From Gracilaria domingensis (Eukaryota > Rhodophyta > Florideophyceae > Gracilariales > Gracilariaceae): DNA of 64,000 nucleotides. Every line of letters begins with the position of its first letter. The stretch's first letter is position 1. Positions 1 to 64,000 of this stretch are shown here, in pieces. Below the pieces are notes generated by a model. That model did no database searches, was not told the DNA's origin, and saw only the letters and a program-made list of their open reading frames with translations. Position numbers and translations under genes: made by a program. The stretch covers positions 43,955 to 107,954 of the forward strand of contig VCMS01000283.1 in NCBI GenBank assembly GCA_022539475.1, given 5' to 3'.

Positions 1-21
1 CTTCTAAAACTGGGGCCGCCT

Positions 22-1889
22 ATGAATCGTATCATGCCTCGCAATGGGTCCGGACAAGGGAGAAACACAATAAGAAATCGAGAGACAACTGATAGACGAG
101 TTACTTTTCGACCTTCCCCTTTTTCCAGAGCGGGGGCCGTTGCAGCTCGTACGAGGCCCAATTCATCTGATATACCATGCCATGGAGGAGGACATACACG
201 GGAGTTGGAGCTCGGAGCCGTGCCAAGGGTGGACACAGAACGCCTGCAGCCTCTCGTGGCTAAGGCTATGGCACATGAGGATAGTTCCGATAACGAAATA
301 ACACCGAATCCTGCGGCATTACCGGGGCCTGTCGCCGAAGAAGCTAGGGAAATAACGGAAGATATCCAAACTGGTGTGAATTCAAGCTCTATGAACAGAC
401 CTGATCTTTTAAATGAACTGAATTGCTTGAAAGAAAAGGTTAAGACGCTACAAGAGGACTTGATGGTTCGGGAATTCTAGTGAAGGTCGCCCAAGAGCAG
501 AGTACGGCTTTGAAAAAGAGGCTTGAAGAGAAGGATCTAGTCATTGAAGGGCTAAGAGGGGCACTGAAACAGGAGGGAGATAGGAGTACACGTGCTGGTG
601 AACCTGGGCAGACAGGTCGAAGAAGCATAAAATTGAGGTGTGCGACGAGTTTCGAGGGGTTGCTCGAGCAGTGTATCACAACATGCTGACGTGGGCAAGG
701 AGAGAAACAAGTGAGCTATGGCTCGAAGGTGAGTCGCTCACCCGAAATTGGGGTAACCGTGCCGAGAAGGTGGAAGACGCAACTGAGAGTGAGGAAGGGC
801 TTATTGAGCCGGAGGAAGGTGGTTCATACATGGTTCCTAAAACCCCGTGGAGCTCTTGGGCAGTTTTGGCATGTTCACACCGTCGGTAGAGGGGGGGCCA
901 GATGCTTTGCTGAAGAAAATGGTTGAAAGCGAGTTGAAGGAGTTGAGCTGGGAAGGTATTAGAAAAGCATCTCTTACCGACAGGTGTATACTGGAACTTT
1001 GTGCAGATATGTGCCTTAGGCAGAGAATGCGGCAGACCATGAGTGACGTCGTGGGCGTTCGTAAGAGAAATACGAGGGATAAACTATTTCTGCTCCTGGG
1101 GTACGATCTGATTTGGAGAAGAACAAAGCTGGTAGAAGAGAATGCTGACGAACTCACAATGCAGTTGAAGGAAGCGCAGGAGAACATACTGCGTCTTGAC
1201 GAAAATGGTGTACCGAACACTTCATGGTGGAGAAAAGCCTCATTCGTTCGTCTAAAGTACTCCAATGCGGACAATGTCGAGGATATGCCGACGGAAGATC
1301 AAGACTTGTTCTTCCGAAACCGTGTCGGGGTACAAGTGCTGAAGGAGTTTATTGGGCATGATGTGGAAGACAAGGATACCGGCACCTTTTTAGATGGCAC
1401 AATACTGTTGCTCGCACGTTTGGACGCTTGGGTGTTGACGGTTGTGAGCCTTCTAAGTACGGATGTGTCAAGGGGTGGCCAGAGACAGAAACTGTTTACA
1501 AAGAAGTTTGCTGAACTGCTACCTCTGTGTTTAAAGAATGTTCTGGGGGATGTTAGGCAACATGTCTTGAGGACCAATTCCAGCGAGTTTCATAATTTTG
1601 GAACGACAACGGAAGATTGGACTAAGGTTCTTGGTAATGACATGAGAGAGGCTACATTTGGATATCGAATGCCGTCGAACGGAAGACTTTACCTCACTGT
1701 GAAAGAACGATTTTTATTGACAGTGTGAGCCGAAGATTGGGGTCTATTAGCGATTGCTTCGTTGGTGAATGCGAGGAAGGGGATATGGAGTTCAAGGAAA
1801 TGGACATGAACGATTTCGGAATTAACACAGGATCACAAGAAAAGGCACCACAAGGTGAACATGTAGAAGATGGAGCCCTTAATGTTTAA
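22..1889 (+). pseudogene. Broken coiled-coil ORF, possible transposon accessory protein
   Basis: Coding-like sequence runs almost continuously over this stretch but changes frame about four times: open segments at 22-480, 480-689, 638-889 and 847-1728, then a further open segment in another frame ending with a stop near 1889. The 370-600 part reads as heptad-like Leu/Lys/Glu coiled coil. The 847-1728 segment (293 aa) is mixed helical sequence with no motif I recognise. It converges tail-to-tail with the transposase-like gene at 1932-5159, about 45 bp apart, which suggests both belong to one two-gene DNA transposon. The frame changes could be decay or several small introns; no good splice consensus was seen at the breaks, so decay is preferred. 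Function unknown; the accessory role is inference from position. Confidence 0.4.
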
Positions 1890-1931
1890 GGCTGTACAAG
1901 ATCAACGTGCTCAGTTGGTCCTTCATCTGAA

Positions 1932-4900
1932 TCATGATAGAATCGATTGATGTAGAATCGGTGTTGGAACCATTGAAGTGGAGGACAAAAAGGTGGAGCA
2001 GGGTAGTTTGATCGAACAATATGGAGTTCCCTGTAGTGCAGAAGCCGGAACCATCCCGTACCAAGGAGTTAACTCTACGATAGTCTCCGCTTTGGAATGA
2101 CGAGGGAACGGAAGAGTGTGGTTCGTTTCATCGTTTGTAGCCCACCGTAAAGATATGCATTTCAATATGAGGTCGATGTTTGTTGCGGGGGGTAAAACCT
2201 CAAAATACCGGACGAATGCCACCTCTGGTGCGGTGAGTGCAGAATCAAGGAGAAATATTCGAATCAGAGCGACTACCTGGGCAACCCAAGTCTCTGAATC
2301 TTCTCCGCTTACCAATACAGTGGAAAACTTTGGCTTTCTACTGGGACCAAATGCTGGAGAAGCGAAGACACGTTGGATGATGGGGTATTTGGGTCGTCCC
2401 AGCTTAAGTGCCTTAGAAGACGAATCGAAGTGTTCAAGAGTCGGAACGAAACCGCCTTTCACGACGGCCGAATTCACCAGAGTTATCCTTGTCTTTTCTG
2501 GGAAGTATGTAATAGAGTGCTCATCCAGTGTTTCTTTCACGAGACTGAGGAAAGGAGGAAGGGCCTGTTCACCAATTTGATCAAGAATCGACCTTGTGTC
2601 CGTACTTGAGAACATTTCTCTAACAGCAGTCCATGTTTTTGAACTGGACATACTTGAAACACAATGTTGAAGAGCTCGTAAAGTGAAAGAACGCCCTCTC
2701 ATTGCAAACCGAGGAAGCTGTGTGGAAGTTCCTGGTAAACCTGGATTACGCTGGTAAGGAGTATTGCCATTCCATTGCTTTCTAACATGTCCGTGCTCAA
2801 TGGAGCGAATAGTCTCCTCCACAGCCGTTGCTGTTCTTCTGGACGTCTTTTTGTAGTGTCTTTTAAATAGCAGGTGTGCATGTTCGTATATGCCTGCGTC
2901 GTAATACTTGATACTTCCCAGACGGCGAATATCGTCCACGAGATGATCGAGAAGATGAAACTTCAGAGTTCCCAGTCTGGAGGGATGAAAATCCGCCAGA
3001 GTCTTTGTTGCGGAACGCTTGAAGGCTTCAATCTCCGAACTAAGACACAGGAGAGAGCTTTCAGTCCAATACGGGTCACGATTGTATCTGAATAAGGTCG
3101 AGAGCAAGTCCGAATACTGAGAGAAAACGGTTGTGATTGGGGCAACGTCCTGTTCTCCACAGCATATGTCAAAGAATGCTCCTATGAAGGGAAAGACCAT
3201 GTCAAGTGCTTTGTAGTTTTTGGCCTCCAGCATTCCACGGAGACCGTCTTTCGTGAAGATACCATTCAAAGATTTGCCTTTCTCCTGCGTGGAGAAATCG
3301 ATATGTAAACCTTTGGCAGGAGAATCGCGTTCTATGGCAGCTAGAATTGCGTTTGCATGGTTGAGGAGTTGGGTGCGTATCGTTCGAAATGAACGCGATG
3401 CAGATGTTCCTATTGTGGTGCACAGGGTGTCTGACTGCAGTCTCTCGATTGTGGCCATTTTTATCAACTTTGAGATGCCGAGATGCAAGTTGTGTAATGG
3501 TTCGAATGAGAACAGACTGTATGGAGACAATCCCGGGATCATTCCAAGGCTTACGGAAGTTTCGAGGAACGAAGGAATGAGAGATATGGAATTTGAACGC
3601 ATCAGAGTATCCGCTTGAGATCTCCTCTCCCTCGCACGACGTGGACGTCTTTCCGCCTCGTCTTTTTGTGCATGTTGCAAGATAGCTGTGTATGTCTTTC
3701 GGATGCTTTTCGTGTGCTTTTGAGAACGTCCGTTGAATGAGGTGGGAATAGGACTGCATAAAGATGAGCGAGGGGCTTTGCATCTATGACACGGGCTTTC
3801 CGTTTTGGTCCCATGAAGAATGGACAGAATGTCCTTAGCCTCAGGAATATCCGCACAATAACTTGCAAGCAGAGGATGGCACACTCGATTTAGTTTGTCT
3901 TCCCCGATGAACTGAAAACCTTTCTGCGTGAGATTTAGAATGGGCTCCAGGACTTGACGAAGAGATTCTTGAAGGATTTGCATCCTGGACTCGCGTGGAG
4001 ACTTGCTAGAAACGAATGGCATTGCGTCTGCTTCAGATGCGGAAACCTCGATCAGTGTGGTAGGGAAGTATGCCACTACTGTGAGGTCATCACGGATACA
4101 CTTACGGCGAAGCTGGTCGGAGAAGTTGAGAAATATGAGGTGAAGAGGATAGGCGGTAACCGATGTTTGCTTTAGAGTTGTTGAAGACTTATCGGTGTAT
4201 ACCTGCAGAAGACCTACGAAAGATTCACTGTAACTTATTTCTTGGGAGTACCACACTATTCTACTATCCAAAGAGCCCATGACCATTTCCTTAAGTTTTG
4301 AGGTGGCGTCTCTTGCGAGAGAGCCGGACATGGGGTGAGATATTTTCGTGGAGTGGGTCTGAGGTATAGGGTGGAAGAATGTGTTTTCGTTGTTAGCCAA
4401 CTGGAGCTGTTTCACAAGTGTCTGAACGGGGTCTCTCGTGTAGAGGGTGGCGCTGAACTTACATCCTTCTGGCGAGACAGTTCTGCGATTGAAACGGTCC
4501 TTTGAGGCGTATCGTTCGAAAATGGCCTTCTTCAGTTCTGTACAGCGCTTGGAACTTGTTATGGTCTCGTTGAATCGCTTTTGCGAGAATCGCGGGTCCC
4601 GAAGTAGCCCAATTAGCTCGTCAGCCTCACGATGACCAAGGTTGGAAGCTACTGAAGCCAGACAAACCGTGAGATAATCCATATGCAAATCACCGAGGGC
4701 CTCCTCAGAAGGCACTGGGCGGGAACTGCTTCCGTGTTCTCGCTCTAATGACGCGGGACCCGGGGAAGGAGAAACACAATGCAAAGTGTCCGGAATGGGA
4801 GGGGCGCACGGAGTGGGGTCGACGATGTCCTCGGACACTGGAGGCTCGGGAAGGCGACAAGGGGCAGTGACCGTTTCGGAAGATGCGGGCGCGGGTGCGG

Positions 4901-5159
4901 AAAGCTTGAGACGCTTGCTTCTCCGAATGGGCCGGCTATTGTCGTCTTCCAGCGCTGCTTTCAGACGAAACGGGCAATGGTTGACATGCTGTTGAAGGGA
5001 TAAGACTCCTCGGCGAGTAACGAAGGGGCACCCACGCTTCTTATGTGTACAGTAGTAGACCATGGGAAGAAGAACTGAACGAGAAACGACGACAAAGACT
5101 GCAAGGGAAGGGCGTCCGAAGGGAGGAGGAGGTCGAGCGACAGTCAAGATCGACGTCAT
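1932..5159 (-). CDS. Transposase-like protein (tnp2/Plavaka-type, tentative)
   Basis: Intact ORF of 1075 codons. The second Met (5063) is the more likely start because it directly precedes a C2HC-like zinc-finger pattern (YYCTHKKRGCPF then HVNHC), a common N-terminal DNA-binding module in this transposase type. A Ser/Pro-rich linker follows. The centre has a paired Cys motif (CHRCK) and then FEPLHNLHLGISKL, which resembles the D/E-P-x-H-x-x-x-L-G signature of tnp2/Plavaka-like transposases. Towards the C-terminus, YYDAGIYEHAHLLFKRHYKK resembles the H-rich segment after the catalytic core of those proteins. Family membership rests on these short motifs only; catalytic residues were not assigned with certainty. 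It could instead be a domesticated or unrelated large protein. No terminal inverted repeats could be paired within the window. Confidence 0.5.
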   Translation of the reverse strand: MTSILTVARPPPPFGRPSLAVFVVVSRSVLLPMVYYCTHKKRGCPFVTRRGVLSLQQHVNHCPFRLKAALEDDNSRPIRRSKRLKLSAPAPASSETVTAPCRLPEPPVSEDIVDPTPCAPPIPDTLHCVSPSPGPASLEREHGSSSRPVPSEEALGDLHMDYLTVCLASVASNLGHREADELIGLLRDPRFSQKRFNETITSSKRCTELKKAIFERYASKDRFNRRTVSPEGCKFSATLYTRDPVQTLVKQLQLANNENTFFHPIPQTHSTKISHPMSGSLARDATSKLKEMVMGSLDSRIVWYSQEISYSESFVGLLQVYTDKSSTTLKQTSVTAYPLHLIFLNFSDQLRRKCIRDDLTVVAYFPTTLIEVSASEADAMPFVSSKSPRESRMQILQESLRQVLEPILNLTQKGFQFIGEDKLNRVCHPLLASYCADIPEAKDILSILHGTKTESPCHRCKAPRSSLCSPIPTSFNGRSQKHTKSIRKTYTAILQHAQKDEAERRPRRARERRSQADTLMRSNSISLIPSFLETSVSLGMIPGLSPYSLFSFEPLHNLHLGISKLIKMATIERLQSDTLCTTIGTSASRSFRTIRTQLLNHANAILAAIERDSPAKGLHIDFSTQEKGKSLNGIFTKDGLRGMLEAKNYKALDMVFPFIGAFFDICCGEQDVAPITTVFSQYSDLLSTLFRYNRDPYWTESSLLCLSSEIEAFKRSATKTLADFHPSRLGTLKFHLLDHLVDDIRRLGSIKYYDAGIYEHAHLLFKRHYKKTSRRTATAVEETIRSIEHGHVRKQWNGNTPYQRNPGLPGTSTQLPRFAMRGRSFTLRALQHCVSSMSSSKTWTAVREMFSSTDTRSILDQIGEQALPPFLSLVKETLDEHSITYFPEKTRITLVNSAVVKGGFVPTLEHFDSSSKALKLGRPKYPIIQRVFASPAFGPSRKPKFSTVLVSGEDSETWVAQVVALIRIFLLDSALTAPEVAFVRYFEVLPPATNIDLILKCISLRWATNDETNHTLPFPRHSKAETIVELTPWYGMVPASALQGTPYCSIKLPCSTFLSSTSMVPTPILHQSILS

Positions 5160-5428
5160 GGTGAGAACGGAGAATATATTTTGAGTTTAAATCACGTGCT
5201 TTCGTTCAAAAAGGAACGTAGGTACACGTCGACCTCAACACAAGGGTGTACTTCTCGTATTATCTACCACTGGTTATAAACCTGTGGTTTCCCAACGTTG
5301 TACGCTGTACACTTGTCCAATCTCGCACAGAAAAATAAATCTCTTCCCTTCGCCGCCGCCGCCGCGCCTCCGACGTCCGAACTTCCGTTACCGTCGTGAG
5401 CCATGCCATCGATATCATCGCGTTATAC

Positions 5429-5511
5429 TCCGCTCCGTCGTACTTTTTCGCGCCCTCCACTTTATGGAGGCTCCATAAAGTAGAGGGCGGAAGAAAGCAG
5501 GACGGAGTCAT
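5429..5511. repeat. Long near-perfect hairpin
   Basis: Arms 5429-5469 and 5471-5511 are inverted copies around a single base. The inner 19 bp (5451-5469 against 5471-5489) have one mismatch, and the outer part continues with a few mismatches and an indel. It would fold as a stem of about 40 bp, the size of a microRNA precursor stem, but nothing shows transcription. Confidence 0.75.
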
Positions 5512-5784
5512 CCGTATCTCAGGGATGTATTCCGTGCAGTCTTTTCGTACGTTCTTCCATATCCTTCCACGTATCTTTGCTCTAAACTAACCAATCCTCA
5601 CCGCGTTTCTTCGCGCTCTGCGACATGGAAACGGCAGAAAATAAGCTAATCACCCTCAACTTCTTCTATTTGTTCAAGATATAGAACGAGTTGAAGGGTG
5701 AAAACGGGAACCCGGTAACCCAAACCGACGACTGTAAGTACGCGACCAATAGTTCATTTCGTTGCGCCATAGGCTCTAGCTCTG

Positions 5785-6530
5785 CCTGTTCGGGATAGGC
5801 GATTCTGGTACTTGGTTGAGACATAGGTTTCTGTCTCGTTTATCGCATCTTGCGGTATGTTTGCTGCATGGCATTCCGGTCGTTGCTTGTGAGTTCTTGC
5901 TTCGAGACCTTTCGCGTTTTACGATGAATGGATTGCTGGTAATCTAACCGATCCCTTTCCTGCTTCTTCTTCCGTTTGCGAGTTACCAGGTCCCTCGACT
6001 TTTCTAGCGCAACGTTTCTGTTTCGTTTTATCAATGGTACGTTCCATCGCAATTCAAATGTTTCCAACGGAGCATTGACTAACTTATGGATACTTTCTGC
6101 TTGCGTATACAGGTAAACGACCAATTTTATTTCATCTCTCCAGATCCATCATCGATCTTGAGAGACAAAATGAAATTGGTCGTTTTACTGTCTGACTGTT
6201 CGGGATAGGCGATTCTGGTACTTGTTTGGGATATAGGCTAGATTCTCGTTAATCGCGTCTTGCGGTATGTTTGCTGCATGGGCATTCTCGGTGTCGTTGC
6301 TTGTGAGTTCTTGCTTCGAGACCTTTCGCGTTTTACGATGAATGGATTGCTGGTAATCTAACCGATCCCTTTCCTGCTTCTTCTTCCGTTTGCGAGTTAC
6401 CAGGTCCCTCGACTTTTCTAGCGCAACGTTTCTGTTTCGTTTTATCAATGGTACGTTCCATCGCATTTCAAATGTCTCTAACGGATCATTGACTAACTTA
6501 TGGATAATTTCTGCTTGCGTATACAGGTAA
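5785..6530. repeat. Direct duplication of about 333 bp
   Basis: Sequence 5785-6117 is repeated at 6195-6530 with about 410 bp between starts and high identity. Both copies begin with the shared TGTTCGGGATAGGCGATTC and end with GCGTATACAGGTAAA. The only unshared material between them is the hairpin at 6115-6185. Each copy holds a Lys/Arg-rich short ORF on the minus strand (about 93 codons); the two match each other but no known domain is recognised. Confidence 0.85.
6115..6185. repeat. Hairpin between the duplicated units
   Basis: Arms 6115-6140 and 6160-6185 (26 nt each) match except for three transitions, with a 19-nt loop. It begins AAACGACCAATTT and ends with the inverse. It could be a tiny MITE inserted at the end of copy 1, or part of the duplication mechanism. 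Confidence 0.75.
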
Positions 6531-6571
6531 ATGACTTTTGATGCGGACGTAGCTCACGAGTTGCAGGTGCA

Positions 6572-6729
6572 GGTTCCTCAAGTAGGGAACCATGCATCTG
6601 GGCATGGTTCCCTACATGAGGAACGGAGAGGATGAGGCGCTTCGCGCCTCATCCTCTCGGAGTGCGTATGTGTTCTACCGATCCAGCACTATGGTGGAGG
6701 TGCAGTCTGCGGCATCTGCCGCAGATTGC
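6572..6729. repeat. Cluster of three consecutive hairpins
   Basis: Three independent inverted repeats lie within 160 bp: 6572-6595 with 6602-6624 (one mismatch, about 6-nt loop); 6626-6640 with 6644-6658 (15 bp perfect, 3-nt loop TTC); and 6702-6714 with 6717-6729 (13 bp, one mismatch). The sequences are unrelated to one another. No gene is near. Confidence 0.8.
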
Positions 6730-7023
6730 GCCTACACCCGCTCCATTATGGGGAAATGGTACATGTAATATAGCGAAGTAGTGGTTAGCAAAAGCGGTCG
6801 GTAGAAGAGTAGATACGAATAAAACGGTATGATTTCAGAATGGGCATCATCTGTACTAGCACTAGTATTCCATGCGTTGCAGGGTATCATTCCGCAGAAG
6901 GTATCGTGTAATGTGCACCTTAATGGAAACTGAACCTAGACTTCGCGAAATACGGTTCAGGTAGCCCTCGACTAAAGAACTAGCACGAGTGGAAAACCCC
7001 CCAGTATTTACTGCACAGAGATT

Positions 7024-7123
7024 CTGGACGACCCAAGCAATTATCTGCAAATTTTGAAATAATTGATCTCGATATTTTTTCAAAAAATTTACTGGACGAC
7101 CCTTGCCAATTTCTGGACGACCC
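7024..7123. repeat. Three copies of CTGGACGACCC
   Basis: The 11-mer CTGGACGACCC occurs at 7024, 7092 and 7113. The last two are embedded in longer near-repeats (followed by TTGCCAA and TCGCCAA). It is too regular for chance at this spacing, but no function is apparent. Confidence 0.6.
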
Positions 7124-7259
7124 TCGCCAAAAACTAGCATCTGCAAGAGACAGACGACGCGACAGCGAGTGATAGGTGCCGTCGGAGGGGCTGTTCTCGC
7201 GGCAAAGAGCGCAAAGTAAGTAAAGTTTGCGTCTAGAATTCTAAGGTTGGGAGCCATGA

Positions 7260-9650
7260 TGGATTAAAATGAATAGCAGGGTGGTTGACATGAAATGGGT
7301 TGCGACTTGCATCGCAACTTGGGAGAAAATGGAAACGCAAACTAGCACCAGCGCAGTTTTGAGAAAGAGTCGCGGAAAAGAGTGAATGGGTTGGTGCGGC
7401 GAAGTAGAACCTCTACAAAAATTAGGAGACCCAAGAATTAAACTACGCGAGATGGAATTTAATATTCCAAAATTTCTTAATTTTTTGAATGCCAGCCTCT
7501 GCCACCCCCTCGCGCTCCCCTAATAGCCCAAAAACTAGCTTAGTATCCAAATCGAACAGACTATATTCCACTTTGCAGAACAAAGACGCCTGTCGATCGC
7601 AATTGGTTGGGACTGGTGAGTTTTCCGCCGCAATATGATTCCATGTATTGGACGAGAGACTGAAAGCGGTAGAATGAGATGCACGAGCTCGAGGGAAGAA
7701 TGAATACTAATTCGAACTACTTCTTCTGTTGGAACCAACTGTAGTTCCATGATTTGGAGCCCTCAGACCACCACGGACTGTACCTGTGTCTTCCTTGCTT
7801 CGATGACATCGATTGGCAGAAATTTTGGCTCGTTTCTAACCTACTTGCAGTGCCTACTCCTTCTCTGGTGGCGTATCACACGCGCCAATTCATCTCGTCC
7901 CCGAACGATCGTCGAGAGCGGCTGACTTTTCAGGTGCTCAAGAGTGGGCTGTGTTTGTATTAATTTCGTTTCTCCACACAGCCAAGTATGGGGTGCGCTG
8001 CAACATTAGGACAAAAGACTGGAGAACGTGGAGCGAAACGGAGGACTGCCGAAGCCCACGAGGCTGGCTTGTGCGCTTGCCCCGCATCATGATAATATAT
8101 CTCAGAGCGTTGGGCATTCAAAAATCGTGAGGCGTACAGAATACCAAGCGGCACGCGTTGAGAGTTTTCTGGACTATATCTTCCAACTGATACGCCAGGC
8201 TTCCTTTGGTACGATCATGACACAGACAACTTCGTTTCCATTCCACAGCACCCGTCTCAAGTGGATGAGGGAAGGGCGTATCCCGCCTTCTCAGTCAAGC
8301 GTCGCTTCGAATCAAAGCCAAAAGGATAGTAGCAGACTACTTTTCTAGGGCGGCGGGCTTCAGTCCTGATTACCCAACTTCCAGTGGAACTTCTTTAGCC
8401 CCATCTGTGCTGCCAGTCGATGCAAATGGACAGACAGTGTCTGTCGTTAATGAAGCTGAACCTCTCGCCGCGAAGATCGAAGTACCATCGGTAGAGGAGC
8501 CACTGCTTCATGCGGACGTGAGCCCGGCGAGAGAGGATATTGCGAATCATTCCCACGAGAGGTTCCGGCTGTGTGCTGCCGATGGCAAAGTTAACTTTTC
8601 CGAGCGGCATTCACGGTCAGCACCGGCTTTCCAAGTGTTGGCACCGCAGTCCTCAACGCGAAAGAAGCGCTACCTGCTTCCAATCTGGGGGCACGTTTAG
8701 GGTCCTTCCGTTGAGGTTGAGCCGCGAGGAGATGTGGTGGTTGTCAAACCTGGCACAGCGCCGGCGTTGCACTTTTTGGCTCGGGAGATATAAGCTCATG
8801 GCTACCAAGGTCTGTACAGAGTCAGAGACATTGCAATAAGCGCTCGTTTTTGGTTGCGGTGCTCTATGAGGTACGAAGCCTTGTTGGTTGAACTCCACAC
8901 GCTGCGCAGAGGCTTAGATGCCATGCTTTGCAGGAACGCAAGTCTCCTTTTCACGAGTTATTAGCAATTTGAACCAGCGGTTGGAGGACAAGGGGCATGA
9001 ACTCTCCGACTCAGAAAAATCTGACATTCTTCCAGCGAACGTACCTCAGCCCAGTGCTGGGGGACGCTTCAAACGTCTACGACGTGTCCAGTACGGGGAG
9101 AGATGATCTTATAGCTGTCTTTTTAGCCGGTTAGGAGGCCGTTTGCCTGAACAGGCGACGGTGAGAGCAGCAGTAGATCAAGTAAAGTAATAACAACGAT
9201 TTTTTTAGATTTGCCATCCGTAATCGCGCGAGGCGCTGCGCTCCAGTTGCGCATCGCTGCGATAACTCGCAAAATAACGCCAGATTGAGCACATTTGGGA
9301 GATTCCAAATCCGGTGTCGACTTGTCTATGCGCTGCCCAGCAATGGAGATACGGCCAAGTTTTTGTTTTCCGGTAAAAACCAGAGTGGCAAGCCGTCTCG
9401 AATAATTGCGCAATAACCACTGGATTCTTTTGGCAGGCCACGGGCCGTTAAAAAGCGGCACGCGCACATTACGCAGGCAAATGGTTTTGCGCGTTACCAT
9501 AGTAAGCCAGTTAAGTTAATAGTTAGGAATGCATGTAGCGAAAACATTCGCCGGAAATTTCATCCGGTGGCATTCGTTTCCATTCTGGACAGCGTGGCGG
9601 CGTGTGCTACGAATCATACGCCTCCTCTTTAAAGCAGCGCTCCGTGCCAT
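7260..9650. other. No recognisable gene; eroded open stretches
   Basis: Only short open stretches are present (for example 8028-8348 and 8407-8700 on +, 9123-9500 on -), none with a motif I recognise. The + strand pieces lie just 3' of the minus-strand Ty3/gypsy element 1, where the intact relative at 53.8-64 kb carries its antisense ORF, so they could be remains of such an ORF. That is positional inference; no convincing residue match was found. Confidence 0.35.
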
Positions 9651-9684
9651 CCTGTTTGTTCCAAAACCTTCGGACAAAGTTCTC

Positions 9685-9850
9685 GGGGATGTGCTCCCTT
9701 GGCTACCGCTGGTCGAGCTCCGGTAGATAACCGTAGTATCGGGCCATGTAGATGACATTATCGCATCATCAAAACCAGCGGAAACAATGTGGTCTACCAC
9801 ATACGCCTTAAGGGAGACCTCTTCTCGTAAATCCATCGTATCCAGCACAC
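9685..9850 (-). pseudogene. Chromodomain remnant of gypsy element 1
   Basis: After one frame change the minus strand reads AYVVDHIVS and then VIYMARYYGY, an internal stop, and PREHIPEN. This parallels EYVIDRLVS, LLYRVRWYGY and PIEHLP in the chromodomain of the intact element at 61.9 kb. In chromoviruses this domain directs integration to particular chromatin. Here it is inactivated by a frameshift and a stop. Confidence 0.65.
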
Positions 9851-9965
9851 CAAAGCCTGAAGAAGGTGCTTCAACCTGTGCAGGGTGCGTATTCTAAGCA
9901 GGCAGGCCGGAAACGAAAGGTTCAAATACCTCCTCAGGAAGATCCATCTTATCCAAAGGAGCGAA

Positions 9966-10965
9966 TTAGTTGGTGTCCTCGCCTTTTGCGGAAACTTCCG
10001 GAGCGATGATGGAGTCAGAACTTACAACTTTTGGCATTACCGTAGGAAGTTGATGTGCAGTCGACCGTTTGGAAGTGAGCTTCTGTGTAGGAGAAACTTC
10101 GGTACGCTCCCAGTTCGCGGCGGTTCCACTAGATATTTTCTCTACAGCCGAAGAGGTCACCGTTGGGGGCAGCGAAACACGATCAATAGCAACCGTGTCC
10201 TGACGAGCGTAGCGCTGGATAGTGACTGTATAGGAAGTCCATTTTAGAACCTTGAAAGTTCCAGCGGACAGCGACAAGAGCTTCCGGGAGGCCACCTCCG
10301 TATCATCCAATGGTTTCTCTGACGGTGTTCTGTCCAGGTATATCATCTTTCCAGCCTTGATGGAAGGCGTATACCGGACCGAATTACCGAATTCCGCCTT
10401 GCACCTGAGCTGGGCTCGCGACAAAGTAGCTTTAGCGTATGGAGAATATCATCGATCCTCCGGCGTGCGTACCGCTTAGCCTGCGTAGGAGACATACCTT
10501 CGGTGATGTCCTGAGGGAACCAAGATTTTTTGACATCCATTGCCAATCGTGACGGGTGCCGAGTCAGGGTGAGATCAAAGGGGGTGGTACCAGTAGATTT
10601 ATGCACCTGAATGTTGTAGTCATAGACCAATAGTTCTACGTATTCATCTCAATCCAATTGGTGCTCAGCAGTGTAGTGTACCAAGCGATTACCGAGCGTC
10701 TTGTTAAACGGTTCGGTTTGTTCATTAGTTTGCGGATTGTATGTTGTCGTAGTAACATGCTTGATACCCATCGTGGCGCAGACGTTGGAAAAGAACTTTG
10801 ATAAGAACTGACTACCATTATCCGTCACGAGATACACAGGCAAACCACAAGGATAAACCCAATGCGTAAGGAACGCCAGCGCCACATCCGTTGCGGTAGT
10901 GTTCTTGAGCGGGATAGCTCTTGTGGTTCTGGTAAATCTGTTGGTAATAATAAGGATAAAGTGGT
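9966..10965 (-). pseudogene. Integrase remnant of gypsy element 1
   Basis: The pieces read in order on the minus strand: ILIITNRF (near the first catalytic region), FLTHWVYPCGLPVYLVTDNG with the second catalytic Asp, TYNPQTNEQTEPFN with the catalytic Glu, then a C-terminal part matching the GPY-like region of the intact pol. The zinc-binding N-terminus and the first Asp are lost in the deletion that joins this segment to RT. Several frameshifts (near 10425, 10630 and 10640) break the frame. Confidence 0.8.
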
Positions 10966-11640
10966 TTATATAATTACATCATCCAAATAATCAAGGCAAA
11001 GTTCCAATTGACGCTAGATAGGTTTATATCTATTGCCCGTTTGAAAGTCGCCGGGGCATTCATCAAACCAAGTATCATCCGTGTGAAACGGAATAGTTCT
11101 TCATGGGTTGTGAAAGTCGTCAGGGCATTGTCATCATTGTCCAGTGGCATATGCAAATAGCCCTAATTGACATTTACCGTCATGAATACCGTGGCTTCGC
11201 CTAAGTAATCGAGATAATCGTCCATTCTGGGAATCGCATAACTGTCCCGTTTGGTCATTCCGTTCAGCCTTCGGTAGCCAATTCAAAACCTTACGGATCT
11301 GTCCTCCATCCCTTCAAGAACGAAAGGATTTGCGCATAGGGGATTCGTGCGGTGGTTCTGGCTGGATGACGCTAGCCTTGCGCATCTTCTCCAGTTGCTC
11401 AGCTACGGTCTCGCGTGCCTAAAGTTCTGTACAGTACGGGTGTTGGTACACCGGCTTAACATCATCCTTAAGGTCTATTCGATGTTTCGTAGCCCGAATC
11501 TCTCCCAATTGGCCGAACCACATGAATTCGAATTTTTGGAGAAGCTCGATAACCTGCGGGAAGTACGATTTGAATTGCTCTCTAAGGTTTACTTCCCCGT
11601 CGCAAGTCTCGACGACCTCGTCGTCATTGGGGGTGAGTTT
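10955..11640 (-). pseudogene. Reverse transcriptase remnant of gypsy element 1
   Basis: Minus-strand fragments include YAIPRMDDYLDYLG, FRFTRMILGLMNAPATFKRA (the conserved FG-L-NAPATF block) and, in a shifted frame, DYLDDVII (catalytic Asp pair). Frameshifts and an in-frame stop separate them. RNase H is absent because of the deletion next to YLDD. Confidence 0.8.
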
Positions 11641-11643
11641 ATC

Positions 11644-12543
11644 TCATGATGTTTCTATGATAGAAATCGAAGCTGGTAGTGCAATACCAATGACCCTACC
11701 CTTTGGTAAGCGTACCGGGGAGTCTCGGAAGTTACTCATGTTAACGAAAAAGAGAACCTTCCGTGTGCAGTCCATGATTCCATTGGCCATTAAGTCAATG
11801 TCACGCTGAATAGTCCTCGGTTGATTCTGAAGCGTGACTAGACCACCGTTTTCGCAGTGAGCCAGAGCAGTATTTTGCTTAATGGGCGCTATCGTTACCG
11901 CCTGTGATAACCGAATCTTATTGGAGACGGTAATCTTCGCAAGTGGAGGGCGACGTTGGTTGGCCTCGGGTGCAGATTTGGAACCAATACTCGCCACTGG
12001 TCGAGTGCGGTAGAAGGAAACCTTACGGAGTCCGGGGTAGATTTTCTTCATGTATCCGTCGCTGAAGGACGTCCCAAGGAGACATTCTGCACCTAAGGTA
12101 GAACGAACAAGGAAACAAGGACGGATCCGAAGGTAGGCAACCTGTAAGCAGTGAGGAATGATTCTTTTAATATCCATTGGTCGTTTTCATGCATCAGCTA
12201 CCCTTGGAGTCCTTCTAGCCTTCACCTCGTCCTCCAAGCCAGCCGGTAAAACCTTTGGGTAGACCAGATTTGGACCTGCTCCAATGTCCAGGACGCTGGT
12301 GACGACCCGTGACCTTGAGGCAGTTAAAAAAATGGCGTGTCTTACTTTGAAATTCTCCTTCCGTAGAATAAATATTGTAGAATCCGCTTCGCTGTCCAGG
12401 TTGTCACACCATTGTGCCAAAACTTCTGTCTTCCTTTGGTGGCATCGACGGTTGAGTATCCGAAGGCTTTTGAAATTCTCTTGGACAAATTTCGTCACCT
12501 TCGGCGATGCGGCTAGAATCCTGACAGAGGAGGCACACCTCAA
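11644..12543 (-). pseudogene. Protease and linker remnant of gypsy element 1
   Basis: The segment at 12187-12543 contains LDIGAGPNLVYP, the counterpart of LDTGAGPN in the intact copy: the aspartic-protease D-T/S-G motif with Thr changed to Ile. The next segment (11644-12177, 177 codons) matches the protease-RT linker. The two are in different frames, so pol is not translatable as a unit. Confidence 0.75.
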
Positions 12544-12552
12544 ACCGCTTCT

Positions 12553-15132
12553 CTACACGTCTTCCCACTGACGTTTTCTACCGGTGGTGTAGGTGTGACC
12601 ACTGGCTTGATATTCCTCTGGAACGTTCTTTGGGTGTTCTGAGGTGGAATCATCCACTGGGTTCGAAACTGCATTAACTGTTGGAGATTGGACCGGCGTT
12701 TCCAATGGTGTGGCGTACCTTGACGTGCCTGGGGACGATGTATACCGCGGAGCATGACAGGTGAACATTCCTTCGGATGGCCGTACATGGTAGTTCTCGT
12801 TTCTTAAGGCCATGAGTTTGTCCTTCTTTTCCTTCGGTAAGAACTACATACAATGGGCATGGAGTAACAGTTGACAGGCAAATGTAGAATGATTGACGGG
12901 AGCGTTGAAAGACATCCCTTTGAGGTTGGATCGGACAATACTTTGGTGTAGACTGTTCAGAAGGAGCAGTTATTCCAGTTAACGGTATGGAGGGCGCGCC
13001 TGAAGGAGCTGAACCAAAGGAAACTGAAAGAACGTTTCCGACATTATCGTAGAAACCTGAGGCACTGCTTTCCGACCTCTCAACCATATGGGCCTCGGAG
13101 ATTTTCTGAACACGTGTCGCTCTTCCCATGGCGTCATTATCAGTCGACCGGTGGGAAGATGTATAGGTTTTTCCATAACCTTCGGCATAGTTCACCAACT
13201 TCCTGTAGGAGACGTTGAAATGGTCCATATGGTGATGTCAAACGTGCGTCCTAATAGAAGGCAGCAGTCAAGCGATGAAATACTGCTTCAGCTGATTCTC
13301 GTAGAACACGTTCTCACACCTATAGGCCTTTCTCCAAATCTGGTCGGCATAATCTTTCTCGGTTACGTTCGAACCTTGCCTGTAGGATATGAATTCCTGA
13401 TGGGCGTCCATAATGACGTTATCCGTCGAATACGTTTCTAAAAGGTAGTGCACGACCTCCGGATAGGACCTAAAAAGTTCCCGATCGGTCGCATCGCCGG
13501 GGTCCGTAGTTCCAGAGATCTTAGAAACCACATAGTCGTGCGCTTGCCCATGGAGGAAAAACTGAAAAAGATACAGAGCGGCACCCTCGTGCACGCCGTT
13601 CTGATCACAGGCCGTGCGGAACAGACTGAAAAATCTAAGGATAGAAATAAGGTCAGATCCCAAAAACTTTTCTGTTATGGTTAACTGCATCCGTTTGCCC
13701 AGAGAGGTGAATTGATGTCCGGATGATATCCCCCAGGTAACCCATATTAGAATTATGAAACCTGAAGATGTCTATTTGATCTCCTTAAAATGTCCAGATG
13801 ATATACGTAAATGATGCTCATATGATGCATGAAGTATATCCAAATGATAACCACCTGATACGCATATGATATACGAAGAGCTTTCCATTGGATTTTGTGA
13901 TGTCCGAATGATGCAACCTGGATTTCCGGACATCCATTAGACATATCTTCGTGCATCATATGAATATCTTTGGAATAGTTTTTGTACATCCAAAAGACAT
14001 GTAAAGGGCATCAATTATGCGCATCTAACGGGCTACCACGGCATATTATTTGGATATCCTGGATGCGCAGAAGATATCCGACTGATATCCCATAGATGTC
14101 CCAAATTTTCATCCGACGGACATCCATCGCGCATCAATTTATCTCACAGGGTTGGGCCAGCTGATGATTTTTTTTGGCCACCGAGCTGAAGTATCGCGCT
14201 GACCGATCGGCCTGGTGATACGTGCGGTAATCCAGTACTTTCTTGAAGAGTTCATTTGGTTGTTATCAACGGTTGGAGGTGTCGAACAGCCTCCTCATTC
14301 GCATGTGAGCCAATGGAACTCGACGAATCGGAATCGGACTCGCTACCGCTGGAGCTCCTCTGGCTTTTCCCCTGGTTCTTTGACTTCTTCCTTCCGCTAC
14401 TTCTCCCGTTCCTACGGTCAGAGCTTTTAGCTTCCAATGGCAGCGCTTTATCTTCAGACTCTAAACCAATGGTTGCTCGAGTGCCCTGGGCCCCGGTGTA
14501 TCTCACGGAGTGCACGGTCATTATGACTTCTTGCAAGGGACCTCTCTATTGTCCCCTGGACGTGCGCCCGAATGGTCTATCTGTGTTTGAACCCGGCGAA
14601 GGGCTGGCAGAGCAGCTGCTACCCGTGGTCCGGAACGAGGTTGCCTACAGATACCAATGGATTACTTTGAATTTCACCGACGAAGGGCGAAGGGCCTACC
14701 TGGCGAGTCACCTTAGAGCGGATACCTAAAGCAAGCGAGTCGACGAAAGTGTCGGACTCGAGAACCTTTGGTAGGACACGTTCAGCCAGGTGGTCGTGGT
14801 GCTCAGCGAGAGCGACAGAGACTCGGAGATCCGCAAGGGTTTCGATTCGTGCATCGCGCATTTCTCGAACTCTAGGCCATAAGACATCGGCAAGTCCCTT
14901 GATAGTTACTAAACCAACGGTCTTCTGCGGTGCTTCAAGTGATGTATTGAGTTGCAAGCGGTACTTGTCGAGCCGTTCTCGGAGTCTACCAACCAAAGAG
15001 GCGTCAAGATTAATCCTCTCGGAATTATCCACTGGTGTGAGGTACTTCGACGGTCACGCACGTTTTCGCCAGAAGATCCAGCGACATCAGCAAGAGGTGG
15101 AAGAGTTCCAATTGCTTGAGCCACGGTTGTAA
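12553..15132 (-). pseudogene. Gag remnant of gypsy element 1, split by a MITE
   Basis: The 13268-13690 segment begins MQLTITEKFLGSDLISILRF and continues to a region matching the gag core of the intact element (MELTLKPHKFSGEDPILVLDF and onward). Upstream parts on the other side of the MITE (14252-14536, 14619-15032) are the Ser/Lys-rich spacer and a coiled-coil N-terminus, as in the intact gag. The frame is broken in several places. The insertion lies immediately before the MQLTITEKF segment. Confidence 0.75.
13698..14151 (+). mobile_element. MITE copy E1 (GGATATC-rich foldback), 454 bp
   Basis: It begins CCCAGAGAGGTGAATTGATG and ends with the imperfect inverse finishing CTCACAGGG; each end has an ATTGATG core. 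It is flanked by the 3-bp direct repeat TTG (13695-13697 and 14152-14154). The interior is dense in GGATATC, GGACATC and ATCATATG words, with a central inverted repeat of about 30 bp around CATATGAT and ACGAAGA. There is no coding capacity. The same element in reverse orientation lies at 26235-26680. The 3-bp TSD resembles PIF/Harbinger or CACTA-type transposition; the mobilising transposase is unknown. Confidence 0.85.
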
Positions 15133-16731
15133 GAGGTTTTTCTTGAATGTGTTGATTGTTATCTATGATGGCGGTTGCTTTTGTTGCCAGTCCGTCGGTA
15201 GTCCAGATCCAATGGTAGAATTCCGGTAGTTCGTTCTTACTAGATGTCTTTCTTCACTTCCGTGCAGAATCCGAGGTCGGAAGACAGGAAATCTAGTATA
15301 GGGGCACTGGTCACTAACCACGGAAGGAGCGGTCCAAAGGATGAGGGGCCAACGCAGAGATCACTGGTAGAAAGAAGCAATGAGTGAGCGCTTTCGGTCG
15401 TGACTACAGGAGACGTCGAGTGACGTAGCGATGGCTTGAAAAACGTAAGGTCCTTGATAATTGCTAAGCTATGGGGTCAGATAGTTGCCAAGGGGTCTCT
15501 TGCTTTACCACAGTAGGGAGGCGCAGCTCGAGCAGCCTAAGTATCGGCCGCGAGGCAACTCGATCTCTGGAGTGGTGCACTGTCAACTGGTGCACCACGT
15601 GTAGTACCTATGCTACCTATGGTACAAAACTAAATAATTAAAGTTAATGTTCTACATCCGGTGATTTCTGCGTGTAAGACCTGTTGTTCGCCCCAGAACT
15701 ACGGATCACGAAGGACTACCAAGCGGCATATAATGCTACAGGCATGTATCGATGACAACATGGCAATGATAGTGAACCATAGACTCAAATGGGTATTCAG
15801 TCAATGCGCCGGATCACGAGGAGTTCAATGAAAGCTTTAAGACCTAAATATAATTAGATAAAAGCATCATAACATGGTAATTCCAATGAAAACACAATAT
15901 GATTCTAATCAATGACGAAAAGACGAATGCTTCCACATTACCAAAAGGGTTCCAGTTTACCTGGCTGTCCTTTCCTGAGGAGACAATTGAGAGAAGCTGC
16001 AGTATCAGCAAAATTCGGGAACAACCGACGCTAAAAATTACACAAGCCGAGAAAGAATCGAAGTTCCGTTTGAATTGTCGGTTGCTGCGCTTCCTTCAGC
16101 GATTTCACTCTTATCTAGTCGATAGAATGCCTCTGTCGGTGGATAATTTGGCCGAAATATTTCACCGAATCGGTAAAGAATTCGCATTTCTTGAGCTTCA
16201 AGTAAAAACTGGCGTCACGCAGAAACTGCATCACTTCCGTCTAGAGAAATGTTCGAAAAAATGGAGTTTAAAAATATGCTGTTTTCAAAAGTTTTTAAAA
16301 TGTTCACTTTTTACATCCAGAGTAGAGAACGTTGGCAAATTGTACAAGTTTACTCCCATTTGTTTCAGAAACAAATAATGAGAGCCCTTTTCTCGTGTTC
16401 ATTCGACCGTATCTCTCAACAGCGTGATACCGTTCAGGGCCAATGTTCTTATCACCTTCCCACAAGGCATTATGCATAGATTTGTGGGCTTGGAGAGTTT
16501 CTGCACCAGCAGTTCTCCAAGTCCGATGTGTTCCGAACTCTCTGCGCTCATGATAACGGAGCGAGTATTTCCGCGACGCCATTTGCACGGGGAGTCGGGC
16601 AGATGGCAGTGGAAAACATATTTGCTCTGGCGGTTTATCGTGTGGTTGAGATGAGCACCATGCTTGACGGTGCTTTTCAGAACTTTCTCGAGCTCAGAAG
16701 CACCATAGTAGAATCATAAGGGAAAGAAAGA
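15133..16731. other. No recognisable gene
   Basis: Nothing assignable was found. A 9-bp perfect inverted repeat (GTGGTGCAC at 15572-15580 with its inverse at 15590-15598) is present. An open stretch of 159 codons at 15899-16378 (+) shows no motif I know. Part of this stretch may be the 5' LTR of gypsy element 1, but no boundary can be set. Confidence 0.4.
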
Positions 16732-16846
16732 GGTGTGCGCGGGTTTTTTTAGAAAATCGGATGTTCAATATTTCAATCTACTCTGTGCACGCGCCATGCG
16801 CACCTCGTAAATAAACAAAAATTTTCTAAGTAAACCCGGGCACACC
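16732..16846. repeat. Small element with 25-bp terminal inverted repeats
   Basis: GGTGTGCGCGGGTTT at 16732 is matched in inverse by AAACCCGGGCACACC ending at 16846, with about 25 bp of near-complementarity at each end around a 65-bp centre. It looks like a very short MITE or a solitary foldback. No clear target-site duplication was identified. Confidence 0.6.
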
Positions 16847-16966
16847 ACGTACTTACCCTTGGACAAAACATGATTCTCTTATGGAGCAAACTGCGCTCAG
16901 CGATATAAAGAAAAAGCGAGTATTTTGAACAAGCCAAAGATCATGCAACGTGGGCGCCGTGGATTG

Positions 16967-17392
16967 TCAAACAAAGTAAATGAGGATTGGGGATGACCAA
17001 GCTTTTGAACTGGATAACGACGCAGGAGTAGAATTATGCATTGGAACAGCATATTTCCGGTGTAAAATATACAGAGACGCTGACACCACCATGCGCATCT
17101 CCTGCTGCTGAAAAGAAAATGGTTGGGAAAGATGCTGGGTAACCAAATTCAAGGGATGAGGTACTTGCTGAACCGGTGTTGAGATTGGCACAGGCACAGA
17201 AGTTCGTTGATGTGTCGAATATCTATTTGGTGGTGGCGCGGCCATACCTGTGTGACGCATAGATGGGATGAGATCCTTTTGAAATGCACCAGTTCGTTCA
17301 TGAACGCCCAACATGTTCATAGGACGTTGCCCCGCATGTACAGCAGATTGTGGTGGAGTTATCTGACGCAGATGACGTTGCGGAGGCCGCAT
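16967..17392 (-). CDS. Pro/Gln-rich ORF, uncertain
   Basis: An ORF of 141 codons with a Pro/Gln/His-rich composition. It has no recognised domain. It lies downstream of the decayed hAT transposase on the same strand but is not typical of hAT C-termini. It may be a fragment of a low-complexity host or transposon protein, or non-coding. Confidence 0.2.
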   Translation of the reverse strand: MRPPQRHLRQITPPQSAVHAGQRPMNMLGVHERTGAFQKDLIPSMRHTGMAAPPPNRYSTHQRTSVPVPISTPVQQVPHPLNLVTQHLSQPFSFQQQEMRMVVSASLYILHRKYAVPMHNSTPASLSSSKAWSSPILIYFV

Positions 17393-17697
17393 GAGAGACT
17401 GGTGCTGAGCAAGCTTTTGCTGTAGTGTGATTCCTTTTAGATTCTTAGCAAAGTGAGCTTATGGCACAATTCCAACTTGCTAAAGGGCGTGGACAAAGTG
17501 CACGGCGCGGGCGCTCGGAAGTCAGTGGAGCATGTAGGAGACATGTAGTTTTTTGTGGTGCATGAGGTTTTGTTGACAATGAAAGACTGAATATGTACGA
17601 GACACAGCTGAAGTTACCGCATCCGCGTTCGGGTTGACACCTTCAATGGTTATCACTACTATGTGCCTTTTCTCTTGAAACATATCAAAGAAAGTTT

Positions 17698-19277
17698 TCA
17701 TTCCGAGAACAAAAATAAGTCCTGAATGTCCTCGGGATTCGTTACGTCCAAACCAGGGGCCAGCAAAGAAGTCATTTCTTGGTTCTCTTCGTTGATCAGA
17801 AGCTCTTCAATCAAAGACGTAGCATCAGAACCATTGCTAACTTCCACCACTCGACTCTGCAAACAGGGAGGCAAGCTTATGTTGAGCACCTAACGGAACG
17901 ACTTTGCGCAATTGAAAAATATTGCGAGAGATACAAAACTGACGTTGAACACTTGGCTCGCCCATCCGAAAACGTCGAATAGACAGGACTCGTTTTCCAA
18001 CCTTATGGTTTCGCTCTACACCGGCTGTGAAAGCTGGATCCTTACATACACCCACAAGTACATTGCCAAGGCCTTCATATTCACTACAAAGCTGAACTTA
18101 GATTAGAGAGCGGTGGTAGAGCTTCGAATTGGTTATGGGAGACAATCCGTCAACAACAAACTGAAGTAGCTCTCCCGGTAAAGTATCAAGTTCTTCTACT
18201 GACTCCAAAATTATCTTAAATTCATCAATTCATTGCTGCGTTATAACGCACTAACGTTAGTCCACCATTACTCTGACCTACAAAATCAATTATGAAAGCA
18301 TCGATTGCATTTTCACGCAACTCATCGTAGAATGCGTCACATGAAAATGCCAACCCATGCAGTGGGCTATACAGACGACAACTTCGACGAAGTAGAGACT
18401 AGACGACACAGCTGAGCTGCGCTGCTCTAAGCGTTGGAACAGTTGAAAGCTTTTCCCTGACAAATAAATGCTGAGTAAACCTCTCATATGGTAAACTTAT
18501 CCTTTTCCAGAATAGCCATAGCTTGCGCGATAAACTTTAAGGAAGATCCCGCAGACTGAAAATGAGTCCAGAATCCATTCGTGGTATTAAGGACGATCAG
18601 CCCAGAAGGCAGTTCGTGTTCTGTGTCCATAAGATGGTTCTCATATGCCTCCAGTAATGAAATAGGAAGCGAGACCACCACAGATCGTAAATTAAGCAGC
18701 CGTTCTAACATGCAAAGGTCTACCTTGGTGGTGAGTATAGTATCGGCAACACAACACATGGCTTTCTCGATAAATATTGCTTGTTATACAAACGTTTTAT
18801 GACCCCCGTATATCTGATTGTTTTTGAAACATACAAAGCTTCTTTTAACACCATACTAATGTGAGAAATCCTTCCCACATCTTCTGCCAAATTGTGCAGA
18901 CGATAAGATCTGCATCCGTAGCACCACCTAAAGACTTCTGCATCCTGTAGCTTAGCCCTTACATCAAGCATTAAATTGCAGGAGTTCGACAAAAATGCAT
19001 ACCCAGCTTCAAAGTCAATGATATCATCCAAAAATTTCATTGCCTCCTTGATCTTTAAGACTACGTTAGATGTCCTATCGGTATTCAGATCAGATTGTAA
19101 ATATTTAGCAAGCAATGGCAACTTAGTATGTATAATAATGTTTGAAACAGATTTGAAGAGCTTATTGGTCGCCCTGTCAATAGCAACCACACCTCCCTTT
19201 TTGTCCCCAATATACAAAATAACTTCTTCCATACATCTCTTGTAAGCATCGTCTAATAACTGACCACCTATTGACAT
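17698..19277 (-). pseudogene. Decayed hAT transposase (DUF659-type)
   Basis: The N-terminal open segment (18720-19277) contains GGQLLDDAYKRCMEEVILYI, VAIDRATNKLFKSVSN, then SNSCNLM and WCYGCRSYRLHNLAEDVG, resembling the DUF659 part of hAT transposases (D-x-A-T-N, and the C-x-x-H/Y-x-L-N-L-x-x-D block with Tyr-Arg replacing the usual His). The frame shifts near 18755 into 18484-18759, which continues with KVDLCMLERLLNLR and VVVSLPISLL. Further downstream GVERNHKVGKRV (17837-18055) resembles the start of the C-terminal dimerisation region, and a short acidic tail follows. The frameshifts make it non-functional. No terminal repeats were delimited. Confidence 0.6.
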
Positions 19278-19804
19278 AGAACTTGGCAGTTTGTAGGCGG
19301 CTCTAAGAGATTGAAAAGATGTCTTTCAAAGAGAAGAGCTAAAGAAAGAAAAAGTGTAGCAGTTGTGTGAGTCGCAAATGCCAACTTCTCATCAATTGAC
19401 TTCTATAGTTCCGGACTCCTAGCATCAATTCGTAGAGATGACATCGGCGCTCGAATGGAAGCAATCGTTAGAGTTGTTGGATGCGACATATTTGTTGGTG
19501 TCGTTATCAGTTGTGGTAGAGCTTCTACAAATCGTTTGACAGAAGCATAGCTTTTCTAATGAGTACTCATGTTTGGATAGTTGCAGAACCTGTTTGTTGG
19601 CAAAATTTGCACTTTGCTCTTGTAGCTTTAAAGTTTGATTGAATTTACTTCTCGAAATAGAGCCAGAGCTTTGATGGTGTTCTTCCCATTGCTCAATAAC
19701 GCAGAGATGGGAAAAATGTGGAAGCGAAAATGCTTCGGAGCCAGAAAATGCTTTGGAGCCATGGATTGCTGATCAGAAGTGTAGGGTTGTTCATCTTGTT
19801 CATA

Positions 19805-20425
19805 CTAAAAGCGATAGAACGAAATAGTTGGATTGGTGTTCCCAGAATACCTGGGCACGTAGAAATACTTTTCGCAAGTATAGAACGTCTTATTGGATTC
19901 TTTTCGGGGGTTTATAACGTTCATTATATTCAGGAAAGATTTTAAACGTTTCAAACCTTTGCGTGCTTCCCTCGCATGGGATATATGGTCCTCCATACTG
20001 TTGGAAAAGCAGACAATGTTGTCCAAGTACAGAAGGCAAGTCTTTCACTTGAATCTGGCGAACAGAATGTCAATCGCCTGCTGAAGCGTGGCGGGAGCAT
20101 TCGTTAGCCCGAACGGCATCCGTTTCAAGCAGTATAAGCCTTGATGACATACGAAATCGATCTTGTCACGATCTTTCTTTCGAATTGGAATCTGCCCATA
20201 ACCCCAATTCGCGTCAACGGCAGTAATTGCTCTAGCGCTTCCCACCCAGTCGATGTATTCATCCATCCGTTTAATCAGATATAAGTCTTTGACGGTAATA
20301 TCGTCAAGTCGCCTGTAATCGATACGAAAAAGCCACGGTCCATCTGCCTTCCTAACATGTTCAACTGAAGATGCCGATAACGACTGATCGGAGTCAAATA
20401 AGTCCGCACGTTGCATCTTCTTCAC
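19805..20425 (-). pseudogene. Reverse transcriptase remnant of gypsy element 2
   Basis: The 20045-20425 segment reads IDYRRLDDITVKDLYLIKRM, AVDANWGYGQIPI and RMPFGLTNAPATLQQAIDIL, the conserved RT palm blocks with the first catalytic Asp. In the next frame DNIVCFSNSMEDHISH follows, where the YLDD pair has become D-N. The homologous sequence is lost shortly afterwards. Confidence 0.85.
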
Positions 20426-21542
20426 TTGATAATTTCTTCTCCTTGCGCTTTCGGGCCTGCCCGATACGGATGTTGCACAATGGGGCGAGTATCTTGGAGC
20501 AGATCAATAAGATGCTCTGTGATTCCAGTTGTTCCAAGAGAACTGCAACACATGGAGGTGAAGTAAAATCTCTGAGCATGTCTGGCAACTTCTCACGATG
20601 GGACGCTGAGACATGATGCAGATTCAACTTCTCTAATTCCTCAACAGAATTCGTCTGTTCTGTGCTCGGTGGCAGCGCTGATTTAACCGAGATGAACATT
20701 CGTTCGTTACCCACATTAAGAAGATGTACCTCCTGAGTAGCAACTGCTTCCGAGACACCGGAATTTCTATTCCTGGAAGAATCCGACAAGACGAAATTCC
20801 CTGGACTCACCTCCCCTTCCTTAGCCTCGGGTACACCGAGAACTTCGGATGTTGGGACTTTCCTCTCTAAGAGCGCCTTCGAATGAGACGAGACTGAACC
20901 CAGTACCTGGTGTTCGACTAACCACTGAGTGGCTTTGCCAAAGTTAGCAACCAGTACCTTAAAAGGTTGACCGGACTCGAGATAAACAACACCATTAGCT
21001 AAAGCGAGTTGTCTCTGATATGAAAACGATAAAGAAGGTTGCAATAATCGACTTCCATGTTACTTGGAGATGCCCTGCACCCATACTTGAGATTCTGGCG
21101 GGATTGAAACGGATTTCGCTAAACGAAACTTCGTCGATTTTAGATTCATGTTTGGAACCTCCTGGGTCACAAGAAAAGGGAAGCGCTTCCGGATTGGGCG
21201 CTTCAGTGGCTTCCAATCGATCAGAATGGTTGTACCGTATTACATTTCAACGATTTTCGCCCGCGAGCGTATCGCTTCAACAAAGCGGTCGAAAAACTCA
21301 CTACTGAGTATGACAGGTACAGCGAGTGAGTCGCAGACAACAAATTCAAATTTCGCCACGTAGATGCCCAGTCTCCAAGTGAGAGTCAGGCAACCAACCG
21401 TGCGCAACCAGTTTTCGTTCGTGTCAGCAATATCTAAAGCTAGGCCATAGCGAACAAATTCCCGAAGTGCCGGGGGCACTAACGAAGAGTGAGAAAGGTT
21501 GGGCGCAACGACCGTGCCTAGCACAGAAAATTTGGGAACCAT
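20394..21542 (-). pseudogene. Protease and linker remnant of gypsy element 2
   Basis: The 21240-21542 segment covers the protease-like region, with VAKFEFVVCDSLAVPVIL matching VAKLDFLVCKQLAAPVIL of the intact copy; the D-T-G motif itself is not visible in this frame. The 20394-21044 segment is the linker to RT. A frame change lies near 21000-21240. Confidence 0.75.
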
Positions 21543-21851
21543 AAACTTGTGTGATCAGCCAAGGTCGGCGTAAACCTTATAATTCTTCTTGGTCATCACA
21601 AGGACTCTATCCGGGTTACGGGGAATTCGAGAACGTACCGACGGAAGAACGAGAACCGTCAGAAGCTCTCAGTCTACCTCAGATTGTGCCATCTTTCTCG
21701 TAAAGATCTTTCTCTTAAGGAAAGCCACTTGGAAGCGAAGCGGTGGCACCACAGTCGTCTCTAACGTCGGCTCAGGAGACGCCCCTCCCGCAGGGGGAAC
21801 TTCCAAGCTTACTTTTTTCTCGGCGTGGTCGGCCGGTGACGGCAAACACTG

Positions 21852-24070
21852 TCAAGAGTGGGAAAAAGAATTCCCAGGCACGGAGCAGATCATAGTTACC
21901 TGTTCACCCTGGTTCCGAGGTTTCTCAGTTCGAACATTCTGTCCTGTAGCAGGATTGACAAACTTGGTCCTTTGCTGGTAATAATTCTTACTCGGAACAT
22001 GAGCACGGTCAGCTGGTGAGAAAGACTCATACCACCCGATAAGTTCCCGCAACTCGGGAGCAGGCAACATGCACACGAAGGCATTATAACCGTGTGGGTA
22101 AACAAATATGACAGATGGTCGTCACCGATGTATCGAAAGATCAATTACCATCTTCTCTTCGTTGCAGTTGCGCAGTCACCCATCCTGGGCGTGAAAAACG
22201 GATGCCGTTGTTCGCGTAAGCCAGTGGAGTGGCCTCTACCCGTATCCTTCCTACAAGGAGTGCGGGGTCACCTTCCGAGTTCCGAGTGGACGATGACGAA
22301 ATGTTAGAAGATCCGTAGGAATCGGAAGCACTTCCAACGAAGTGGACGATCACGGAGTTTTCAACTTCCAAGAAAAGAGATGGAGATGGCTCGTTGACGA
22401 GGAGAGCACTTTAGCGACGGGGTTTCGTGGAGAGCCCAGCGCCGACGACTTCGCCCTCTGCCTGTGCATACTGGACCAGTTTAGGATGCATAACTTTACA
22501 TCTCTATTCGCGGTATCGTGCCACTAAAGATTTGAGTGCAGGGTCCAAACCACCCACGAACATTGTACATATCTTCTGAACAGAATAAACTTTCTATAGC
22601 GATGAAACGCTTTATTCAACCGAGTTGAGTAACCCATTTCGGTTTCTTCAGGCTTGTGTTTCGTATCTCATAGAGCGGACATCGCGTTAATAATCGCGTT
22701 TACTGTTGCATAGGAGCTCAGGAGGTATTGGAACGCCTCCGGCCAACAACAGACACCCCCGCAGATGCCTGGGACGAACCTTGGACCGACTTAAACTGAT
22801 CTTCAGACATGTCTCACAAAAAATAAAGTAAAGCGAAAAACGTTTGAATCTCGTTCAAACCAAGATTTTCGGGTACTGCAAAATGGGGGCCAGAAAGTCC
22901 AATACCCGAATTGGATCTTCGCCTTCAAAATTCTTCGTAAAGACGATATTCAGTCTTCTGATGTGGACTTTTGTCTTATCGGTGCTTCGCGAGGGGCGAC
23001 TTGACGATGAATCGCCCAATCGATAATAACGACACAAAAGCCGCTCACTGTGGGAGAGATTCTTTGGTTTCAATTCCTTGATGACGAGATGACGTCTGTC
23101 ATTCTCTCGAGAGCAAATCACTGCTTGAGTGGCATGTTTCACATTCGACTTCTTTCCGCAGGATCTACTTCCATATTGTTCTCGGTCATTATCGCTGTCC
23201 GATGCACCGGATGAAGCAGATTTCGCAGAGCGAACGCTAGAATTGGAACTAAAGGAATTCGTGTCGTAACCGGGATCCTTTGTGTACCATCGATATCGGC
23301 GAGATGTAGATCGGCAAGCCGACGAGCTTCTGAAATCCGCATCAGGCGTATCCATCGGATGTCTTCAGAGAAACCGGTAGGTCGATTACGACCAGATGCT
23401 TCTTAACAGAGGAATGGTAAGCTTGGACAAAAGCAGCTGGTACAACCATACTTCCCAAGATGGAATTCATGTCTTGACGCAAGGAGAGAATGTCATTTGT
23501 ATGATCTCCGATTTCAGTTTGGTCAAGCTTTGGTATGAGATACTGCAGATCTTAGAACAACGAGTTTTGCGCGAGCTGACTGACAGGCAGTTGAGCCTCG
23601 AGGTAAAAGTATCCATGCGTCTCAACCATATCGTCTGACCTTTCCGAATCCGGAGTACCATCGATGGGCGGCTCTCCCGCAGTGGAACCGGCAATCGGTC
23701 TCGAGGTGAGTGAAGAAGCTCTCTGGGTTTCCGGGACCTGTTCATTGTCAGATGCTTTGGCGTGGAGGGAGGCGCGAGAACGCGGAGGCCTAGGCGGAGG
23801 CACACCAGCATCTCTGGCCAAGTCGATTCGATAATTCGGCATAGGTAGCACCATACCGGACCACGGTGTATCGAATAACGATAAGATCAATTTAACAACG
23901 AAAGATCTCGATAATAAAAAGATTAAGTAACGAACAGCCAAAAAAAACTGTAGGGAGCCCACTGTTGCAAAGCAAATTCTTGAAGACCATAATATCACTA
24001 GTCTTGAGACTCTTGTACAAGAAACGAGAACAATAAAAACAACCAAGCCAGTTGTAGGTCGGGGGACCAC
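21852..24070 (-). pseudogene. Gag remnant of gypsy element 2
   Basis: The 22855-23355 segment has the Ser-rich spacer followed by RRHLVIKELKPKNLSHSERL and FEGEDPIRVLDFL, direct counterparts of the intact gag core. Further segments at 21852-22371 and 23552-24070 cover the C-terminal region and the N-terminus. Frames change repeatedly. Confidence 0.75.
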
Positions 24071-24079
24071 TTGTCGACA

Positions 24080-24975
24080 AAAACCCCAGCGATGAGACTG
24101 TCTCTCAAGGCGTTCCGCTCTTTGCTCTCTTAAACGTTGATAATTAAAGGGTATAGATCATTCTAATCATCATCTTTTGCAGAGCTAAAGATCAAAATAG
24201 CGGACTCTCCCGAAACAATTACCAACAATCCATCTATCCTACCATAAACGGCATAAAGACTACGAACATCTTTTCAGTTCCTCACATTGTCTGTTTTTAC
24301 GGGTTGAAGGCGACGGTGTGGTAGTGCTTATGTCTAGGTGCAGTCTCTATGTGTGCACCGTTTCTGCGGTCTGGCAATGTCACATTGGGCACTGATGTAC
24401 GAACATGTTTGCGAGATCAATACACAATTACAATTTAGAATAACGCGACATCAACGCAGATCACAGCGTTCGGACTTCAAAAATAGCATGTGCATTTAAG
24501 AAGTTCAAATCTAACCAGAAGTTATAAACTTTTGCATTGCTTTGCTCAAACTGCTTAGAATCAAGTATGTAAAGTAGTAGAATTATTGGGCTTGAAGGTT
24601 TAACGAAGAGCAAAACAGAGAATTTTGATTGGCAGCGTTCGACTGAAAAACGCTTCGAGCACAATTGACCGGTACTGGATTTTAACAATCGGTAAACAGT
24701 TCTGTAGTATAATAAAAATTTCAGAGCATTTACTAAATTGATTTAGATCCGCGTAGCTGTCTTTGTGCGTTGATCAAACTGAGAATCGTTACGAAAATAC
24801 AAAAGCCCTAGTTCATGTTTCTATTTGACAGTACAGTGGTTCTCGTACAACTGTCTTTGGGTCAGAACTCTTTTGATGATCTTCTAAAAATGTGTAAAGT
24901 TGTATATTTGCTCTTCAAAGATAACTTTGTCGGCGTGATGAATAGAATGAGTAAATTCGGTACACGTTTAACTTC
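24080..24975. other. No recognisable gene
   Basis: AT-rich sequence between gypsy element 2 and the copia element. No coding motif was seen. It may include remnants of the 5' LTR of gypsy element 2, but no LTR-type boundary could be recognised. Confidence 0.35.
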
Positions 24976-25260
24976 AAAGTGGGCAGATAATCGAGGACAA
25001 AGGTGCTGAACAGCTTTCTTGCTTCTCACGCATTTATGTACTCAGTCGTAGGCTCTTAACTTCAACAACTGTATCTAATGCAGTATTGTGTGACTAAATT
25101 GTTGTCAAATGACAATGCAGCATATGCAGTGATTCTAAAATAAATACCTTTATATGAGTAGATGCAAATGCAGTTGAGTTGACAAGTTCCGACTAATCTG
25201 TTCAACCAAACTCAAGAATTCTTTCTGCTGTATCCAAACTCTTGTGCGCATAATGCTGTA

Positions 25261-26142
25261 TCATTCTATGGATTCCAACTCCCCTTCTTGTTTGATAAAA
25301 GCTTTAGATCTGCAAATAAAAAGGGCTGATCTATGTGCTTCGAATAATCTTCTCTGCAGAGGTTTCGTAAACCTATCGGCCGTCATTTTTGTAGTCGGTA
25401 GATACTTGAGTTGAATGACGTTTTTCTCAACCAGATCCTTCACATAGTTTTCTCTCACAGCTACATGTTTTGCATTCAAGATTCCTAACGTTTCCCAATT
25501 GATTGCGCCATGATCGTCCTGCCTGAGTGTCGTTGGGAAGGCTTTACCAAAATCAAGAAACATAAGAACTTCTATCATCCAGAACAGAATTTCACAAGCC
25601 TCACTTGCTGCGACAAAATCAGCCTCAGAGGTAGAAAGAGCGGTCACGGATTGCTTCAAAGACTCCCAGGCTACCGTGCTGTATCCACACATGATGAGAA
25701 AATCCGAAAGAGATTTGCGAGTTCCAAAGTCTCTCGCCAAATTGGCGTCTGCAAAAGCCTTTAGAGTACCAGTATCAGCATTGAGACTTAACCCCAAAAC
25801 AGCAGTTCCACTAAAATATCTCAGCACTGGCTTCGCAGCTATCCAATCACTGTCAAGGGAATTTGTTAATCTTCGACAGGGTAGGGTCACGGACAAATTA
25901 ATTTCTGGCCTTGTCCGCGTTGCAATGAAGAGCAGACATGCAATAAGTTCCCGAAGCTTCTTCTGGTTAACGGCGAAATGGTCGCAGTTAGTGCATTCAT
26001 ACACAACGGTTGTAGCAACAGGTGGGCATTGCTCCATTCCAAATATCCTCAGTACCTCAGAAACGTATTCTTGCTGGTGCATGAACGCATAAACATCGAA
26101 ACCAGTGAAGGTAGTTCCAAGGAACTTCGAAAGCTTTCCCAT
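25261..26142 (-). pseudogene. Copia RT C-terminus and RNase H, long open segment
   Basis: An open segment of 293 codons: GKLSKFLGTTFTGFDVYAFM (end of RT), RELIACLLFIATRTRPEINL, and the RNase H part with LKAFADANLARDFGTRKSLS, ALSTSEADFVAASEACEI and the C-terminal KYLPTTKMTADRFTKPL. It ends with a stop next to the purine-rich tract at the element's 3' end. It is well preserved, but it is cut off from the rest of pol by frameshifts and insertions upstream. Confidence 0.9.
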
Positions 26143-26234
26143 ATGCTTAGAGTCCAGATACTTATAAATATCATCCTTGACCCTCTAAACGTCTGCCACA
26201 TTTCGAGAGATTTTAATAATGTCGTCGACGTAGA

Positions 26235-26680
26235 CCCTTTGAGATAAAGTGATGCGCAATGGATGTCCATTGGATGAGATTTTGGGACATCGATGGGATA
26301 TCAGTCGGATATCTTCTGCGCATCCAAGATATCCGAATGATATGCAGTGGTACCGCTTTGGATGCCCCTAATTGATGCCATTTACATGTCCTTTGGATGT
26401 AAAAAATCTATTCCAAGGATATTCATATGATGCACGAAGATATTTCCCATTAATGTCCGGAAATCCACGGTGCATCATTTGGACATCCAACGGACATCTC
26501 TTCGTACATCATATGTGTATTAGACAGTTATCATTTAGGTATACTTCATGTATCATCCGAGCATCATTTACGTATATTACGTGGACATCTTAAGGTGATC
26601 GAATGGACATCTTCAGGTTTTGTAATTCTAATATGGGTTATCTGGAGGATATCATCCCGACATCAACTCACCTCTATGGG
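26235..26680 (-). mobile_element. MITE copy E2, 446 bp
   Basis: Same family as E1 (13698-14151) in opposite orientation, alignable end to end. It starts CCCTTTGAGATAAAGTGATG and ends CACCTCTATGGG on the plus strand. It is flanked by the direct repeat AGA (26232-26234 and 26681-26683). It lies within the copia RT codons immediately before YVDD. The interior again holds the CATATGATGCACGAAGA arm and its inverse. Confidence 0.9.
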
Positions 26681-26791
26681 AGATCATTACCCAGGTCTCG
26701 CCTCTGATGTGCAAATATTTATCTGCAAGACATGAATCAAACTGTAATTCTTTCATGAAGTCACTTTACTTCTTATATAAGAGAAGTATAC

Positions 26792-27208
26792 AGATGCTCG
26801 AATGATACACCGTGGATCTGAAATCCGGATGTCTTTCGGATATCATCGGGGTATCTTACGTACATCCATGATATCCCTGTGATATCCAGTAGATATGACA
26901 GATGATGTACGGAATGATACTCTTTTGATGCCCTTGAGACATGCATCAACTACTTTGAAAGATATAACAGTAGATAGGACGAATGATTTCGAAAACCAAA
27001 GTTGCTTCTCTTGGAGTTGCTCGGGTATCATTCGGACATCCAGAAATCAGACGAATATCATTGGTATGGATATTGTGAGCATTGTCGTGTATCTTATGTA
27101 CATCGGCCGTATATCCAACTTCGAAAATCAGATGGATATCCAAGAAATCACTCGGATATCCAAAGCATATTTAAGGAATATCAAGCGGATATCAAAGTGT
27201 TTCCTTGG
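26792..27208. mobile_element. Related GATATC-rich insertion E3, about 417 bp
   Basis: This segment interrupts the copia RT between QAPRQW and SDFMKEL and is bounded on both sides by GTATAC (26786-26791 and 27209-27214). It is rich in GGATATC, ATCATT and ACATCC words like E1 and E2. Its right end in reverse reads CCCAAGGAAAC with TTGATATCC, resembling their CCCA...TTGATGTCC terminus; the other end is degenerate. It is probably a diverged member of the same family. GTATAC is self-complementary, so the exact length of the target duplication is uncertain. Confidence 0.6.
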
Positions 27209-28113
27209 GTATACCATTGACGTGGCGCTTGTTTGAGTCCATACACGCTTTTTTCAGTTTCAAACCTTGATTCTTCTCACAGATTTGCAGTCCATCAGGA
27301 GCCGAAATGCAGATGTCTTCATCCATCTACCCATGCAAGAACGCGGTCTTTTGATGCCCATCTGGTGGATCTGGAGTGCCCTCTGAACGGCTAGACTCAA
27401 AACCAGTCTGACTGTGTTGAATTCAACTACTGGAGAGTATGTATGCTCCAAAAATCCTTGCATGAATCCTTTTACCACCGGTCTGGCCTTGTGAGGAATC
27501 GTGTGCCCATTTCGATCGGTCTTTCTGACGAATACCATTCTAGTTTCAATGGAGCTCCGATTCTCATCTCAGGGAACTGTCGTCCATGTCTCGTGAGCCA
27601 GAAGTGAGGAAAGTACATCATCGATCGCAGCCTTCCATTTCTCTGCAGCAGGCATGGACAGAGCTTCTCGCACAGAATTCGGAGTACGTAACTGAATTCC
27701 AGCAACTTCTAGAGCTTTCCCACGCTCAAAACGTTTTGATGCACTTCTGTCACGTGAGGGAAATCGATGCAAATTCGGTTCTTGGGGCTCTTCACCATTC
27801 TCATCGACAGAAGCGTAACCCTCGCCATTAATTCCATAAGTAGATGTCTGATCTGGAATGTTGCGTAAACCATTCCTCCCCATCGGAATCCTTTTTAATG
27901 TCAAGGTGTTCACCAGAATGTTCATGATAGGAGGATGAAACACTGTCTCCATCCTGATTGAAGCCTACCTGCTGTTCCATCTGATCTCCATGCAGTCCAT
28001 TACTCTTCCTCTTCCTCTTTTTAACTGCGTCCATTCTATTATGTTCTCCGAATCTAGTCCAATCTCCAAAGGCTTTATCCTCAGCTAACCATTCCCTACC
28101 AAGGAAAGAATCT

Positions 28114-28864
28114 TCACCGATCCATACATCTCGAGAAAATAGAACAGAACCCGATTCTTTCAGCCATACCTTGTACTGAAACTTTCAGCAACATCACTCT
28201 TCTTCGCAATGGGTTTGATGACAGTGAAACTCGAAAAGTCATCCTTAAAGGATATATAGTATCGTGAGCCACAGAGCGATCTCGTCGACATGGGTCCGCA
28301 TACGTCTTTATGAACAATTAAACCAACACAACCAGCTCTCGCCGGGTTTATGTGATGAGGAAATCGAGTTTGCTTCGCCTTCGCGCAAACGTCGCATATC
28401 TTCTAGAGAAAGTTGCAGTTCAAAATGGCTGAAAGGCATTCGAGCGCAAAAGTGACTTGATACTGAAGCGACTAGCGTGACCTAGGCATGCATACCATAA
28501 TGCTTCCTTGACTTCTGATCGTACCATGTTCACGGATTGTACGTCCCGAATTAGAGTCTTCCAGTAATGACAAATAGGCCTTTGTCTCGAACGGCATGAA
28601 TCTTTTTTACCGCTCCTTGGCAACCGATGCATCCTTTGCTATCAAAGTAGAACACATACCCCTTTTCACACAATGCGGAGCAAGACAACTAGGGCATCTG
28701 ACATTTCTGGAATTATAAAACATTTTCCAGGTGTACGTCACGTTCGAAGACGTCTTCCTCGACTCTGATAGTGCAACGAAGGACGGCAAGACCTTCAAAC
28801 GAAGCATGCAAAACACGTGAGTCACGAAGAAGAACTGTTTTGCTACTGACATTGCGAATGTCAA
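28114..28864 (-). pseudogene. Copia integrase remnant
   Basis: ALWYACLGHASRFSIKSLL (28420-28632) matches the H-H part of the copia integrase zinc finger; Cys-rich sequence around VCAKAKQTRF-like codons follows in another frame, and core pieces occur at 28114-28317. Frameshifts separate all pieces; the full D,D-35-E triad could not be traced. Confidence 0.65.
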
Positions 28865-29204
28865 ACAAACATCGGGAGTCGTTCATAACGTGCTGCAAAG
28901 CACCAGAATCAAGCACAATTTTCGATGCCTCTTCCATAGAGTAATAGCGTGCGGTCAGTACTCTTGCTTGATTAACGGAATTGGTGGCATAATCAACATG
29001 ACGAACAATACTTCTGTTACCAAACGATGTCATTTTGTCCGGGCAGTTTCCTGCAATATGACCCTTCTTCCCTACAGGAATACCACGTTCCTCTCTCAAT
29101 ACGCTTTGCATTTGCAGTGCGATTACGATTATCATATGAAACTTGCAGTGCGTTTTCAATTTCTGTCGGGGAATCACGTGGAGACGAAATGCTCTTTTCT
29201 TCAT
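28713..29204 (-). pseudogene. Copia CCHC knuckle and protease remnant
   Basis: GKKGHIAGNCPDK is the second half of a retroviral-type CCHC zinc knuckle; about 60 residues later IVLDSGALQHVMND carries the D-S-G-A aspartic protease motif in its usual copia context (D-S-G-A-x-x-H). This is one open segment of 163 codons overlapping the gag segment in another frame. Confidence 0.8.
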
Positions 29205-29813
29205 ATTCCTCGATCATGCGAGCTGAGACGGTGTCCAGAGTCAATTGCTTGTCCAATGTCTGCAGGACTGCTACGGTTCCGTCATACACGGATGCACTCT
29301 TCTCACCAAAAGAGGAAAGAAATATCGCCCCCTGCATGTCTCTACTAAGAGGAGTGCTGATCCCGGCCAATCGATTGATCTCTTTAAAACTGTCCACATA
29401 CTGTTAAATCGGTTGTCTGGTATACTTCATACGCGTCGAACGGGATTGAAGTTGGACTCTTGTCGTTACGTTCGAAATAGCATACCTCTCCGGCAACTTC
29501 CTCCACATCTGAAAAGGATTTTTCTGATCTGCCCAGCAAGTTGCATTGGCTTATCATCAAGCCCGCGCATCAATAACGACCGAGTCTTGGCAATATCCAA
29601 ATTTTTGCAATCAGCAAGAGTTGCTTCCTTACTTTCAATAACGTCCAGAGTAACATACTGTAACACATTCTCTGCTTGCAAAAGTGCTTCAATACGAGCT
29701 TGCCACACGGAAAAAGCTGCCCTTGAGCGACCAAGAAACTTCGGAACACGTGTGGCGTCGTCCATATTTTCCAATATGCATACGATATAACTGTTGAAAG
29801 ATGGCGACAACAC
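29017..29813 (-). pseudogene. Copia gag remnant
   Basis: Two open segments. In 29466-29813 the likely start is MDDATRVPKFLGRSRAAFSV, with WQARIEALLQAENVLQYV resembling the F/Y-x-x-W-x-x-x-M/I-x-x-x-L pattern of copia gag. In 29017-29397 MDSFKEINRLAGISTPLS and MIEEYEEK correspond to the UBN2-like gag C-terminal half. The two are out of frame with each other. Confidence 0.7.
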
Positions 29814-30373
29814 GGAGCGAGGAAAACGAAGAGTAGTGCGGGAGTAAAGTTTAAGCTGCTTTTTAAAGGCTTCCTGTGGGCTGAGTCTATAACCACTTCA
29901 AAGTGGGCGGATAATCGAGAACCAAGAGGGTGTGCAGAGCAACGCGTTTCGCGGAAGTTTGTCGCTTATGCGATTCATACTAATCGCTCCGGTACGGAGG
30001 TAATGTACAGCTCTTTCTGAGTTGCACGTGGATTAGCCAATTACTTGAAAAGGGTCACAATAGGAATTGGGCACGGTAGTGTACGCAGCATTGCTGGATT
30101 CTTCACACACGTGTAGTGCTTGCCACACCCATTTGGATGGAAACTTAGTATTATTTCTAATATTCTAGATAGTTAGAACATTTTACTAATATTTACCCTG
30201 ACCGTGGGGTCGGCCACCCTACTTAGATAGGGGGGCTCGACTTACACCGGGCAAGTAAACGCAGAAAGCAAGTAGTGGCTCTGACTACTAACAAAGTTAG
30301 GAAAAGGAACACAAAATACAAATGTTCGTCTTTTGTGTGAGGTAGGTGCTGGAAGCTACACCCAGTGACCGCA

Positions 30374-30530
30374 ATTAATGTGGGCCACACTATTTGATGA
30401 AGGCCTTTTCAGGCCGAGGAAACCAATATTAATGTGGCCCACAGTACTTACGGTACCACACTAAATATGGTACAAACCAAAATAGTGTGGCCCACGTTAT
30501 TTACGTTTGACTCAAATAGTGTGGGTTCAG
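30374..30530. repeat. Left subterminal repeats of the pogo-like element
   Basis: Five or six copies of a word close to AATAGTGTGGCCCAC, in both orientations, occur inside the left end (near 30374, 30388, 30430, 30466, 30489 and 30515). Matching copies lie inside the right end at 32317-32415. Such arrays usually serve as transposase-binding sites; that role is inferred. Confidence 0.6.
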
Positions 30531-30549
30531 AACACGGGCGATCTCCCAT

Positions 30550-32235
30550 CTACTGCAAAACAACTTCACCCTCAAAGTGACTTCGATGCTTCGCTACAAT
30601 CTCTTGTAATTCTGGGAACAACTGGCGCTCTTCCCATAGCCCATTCAAGTTCAGCGCCAGTCCAGTGCGAATCATCGCCTTCCCAGCGTACGTTAACCCA
30701 TCTATATCGCGCTGACGGTTAACGTCCTGCACAGTCAGAGCTGCTAAGCTTAGAAAATAACTCTTTTTTAGATTCATAACTTTCCCAGATCCCGACCAAG
30801 CGTTCTGACTAATCTTTTCCATCTTATACCGCTCCCATCTTGCGTTCCATGCGATCTTAATCTTCTGTATTATGAACGAGTCCGCTGGCTGCACCTTGTC
30901 AGTAGCATTGGCCGGAAAATATCTGATCTCAGTGCGAATAACATCTGCTGCAGCAGCCAAAGAAGGCGTCGAGTTGTGACCACTGCAGTTGTCGACATAT
31001 AATACGCGCTTCCGGCCATCCGGCAAGGCTTTGATGACTTTCTTCTCTCCGAGCCACTGCGGCACCACTACAGTGTCCATCCATCCCTTGGGACCGCTGC
31101 GGTAGGCAACGTTCGCGACATCATCACGGACGCCGCGAATGGGGTACGACCTCTTTTGGTTTTGGAAAACCATGAAAACTGGTTCAACTCGGGCGTTTGG
31201 GCCGCCACTTATGCGAACCACGATAGTCATCCCTTCGCCTCCTGACACAACATCTGCATATTTCACATCAATTTCACCAGCAAACCCAAGTGTACGTCCA
31301 TTGTCCATGTTGATTTGAAAATGGGTCTCATCCGCGTTCTCGACGTCTTCCTCTCTCAACGATCCATCCCGAAATGCTCGGGCAACCGTACCGAGGTGGT
31401 ATGCAATTGTCTTGTTTATGAATGTTTCTTTTTCCGGAGGGATCAAATACTTTCCAGTATGCGCTCGGCTCACAATGCGAAAGCGATCAGCAAAACCTTG
31501 TATCCATCTGCGATTAATGCACTGGACAATCTTTTTCCCGCTCGAGTCCAACATATGGCTGTGGTACAAGGTGTTAGACGAAGATTGAATGAGGTGAAAG
31601 GCCAATGATTGGAGAGTTTTCCAGTTAAATTTGACTCCAAGCTTGCGAAGCCGGTCAAACGCAGCCACCATATCGATTTGTATTGCTCTGATCCAGGGTC
31701 TCATCTTTCGGCCACGACCAACTTTTGCCTTTAGATTCACTCTCTTTACGCCATTATATGTGGATCGTGTGATGCATATCCCAGAATCTTTTGAACGAAC
31801 AGTTCCGTCATCGTTGAGGTAATCAAATCGTGATCTCCAGAGTCGACTGGCTTTCTGAAGGTTTGCTTTGGGACTACTGCGGAATAAAGCTGGAAAGTTG
31901 GCAATAGATTTGGATTCAATGCGTTTGGTGCCATCTTGATCGACGCATTTTATCATCCACGTAATGATTTTGATGCGGTCGGCAATGCTTAGAACGAGGT
32001 TAGCGTTTCGTTTATTGATACGCTGAGTTGGAGCTTGATTGTCATCGATATACTCTGACTGATGCGCTGTTTGTTCGTCAAACGTGATGGAGGGCGTGGG
32101 GTTGTTGACTGAGGAAGAAGCATGCGCATGCGCAGCTCGTTGGAAGGCTGCAAGAATGGGTGATCCTGTGGTTGGAATGGACATACCTGAGTAAACTGCT
32201 TGGAGACAGCGAGCTATGTGGGATGAGCGAGACAA
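30550..32235 (-). CDS. Pogo-like DDE transposase
   Basis: Intact ORF of 561 codons, the only gene of the TIR element at 30359-32434. It would cut and paste the element at TA sites in the nucleus. An N-terminal basic region of about 230 residues includes likely helix-turn-helix DNA-binding segments (RWIQGFADRFRIVSRAHTG just before the core resembles the end of a CENPB-type domain). The core has ENADETHFQIN with the first catalytic Asp, VLYVDNCSGHNST with the second, and FPANATDKVQPADSFIIQKI with the third acidic residue (D), as in pogo-type DDD enzymes. The start Met is the first in frame; a later Met is possible. No break was seen. Confidence 0.9.
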   Translation of the reverse strand: MSRSSHIARCLQAVYSGMSIPTTGSPILAAFQRAAHAHASSSVNNPTPSITFDEQTAHQSEYIDDNQAPTQRINKRNANLVLSIADRIKIITWMIKCVDQDGTKRIESKSIANFPALFRSSPKANLQKASRLWRSRFDYLNDDGTVRSKDSGICITRSTYNGVKRVNLKAKVGRGRKMRPWIRAIQIDMVAAFDRLRKLGVKFNWKTLQSLAFHLIQSSSNTLYHSHMLDSSGKKIVQCINRRWIQGFADRFRIVSRAHTGKYLIPPEKETFINKTIAYHLGTVARAFRDGSLREEDVENADETHFQINMDNGRTLGFAGEIDVKYADVVSGGEGMTIVVRISGGPNARVEPVFMVFQNQKRSYPIRGVRDDVANVAYRSGPKGWMDTVVVPQWLGEKKVIKALPDGRKRVLYVDNCSGHNSTPSLAAAADVIRTEIRYFPANATDKVQPADSFIIQKIKIAWNARWERYKMEKISQNAWSGSGKVMNLKKSYFLSLAALTVQDVNRQRDIDGLTYAGKAMIRTGLALNLNGLWEERQLFPELQEIVAKHRSHFEGEVVLQ

Positions 32236-32436
32236 CTTGTTCGGTCGATCTCTTGCACCGTTTCAAGACATGCGCTGCTTTTTGTCTTTTCGCGCGGAAA
32301 TCACTACCAGAATCCACACTAAATTAGTCCGTGCGTGCACCTGTTTGTACCGCAAATAGTGTGGGTTACTACCGTTCACACTATTTGCGGTACCACAGTA
32401 ATTGTGCACCAACACTAATTGCGGTCACTGGGTGTA

Positions 32437-33400
32437 TAGATATAAAGTAGTACCTCGTAGACAGAATAAACAACTAGGCAAGCCACAAGCTGCTGGACTT
32501 AGTTATCTTTCTACATTAAGGTACACGGATTCTGAACGCACCATAGCCTTTATTGGTGAAAACATGATTCTTGTATGCGTTTTGTAGATCAACGGGTTAT
32601 GTTTATACCCAATATTTAATCCAGTCAAAAAGTTTCATATACGTCGCTACTACACTGACTACAACTTTGATTGGCGGTGTACACAGCATGTATTGGCGAC
32701 GTGCGCGTGTTGTCTCACATCACCCTCAATTGTGTGACTTTCGCACACTTCGGCACAACAATATCAACAATAAAGAATAGTGTAGGTAGGAGAAGAGGCT
32801 AGGAGAGGAAAAGCAAACAGGAAAGGACGAGAATAGATTTTTCTTTACGCATATCAAGGAGGATAACAGAGACTACAAGTTTCCATAAGTTATCTGCTCT
32901 TTCCTAGTGATTAGATACTGGTGCAACGTAACCAACTCACGCAACGCTTCCTGAAAACCATGCTGATAACCAAGCCTGTAGCCCGGGAGGGACTTATACG
33001 GCTCGACAGAAGGCAAGGAAACAACGTCGGACATGCCATCCGAAGAGGAAGCGGATTCCTCCTGCACCGAGTCATCGCTGGCTTCTCAGGCCTCTGTGTA
33101 CAAGACAGATACGGCGTACTCCCGTGGAATGAAAGGAAGCAATGTTGAAATATCAAAGAACGACAACGTGGGCTCGTCGGAAGGGAGTTGAGAAGTAACT
33201 GGCATGATGATGATTGGAAATGGATAATATTGCGAACGATGAAAGTGGTGGCGGCAGAAGAGAAAGGCGAGGACAATGTAGCTAGCCCGAATTTATGAGG
33301 ATGCGGGAAAGGAAAAATGATCGAAGGAATTTACATTTGAGAGCCTTACATACGTGAGACAGTGTCGCACGGTGGGACATGCGCAACTCGCGCTTGATTC
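32437..33400. other. No recognisable gene
   Basis: Only short overlapping open stretches in several frames are present, none with a recognised motif. Confidence 0.35.
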
Positions 33401-33419
33401 CATCAAAGACACGTGCGCA

Positions 33420-33640
33420 TTCCAAAGTACCAGACACGTGCATCGCACGGCCTGCACGCGTGGCACGCGCCTGGTCGCGTGCACCGCATGTCAGGCACGT
33501 GTGGCACGTGTGGCACGCGTCTCGTCGCGTGCACCGCATGTCAGGCACGTATGGCACGTGTGACAGGTGTCTGGTTGTGTCCGCGGCATGGAAGACACGT
33601 GTAGCACGTGTGGCACGTGCTATGACGCGAGTCCTAAGCG
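33420..33640. repeat. 50-bp GC-rich tandem repeat, about four units
   Basis: The core GTCGCGTGCACCGCATGTCA recurs at 33474 and 33524 and, degenerate, at 33574, so the period is 50 bp; partial units extend to both sides. Each unit holds several ACGTG words including CACGTG. Open frames on both strands across it are by-products of the repeat. Confidence 0.8.
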
Positions 33641-34695
33641 CCAGGCACTTGCAGACACTTGTAACGCTCCTGGGGCTCGTGAGCTGCGCGCCCATGGGTT
33701 TCTGTAGCCTGACTGGCCAGAGCCGGAAAAGTGCTATTCAAGCAGCCTCCGGGCGACCCTCAGCCAACGCAGAAGGAAGACATCAACCACTAAGAACTGC
33801 AAAAGACTAAAATTTCTTTAGACGTCATTTATTACTAAGACATCTTTTTAAACAGTCCTTGTTCTGCTGCTACTAGCACTTCATCTCTCATATGGTGTCC
33901 GCAACATTTCGTAGTGTTGGGGGACTACTTCTACAAAATATCAATTTTTTAGATCTACCAGATTTAAGTCTATTGTAGATTACGGTAAATCACTGCATTT
34001 TCCTTCTGTGGCTCGACTTATCTTTCATGTTTCTATTTATAAAATAGTACCTATGCTGCGCTTTTATAATTTGACTTCTGTTTTCCAAAACATAATTTTA
34101 GCACGTTCTATTTGGAAATACTCCGGGTTTTTCCTTGTTTTCGTGGGGAACAGGGAACAAGTGCATCACACAACTTGTGTTCCATTTCTATAAACTCCCA
34201 CAATCTGGGGAACTGATTTCTAAAGTGGCTACGTGAGCACGTTTTGGCTTGTAACCGCTGACCCGTTTTTTCTCCCAGAAATGGTCTCTTCAAATAACAA
34301 AAGTTGTAGAGCAACAGTGTGTAACAGCGTTATTCAAATATGTACACTTTTTCTTTCCAACACAAAACACCTTCTCTTTTTAAAGCCTCATCAATATTAT
34401 TTGTTGGTCCTCTTTGCGGACTTAAACGCTTAAATGTGGAAGCCGTAACCAAGGCATTGCATCTTGTCGTTCACACTGGCGGAAAATATCTGACAGTGCT
34501 TTCTGTAACATGCACCGATTTTAACCAACTGGCCTCCAATCCCTGCTCTCACCTTGGAGAACTCTCTAAAATAGACCTAATTTGAAATTGTAATGAAGAA
34601 AAATATTACTTGTTCTCGCATCACTCGAAAAACGGCCAGTTGAGTCCGCGATAACTTTAAATATAAGAAAGGCCAAGCTCTGATGCAGCGCAGAG

Positions 34696-35365
34696 TGGGT
34701 TGCAATCTCGAGAGTGGGCAAACAAGAGCGGCGTCGGAGAAAGCGCATCTACAGGGTGTTCGAGTCCCGCTCTCTATAAAGGTAGGGTCGGTGGTAGAAC
34801 CTTTACTGACTCGCGAGATCGAAAAATATTTCCACACAATGTGGGTCACACCTGTATAACAGGGCAGATGAATAGAAGCCGTATGGCGAAAATAATAACA
34901 ATAAAAGAACAAATGCCCTGACGACGGTTTAAAACACCGCAGTGGTAGTCGTCGGATAAAATGCCTAGACATGTGGCGCCTGGCCTTTTTATGGACGAAA
35001 ACCGTTCATAAGCGGCAAGAAAGTCAGAGCCAGAATCCCTTATGACGTTGATGTCCCGTCGGGTGGCAGGAAGTGCCACTACCTCTATAAGGCACTTGAA
35101 AATATCAACTAAAAATATCTAACTATCCGTGGCTGCCGGCCAACATCCTACACGTGTAAAACCCTAGAAGGCTTGCTGTGGCGCACCCAACATCGAGCCA
35201 ACTTAGCACACGTGTGCAGAAACACTACGGTTTCTAGGCATACCCTAAAATAGGGCCACTACTACAGTAGCCTCTTATAACATGAGGTGTCAAAACCGGA
35301 AACGGATCATCAAACTATAAAAAAAGCCTTGGTGCATCACCACAAAGAGCATTTTGCTGTAGACA
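34696..35365 (-). mobile_element. Diverged solo LTR of the young gypsy family
   Basis: It aligns over its length with the LTRs at 51816-52671 and 53775-54631: shared landmarks include AGGGTGTTC near 34754, ACTGACTCGCGA near 34806, GGCACTTGAAAATATCAA near 35091, CACACGTGTGCAGAAA near 35206 and ATGAGGTGTC near 35282. It is shorter (about 670 against 857 bp) because of an internal deletion and is strongly diverged. No element body lies on either side, so it is a solo LTR. Exact ends are approximate and no target duplication was recognised. Confidence 0.75.
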
Positions 35366-35369
35366 GGCA

Positions 35370-36690
35370 GGAAGCGGAAAGGTCTTCTTAGTATAAAGCG
35401 CCGCTTTATTGGAGTAGAGAACGAAATGCGCGTGTAAAACAAATCACTGATGAGTAGCAGACCATGGATGAATGCTAATTTGAAAGCAATCTGATTGTTC
35501 AAAATGACTTTTATTTCCCGGATGTTAACAGACGAGATAAAGGATCTATTTGATATTATAGTCGCACTTTAAATAGAACCTTGTGATGGTTGAAATGCGC
35601 ATCTATTGTGTTTGTTTCTGGCCTTGACAGCTGCTACACATGTAAGCATGCTTCATTTTACGAAGACATTCCATACAGCAACGCTGCATACGGCTGCAAG
35701 TCGTATTCAACAAAGTACTAGAACCCGATGGTAGCTTCTCAGTACCCTTAAATGGTTCTGTGCCACAAACCATTAAAATTGTGTCTCAAGTTAGACTAAA
35801 AGTAAGCACTTATCCTCGAAGAGAATTGTGTTAGAGATGTTGTCAATGTATCCGTTCTAGTTTATATACAGCAAATCAGATAAGCAATATCATTCCATTC
35901 ATGTTGAACTGTTCATCACCATTTGCGATTTGTTACTTCATTCTTGAATTACTTACCGCTAGTAAATTAGGTTTTATCGCCGCTTGAACAACCTTTCATC
36001 GTCAGACAGAACATTATATAGCAGCCTCAGATAATTTATAAAGGCGGCTAAAATTTTTCGAGAACCTTTGACGCAGACAGTAACATATCAGATATTAAGG
36101 CCACGGGGCTTTCAAAAAATAATAGCAGCCGCAGCCGTGCTTTCATCTGCTTTGTCACTTATTTCTAATAATAACTACAACATACCGTTTACTTTTATTT
36201 AATTAAAGTTAGTAAGTGACTCTAAGTATATGTTTTCTTTCATTTCATTTTGTATATGGGTAAGAATTTTTGTTTTTGTTTCGAATCAACTGCTTAATAT
36301 AGGCGGAAGTCATTTTTGCGATGAAAAAGAAATATTATGGAAAGAGTCAAGAAATGTGAAAGTTCCTTCCGCTTTTGACTTTTTGAATTATTTTTATTTG
36401 TTATTTTCTGTTTTGCTGAAACACAATAGATTCGTATTTTTTACTTTCTTCAATGTTACTTGTCGTTGGTACAGGATGTCACGAATCATATCCAATTTTG
36501 CTTATGTAAAACGGGCAGTTATGGCACGTAGTAGACTTGCTCAAGAACTTTGTGAAAGACAACCATAGTCGGCACGTTTCGGAGAAGTAATGTAAGGCTT
36601 AAAGTACAATGAGGTACTTTAAGTCTTAAATTACCCCACGGTTATGTGGACTGTAAATCGCTTTCCTCTAATTAAATAATAACTGTTATT
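35370..36690. other. AT-rich, no recognisable gene
   Basis: No coding motif. An open stretch of 112 codons at 36230-36568 (+) is Phe/Leu-rich as expected for AT-rich DNA and is not supported as a gene. Confidence 0.35.
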
Positions 36691-36778
36691 ATTTAACGCA
36701 TTTGCCCTTTAATGGTTATAGTTGCTATTTGACCTCTTGTTCCTGTATGCGTACCCTGCGGTCCGACAGAATGGGAGC

Positions 36779-36930
36779 CCACAGAATGGAAGCCCACGCA
36801 GGTATTCCAGCCCACCATCTCACTCTCCGTGAGTATTACATTTACCCTGTACGTGTATCTCGTCTTCATTGAGCCCCACACTGGCGACGCAGCAAGCACG
36901 GCGAAATGCTGTTTCAAAAACGGTTGCTCC
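36779..36930 (-). repeat. Dispersed repeat, copy A
   Basis: On the minus strand it contains CCGTGCTTGCTGC, AGATACACGTACAGGGTA, ATGTAATACTCACGGA and GGGCTGGAATACCTGCGTGG, shared with copies B (36967-37085) and C (39741-39875). It is in inverted orientation to its neighbour B. Confidence 0.75.
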
Positions 36931-36966
36931 AGCCATATTGCCGCAATAGGCTTAGGGTACGCATAT

Positions 36967-37085
36967 GCAATCCGCCGTGCTCGTTGCGCCGCCAGCGTAG
37001 CTCAATAACGACTAGATACACGTACAGGGTAGATGTATTACTCACGGATAATGCGCGGATGGGATGGAATACCCACGTGGGTGTA
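36967..37085 (+). repeat. Dispersed repeat, copy B
   Basis: Shares TCCGCCGTGCT, GCGCCGCCAG, CTAGATACACGT, AGGGTAGATGTA and CTCACGGATAATG with copies A and C. With copy A it forms an inverted pair about 35 bp apart. Confidence 0.75.
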
Positions 37086-37093
37086 GTAGGTTA

Positions 37094-37178
37094 CGGGGAG
37101 TGGCCGCGTTAGGACTCGAACCTGTGTCACGGACTTTGTGGGAAAGAGCTCACGATGCTTACCAGCTGAGCTATGGCC
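37094..37178 (-). other. tRNA-like sequence with A and B boxes
   Basis: Read on the minus strand there is a good A box (TAGCTCAGCTGG) and a B box (GGTTCGAGTCC) about 60 nt apart. The D arm is too long and neither the acceptor nor the anticodon stem pairs properly, so it is not a functional tRNA. It may be the Pol III promoter of a SINE-like repeat, in keeping with the dispersed repeats around it, or a tRNA pseudogene. Confidence 0.45.
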
Positions 37179-37254
37179 GTTCATGTTCTTGCCTAGGGCA
37201 CATGGCTGGAGGTGTTGAAGTACTGATAGTGTCTTCGATCTGCAGCTCGCTGAC

Positions 37255-37421
37255 ACTACAGTGGGCTTCGAGGCCATTTTGCACTAACCGGAACGATTGG
37301 TTCTCAAAAACGTGCCGATGGGCGTTCGCGTAGCGTCCCCACGGCGGACATTGCGACGGTAAATTATTGTAGCCGTACCGCCGCGGTGGGGGTGGTTGGA
37401 GCTCTCGCGTGATGCAGTTCC
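37255..37421 (+). repeat. Second dispersed repeat block
   Basis: Matches 39868-39975 (TCGAGGCC, GGAACG.TTGGTTCTCAAAA, GTAGCGTCCC) and 39634-39690 (GTACCGCCG.GGTGGGGGTGG, TGATGCAGTTC), but in a different order, so the two loci are rearranged copies of one composite repeat. Confidence 0.7.
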
Positions 37422-37449
37422 AAACTATTCTTTTTTTCAATCCTACAAC

Positions 37450-39400
37450 TGCTGCCGACACTTTATTGATACTCGTTGGACATTCACATATTTTGCAGCC
37501 ATTAGTCCAAGATCACTTTCAAAATTGTGCGTATTATTTCTCTACAAAAGATTGTTCTCAAAATATTTGTATTCTATTTTGCAGTAAAGAAATGTATTGT
37601 AAATATTTTCCATAGCAATTGTAATTATTTTAAAGGCTTTCGCAGCTTCAATTTAGAAATTGCTAGATAATGCTACGCAAAGTGTCGTTTGCATTTGTAA
37701 TTCATGCTGCCAATCGTTATTATATGACAGAAACAGTAGGCTGTCTGCAACATTACCACATCACGAAGAACCCCAACATATCACGATAGAGATAATAGTA
37801 TCAGAATATACCAAATTTCTCCATATTTGCTCTCATGATATCAGAATCGATAAGAACAAAGAGGGGAACCGAGTTTTTTCGTCGCAGAACACTCTTCTGC
37901 CGCATAAAAAGGTGGGAGGCCAGGATATGCCTGTGAAGTAATTTATAGTGCAGGTTTCTTATGTTTTTGAGTTGAATAAAATCCTTTTTGAAAAACAGAA
38001 GACGGAAGGACTCTGTTTGGAAACGTCTGTGATTTTATTGATAGCAAAAGTTTGAGGCATATGTATTTTTTGCATGTCACATGAGCTATTGAAAAGCATT
38101 AAAATGATTAGATTCTTTCCCATCTCAGAACATTAACATACTGTATACGATATAAATACAATTTTGAAAAATATATTTTCGAATCACTACGAATCACAGA
38201 AAGCATGTGGGACAAGGCCAAAAACCTCACAAGGTCTGAGTACAATGAGAAGGAAGCATCTCCGCTACAAAAACTTGTAAAGCTTTTCTTACTGCGTTGC
38301 AAGTTGTCGATGTTACTTCTAACGTCTATGGAATTACAAATACGCATTACTTCTAAACAGACTTGAGCCACATATTTAAAAGATTATCAAATCAATACCA
38401 GATCTATTTCGGAGATGACATATATCATAAATATATTGAGGAAGATCATTATTGGTCTATGGCGATCTTGCATTATTTGAAAAACAGTTAGAACATTTTA
38501 GGACACTTTAAAGTAAATGCTTCCGAGAACATTGACACATTTTCTCGATAGTATCTTTGCAGATATAGCAATGTACAACTTTGCGCATTGTTACTTAGAA
38601 ATCATGTACTCAATGGAAACAATGCTTCGTATTTCTCAATACAAATTATGCGTTGACTAGTACTCCAGTGCCTTGTTGGAAACACAATCAATTTTCTTAC
38701 ATCTTCTTAACAAGGCAATTGCAATGCTGATTGAACGCTGCAATTTTAATTTGAAAAATTCAATAAGGAAATACAAAAAGAAGCTTTTGAAAGTTTCCCA
38801 TATTCTCAGTCTGCTAGTTTGGTCTTCGATGCAGAATGTATACGAGCGGTAATATTGGATATATACCAAACACTGCGAGACGCACCATAACCATGGAAAA
38901 CGTGCCAGTGCATCCAGTGAATAAGAGCAAAGCTCTAAAAGTTCTGTCAACAGGTTTTCGAGCTTTGCAGAATCTACTTACGGAAGCTTTGCTTCTCTAC
39001 ATTCTAATGTTTGGCTCTGGGACAATTAGTTTGGGAACCGCTTCATCCCTCCGTAAACTTTGCACCTTCAATCAGGAGGAGCATATAAACCGAACTAGTC
39101 AAATATGCGTCGATGAGGATTTCATTGCTGTCCAGTCTTACAGAGGCAGTTCGAGCTACTCCTCCGGGCCTAATAAACGCTTCTGGTGCGAAAGCCAGAA
39201 GCAATGGAGGAGCAAGAGCAAGTGGAGCAGATGAGGCAAACCAGTTACCGCTCTCTTGGTATGCCCACTATTCTTCCTTGCTGGCTTTCAAGTTTACTCC
39301 CTTGTTTCTTCTTTTGTTTGTGATGTGCTGTTCCTTTCTTGCCGATTGCTCAGACGCGCCAACAAGCGATTATAGCAGTTAAGTCTTAATTTGTGCAAGG
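37450..39400. other. AT-rich, no recognisable gene
   Basis: No domain or motif was recognised. A 132-codon open stretch at 38836-39234 (+) has no family resemblance that I can name and is left unannotated. Confidence 0.35.
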
Positions 39401-39479
39401 TATTTGGGCTTTTGTAGCAGTTAAAATGGCCTGGATTATAAGAGCCTTTCCAGCAATGAGAATAGCCCCATACACAGGG

Positions 39480-39550
39480 CCGCTGTAACAACTATAAGAG
39501 CCCTCATATGACATATGACTTATGGAGGGCTCTTATAGTTGTTACAGCGG
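39480..39550. repeat. Perfect 26-bp hairpin
   Basis: 39480-39505 and 39525-39550 are exact inverse complements around a 19-nt loop; the first arm begins CCGCTGTAACAACTATAAG. It would form an uninterrupted 26-bp stem. Nearby words such as ATAAGAGCC recur at 39440. Confidence 0.9.
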
Positions 39551-39633
39551 CAATGTTTATTAGGGCGCTTCTACTTAGAATAGCCCTAAACTTTGACGCC
39601 ATTATTAGTGCTAAATAAGCCCCGGGCCATTGT

Positions 39634-39975
39634 AGTCGTACCGCCGGGGTGGGGGTGGTTGGAGCCCTCGCATGATGCAGTTCTCCGAAAGTTGGTTGTG
39701 CAGTCATACTGGTATTAGATATTGCCGCATTAAGTCGGGAGCAGCGGTTTTTGAAACAGCACTCCGCCGTGCTTGCTGCACCGCCAGAGTGGCTCAATGT
39801 GGACTAGATACACGTGAAGGGTAGATGTAATACTTACGGATAATGAGGGTTGGGCTGGAATACTCGCGTGGGCGTCGAGGCCTCTTTGCACGGGCCGGAA
39901 CGGTTGGTTCTCAAAATCGTGCAAATGGGTGTACGCGTAGCGTCCCGCGGAGGACAATACGACGGTACATGACGC
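39634..39975 (+). repeat. Dispersed repeat, copy C with flanking blocks
   Basis: Contains the copy C core (39741-39875) plus blocks homologous to 37364-37421 (at 39634-39690) and 37255-37355 (at 39868-39975). See copies A and B. Confidence 0.7.
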
Positions 39976-40458
39976 AGAGCGCACCGAACAGGGAAAAAGC
40001 CTCGTCCTTATCCATACACGACCACGCTCTTCTTTTTGGCGGCCGTACTCGCACTGGTAGCCTGAGAGTCTTTGCCCTCGTGCTCGCACAGCTTGGCACC
40101 CCACTCGGAGAAAGTCCTTCGATGCTATCCAGCGGTTGCCACCCACGCACCTACTAGCCTACCCCGCATGCTCTAGGCTGTGAATGGATTGCGGCTGTTG
40201 TGCGGCCGCCAGTGGCGAATTAGTGACACGCCACATAGGTTGCCGTCGGTATCAGATCGCGATCACTGTCACCATAACCGGCAGTTGCTCTTGCCATGAC
40301 CTAACTCTATCAACCACTTGATCCCGGTCGCCGCCACCGTAAGCCATACCGCTGCGACGCTCACCCACGCCTTCTTCATGACGTCGGGCGAGCTCACTTC
40401 AATTTGCGCCCCATCAAAGCGGTATCACCACATTTTCCCACTACCTAGATCGAAGTTT

Positions 40459-40512
40459 GATCGCGCAAGAGCGAGAACGAAAACTTGTTTTCGTTCTCGC
40501 TCTTGCGCGATC
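40459..40512. repeat. Perfect 26-bp palindrome with 2-nt centre
   Basis: 40459-40484 and 40487-40512 are exact inverse complements with only TT between them. The arm begins GATCGCGCAAGAGCGAGAAC. Such a long perfect palindrome is normally unstable in replication, so it is either young or maintained. Confidence 0.9.
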
Positions 40513-41408
40513 TCAATCGCTGCCTATCGATCCTTACTCGGTGATGCCATGGCGGTGCTCTAAAAATGGTGGCTTCTCTGATCTTGTGCATCGACTATTT
40601 CTCGGTGCGTTGCCGCAGGTGTTGAGGAGACGACAGACAGCCGCAGTTTAGTGTCTCTGTCACTTCGGATAATGTAGTTGAGTTGTGTCGCTCGTGTCTC
40701 TTCGTACAACCCGTTTCGGGCTTTACCTGCAGCTTAAATCTCTATTACTTATCTCGACCGTTCGAGTGACCACGCCAGCAAAGCCGCAATCGCACTAGCG
40801 AAAGCCACCATCACTCACACCGAAAGCCGCCATCGCCTCAGGGAGATACGAGGGCTTTGGTGCTGACCGCTTTATCGTCATCCAACAGGCCGGCGCTGGC
40901 AAGATGAATGTTTACATTTAGCAAAGAATCCCTGACGATGTCCTGAAAGAGAACGAGCCATCATCATCTGAACGCCGCTCGCAACACTACGTTATTCAGC
41001 CCCAAACATCTACTTACGCTGGCATACCTGCCCCTGCAATTGAAAACCGAAACCAAGCTTCGTTCTTACTGTGTTTACGGTAACAGCTCCGTACATAAAC
41101 CTCAAACTACTGAACCTGTGATAAAAGATTGTTGTACATGCCGGTTGCCGTACGCTGTGCACATCCAAGAGCCGCTCACGTCCGGAAACTAACATCTTAA
41201 ACGACTACAACGCAGTCACGTCCAGGTTGTTGAAACTTGTACGACATATCAAGCGTGTCAGTTATATACGTTACACAAATCAAAACATGCTTGCGATGAT
41301 CCGTGTGCCAGGCACATTGTGCAAATCGAGAACGCATATCCTCAGAGGATCATCCTCTTCATCGCCTGTTTTCTTCCTGTCAAGAGATGGTACAAAAGGC
41401 ATGGGTTT

Positions 41409-42898
41409 TCAATCGCGTGCGAGAAGTAAGTTACGCATCAGAACTTCGGCTGCCGTGCGAATCATCTCCTCCGAATGAATCGCTGAAACCGTGATCTTCA
41501 CTGCGTCCTTGGGCACCTTCAATTCATCCTCGCAGTAAACAGGACGTGAAACCAGAATGCCGTCGTTCAAGCAACGCTTCTGTACGTCAGTGAACAACTT
41601 CCCATCCGCGTCATCATCATAACGCCTTGCGAACCAAAGTGGTGAAAGCTCGTCACCATCGATGTACCAACCCGCTTCCTTCAGCTGGGCCATGTCCATT
41701 AATGACTTCATTAGCTTCACATTACACCGAAGTCGAGATACTAATGATTTTCCTTCTTGCTCTGCCACAGAGAGTGCCGCCGTCGCCGCCGCCGCCAGAA
41801 GCGGTGGTTGAGAGGCGGAGAAACAATATCTAGCTCCCGAAAGACGTCGATGTTCAACCACTTCCGTATTTCCCACACAGAGGCCACCGACAGATTCGAC
41901 GGCATTTCCCAAATCGGCGGTGCAAATCTCAACATCGTTCCGCGCGATTCCAAACTGCTGCAACGCTCCGCGCCCTCCATTTCCCAAAACGCCGATAGAG
42001 AAACTCTCATCCAGCAGCAATCGAAACTTGTACTTATTCTTCAGCGCCACGATGCGATCCAGCGGCGCGACATGCCCCGAGTTGGTGTTAATGGCCTCCA
42101 CCACAATGAACCTTCTCTGCACATGATTCTTATCTTCATACTTTTGGCAAACATCCTTCAAAACGGCCTCCAGACTGGCCATGTCATTATGTCGAAATGT
42201 GATCATGTTGGCGCGAGAAAGTTTGACGCCTGAGGACAACGCGAAGTTAATGTGTTCGTCAACAACGACAATATCGCCACGCTTGCAAAACGCTGGAATA
42301 GTGGAGTTGGATGTAGCGGCTCCGAAAGAGTACAGAATTGCGTTAGAAGAATCGCAAAACTTGGCCACCTGATGTTCACATTGCAAATGGAGATCGGTAG
42401 TGCCGTAGAAGCCACGCGGACCACACGCGCCACAGCCATAGTCGCGCATGGCCATTCGGGATCATCACTCATCATGATCTCAATCATCACGCAGCTCGAA
42501 TCCAGTTCCAAAAAGTCGTTTATCGCAAGGTCCAGCATGGAAGTTTGTTCACGAGGGTGCTCCATGCCGTCGGCGGAGCACGGCGCAGAGATTATGTCAA
42601 TGGTGACGGTTGCACCATTCACAGCTACGATGTTGACGTCGAGAGGCATTTTGTCCCGCGCGGCGTTGGGAGGAGCGGTGGCTAGCGACGGCGGGCGCCA
42701 CGACGTAAGCATGGAGGCAACGGCTGTGAACGGGTCGGTTTGTTGGAGCTGCCATGGTAGATAGGCGCGGGTGAGAGCTAGGTAGAGAATGAGCAGGAAG
42801 AAGAGCGCCTCGATGACGCGATAGTACGTCTCGGCGGAAGGGATGAATGAGAGGTGCGCCGAGAGCACTCGGAATAGCGCGAGTTGGGACGATGCCAT
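41409..42898 (-). CDS. Serine palmitoyltransferase subunit 1-like (LCB1/SPTLC1)
   Basis: LCB1 pairs with the PLP-binding LCB2 subunit at the ER to condense serine with palmitoyl-CoA, the first step of sphingolipid synthesis. The start at 42898 (MASSQLALFR) is preferred to the first Met at 43045 because a hydrophobic ER-anchor segment (FFLLILYLAL) follows at the usual distance. The catalytic-fold part reads DYGCGACGPRGFYGTTDLHL, then KRGDIVVVDEHINFAL, RRFIVVEAINTNSGH, LLLDESFSIGVLGNGGRG and HRRLSGARYCFSASQPP. The position of the PLP lysine in LCB2 is occupied by ADLGNAVESVGGLC with no Lys, typical of LCB1. About 495 residues in total, as in the family. One oddity: the N-terminal 150 codons and the remainder are in different frames, meeting near 42448-42455, with about six extra residues before the join. 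This is either a real frameshift, a small unspliced insertion or a sequence error. A CACGTG (43004) and a TACGTCA (43025) lie upstream of the start. Confidence 0.85.
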
Positions 42899-43248
42899 GA
42901 TGGCGATAGGCGATGCACACGTGGGCAGGAATGTGCGCGGTGCCGGACTTTGACGGCGGCTGGGCAGTCGTTGTGCGCACCCATGGAATGGTGCGCTGAG
43001 CGCCACGTGGTCCGTGTGGCGCACTACGTCACGTTGTTCGCACACACATCTTTATTCTGTCAGGCAGTGCGGGGGTAAGCTGATCGTTCCCTGTCCTGTT
43101 GAGGCATTTCGATCAAACGTCGTGCATGGCGACTAACCATCATGAATCACACTCAAGGAGCGGTAGTTTGCTTGAGCGTGCAGAATGATACGTCTTAAAT
43201 CGATTTCGTTCCACGAGAGGCGCTGTGATAGTGCCTCTTCGTACATAC

Positions 43249-43271
43249 GATGAATGAATGAATGAATGAAC
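43249..43271. repeat. (ATGA)n microsatellite
   Basis: Five tandem ATGA/GAAT units upstream of the LCB1-like gene. Confidence 0.9.
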
Positions 43272-43326
43272 AAGAATCGGCCCTGGCGGTCTTCTGCTGA
43301 GACTGTAGGCCAGGATTTGTTCAGGG

Positions 43327-43384
43327 AACCAAACCAATTTTTAGAGCCAAATAGGCTGGATTAGTTCAAAAAATTGGTTTGGTT
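43327..43384. repeat. 16-bp perfect inverted repeat
   Basis: AACCAAACCAATTTTT at 43327-43342 pairs exactly with 43369-43384. More TTTGGTT words follow at 43389 and 43400. Confidence 0.8.
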
Positions 43385-43456
43385 CGAAATTTGGTTCAAA
43401 TCCAAACCAAAAAAATGCTGGTGCTCGTTTTTCAGAATCAAAGCCTTTTGATTAAG

Positions 43457-43511
43457 TTTTTGGTACGCCTGCAAATGCTCTAAGAGCATTCGCACCAAGA
43501 GTACCAAAAAA
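43457..43511. repeat. Imperfect hairpin
   Basis: The arm TTTTTGGTAC...AATGCTCT near 43457-43483 is matched in inverse by AGAGCATT...GTACCAAAAAA at 43484-43511, with two short mismatched patches. Confidence 0.6.
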
Positions 43512-44107
43512 ATGTCTACGTGTAGAGATTTATTGGGTGATCCAATCAATTGGAACAGGAATCAAATGAATTCGTTTACGGTTCTCGTTTTAAACACCAG
43601 AAGAACCAAGAAGGACACCAAAGTTTCGACAGGTGTTGGCTTAAAGCTACTAGTGATAAGACCACGCGTTCTCGGTTGTGTATTTCATAAACTGGTTTAA
43701 CAATCAGGGAAGAATCTGTGCTGAAAAGAAGCAATATTACTTTTCCTGTGTACAAAACACAGCTGAGAAGACTGCAAAGCACAAATAGTTGAGAATCTTT
43801 GTTCGTTCGAGAGAGCATTTGCCCGGGCGGGCACCGCACACTGCTCTAATCATGCACATTGGGCTCGTGACCAGTAGGGGATCGATGTGTCGGCTCCATC
43901 TTCCTTGTGGAATCCGTTCTCATCAGCGTTGACATGGCTCTGGCTTTGCGTCGCCCGAAGATGCAGGCTCGTGATGGGCTGTGGTGACGTGTAGAGTAGT
44001 CGAATGCGTACATGCTACCAGCAAGCGATACAAGCGAAGCCAAAGCAAACTCACAAGCGGAAAAAAGTAATAAGCCGCTAGATTTTACAAGCGTGTACAT
44101 ACGCGGG

Positions 44108-44797
44108 TTAAGGTTTGGAGCGCTTGCATCGCGCCGCAGAGGAGCAGCGGCCAGTACGCTCGGCGTCCTTTCCTTCGACTGGGCGTGCATCACCTAGCTT
44201 TGCCGATTTTTTGCAATGGCACCGACTCTTGCCACTGGAACGTTTCTTCCTTTCTCCCCCTACATCTTCAGCATCCAGTTTAACATCTGCTTCATCACTG
44301 CGCCGAGATGACGATCGGCGATCCCCTTTTCCCTTTCGAGATGAATCGTGGCGGTCAGTTGACGAGATGTGTAGCTCTTGAGGATGCTGCGAATTTTTCT
44401 GGGCCGGGGCTGATTTCGAGCCGTGTGATGATGACGACGGCTGCTGTTTAGAACTCTTCTTTCGCTCTGATTGAGAGGAGTGGTGACGGTCGTGAAGTCG
44501 TGAACGGCTATGATCCTCTGTCCTTTTCGGCTGCACCAGTGTTACGGTGTGGGCGACTCCTACCTTGCCACTTGATGAAGCAGAGCGACATTGGCGTAGA
44601 TTGTCGAAGTGGAACCGCGGTCGAACGGCCTTTTGCATGTTGAAGGTTACGTGCCGAGCCGGCTGTGAGCGCGATGACCCCAAACATCTAGGCGATAAGC
44701 AGCGCGATGGATGGCACAAGATGCCTTTCATTGGCTTTGCGTGTATATTGTAAGTGAAGTACGGGTTCTCTGAGAAAAGGACATTGTATGCGGCCAT
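44108..44797 (-). CDS. Ser/Lys/Arg-rich hypothetical protein
   Basis: An ORF of 229 codons with no recognised domain. The first 60 residues are mixed with several Cys and Pro; the rest is low complexity with runs of Ser, Lys, Arg, Gln and His and a short acidic stretch (DEADVKLDAEDVGGERKKRS), ending in KKSAKL and CKRSKP. The composition suggests a disordered, possibly nuclear or RNA-associated protein. A coding role is plausible because the frame is long and GC content is higher than in the flanks, but the low complexity means it could also be a chance frame. Confidence 0.45.
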   Translation of the reverse strand: MAAYNVLFSENPYFTYNIHAKPMKGILCHPSRCLSPRCLGSSRSQPARHVTFNMQKAVRPRFHFDNLRQCRSASSSGKVGVAHTVTLVQPKRTEDHSRSRLHDRHHSSQSERKKSSKQQPSSSSHGSKSAPAQKNSQHPQELHISSTDRHDSSRKGKGDRRSSSRRSDEADVKLDAEDVGGERKKRSSGKSRCHCKKSAKLGDARPVEGKDAERTGRCSSAARCKRSKP

Positions 44798-47700
44798 CCT
44801 TCACTATGGGTAGAAGAGTGTGGCTCGTAGCTGCAGACGAGAGCTGGCTCACCGAGCTGTCGAGTGGGGAGTGCGAGGCTCCCTTTTATCTTCCACTGGG
44901 CCCGCGACGACGAGAGGCTCTGGCCCGTAAACGGACGCGCGCAGCACGAAACGTAACACTGATCGCTCATGGGCTGTTACGAGGGCCTCATTATCATAAT
45001 TAATCTCGAGGTGGCTGGGGCCGCCGTCCGGAATTCAGGTTCCCCGTTCTTGCTCTCTATTTGCCGCGAACTGGGCGGAGCTTCACACTTGCGGCGCCTG
45101 TCCGCGCTCGCTGTGCTGCAAGTGCTGCGCGACGATTGGTTCGTTGCTTTAAGCCCTAGTGGTTGGTGCACTAATGTTGCATGTGCGTGGTGACACGTGT
45201 GCATTTTGAGGATTGTTTTGGTCTTGAGGGGCAGTAAGGTGCCACCTTCCTGCGAAGGTAAAAGTGCACACTCTGGGTCCATACACATCTCTGTCTGTTT
45301 TCTAAAAAATATAGAAAATAAAGATCTAGTGCATCAAATGCATGGCTCTACCACAAAGCTGTCCAATCTAACTGCATCTTTGTTCGAGGTATCGTTTCGT
45401 TCTTGTGATTGCCAAGGCATCACAGCGAAATGGATATAGATATTTTCCAGAAACAGTAGAGGTAGTTGAAACCTCTTAGAGAGATCAAAAGCATTCAATA
45501 TGCCAGCAGTGAATAGCAGTATATAGGACATAGAACGAAGGACAAATTTGTTCAAACAAAAGAATACCCTGCTACATATAAATGCTAAATATTCTGAAGA
45601 AGCGTATATAACTCTGCACTACTCAATAAAAGATAAAAGAGTGGCTATCAGATTAATAAACTTTTGCAGGACATAAATATATACTCTTCGTAAATATCAA
45701 TACTTCTATCAATTTGTTTTGAAAAATCAAGCCTACATGAGATACAATAAGCTTATATTTCAGCTTTTCACAAAAGGTACTATCTCTTCTTGACTGCTTC
45801 CAATGGTTTCGAAAATGAACATACGGTGAGCTTTAAAATAAATAATTGAATTACGATGACCATATTTTTATAGAAGAATAACGTTGCTAAAGACAAGATG
45901 ATGGGGCGCAGATGGCAGCAAGCGAGGGAGAGACAGACAAGAAGACCAGAGAGCTATAAATCAAAACAGGTCTCTCTTTGAATCTGCTTCCCGAGTCTGC
46001 GTTTTTTCGCTTGCGCTTGTGCCTTTATTGTCCTCCGTCGGGCAGTACAGGTAGATTTGAGTCCCTTTATTTTGCACCAACAAATTGCTAGCTCCTAAAA
46101 CGGAGACTGCATCTCATTTTTAGAGTCAGCCTCGTCTTGAGCCACCGCTGTAGGTAGCTTTCCGCATCGGAAACTCTGTACAGCTACTAACGTGCCACTA
46201 GCAAAGGAAATATCAGCATGCGTAGCAGTCAACAAAGTATTATATTGGTTCAGTGTTGTTGTTCTAGTAGACATAATTTTACCAGCATTTGACAGCTTTG
46301 TTTGTGCAATATGGCGTCTTACTTCTTTATCCAAGACCACATCAAGCAGTAATGTAGTGCATTCTAATTAAAGGAAGAACATGAAGCGAAACAAGTTAAC
46401 CGCTTGTTTCTCAGCTTCAAAGCTTCCCAAAAAAAGGCGTAAAGTGCGTAAAAAAACTTTCTTTCGAAATAAAATTACTTTCAGCTTCCCAGAAATACCA
46501 TGACAAAAAATGGTGATTAATCATTAAACACAGAAACGAAAGCGAATATAAAAAGTTGCGCAAAGAACAGAGACATTGCCAGTAACTTTTTTTCTCTTGA
46601 ATGCTTGTCAGCGGCAATTTCATTGTTAGTCTTGTTGCACATCATGTTTTCCTCTGCGCTACTTTCCTTCGGTCAAAAATGACAAGCGTTCATTTTGCTA
46701 CGGTAAACAGCCGTCTACCTGGCGTGATCATTCAGCATGCTAAATACACTTTTTCGTTCATAACTTCATTCTAGTATATGCTGCATGTTTTTGGCCCTGC
46801 TACACTTGTTTGAATGGAAATCCGCGCCACTTTTTTTGACAAGCTGCGCTTTAAAATGGAAGTGGTGCACTTCCAAGTGGAAGAGCAGCTCTTTCATGTG
46901 CACACTAGTACACATTTTGACATTGCTGGACTCAAAAATTGTATCAAAAATGAGGTTTCTGTAGTATGCATCTCTTCCCACAATCCACAATGAGGCAATT
47001 TCTAACAAAAACATCTCTAAAACTTTTGCTATCTACTACGTACCAAGATGTGCATTTAAAAGCAAAGAACGAGATCTTTGAAATGCACATGGATTGATGA
47101 AATTCAAGATAGTAGAGAGGAGTAATTCTTAGTTCAGTATCGCTAGTCTGAGGATATTCTCACCCATTCCATGCCTGTCCGGCAAGAATTAAGGCGTTAG
47201 AGATGCTTGGGCGAACGTAAGCCTTACGGGCGCCCAGGCAGATATAGGTACATATATGGGCCGCTTTAGGGCAATTTTGGTTGTTTAGAAGACTTCGTTT
47301 TGATTTCTGGATCCCTTAATGCGAACGTGTCTGATAACGTCGCTTCTGGATTAGCTCTTTATTTTTTCAGTAGCAATTCTGAAGATATTAAATTGTGAGT
47401 AGGATTTACGTACAATAAAAACAGTTTACAAAAAAAAGAAGTTTTTCTAGTTTTAACCCGCCAAGTTTTTAATCCCAACTTAAATACTAGTACACATAGG
47501 TTGTGTTGCACAAAAGGTAAAAGGCAGTTTTTAGTAAGAAGACATTGCTACTGTTATATGCTATTCCCAATAGATAATATATGATTTGCTTCGAATAATG
47601 TCTTTCATATTTTAACACAGTACTAAAGGCAACCTGTTTTGAATATTTCACTTTTCCGCCTCTACTTACCTCCTTGTAAGTTACTAACGCTTAGTTCATT

Positions 47701-48230
47701 ACGGACCACATGAATTGAATACGTATGTTGTGACACAAAACATGAACTGAAGGCTATGAGATTAGGTCCTGACAATCTATACTGCATATCGTAGATCTCT
47801 TGTGCTCTAGTGACTCTAATAAAATTTGACTCAAATAACTATGTGACAATGCGATCACTTCTGTCTGAAGCTTATTAATATTTTTAGTTCTTCATATACA
47901 TATATATTTTGTTTTCCTAGCCTAACTTACGTAAAATTGCAAACGTTTTGACTATTAAGTTTCTGAACTATGACGTAACAGTCTTTTGTATTTAAAATCC
48001 CAAAGTGAAAGAAATTATTTATCACTTGCAGTATGTCATGCTTTAGGTGCTCGTTTTGAAAAAAGTGGTTTGTTTCTTTATTCTTATCTACAATGATCGT
48101 TTATGATCTTCTTGATCAAGGCTTCAGAATATGAAAATAAAGAAGCTTCTTGGAGGATCTGTATATTTTTAAAAGGCCTATACAGAATAAAACAAACACT
48201 CATTACAGCATAGCAACGCAATTTTCTTGC

Positions 48231-48295
48231 GCGCTCCTATAATGCCTAAGGGCGCCCATAACAGTTATAGGTGCCCGGACGCCCTTAAGCGCTAT
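48231..48295. repeat. Imperfect inverted repeat in the AT-rich desert
   Basis: CTATAATGCCTAAGGGCGCC near 48237 is matched in inverse by GACGCCCTTAAGCGCTATAG near 48275, about 16 of 20 bases pairing. A related GGGCGCCC-containing patch occurs near 47208. Confidence 0.55.
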
Positions 48296-51192
48296 AGATT
48301 CCCGGGCAGCGGTAACGTACCCCAAGGCCCATACTCGTCTCTGTAGAAAGTGTAGGAAAAGCATAGAAATCTTAAAATGTAATATACTGCTTATGCTTTT
48401 GTCTCTTCGCAAGAGTGCGAACATTTCATAATAAACAAAATTATGATATAGTATGCTGCTAGTAAAAAGAAGCCCTTTGAGAGAATTTTGTTGTAGGGTA
48501 ACGGCGCACATCTCCTTCTTTTCGTGGACAAATATCTCAAATATCTGAATTACATACCGGTTGATGACTCATTATCATTATTAACACATCATTCATCACG
48601 GAATGATTTGTGCTATATTGAGTTGGATAACTAATGTCAAATTTGTTTTGAACGTTAAAGCAGAATTTCATTTTGGTGTGAAATGCAAAAGAAGCTAGAT
48701 TGTGTCTATGAAACTGTTTTCTCCGTATAAAGAAATAAAGTTAAAGTGCTGAATAAAAGATATTTACGGTTTCACCCTGCCACTTTTGAAAAAGAAGCGC
48801 AAACTTTTCACTTTTGTAACTCTCAAGCTTTAAAAGTTAGTGAATGTAGACGTCAAATTCTTGAAATCTTGAAAACATTTCATCATATTAACCAAATAGT
48901 GAGCTATGTAAAACTGTATATACTTCTAACTCAGAAGCTTAATAAATTGCGGAAGTTGCTAAAACTCACCAAGTTCTTGTGGTGCAAACCCAAAGCAGGT
49001 GAAACACGCAAAAAATGTCCGATGTCCTGTTTCTTGTGGAAAAAAACTCATTAACTAGCCTTACCTATATGGGTTGTACATGTACACAAGCTCACTCTCA
49101 GGGTGCCATAGTGAAAATTGAATAATGTATCTCTCACTATACTAAAACGAGCGCAATATATATCGGCCTCAACTCGTTTACGCTCCGTAAAATGGCATTG
49201 CCTAAGCAAAGCCATCTACGGGCGCTAGTTACGATTCAATTACCTAGCTGTCGAAAGCTCCCATATTTCATGCATTTCATAAAAATGTAGTACAACGTGC
49301 ATTGGTGCACCGTTCACTTATCAAGAGCATTTTTGTCAAATTACCACTAGAATCGGGTTCGTTCCACATTTCATGCTAGATATAGTGCTATAAACAATTA
49401 AAGCATGGAAAAATTCTGCTTACAGCAAGCCTTTATTTAAAATATGTAACTCGGTCACAATCTCTTGCAGCCTTGCATTTACTAAATATCTGTCGGACAA
49501 TATCGGGTACAAAATACATTATAATTTGTGCAAGGAGAACTATCTGAAGAAAGTCTTTTATCTTGTTTAAATGATAATGTAAAAGTCAGCGCATTATAAT
49601 TTCGAGGCTATCAAAGATAATTTGCGATAACTAGAAATATATCAGGTTTCAGGCGCTAGAGGTTTCGTTTTAGAACGTCTTCATACACGTAGTGATCGCG
49701 ATAAAGCGCCGACATGAATAGTGCCTTGCTCAGTATAATGCTGCCCCAAGCGGCGTGGCGCGACTGTTCCAGTTATTAGTAACGGAGATGTTCAAGATTA
49801 ACCTCTTTGGTCAGCATATATTTCCTGATCCCAAATAATGCTACGCCATTTTCAGTGGCATGGAGTAGCACTATAGAGTAGACCCTACTGTATCTTAAAT
49901 TTTGAAGAAGTAACATACGTTTTATATTTCGTTCTTGGATAATTGAAAACCTCATTTTTACAAATTGTAAACTACAGTATAAACAATAATCAAGGGCATG
50001 GACAAAAGTCCTTAAGAGATCTGTATAGATTAGACTCTTCGTTTACTTGAAAAAGCTCCAATCACAGAGAGGGTGTCAGCGAGAAAATTGCGGTCAAGAA
50101 AGCTGAGTGGATGAAGAAAAAGCGAGCTTCTTAAAATGGTTTGAGGTAGAATGAAACAATCATGAACTTAAAAAAATTATATTTATTCTTCTTAGTCAAA
50201 TTGGGTTGAGTCTAATACAATACAACCAGCAACTATGTATATAGTTAAATACTTTGAAACGTAAATCATATTTCATTAATTCCATCTCTCGAAAATGACA
50301 ACAATCTTTCGAAAAACATGCCTCAAAACGCACATTTTGAATGTAATGCTTCATTGTAGTATGCGTCACCAGCATTTTTCGCCAGCAAAAATGAAAAGAT
50401 CACCTAATACTTAGTCCGTCAGTAGGCCAGAAATAAAGTACTTTGTGGAACGCAATCAAGCAAAACAGGCCAGCGCAGTCTATAAAGGAAAGAAGAAGAT
50501 TGATTTTAAATCATTTCATCTTCTGAGATAAGCTGCCTTAATATTTAATTTTGTACACTGAGACAAGCAAATTGTCAACACGGACGTAGCCGTATTACAG
50601 TAATAACGTCAAATCTACAAACAATATAACAGCATTTTAGTGGGCAGTGCACCGTTAATAAAAACGACTATTAAACGTAGTATCAGTAAGTTGGAAATTT
50701 TCTTCAGCAGCTATCGCAGATTGGTAATGAAAATTTGTAATCACTACGACGCAACTGTTTTCGCCGATCGTCACCATCAATCAACTACAAAGATAAATTT
50801 AGAACTTACTTTTAGAGAGGTAATATAAGCTTTAAAGAACTACACTGAAAATTAAGCCTTGCATAAGTGTCAGAGATAATCTGAGAAAGTCAAGTTCCAA
50901 CTTCGGTCGTAATATAGCCGACAAAAAACAGTCTATATTGCTACATAATGTTTAAATTGCTTCGTAAGTTAGCAAAGTATTTCCCAAACTGGAGACTATA
51001 AATAAATGAAACGCGCTGAGACAGTACTGTACCTTCTAAGGGTTCGTCTGGCAGCTCTCAGGTGCACTCAAACCACGGTGCGCACAATACCACTAACCGT
51101 TGCATTCCTGTAGATTAAAGTTTGTTTAAAATTGGGTTGCTATTGTAAAGACATCATCATTCATAATTGCAATGATAAAAATCGTGAACCAT

Positions 51193-51237
51193 ATCTTGCC
51201 CTGATACTGTAGCTGGGCTACAGTATCAGGGCAAGAT
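51193..51237. repeat. Perfect 21-bp hairpin
   Basis: 51193-51213 and 51217-51237 are exact inverse complements with a 3-nt loop (TGG); the arm begins ATCTTGCCCTGATACTGTAG. Confidence 0.9.
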
Positions 51238-51815
51238 GTGGCTCGCAACAAACGCTGGGCTCAACCTTCCTCTCGCCTTGCTTAGTCCGTGCTTCCCACA
51301 CCTGCTCTTTCTTGTTGTACTCTCCAATTTTATGGCATCTGAGCACTCAAAAGATGTCTAATGTTGGGTCACAATTATAATATTTCGTATTCTAATTTAA
51401 ATTCTTTCGAATTGTCACACTCATTCTAGTTCTTGTAGAAACATGAAACCACTCAATTCCATGTGTTGTTCTGTAGCTCAACGTTTCTGTTGCACAAAAT
51501 CCAAAGCATTTTAGATACTGCAATCTGATTCGATAAACGATCTTAAGCCAAGTTACGCTTAGAAAGTGCGACTGCAACATTGGCTTTTACTTTCATCTAT
51601 CCCATTTTATCAATCTGATTCAACTCAAATATCGCAAAAGCGCTGCGCCGTCTGTGTCAGTCATTTTTTTGACCTTTACGTAGTTTAGGTACTGAATTCA
51701 AAAGCTCGTTTAAATCGACAGTAGAAAATTGTTGTAAATGATCCCCATACTATATCCACTTTAAGAAACACTGGTAAAAAAACCCGCTTTCATGGGCTTC
51801 GATACATGTCAAATT

Positions 51816-52671
51816 TGTGGTGCAAAACCCTCGACGGGAAGCAACAAACCGCGTCGCGGACGAGCACCTCAGGGTGTTCAGGCCCTGCTCCCTGTGAAGG
51901 GCAGTCGAGCGGCAGAACCCTCCGATAGGGCCAACACGAGCCGGGTGTAAATCCGGGTGGCCCCGATCTGGGCGTGCAGTCGGAGGTAAAAGGGGTAGAA
52001 TCGACGTAGGTATCCGGATGGTTCCGGCGAGCCACAGCGAGTGGGGGTATCCAGCCCAACGGTATGGGACGACAAAAGATCGACAAACGAGCCGCACTGC
52101 GGAGCACTGACTCGCGATAAGCGGGAAAACTCCCGAGACAAATAAAACAAACCTACAATGTAGGGCAGAGTAGCGAAAGCCGTAAGACGGAAATGACAAC
52201 AATAAAATAGATAAGAAAAGTGCCGTGACGACGGATTAGTACTCCTCAGGGACGGAGGTTGGTTGATCAGCCCGGAATTGCGGCGGTATTCCCCAGGATG
52301 GGGCTGGTGACCGTGCGCAAGCGGCAAGAAGATCAGAGCCAAAGGCCTCGTTGAGGTTTACTTCCCGTACAGTGGCGGCAAGTGCCGCCACTTATATACG
52401 GCACTTGAAAATATCAATTAAAATATCTAACTATCCGGCGCTGCCGGCCAATACACTACAGGTGTGCCCCCGTGGCATGCTTGCCACGGGGCCCGCGCGA
52501 TCGGGCCAACTTGGCACACGTGTGCAGAAATACTACCCTTCCTAGGCATACCCCAAAATAGGGGCACTACCCCAGTAGCCTCTCATAACCTGAGGTGTCG
52601 CAGCCGGTAACGGATCAACAAACTATGAAAAGCACCTCGGTGCATCCCCACAAAGGGCGTTTTGCTCTACA
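51816..52671 (-). mobile_element. 3' LTR of a minus-strand young gypsy copy
   Basis: 856 bp, TGTAGAGC...CACCACA when read on the minus strand, nearly identical to the 5' LTR of the plus-strand copy at 53775-54631. It is identified as a 3' LTR because the polypurine tract TGAGAAGGGGGAGA (minus strand of 52672-52685) directly precedes it. The rest of this copy is interrupted at 53775 by the plus-strand element. Confidence 0.9.
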
Positions 52672-52685
52672 TCTCCCCCTTCTCA
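52672..52685 (-). other. 3' polypurine tract
   Basis: TGAGAAGGGGGAGA on the minus strand abuts the TGTAGAGC start of the 3' LTR, the normal primer site for plus-strand DNA synthesis. An identical 14-mer occurs on the plus strand at 62454-62467 in the other copy. Confidence 0.85.
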
Positions 52686-52724
52686 GGCTGAGACACCGAC
52701 TCCGTCGGCTCGATACGCCTCGCG

Positions 52725-53774
52725 ATGGAGGTATATAAGGAAGTCTCCCAAGACGGGTCTGCCGAGAACTGTTCGGAGCCACCAACACCTCCGGTGTCAG
52801 TAGCGAACCTCGTCATCTCGAGCCCTCCCGCGATGTCCAACGCACCGAACGGCCCTCCGTCCTCGACGGCACGCATGCAAGTATCGAACCCGCCGTTCCG
52901 GTCTGTTCCTCTCCCGCAGTCGGCGGCTGCCTCCCAGCCGGGTTCTTCCGGACAAGATCACGCTCCAGCTCAGGCTGGTCCCGCGCCCGTGTGGGATTGG
53001 TTCAACGCCGAGATGCCAGCTACGCTGGGTGGATGGCCTACCGCAGGCGCGTTACGCATCCGGGATCCCCACCGGCACAGTTTCCTTTTTGCCCAGGCTC
53101 CCTGGTTTGACGCCGAAGCCGTTCGGGATACAGAGCTCGTCGACTCGTACGCTGTCGACGGTCAACTCCCTGGTGGGCTTCCTGCTGACGTTACCCGTTC
53201 ATGGGACTGGATCGCCCGCGTTGCGGTTATACCGAGCTGCCTGTTTGTAGGTCGAAACGGGACGAGACAATTCGCTCGCAATGAGATGGCCCGCATTGGG
53301 TACGCGCGACACTTCCGAGCTCCGAACGAACATCCGGTGCCGGCACAGTACCAGTACGATGTGGCACGTTACCGAACTTTCGGCGAGGTCGGCTACGGCG
53401 ACCATCTAGCCAACGCGTTGGACGAAATTGACCGATATTCGGATACCGTTCAGCCGCAGCAGGAGTTGATCCTGTGGGCGCGGCCGATCCTTCGCGCCGA
53501 GTTCCGGTTCCTTCGCCGTCCTGGACGGTCTCAATTTCATGAAGGCCTCCGCTTCGAGAGGAAATGGCGTTCCCGCTTCGGGGTACTGGTGCCGTACCAG
53601 TGCACGGAGGTAGAACGCATTGCGCGTCACTCCCATACTGGGCGATACCTGCCGCTGCCGTCATTCTGGCCTGCGGTCGAAGTCCCACGAGGGTGTCACG
53701 TAGAGCTACCGCCCTGCCTAACTTACATAGGCTCGTACTTCATGAACGATCCGCCTCGCGGCCTGTGGAGCATC
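52725..53774 (+). pseudogene. Antisense ORF of the gypsy family, cut by insertion
   Basis: This is the same protein as the antisense ORF at 62662-64000, here with its N-terminus but truncated after GLWSI (350 residues) by insertion of the plus-strand element. It runs opposite to gag-pol of its own element, between pol and the 3' LTR. Residues 1-110 are Pro/Ser-rich and probably disordered; from about residue 88 (WDWFNAEMPATLGGW) the sequence is Trp/Arg/Tyr-rich and globular-looking. No known domain is recognised. The Met at 52833 (MSNAPNGPP) is a good alternative start because a TATATAAG motif lies about 100 bp before it and after the first ATG. Together the two copies imply a full length of about 576 residues, or 540 from the later Met. 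Confidence 0.7.
52732..52739 (+). promoter_or_regulatory. TATA-like motif for the antisense ORF
   Basis: TATATAAG lies about 60 bp inside the LTR edge and about 100 bp upstream of the second in-frame ATG of the antisense ORF. A TATATAAG also forms the likely core promoter of the LTR at 54048. Antisense promoter activity is inferred. Confidence 0.4.
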
Positions 53775-53954
53775 TGTAGAGCAAAACGCCCTTTGTGGGG
53801 ATGCACCGAGGTGCTTTTCATAGTTTGTTGATCCGTTACCGGCTGCGACACCTCAGGTTATGAGAGGCTACTGGGGTAGTGCCCCTATTTTGGGGTATGC
53901 CTAGGAAGGGTAGTATTTCTGCACACGTGTGCCAAGTTGGCCCGATCGCGCGGG

Positions 53955-53978
53955 CCCCGTGGCAAGCATGCCACGGGG
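53955..53978 (+). repeat. 10-bp perfect hairpin in the LTR
   Basis: CCCCGTGGCA and TGCCACGGGG around the loop AGCA, in the U3 part of the LTR; present in the other young LTR and decayed in the solo LTR. Confidence 0.8.
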
Positions 53979-54047
53979 GCACACCTGTAGTGTATTGGCC
54001 GGCAGCGCCGGATAGTTAGATATTTTAATTGATATTTTCAAGTGCCG

Positions 54048-54075
54048 TATATAAGTGGCGGCACTTGCCGCCACT
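54048..54075 (+). promoter_or_regulatory. LTR TATA box followed by a palindrome
   Basis: TATATAAG (54048-54055) overlaps the start of a perfect 10-bp inverted repeat AGTGGCGGCA/TGCCGCCACT (54054-54075). Transcription of the element would be expected to start about 25-30 bp downstream of the TATA box. Confidence 0.6.
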
Positions 54076-54634
54076 GTACGGGAAGTAAACCTCAACGAGG
54101 CCTTTGGCTCTGATCTTCTTGCCGCTTGCGCACGGTCACCAGCCCCATCCTGGGGAATACCGCCGCAATTCCGGGCTGATCAACCCACCTCCGTCCCTGA
54201 GGAGTACTAATCCGTCGTCACGGCACTTTTCTTATCTATTTTATTGTTGTCATTTCCGTCTTACGGCTTTCGCTACTCTGCCCTACATTGTAGGTTTGTT
54301 TTATTTGTCTCGGGAGTTTTCCCGCTTATCGCGAGTCAGTGCTCCGCAGTGCGGCTCGTTTGTTGATCTTTTGTCGTCCCATACCGTTGGGCTGGATACC
54401 CCCACTCGCTGTGGCTCGCCGGAACCATCCGGATACCTACGCCGATTCTACCCCTTCTACCTCCGACTGCACGCCCAGATCGGGGCCACCCGGATTTACA
54501 CCCGGCTCGTGTTGGCCCTATCGGAGGGTTCTGCCGCTCGACTGCCCTTCACAGGGAGCAGGGCCTGAACACCCTGAGGTGCTCGTCCGCGACGCGGCTT
54601 GTTGTTTTCCCGTCGAGGGTTTTGCACCACAAAC

Positions 54635-54650
54635 TGGTCTCCCGACTTAG
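54635..54650 (+). other. Primer-binding site
   Basis: TGGTCTCCCGACTTAG begins 3 bases after the LTR end, the usual place and with the usual TGG complementary to a tRNA CCA end. The complementary tRNA end would read CTAAGTCGGGAGACCA; I cannot name the tRNA. Confidence 0.7.
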
Positions 54651-54795
54651 AATCGGCTTAATTGGCCAACGTTCGTTGGAGTTGGTTCGTTTGTTTGGAG
54701 CCCAGATAGCTGGGAATATCCGTTCTTACGGTTCTCTCATTGTCCGTTTTCGGAAGTTGTTTTGGTTGCCCATTGGCCGACTGTGTCGGTGAACG

Positions 54796-56805
54796 ATGTC
54801 GTCCCGTCGCAGGAGTGGCGCGCCACGTGCCGCTTCTGTGCCCGGTTCGTCCGGCTTGCCGGCAAGTTTGCCTCCGTTGCCGAAGGACGCACTGGAGGTC
54901 CCAGGCAATGGCGACCCGAAACCGGCTTCCCGGGGCCGCCGTTCTGATAACGGGACCCCACCCACTCGTGGGCCAACTGAAACCGCACCTGCGGCTGATG
55001 CCGCCGCAGCGGTTGACGTTATGTCGTCGCGGTCCGACGAGTATACCCTCCGTGAATTAGAGGCTCAGGTTCGCATCCTGCAGAACTCCCAAGTGGGCCT
55101 CATCCGGGACATTACGAAACTCCGGCAACGGCTCGATGAAGCCGGTGTCCGGGATGTTTCGAGCGACGTCCGTGTTTTACGGTCTGATGTCAACCAGATT
55201 ATGGAACACCGACAGGTGTCGGCTGGTCTGCACGAGCAGGCTGCCGCACGCCTGGACCGCCTGGCTACCCGTCTGGAGACGGTCGAGCAAATCATCGTAT
55301 CTGATGCTGTTGCGCCGGGAGCCCCGGTTTCTGAGGGTTCTCAGCACTCGCGCCGTTCCCGGGATCGTCCGGCAAAGAAGAAGGTCAAGGTTGAGTCTGA
55401 CTCGTCTTCTTCATCCTCTTCTGATGAGGAGGGCCCCAAAAAGGGATCGTCTACCGACTCTTCGGACAGCGCGGAAGAGCGCTCTCGCTATCGTGCATCC
55501 CGTTCGCGGGCTACTGAAGCCACTTCTGGCGTTGCACGAGGCCGTACGAAAGGACGGAGACACCTCGGATTGAAGGAGTTGAAGCCGACAAACTTACTGT
55601 ATCGGAAGCTACTATCTTACCGATATTATCGGCTTGATGACACGACGCCACAGAGGACCCCACGTGGGACTGGCAAAGTGCGAAATCATCTCCGACAAAT
55701 GGAGCTCACGTTAAAGCCCCACAAGTTCTCTGGGGAAGATCCAATTCTTGTCTTGGATTTTCTTAGCCGCTTCGTAGCGGAAGCCGATGTACTTCGGATG
55801 AGTGAGGCACAGGCCTACATCGCGCTGCCGTACTTTTTGACGGGTGTAGCCGAAGATCAATTCAATTCGGTTCGTGGGTCGTCTCGCGCCTCCGAAGGAG
55901 GAGTTACGTGCTGGCCGGAAGCGGTACAATATCTCCTGCGCTCTTACGCGACAGGCAATGCGATACAAGGTGCCATACTCGCGCTACGAGACACGAAGCA
56001 AGGAGCCGAAGAGCCGGAAACCGTTTATTCGACCCGCCTCAATAAGGCTTTCCACAGATGTGGCAACGTGTTCTCCGCAGCCGAGCGGTGTACGATGTTT
56101 GTTGATGGACTGGACCGATCAATTCGGACGTTGGTAGCCCATTATCGGGAGAACAAACGCCGGATTACCTATCTGGAACTCGTTCAATTTGCCCAAGCGG
56201 AGGGAGATGCAGCTCGAGCACGCACTGGTATCAAGGCGCGCACGCGCCGACTCCTTCATGTAGAAGGCCGAGACTCCTCACTGCCTCACTCGCGAGGTTC
56301 TGTTCAAGGGGGTTATGATAACCTGCACCTGTTACAGGACGATGGTTCAATGCCGAGTTCGGAATTGCCGTCGACGACGGAGCAGTCTACAGTGGACGGA
56401 GACCCCGCTCTGTACGCCGGACGTCAAGTCCCGGCATTGCCCGTGCCGCACTCTGGCGGATATCGAAGCCAACGCCCTGGATGGAGGGACCCGTATCCTC
56501 CTCGACAGGAGCGCCGGCCGCCCAACGCGGATCTTCTTCGTCACCTTATTTGTCATACCTGTTACAGGCCAGGGCACATCGCTCCGAATTGCTTAATGCC
56601 CATACGGGATATGGCGAAGATAGTGCCTCAGTATGAGTCGTTGACGCCCGCCGAGCGGGAACGTGTTCCCGACAAATCGTACCTTCGTGCGAAGGCGGAG
56701 ACTCAGCCTGGAAACCAGGAAACGGTGCCATCGAATGGTGGAACTGTAGCCGCCCCTGCGGAATCGCAACCTCCGCAGATTGGCGGCGACGCTCAGAAAA
56801 ACTGA
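54796..56805 (+). CDS. Gag polyprotein of the young gypsy element
   Basis: 669 codons from the first Met after the PBS. Residues 1-75 are Pro/Ser/Arg-rich. A coiled coil spans about 84-170 (LRELEAQVRILQ ... ARLDRLATRLETVEQII). A basic PAKKKVKVE at 192-200 resembles a monopartite nuclear-localisation signal and is followed by an acidic Ser run suited to CK2 phosphorylation. The retrotransposon gag core spans about 255-495 (RRHLGLKELKPTNL, KFSGEDPILVLDFLSRFV, VQYLLRSYATGNAIQGAILA). A CCHC zinc knuckle, CHTCYRPGHIAPNC, begins at residue 586. The stop at 56803 directly follows AAAAAC, the presumed frameshift site into pol. Gag forms the particle and packages element RNA. Confidence 0.93.
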   Translation: MSSRRRSGAPRAASVPGSSGLPASLPPLPKDALEVPGNGDPKPASRGRRSDNGTPPTRGPTETAPAADAAAAVDVMSSRSDEYTLRELEAQVRILQNSQVGLIRDITKLRQRLDEAGVRDVSSDVRVLRSDVNQIMEHRQVSAGLHEQAAARLDRLATRLETVEQIIVSDAVAPGAPVSEGSQHSRRSRDRPAKKKVKVESDSSSSSSSDEEGPKKGSSTDSSDSAEERSRYRASRSRATEATSGVARGRTKGRRHLGLKELKPTNLLYRKLLSYRYYRLDDTTPQRTPRGTGKVRNHLRQMELTLKPHKFSGEDPILVLDFLSRFVAEADVLRMSEAQAYIALPYFLTGVAEDQFNSVRGSSRASEGGVTCWPEAVQYLLRSYATGNAIQGAILALRDTKQGAEEPETVYSTRLNKAFHRCGNVFSAAERCTMFVDGLDRSIRTLVAHYRENKRRITYLELVQFAQAEGDAARARTGIKARTRRLLHVEGRDSSLPHSRGSVQGGYDNLHLLQDDGSMPSSELPSTTEQSTVDGDPALYAGRQVPALPVPHSGGYRSQRPGWRDPYPPRQERRPPNADLLRHLICHTCYRPGHIAPNCLMPIRDMAKIVPQYESLTPAERERVPDKSYLRAKAETQPGNQETVPSNGGTVAAPAESQPPQIGGDAQKN

Positions 56806-56833
56806 GCAAGGGAGCCTCCAGCAATGGAGAGGC
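56796..56833 (+). promoter_or_regulatory. Probable -1 ribosomal frameshift signal (gag to pol)
   Basis: The gag frame ends ...CAG AAA AAC TGA. The sequence G-AAA-AAC just before the stop is close to a slippery heptamer, and pol lies exactly in the -1 frame, open from before this point. About 12 nt downstream CCTCCA-GCAA-TGGAG-A-GG forms a small stem with a GNRA-type tetraloop and one bulge. The first base is G rather than A, so the site is near-canonical, not perfect. Confidence 0.55.
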
Positions 56834-59800
56834 GCCCCCAGCGACGGGGTTTAGCGCGCCTGAGGCTGAGAAGCCTCGCTCCCCGGTCACAATCCTTTCG
56901 AGGAAACTGGCCACTACAGACGTGGACTCTGAGCACCTTGGTGTCTTGCGTCGCCCGTGGATACGGTCTAAGAACAGCCGGTTCCCGGATAGAGTCCTGG
57001 TCATGGCGAAACGTAACTACAAAGTTTACGCCGACCTGGGTGTTTCCGACCAGTACATGGTTCGGCAGTTGTCCGTGCTCGATACAGGAGCTGGGCCAAA
57101 TTTCTTGGTTGAATCAATGATTCCGCCGCACTTGCGGTCTCGCGTTCGTGCGGCGCCGCAGATTGACATAGCGGATGCGAACAATCGGCCACTTTCGACT
57201 GTGGGAGTAATAGACCTGCTCGTCAGGCTTGGCCGCTACGTGGCGAAGCTCGATTTCTTGGTTTGCAAGCAACTCGCTGCGCCGGTTATCCTCGGCTGCG
57301 ACTTCTGTGACCGCTTCGTCGATGCAATTCGACCGCGGAAGCGAACCATCGAAATGGAAGATGGGACTACTGTACCGATCGTTCGGCGTCCCCTGCGCCG
57401 GGCTCTGAAGAAGCAAGTCCCTTTGCCTGCGGCACAGAAGCCTACAGCCGATGAACGGAAGTCTACAAAGCTCCGAGTAGCTCGGCCCATTTCCATCCCG
57501 CCTGAATCACAGGTCTGGGTTACTGTGACCTCCCCACAATGTGGCTTACAAACGGTACAACCGTTGCCTGCGTTACAGGAGAAGCATCAGCTTGCCCTCG
57601 CTAATGGGATTGTTTTCGTCGAACCCGAGAAGCCTTTTCAGGTGCTGGTTGCGAACTTCAGCCGTTTTTCTCAACGGTTGGTTAGGAGCCAAGTTATTGG
57701 TTCGTTGCTTCCGCACCCTGCGGCTATAGTGCCTACTCAGGTTTCTATTGCCGAGGTTCTCGGAATCCTCGAAGCTGAGGAGGGGGAGGCGGAACGGAAC
57801 AATTCCGAAACGACTGGACCGAACAGTTCGTCGGAAGATGCTACGCCGACTTCGTCGGATGCAAATAACCGCAGCCAGTCGAAGGAGGCAATGCCGACCT
57901 CGTCGGACAGTAATGATACGGACCTGAGTGCTGCTGACACGAAGGATAAGGCAGTACAGGAACTGGAGTCTCTGGATCTTGAACATGTCCCAGAGACTCA
58001 CCGCGATAAATTGCGGCACATGCTTGAGGAGTTCACGCCCATGTGGGATGGCACACTGGGTAAGATTGGTATTACCGAACATCGGATTGATTTGCTACCG
58101 AATACTCGGCCCATTTCACAGCACCCTTACAGGGCAGGACCGACAGCTCGGCAGGAGGAGAAAGCTCAAGTTGAGAAGATGCTCCGCGCTGGAGTTATCG
58201 AGCCGGCTCAGTCACCTTGGGCATCGCCGGTGGTGCTCGCGCCCAAAGCTGATGGGTCTTGGCGATTTTGCATCGATTACCGCAAGCTAAACGCGGCTAC
58301 GGTCAAGGATGTGTATCCTATCCCACGAATGGATGAATGCATCGATTCATTGGGCGACGCGAAAGTGTTCACAACCCTAGACGCGAATTGGGGCTATTGG
58401 CAAGTTCCCGTGAGGGCTGAGGATCGTGACAAGACAGCCTTCGTTTGTCATGAAGGATTGTACCGATTCAATCGGATGCCCTTTGGGTTAACGAACGCGC
58501 CAGCCACTTTTCAACGAGCTGTGGATATTTTGCTAGCCCGCTTTAAGTGGAAGACTTGCCTGGTATACCTGGATGACATCATTGTCTACTCCAGCAACCT
58601 GGATGAGCACTTGACCCACGTACGGGATGTGATGCGAGTCCTACGCGATGCAGGCATTACGCTCAAGCTCAAGAAGTGTGAGTTCTTTACCGAAACCGTC
58701 AGGTATCTCGGCCATGTTATCCGTCCGGGACGGCTTTCGATTGACGAAGTACGCGTGAAATCCCTCAAAGAGGCTAAGCATCCGAGGACGCAGACGGAAC
58801 TCCGATCTTTTCTCGGCTTGTGCAATGTGTATCGCCGCTTCATTCCGAACTTTGCGGATATCGCTGCACCTCTGAACGAGCTTCTTCGCAAAGGCCAGCC
58901 AGTCGATCTGGAAGAATTCGACAACCGCAAGGTCGCGGCTTTCTCGTCGCTCGTGGACGCGGTGACATCGCCACCTGTTTTATCCCTGCCTAGGGCTGGT
59001 TTGCCATATGCAGTAGATACGGATGCGAGCGACTACCAAGTCGGCTGTGCCCTATTCCAGACCACCAATGATGGCGAGCGATTGCCAATTGGGTATTGGT
59101 CAAGGAGCCTCAACGTTCACGAGAGGAATTACTCGGTATCCGAGAAGGAGTGCTTGGCAGTTGTCTGGGCGTTACAGACACTGCGGCCCTATCTTATGGG
59201 GACCCGCTTCATTGTCCATACCGATCATTCGGCATTACGCTGGCTACTCTCTATAGCAGAGCCATCTGGCCGCTTGATGCGGTGGAGACTTCGCTTGTCG
59301 GAATTCGACTTCGAAATCCGTTACAAGAAAGGACTCCTGAACACTCAGGCTGATGCACTGTCCCGCTTGGAAACAGCGGCTGAAGCTGCGCCAGTCGATG
59401 ATCTGGAGATACCGTGCTTCCTCGTGGAAGACGGCTCGAGCGATGCCGATGAAGAATCGGAAGGATGGGACATCTACGATGCTGTTTTAGCCGTGTCTGA
59501 CACGCAACCCGAACCGGGCTCTTTCGTACCGATCAAGCCGGAGGAACTCATCCGGGAGCAGCACACCGACCGTTTTTGTACGGAGATTCGTAGTCGTCTA
59601 AACGGTGGAGCACAGTTGCCTTTCGTCGAGAACGACCAAGGATTTCTAATCCGAACCGTCGGAAACAGGCCACAGATTGTGGTTCCGCACTCACTTCAGT
59701 CACGAGTACTGCATTTGTCGCACTACGCGAAGTTGTCAGCCCACCCTGGTGGCAGGAAGTTGTACTACACCTTACGGAAGGACTTTTACTGGCCAGCAAT

Positions 59801-61253
59801 GGCTTTCGACGCGTATGCCACTGTTCGTGGATGTTCTGACTGCGCGAAGAACCGCGTCAAACTGCGGAAGTACTCCAAGAAGTTGGTACTCTTCCCTGCC
59901 AGGGCTCCACTTGAATTCGTGGCAATTGACTTGCTCGGCGAGTTTATCCGCACTCGCCGGGGAAACCGGTTTCTACTTGTGATCACCGACCGTTTTTCTA
60001 AACTGGTACGGACTGTGCCTTTGACGAAGGTTACCGCCAGTGCGGTCGCCCAAGCTTTCGTTACACACTGGGTTTTTGTCTACGGACCGCCGATTGACCT
60101 GTTATCGGACAATGGACCGCAGTTTACGGCTAAGTTCTTTCAGGACGTTTGCCGCATCTTGCGGATCCAAAACTGGTTTACGACAACATACCACCCCCAG
60201 AGTAATGGGCAGGTTGAACGTTTTAACCGCACAATGCTCAATGCATTACGGACATTCGTTGCCGAACATCCGTCGGAGTGGGATCAATACACCGATGCGG
60301 TGACATATGCCTACAATACGCAGGTTCATCGCACTACTCAGATCTCGCCGTTCGAGCTTGTGCTATCACGCGTTCCACCTTCGGTGGCTATCGAGCCACA
60401 GCCAACTTTGGATAAGTTCCCCTCGCCTCGTCTACACAGGGACGCCTGGAAGGCCTGGCTTAAGAACATCATTCCTACAGTTAGGCAAAACATCGATAAG
60501 GCACAAGCCGCGTACAAGCGGAATTTCGACGCACGAATGCGCAGGGATGCCCCTCAGATCAGGGAAGGTAACTACGCCTTCCTACGGAAGGAATACTATA
60601 ACCCGGAAAAGGAGAAGAGGCATAAGCTCTCTCCTATCGCGGACGGCCCCTACAGGGTTATTTCTATCACCGATACAACGGTTGTCCTCGATATTGAGGG
60701 TGAACACGAGCGTTTTTCGCGCGATCGCGTAAGGCCTGCGCCACAGCCTGTTCGTCAGGAAAAGCAACCGGAAACGCCGGACAGCGCTACGCCTACTGTG
60801 GACCAAGCCGCGACAGCGGGAGAGCGCGCTTCGTTGTCAGTCCTGCCGCATCCTAGCCGCGGACTTGCTGATTTGCCGGCAAAGCCGGAAGCTAACCCGC
60901 CAGTCTCGAACGCCGCACTGATGGTCCACACGCGGATTACTGGCCCCTCAGGGATACTCACACCACCCCGACGCTCCACTGAGAAGGGCGGAGGAGAGGT
61001 AAGTCGCTCGATTTCTTGTCGCCCGTCGTCGACGGAAGTGCCTTTGCAGGCCCCGGCGCACGCAAGTCTGGTGAAAGCACGCGACGCGCGACGTACAGCC
61101 GAAGATTCGCCGAAAGAGCGAGAAACGCGCAGTTATCGCGGAAGCCTAAAGAGGAACGCACCACTTCGTGGAGCACGAAGCCGGAAGACGGAAAAGAAGC
61201 CTGTCCAGAAAGACCGTTGTTGTTACGCAGACCCGATTTCGGAGATTTTATGA
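56805..61253 (+). CDS. Pol polyprotein (PR-RT-RH-IN) of the young gypsy element
   Basis: Open from the gag stop in the -1 frame to 61253; there is no ATG near the start, so translation by frameshift is likely (residues here are counted from GTG at 56922). Protease: LDTGAGPN with catalytic Asp at residue 54. RT: FCIDYRKLNAATVKDVYPIP, RMPFGLTNAPATF and YLDD at 549-552. RNase H: AVDTDASDYQVGCALFQT from about 697, and DALSRL at its end. Integrase: zinc finger H-x-x-x-H ... C-SD-C about 930-978, catalytic Asp 1003, Asp 1063 and Glu 1099 (35 residues apart, the D,D-35-E rule). The C-terminal GPY-like segment is DGPYRVISI. A Pro/Arg-rich tail follows. All catalytic residues are intact. The order with integrase last is Ty3/gypsy. 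Confidence 0.95.
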   Translation, partial: SKGASSNGEAPPATGFSAPEAEKPRSPVTILSRKLATTDVDSEHLGVLRRPWIRSKNSRFPDRVLVMAKRNYKVYADLGVSDQYMVRQLSVLDTGAGPNFLVESMIPPHLRSRVRAAPQIDIADANNRPLSTVGVIDLLVRLGRYVAKLDFLVCKQLAAPVILGCDFCDRFVDAIRPRKRTIEMEDGTTVPIVRRPLRRALKKQVPLPAAQKPTADERKSTKLRVARPISIPPESQVWVTVTSPQCGLQTVQPLPALQEKHQLALANGIVFVEPEKPFQVLVANFSRFSQRLVRSQVIGSLLPHPAAIVPTQVSIAEVLGILEAEEGEAERNNSETTGPNSSSEDATPTSSDANNRSQSKEAMPTSSDSNDTDLSAADTKDKAVQELESLDLEHVPETHRDKLRHMLEEFTPMWDGTLGKIGITEHRIDLLPNTRPISQHPYRAGPTARQEEKAQVEKMLRAGVIEPAQSPWASPVVLAPKADGSWRFCIDYRKLNAATVKDVYPIPRMDECIDSLGDAKVFTTLDANWGYWQVPVRAEDRDKTAFVCHEGLYRFNRMPFGLTNAPATFQRAVDILLARFKWKTCLVYLDDIIVYSSNLDEHLTHVRDVMRVLRDAGITLKLKKCEFFTETVRYLGHVIRPGRLSIDEVRVKSLKEAKHPRTQTELRSFLGLCNVYRRFIPNFADIAAPLNELLRKGQPVDLEEFDNRKVAAFSSLVDAVTSPPVLSLPRAGLPYAVDTDASDYQVGCALFQTTNDGERLPIGYWSRSLNVHERNYSVSEKECLAVVWALQTLRPYLMGTRFIVHTDHSALRWLLSIAEPSGRLMRWRLRLSEFDFEIRYKKGLLNTQADALSRLETAAEAAPVDDLEIPCFLVEDGSSDADEESEGWDIYDAVLAVSDTQPEPGSFVPIKPEELIREQHTDRFCTEIRSRLNGGAQLPFVENDQGFLIRTVGNRPQIVVPHSLQSRVLHLSHYAKLSAHPGGRKLYYTLRKDFYWPAMAFDAYATVRGCSDCAKNRVKLRKYSKKLVLFPARAPLEFVAIDLLGEFIRTRRGNRFLLVITDRFSKLVRTVPLTKVTASAVAQAFVTHWVFVYGPPIDLLSDNGPQFTAKFFQDVCRILRIQNWFTTTYHPQSNGQVERFNRTMLNALRTFVAEHPSEWDQYTDAVTYAYNTQVHRTTQISPFELVLSRVPPSVAIEPQPTLDKFPSPRLHRDAWKAWLKNIIPTVRQNIDKAQAAYKRNFDARMRRDAPQIREGNYAFLRKEYYNPEKEKRHKLSPIADGPYRVISITDTTVVLDIEGEHERFSRDRVRPAPQPVRQEKQPETPDSATPTVDQAATAGERASLSVLPHPSRGLADLPAKPEANPPVSNAALMVHTRITGPSGILTPPRRSTEKGGGEVSRSISCRPSSTEVPLQAPAHASLVKARDARRTAEDSPKERETRSYRGSLKRNAPLRGARSRKTEKKPVQKDRCCYADPISEIL
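60996..61004 (+). other. Consensus-like 5' splice site in pol tail
   Basis: GAG|GTAAGT at 60996-61004 is a perfect 5' splice consensus after a complete Glu codon of pol. Splicing to an AG such as CACAGTTAG ending at 61327 would place the next codon in the chromodomain frame, which is open from 61328 to 62086. The acceptor has a weak pyrimidine tract. Splicing is a hypothesis to explain how the chromodomain is expressed. Confidence 0.35.
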
Positions 61254-61528
61254 AGCATCGAAGTAATGAAGCCGTTGAAAACACGGAGGCAACCGCCGCA
61301 CAAGCAGGGCCGACATGCCACAGTTAGGTTCGCAGCAGCCCAACGCTGCACACCGCGCGCACGCTTTCGCCAAGTTCTGGCTTCGCGCGCGATTCCGCCT
61401 CCAGTGGAGGGTGACAACACACGAGCCGGGCACGTGCCCGCTGTAAGGATTGCGGCCGCCGGAAACGGAAATTCGAATTTGAATCGGCAACGCACAGCCG
61501 TGCAACGGCGCAGGCCCCACCGCCAGCA

Positions 61529-62086
61529 ATGCTTGGCAAGGCGTCGCCTCGGCACGTGCCACGGCACCACTCGCTGGCACACCGCATTGCGGACCGTTCA
61601 CCCTCACTTCGGGAGATCTTGCCGGAACGCCGGAAGCTCGCTATTCGAGAACACCGAAGCTCGGTAACAGCCCGACAATACGGGAAGGAAAGCCAGAACT
61701 CTGGAAGCCGGAATGACATGGAAACACCATGGTCAAAATGGCTCTCGCCTGGCGTACAGGATGTCTTGCCGTCAGGACGGAAGCCGAAAGTAACCAATGA
61801 AGCCCACGACGGGAGAGGTAACAACGACACCTCGAGAGAGGATACATCGACAAAGCCGCATCCTGCGCGGAAGGTCCTCGATGAGGAGTATGTCATTGAC
61901 CGTCTGGTAAGTCACGGCTACGCCCCTGACGGGGAACTACTGTATCGAGTCCGTTGGTACGGCTACGCCTCTTCAGAGGATACGCACGAGCCCATTGAGC
62001 ACTTGCCTCGCTCGAAGGTCTTGCAGTACCACCGTCGCACACGGACACCGATACCGGCTACGCTGGACAAGGCCCAAGTGGGTTGA
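61529..62086 (+). CDS. Chromodomain segment of the young gypsy element
   Basis: The frame is open from 61328; the first Met is at 61529. Near the C-terminus (61886-62040) is a chromodomain: EYVIDRLVSHGYAPDGELLY, then RVRWYGYASSEDTHEPIEHL with the aromatic residues (Tyr, Trp, Tyr) at the methyl-lysine-binding positions. Chromoviruses carry this domain at the integrase C-terminus to guide insertion to marked chromatin. Here it is not in the pol frame: pol stops at 61253 and this frame is -1 to it with a stop at 61325. Expression would need splicing, re-initiation or an upstream frame error. The same domain is found next to integrase in decayed element 1. Confidence 0.75.
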   Translation: MLGKASPRHVPRHHSLAHRIADRSPSLREILPERRKLAIREHRSSVTARQYGKESQNSGSRNDMETPWSKWLSPGVQDVLPSGRKPKVTNEAHDGRGNNDTSREDTSTKPHPARKVLDEEYVIDRLVSHGYAPDGELLYRVRWYGYASSEDTHEPIEHLPRSKVLQYHRRTRTPIPATLDKAQVG

Positions 62087-62661
62087 CCACCCACGTTCCT
62101 ATTGAGCGCAGCCGTCTCGAACGGAATATGCCGCCTCATGCGGACAGTATTGCATTACGCAAGAATATGCCGCGTCAAGCGGGTGCAACTAAGTTAACTG
62201 AGATCACTCAGTCGCCTCAGGCGGACCAGGCCGCTCTAAGCGGACAGCTCTTTGCTGAACAAACATGCCGCGAAATGCGGAAGCCACTTACAGTGGAGAA
62301 GAAGATAAAGAAGAAAGAAGCCTAAGAAGAAGGAGAAGAAGCCAGGACACTGGAAGGAAGACTAAGAAGTTTTATCGCTACAGCCGCTTGTGCGGAAAAG
62401 TTACCCCTCTCTTGTGGGCCATTCGCAACAGCCTCAAACGAGGTATTGCCCACTGAGAAGGGGGAGAGCAAGACGAAGAGTTTGAGCCAAGCCAGCACGG
62501 CTGGAGAAGTTTACCTCTAACTATTGAGTCGCCCCTCATCATCGGGGTCTATCGCGGACTACCGTAGCCCGTAGGGGATCGCGAGCCGGGGAATTACGCG
62601 CCGGACGGCCCAGCACCTGGGGTGCCCCCACTACCGGGAGCCCCGGAGAAGCGCTGTGCCG
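62087..62661 (+). other. Non-coding spacer with mini-hairpins
   Basis: No gene seen. Four mini-hairpins of the form CCGC-N4/5-GCGG occur (near 62111, 62170, 62269 and 62384), as well as CCCCTCATCATCGGGG near 62533 and an internal polypurine tract. Confidence 0.5.
62454..62467 (+). other. Internal polypurine tract identical to the 3' PPT
   Basis: TGAGAAGGGGGAGA, the same 14-mer that abuts the 3' LTR in the minus-strand copy (52672-52685). It lies between the chromodomain and the antisense ORF. It could act as a central PPT, or be the ancestral 3' PPT left behind when the antisense ORF module was added. Confidence 0.7.
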
Positions 62662-64000
62662 CTATTGCTTGCAACTCGACTCGTCGGTCACCGTATCGGG
62701 AACGGCCACTCCCACGCCTCGAAGGAAGTCGCGAATGACCGCCGCTCGCGGAGTGAGAGAAGAACTGCCGCCCACGGCGGATGCTACATCCTGAGCCCAC
62801 GGGCCGGTCGGAGCGGGAGCCGCTACAGCGGGTGGGTCAACGATCACGACTTCGTCGTCATCTCCCGTAGTGTCGGGCTCCGAGGCAACCCCCACTGGGC
62901 TCCCCTCATCCATGGGACTTCCTCCCTCTGCAGGGTCATCACCGTCATCGTCGACGTATACGAACCCACGCGGGTGCCCTTCCGGGATATATCGCTCCTC
63001 TCGGCGGCGACCAGCCGCCTCAGCGGGGCCAATTACCTCCCAAATCCACGGGTCAAAGTATACGAAGTCGCCGGCGTTGACGTTCCGTCCGGGAGAACGG
63101 TCCGACTGCCGGCGGACTCCGTCGGAAACCTGACTAGCAGGCACCTCATTCCAGTCAATCTGGTCAATGACGTCCACCAACGCGGTGGCTTCGCGCGCAT
63201 TGCGGACCGAGCCGAGCACTTCGGAGAGATCCAACGCTCGGATCGCTTGCCGGATGAGTTCCGGGATGAACCAAACTCGGTACGAATCATATGCCTCGAT
63301 GAGGAGGAAAGCCGCAACGCGGACGGTCCATTCTGTTGCCAGGATGCTCCACAGGCCGCGAGGCGGATCGTTCATGAAGTACGAGCCTATGTAAGTTAGG
63401 CAGGGCGGTAGCTCTACGTGACACCCTCGTGGGACTTCGACCGCAGGCCAGAATGACGGCAGCGGCAGGTATCGCCCAGTATGGGAGTGACGCGCAATGC
63501 GTTCCACCTCCGTGCACTGGTACGGCACCAGTACCCCGAAGCGGGAACGCCATTTCCTCTCGAAGCGGAGGCCTTCATGAAATTGAGACCGTCCAGGACG
63601 GCGAAGGAACCGGAACTCGGCGCGAAGGATCGGCCGCGCCCACAGGATCAACTCCTGCTGCGGCTGAACGGTATCCGAATATCGGTCAATTTCGTCCAAC
63701 GCGTTGGCTAGATGGTCGCCGTAGCCGACCTCGCCGAAAGTTCGGTAACGTGCCACATCGTACTGGTACTGTGCCGGCACCGGATGTTCGTTCGGAGCTC
63801 GGAAGTGTCGCGCGTACCCAATGCGGGCCATCTCATTGCGAGCGAATTGTCTCGTCCCGTTTCGACCTACAAACAGGCAGCTCGGTATAACCGCAACGCG
63901 GGCGATCCAGTCCCATGAACGGGTAACGTCAGCAGGAAGCCCACCAGGGAGTTGACCGTCGACAGCGTACGAGTCGACGAGCTCTGTATCCCGAACGGCT
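62662..64000 (-). CDS. Antisense ORF of the young gypsy element (partial, 5' end outside)
   Basis: Open from the right edge of the window to the stop at 62662, on the strand opposite gag-pol; the first Met inside the window is at 63831 (389 codons to the stop), but the frame continues upstream and matches the left copy, which supplies the N-terminus. No known domain is recognised. Visible features: a Trp/Arg/Tyr-rich globular region (FRAPNEHPVPAQYQYDVARY, FERKWRSRFGVLVPYQ), a hydrophobic helix (VRVAAFLLIEAY), and an acidic tail with DDDEVVIVD, a pattern like a SUMO-interacting motif. It is not env-like: no signal peptide or clear membrane anchor. Both young copies keep it open. Some plant LTR retrotransposons carry antisense ORFs in this position (for example Grande and RIRE2); relation to those is untested. 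Confidence 0.75.
   Translation of the reverse strand, partial: AVRDTELVDSYAVDGQLPGGLPADVTRSWDWIARVAVIPSCLFVGRNGTRQFARNEMARIGYARHFRAPNEHPVPAQYQYDVARYRTFGEVGYGDHLANALDEIDRYSDTVQPQQELILWARPILRAEFRFLRRPGRSQFHEGLRFERKWRSRFGVLVPYQCTEVERIARHSHTGRYLPLPSFWPAVEVPRGCHVELPPCLTYIGSYFMNDPPRGLWSILATEWTVRVAAFLLIEAYDSYRVWFIPELIRQAIRALDLSEVLGSVRNAREATALVDVIDQIDWNEVPASQVSDGVRRQSDRSPGRNVNAGDFVYFDPWIWEVIGPAEAAGRRREERYIPEGHPRGFVYVDDDGDDPAEGGSPMDEGSPVGVASEPDTTGDDDEVVIVDPPAVAAPAPTGPWAQDVASAVGGSSSLTPRAAVIRDFLRGVGVAVPDTVTDESSCKQ

Follow-up and report, generated by a model that had tools for sequence, protein, structure and literature searches.

LTR retrotransposons are thought to need Gag and Pol only. Is a long reading frame on the opposite strand of such an element, between pol and the 3′ LTR, a gene of the element or an accident? 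The question is raised by a 64,000-nucleotide stretch of the Gracilaria domingensis genome (the window), in which two copies of one element in opposite orientations, copy A (a minus element) and copy B (a plus element), carry such a frame; the initial annotation had reported it in both, and we confirm it. Extra genes in antisense have mostly been described in plants, and what they do and where they come from is treated as open in the literature (PMC7264820, PMC11963269).

Both are copies of a Ty3/Gypsy family, here called F1, that is young, high in copy number and equipped with a chromodomain (Table 1). The assignment follows from the order RT - RNase H - integrase, from LTRs of 857 bp with TG...CA ends and from the GCATC duplication, which recurs beyond the 3′ LTR of copy B in locus L009. 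Copy B is very young: its LTR pair is 98.96% identical over 865 columns, and the mirror-arm comparison gave 1 mismatch and one gap. Its insertion at 53774 interrupts the antisense ORF of copy A after codon 350. Within copy B about 280 bp separate the pol stop from the chromodomain ORF, which is in a frame of its own, and the antisense ORF lies beyond it. The antisense ORF overlaps neither gag nor pol. The length of about 576 aa first given as normal is peculiar to copy B, where a copy-specific 1-nt deletion towards the 3′ end of the ORF leaves the frame ending at 62662, with homology reaching 62597; the usual F1 frame has 599 codons plus stop.

Table 1. Features of the two F1 copies in the window.
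Feature	Position	Strand	Remark
3′ LTR of copy A	51816..52671	-	99% identical, inverted, to LTR 53775-54631
Polypurine tract, copy A, at LTR edge	52672..52684	-	basis: sequence
Antisense gene, copy A, first 350 codons of open frame	52725..53774	+	broken by copy B insertion
TATATAAG, TATA-like box, 60 nt from LTR edge	52732..52739	+	
Met37 ATG, best-supported F1 start codon	52833..52835	+	ATG in 41/41 copies
GCATC target-site duplication of copy B	53770..53774	.	
5′ LTR of copy B, TG...CA, 857 bp	53775..54631	+	
TATATAAG in LTR, sense strand	54048..54055	+	octamer identical to antisense box
gag ORF, copy B	54796..56805	+	zinc knuckle below cut-off, E 0.3
pol ORF, copy B: RT, RNase H, integrase	56922..61253	+	domain matches
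Chromodomain ORF, copy B, frame separate from pol	61529..62086	+	PF00385, E 5e-8
Antisense gene, copy B	62662..64000	-	5′ part outside window, to C283:108346

The youth of copy B and the 58-60% G+C of the region would both suit an ORF that arose by chance in G+C-rich DNA and seems conserved only through the youth of its copies. The pattern of substitutions speaks against this. For codons 37-599, pN/pS was 0.112 within the F1 main group (30 copies, 435 pairs), 0.203 between that group and six subfamily copies (180 pairs) and 0.300 within the subfamily (15 pairs); 36 of 42 F1 copies were used, 30 from the main group and 6 from the subfamily. In each of the three comparisons the gene's own frame gave the lowest value of all six: it ranged over 0.11-0.30, four of the others over 1.1-3.9, and the fifth, which is opposite and shares third positions, over 0.18-0.40. 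Sites common to at least two of 41 F1 copies fell 16/18/91 on codon positions 1/2/3, and singleton sites 69/65/96 (Fisher p 2e-8). Old changes, then, are filtered, and recent ones far less so. Left out of both the selection and the codon-position counts were L009B, the mirror of L010, and A_win, which is partial; L046, whose 5′ end is lost, was left out of the codon-position count. This decayed copy gave a dN/dS of 0.44 (0.436) against the main group, and L047-L051 gave 0.189. The final 39 F1 codons showed little third-position bias (shared sites 3/4/5). In the chromodomain ORF, compared over 28 copies, shared sites fell 6/5/0 with no third-position bias; nothing is drawn from this control because the sites are few and the L010 part comes from a noisy mirror arm.

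The initial annotation had named, besides the lack of an antisense transcript, dN/dS near 1 in older copies and frequent stops in other copies as findings that would count against a gene. Neither of the latter two occurred: pN/pS was far below 1, the older subfamily included, and 53 of 73 scored F1 matches were free of in-frame stops, as were 51 of 71 scored matches to a second family, F2. The other frames are rich in stops, with 9-25 in the same-strand frames and 6-27 in the opposite frames of five copies from five families. The antisense frame is under purifying selection as a protein.

Homologues of the antisense gene were found in seven further element families, F2-F8 in our own grouping, making eight with F1. 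Their core is 39-49% identical to that of F1, and the complete F2, F3 and F5 proteins are 38-44% identical to it; among F6-F8 the core keeps 77% amino-acid identity despite near-saturated synonymous sites. Third-position bias was weak over the first 300 nt past the inner Met in F2 (9/4/11) and F8 (10/11/12). When eight related elements were chosen by their long pol frames, with the 3′ part not known beforehand, six carried an antisense-strand homologue past the chromodomain, with E values as low as 3e-113, and in two (L056, L058) no antisense gene was found within the retrieved stretch. The gene was seen beside the chromodomain in F1, F2, F3, F6 and F7. In F4 and F8, by the coordinates of separate matches, the RT side and the gene are on opposite strands of a single contig with about 5 kb between them, and in F5 the gene was seen only beside the presumed LTR edge. 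Three profiles detected no relatives in the older Gypsy remnants of the window. Two short peptide patterns in each case gave 12 matches in viral contigs and 21 in prokaryote genomes, none of them confirmed. Selection acts at the protein level across eight families, and the frame therefore belongs genuinely to the element and is no accidental ORF; six-frame pN/pS and cross-family protein conservation leave the chance origin next to no probability, and we reject it.

The protein has a single conserved core, about 390-410 residues long, in which Trp and Arg are abundant; the six stretches measured contain 14-16 Trp, and pI of the measured stretches is 5.8-7.9, not strongly basic. No recognisable domain had been noted initially, and Pfam searches and a structure search likewise gave no known domain or fold. 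Pfam, PHROGs, PDB-sequence and fold searches produced no match hinting at function; Foldseek, run with two poor AlphaFold models (mean pLDDT 48.1 and 48.4), returned nothing with E below 0.001. The SUMO-interacting-like VVIVD motif singled out earlier is present in 36 of 42 F1 copies, the six remaining (the subfamily) having VVVVV or VVVVD in its place, but none of 16 loci from the other families has it, a stop interrupting the region in L072; being confined to F1, it was rejected as a general clue. Short hydrophobic runs near acidic residues occur in proteins of the other families.

The promoter-like motif that had been reported near the start of the ORF, the TATA-like box TATATAAG, is indeed there, but inside the annotated ORF, at codons 3-5, and not upstream of it. 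Either TATATAAG or GATATAAG is present in 41 of 41 F1 copies counted. One copy was compared from each of the eight families, and in every one a stretch that differs from TATAWA at no more than one position begins 60-63 nt from the LTR edge; four of the eight agree with it exactly. In the other families compared, the presumed LTR edge carries a C-rich stretch resembling the copy A polypurine tract. The box position was reached in 0 of 20,000 shuffles, a test that overstates significance because the families are related and both motif and position window were picked after the sequences had been seen. The F1 LTR carries the octamer of the antisense box, TATATAAG, on its sense strand. This agreement is an F1 observation only, because four loci of other families had 0, 0, 1 and 1 sense-strand TATAWA matches in their LTR parts. 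In F2-F8 an in-frame ATG follows 7-21 nt after the box start, too close for the usual TATA-driven start, and the box may for this reason not be a canonical TATA box.

The start implied by the initial annotation, at 52725, lacks a coding signal in F1, as do codons 1-36 as a whole. Met37 fits best as the F1 start codon as far as the sequence allows a choice, and a Met stands at or within two columns of Met37 in F3-F5. A different arrangement, in which translation starts from the first in-frame ATG on a transcript from the 3′ LTR, as in HTLV-1, with the TATA-like box part of something else, strikes us as rather unlikely. It would account for 10 of 10 ATGs between LTR edge and inner Met being in frame in the eight copies examined and for the ATG 76-82 nt from the edge in six of eight families; and in F5-F8 an upstream start is favoured by the IPVPR motif just after this ATG, which is conserved there as protein (codon-position differences 6/0/17). 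Third-position differences, however, make up 19 of 61 from the ATG to the inner Met (F2, F3, F4, F5 and F8 pooled) against 332 of 581 downstream, and F1 shared sites fall 2/5/3 upstream of Met37. The F1 ATG also stands before the box, and an in-frame stop precedes the inner Met in two F6 loci, which count as one observation because they are 99.8% identical.

As to function, conserved retroelement proteins are often structural, and one Trp/Arg-rich core would suit a structural or nucleic-acid-handling component of the particle in place of a regulator; no Gag, Env or nucleic-acid-binding match was found, however, and with a pI that is not strongly basic we think this unlikely. Plant transposons have anti-silencing proteins, and a protein that counteracts the host when it silences the element through small RNAs or chromatin would suit a trans-acting accessory product with its own promoter, made even where gag-pol is not expressed, but the searches found nothing similar to the protein in sequence or fold, and this role too seems improbable to us. 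Function might instead reside in an antisense RNA, through double-stranded RNA or small RNAs, with the frame incidental: genomic RNA would pair with a transcript that covers the 3′ end in antisense, and the possibility is listed in a review (PMC7264820). An RNA function needs no reading frame, yet conservation is at the protein level, and we regard this explanation as very improbable.

We consider it highly probable that the frame is a true gene for an accessory protein in a chromodomain Ty3/Gypsy lineage, placed antisense between chromodomain ORF and 3′ LTR. The TATA-like box would then be the gene's own promoter, independent of the LTR promoter driving gag-pol. The F1 product would be a protein of about 563 aa from Met37, with the conserved core at about residues 92-480 between variable tails, and would work in trans during the life cycle of the element itself. 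By analogy with proposals for plant antisense genes it may be a regulator of element RNA or of its silencing, an assignment that we put forward tentatively. A wider proposal seems to us to fall just short of an even balance: that these genes form an unrecorded antisense accessory family ancestral to a whole lineage of chromodomain Gypsy elements, with its own promoter fixed at a distance of about 61 nt from the edge formed by polypurine tract and LTR and possibly two protein forms, the Grande/Retand design having arisen here independently. The long form would carry an N-terminal PR(K/R) motif and the short one would start from the inner Met. If this is true, the independent origin of a Grande/Retand-like design implies that elements have converged on needing a trans-acting protein that is independent of the LTR. 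Since one genome holds eight families in which selection has kept the gene, and a promoter candidate stands out, the question becomes testable; such frames should not be annotated as host genes or junk.

The F1-F8 gene has the position and orientation of the antisense additional ORFs called aORF-3R, antisense between pol and 3′ LTR, and resembles those of the plant elements Grande and Retand and of fungal Boty. Gene23 of maize Grande is described as lying there, with transcription from a promoter upstream of the gene and a nuclear product, and RIRE2 and PvRetro13 are further examples (PMC7264820); these are plant elements, likened here by layout, whereas in F1-F8 the promoter-like box stays at a constant spacing from the LTR edge across families. 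Retand antisense ORFs are described as encoding TRP28 (PF04195), a conserved domain of unknown function (PMC11963269). Retand, however, belongs to a non-chromovirus plant lineage, and for the F1-F8 members scanned PF04195 was absent from the matches above HMMER's filters, in 24 rows at E up to 1 and 23 rows at E up to 10. A non-plant likeness, compared here by description, is Boty, known from Botrytis cinerea and Sclerotinia sclerotiorum, with an antisense ORF reported between pol and 3′ LTR (PMC7264820). Chronos, an oomycete Ty3/Gypsy element, is like F1 in having a chromodomain downstream of integrase (PMC5348765), but that of F1 is in a frame separate from pol; Chronos is also described with a second, plant/archaeal-type RNase H, whereas the window pol matched only Gypsy-type RNase H models at E up to 1. 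The word "antisense" has 0 occurrences in the main text of the Chronos paper (PMC5348765). The HTLV antisense gene, alike by position only, also lies near the 3′ LTR; its promoter is described as being inside that LTR (PMC7264820), whereas the F1-F8 box stands in the internal region.

The window holds two copies of one Ty3/Gypsy chromodomain family (F1) in opposite orientations, as the initial annotation had described; copy B is nested in copy A, and its insertion is marked by a GCATC target duplication. The antisense gene, which lies between the chromodomain ORF and the 3′ LTR, had been put at about 576 aa. This length proved peculiar to copy B, in which 1 base is missing near the frame end, and the usual frame comprises 599 codons and a stop. 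The chromodomain ORF stands in its own frame about 280 bp past the pol stop (61253-62086); in seven other elements with a match, the chromodomain lies ~1.1-1.4 kb past the end of the pol match.

Features of the window (window positions; C283 denotes positions on contig VCMS01000283.1)
Feature	Position	Strand	Remarks
Copy B, Ty3/Gypsy element	from 53775, runs past window end	plus	LTR, ORF and domain order
Copy B 5′ LTR	53775-54631	plus	857 bp, TG...CA
Copy B gag ORF	54796-56805	plus	
Copy B pol ORF	56922-61253	plus	RT, RNase H, integrase in Gypsy order
Copy B chromodomain ORF	61529-62086	plus	PF00385, E 5e-8; frame other than pol
Copy B antisense frame	C283:108346 (outside window) down to 62662	minus	open frame
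Copy A, same family as copy B		minus	antisense gene broken after codon 350 by copy B insertion
Two older Gypsy remnants	10535-13696, 15944-23124	minus	pol pieces 27-66% identical, gag 32-33%
Plavaka-type transposase	1932-5159	minus	PF18759; long open frame
DDE_1 transposase frame	30550-32235	minus	PF03184
Serine palmitoyltransferase subunit 1 homologue	41409-42455		host gene

Just past the window end, copy B and a mirror of it form a near-perfect palindrome (C283:108400-115050, centre near C283:109285). The mirror copy at C283:110224 is 99.4% identical to copy B over 4,157 columns (9 mismatches, 14 gap openings); farther on, the mirror arm is 96.7% identical with 39 gap openings, followed by a run of N. 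The palindrome is probably an assembly artefact arising from a fold-back read or gap-filling, and the mirror and copy B were counted as one copy. Copies A and B inside the window are untouched by it. Copy B is very young, since its LTR pair is 98.96% identical over 865 columns and the mirror-arm comparison of its LTRs yields one mismatch and one gap.

An actin gene marks the genome assembly (77.9 Mb, 680 contigs) as eukaryotic. Relatives were sought in it with part of an older Gypsy remnant (20397-21044), which matched many elements, at 42-75% identity among the matches listed. The 3′ parts of eight, chosen by their long pol frames, were fetched, and in six (L057, L059, L060, L061, L062 and L063) the F1 antisense-protein profile gave a match on the antisense strand, past those for integrase and chromodomain, with best domain E-values of 8e-54 to 2e-112. 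No F1-profile match was found within the 3′ stretches fetched for the other two (L056 and L058), and a profile search recognised no antisense gene in the older remnants of the window. Follow-up genome searches added further groups, giving eight families (F1-F8) by our own grouping on frame length and identity, without formal clustering. The gene was observed to adjoin the chromodomain in F1, F2, F3, F6 and F7. For F4 and F8, RT-side and gene matches lie on opposite strands ~5 kb apart on one contig (e.g. C78, C197, C347), and in F5 the gene was seen beside a presumed LTR edge only. Over the complete protein, F2, F3 and F5 share 38-44% identity with F1. A conserved core (approximately F1 residues 92-480), flanked by variable low-complexity tails, is 39-49% identical to F1 in F2-F8. 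When the core was compared pairwise among six families (15 pairs), synonymous change proved almost saturated (pS 0.65-0.78), and despite this F6 and F8 retain 77% amino-acid identity.

The frame is uninterrupted in most scored matches: 53 of 73 scored F1 matches genome-wide have no in-frame stop, a copy number that is a lower bound because the first look gave 1352 candidates, of which 73 were scored. Stops occur in 8 of 42 aligned F1 copies (L010-L051), and 51 of 71 scored F2 matches are free of them. The initial annotation had proposed a dN/dS comparison, and its outcome favours the ORF. With F1 copies aligned to one of their number, pN/pS on codons 37-599 averaged 0.112 among 30 closely related copies (435 pairs), 0.203 when these were set against six subfamily copies ~5-6% diverged (180 pairs), and 0.300 inside the subfamily (15 pairs), although these pairs have branches in common and the tests are not independent. 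In all three comparisons the ORF frame had the lowest value of the six. Four of the other five gave 1.1-3.9; the opposite frame with common third positions gave 0.18-0.40, and it is not the gene, because stops interrupt it 13 times in F1 and 16-27 times in the copies examined from four other families.

Variable sites common to at least two of 41 F1 copies ("shared sites") fell 16/18/91 on codon positions 1/2/3, versus 69/65/96 for singletons (Fisher p 2e-8), a contrast that would arise if older changes had been handed down through functional copies and the newest had not. Third-position bias is clear to codon 560 and weak over the last 39 codons (3/4/5). The chromodomain ORF, the intended positive control, offered too few usable sites (6/5/0).

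The promoter-like motif reported near the ORF start recurs across families as a putative TATA-like box: in a single copy examined from each of the eight, TATAWA with at most one mismatch starts on the antisense strand at a distance of 60-63 nt from the LTR edge, exact in F1, F3, F4 and F6 and with one mismatch in F2, F5, F7 and F8. This edge is proven in F1 by paired LTRs and elsewhere inferred from a matching CA/C-rich boundary. None of 20,000 shuffles reached either count (all or exact) at positions 54-66 nt from the edge; as the families are of common descent and motif and range were picked after looking, the test measures conservation, not independent origins. All 41 F1 copies compared have either TATATAAG or GATATAAG at this site. 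The F1 box octamer, TATATAAG, also occurs on the LTR sense strand (54048-54055), where it lies within a short inverted repeat (AAGTGCCG ... CGGCACTT, 54040-54066). Sense TATAWA has 0, 0, 1 and 1 matches in the LTR part covered for four other-family loci.

Translation could begin at the first ATG or at an inner methionine (Met37 in F1). Codons 1-36 of F1 carry no coding signal (shared sites 2/5/3), and codons 37-72 do (0/0/11). In F2, F3, F4, F5 and F8 pooled, third positions account for 19 of the 61 differences between first ATG and inner Met and for 332 of 581 downstream, the bias over the first 300 nt past the inner Met being weak in F2 and F8. Both F6 loci (99.8% identical) have an in-frame stop between the two. 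For these reasons the F1 start is taken as Met37 (52833). F3-F5 have Met in the same column in one alignment; F3 is two columns off in another. Against a general inner-Met rule, the first ATG past the box in F2-F8 lies 7-21 nt after it and in frame, and IPVPR just past this ATG in F5-F8 shows a protein-level pattern (differences 6/0/17 by codon position). Judging from these sequences, some families probably make, or formerly made, a longer form.

The protein has no recognisable domain, as first described, with no convincing match in Pfam, PHROGs or PDB-sequence searches. AlphaFold gave a mean pLDDT of 48 in both models, with which Foldseek returned nothing credible. Six stretches measured have 14-16 tryptophans each. 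The acidic VVIVD motif pointed out earlier occurs in F1 (36 of 42 copies) and is absent from all 16 loci examined in the other families.

We propose that host polymerase II would transcribe the gene in the direction of pol, starting from the box and without dependence on the LTR, and that the product may act in trans on behalf of the element family; our first guess at its role is regulatory or anti-silencing, our second structural. Among the papers listed in the literature searches, none described an antisense gene for chromodomain-bearing Gypsy elements, and novelty is claimed provisionally. Retand elements carry TRP28 (PMC11963269), whereas no scanned member of the Gracilaria domingensis protein family matched TRP28 in a domain search, and the oomycete element Chronos combines a chromodomain with a second RNase H (PMC5348765), whereas no second RNase H was found in the window pol. 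Plant elements and Boty of Botrytis are known to have antisense ORFs located between pol and 3′ LTR (PMC7264820). Among them, gene23 of the plant element Grande is described as being transcribed from a promoter of its own and having a nuclear product (PMC7264820), and regulatory roles are proposed for such genes by the authors of these reports (PMC7264820, PMC11963269).
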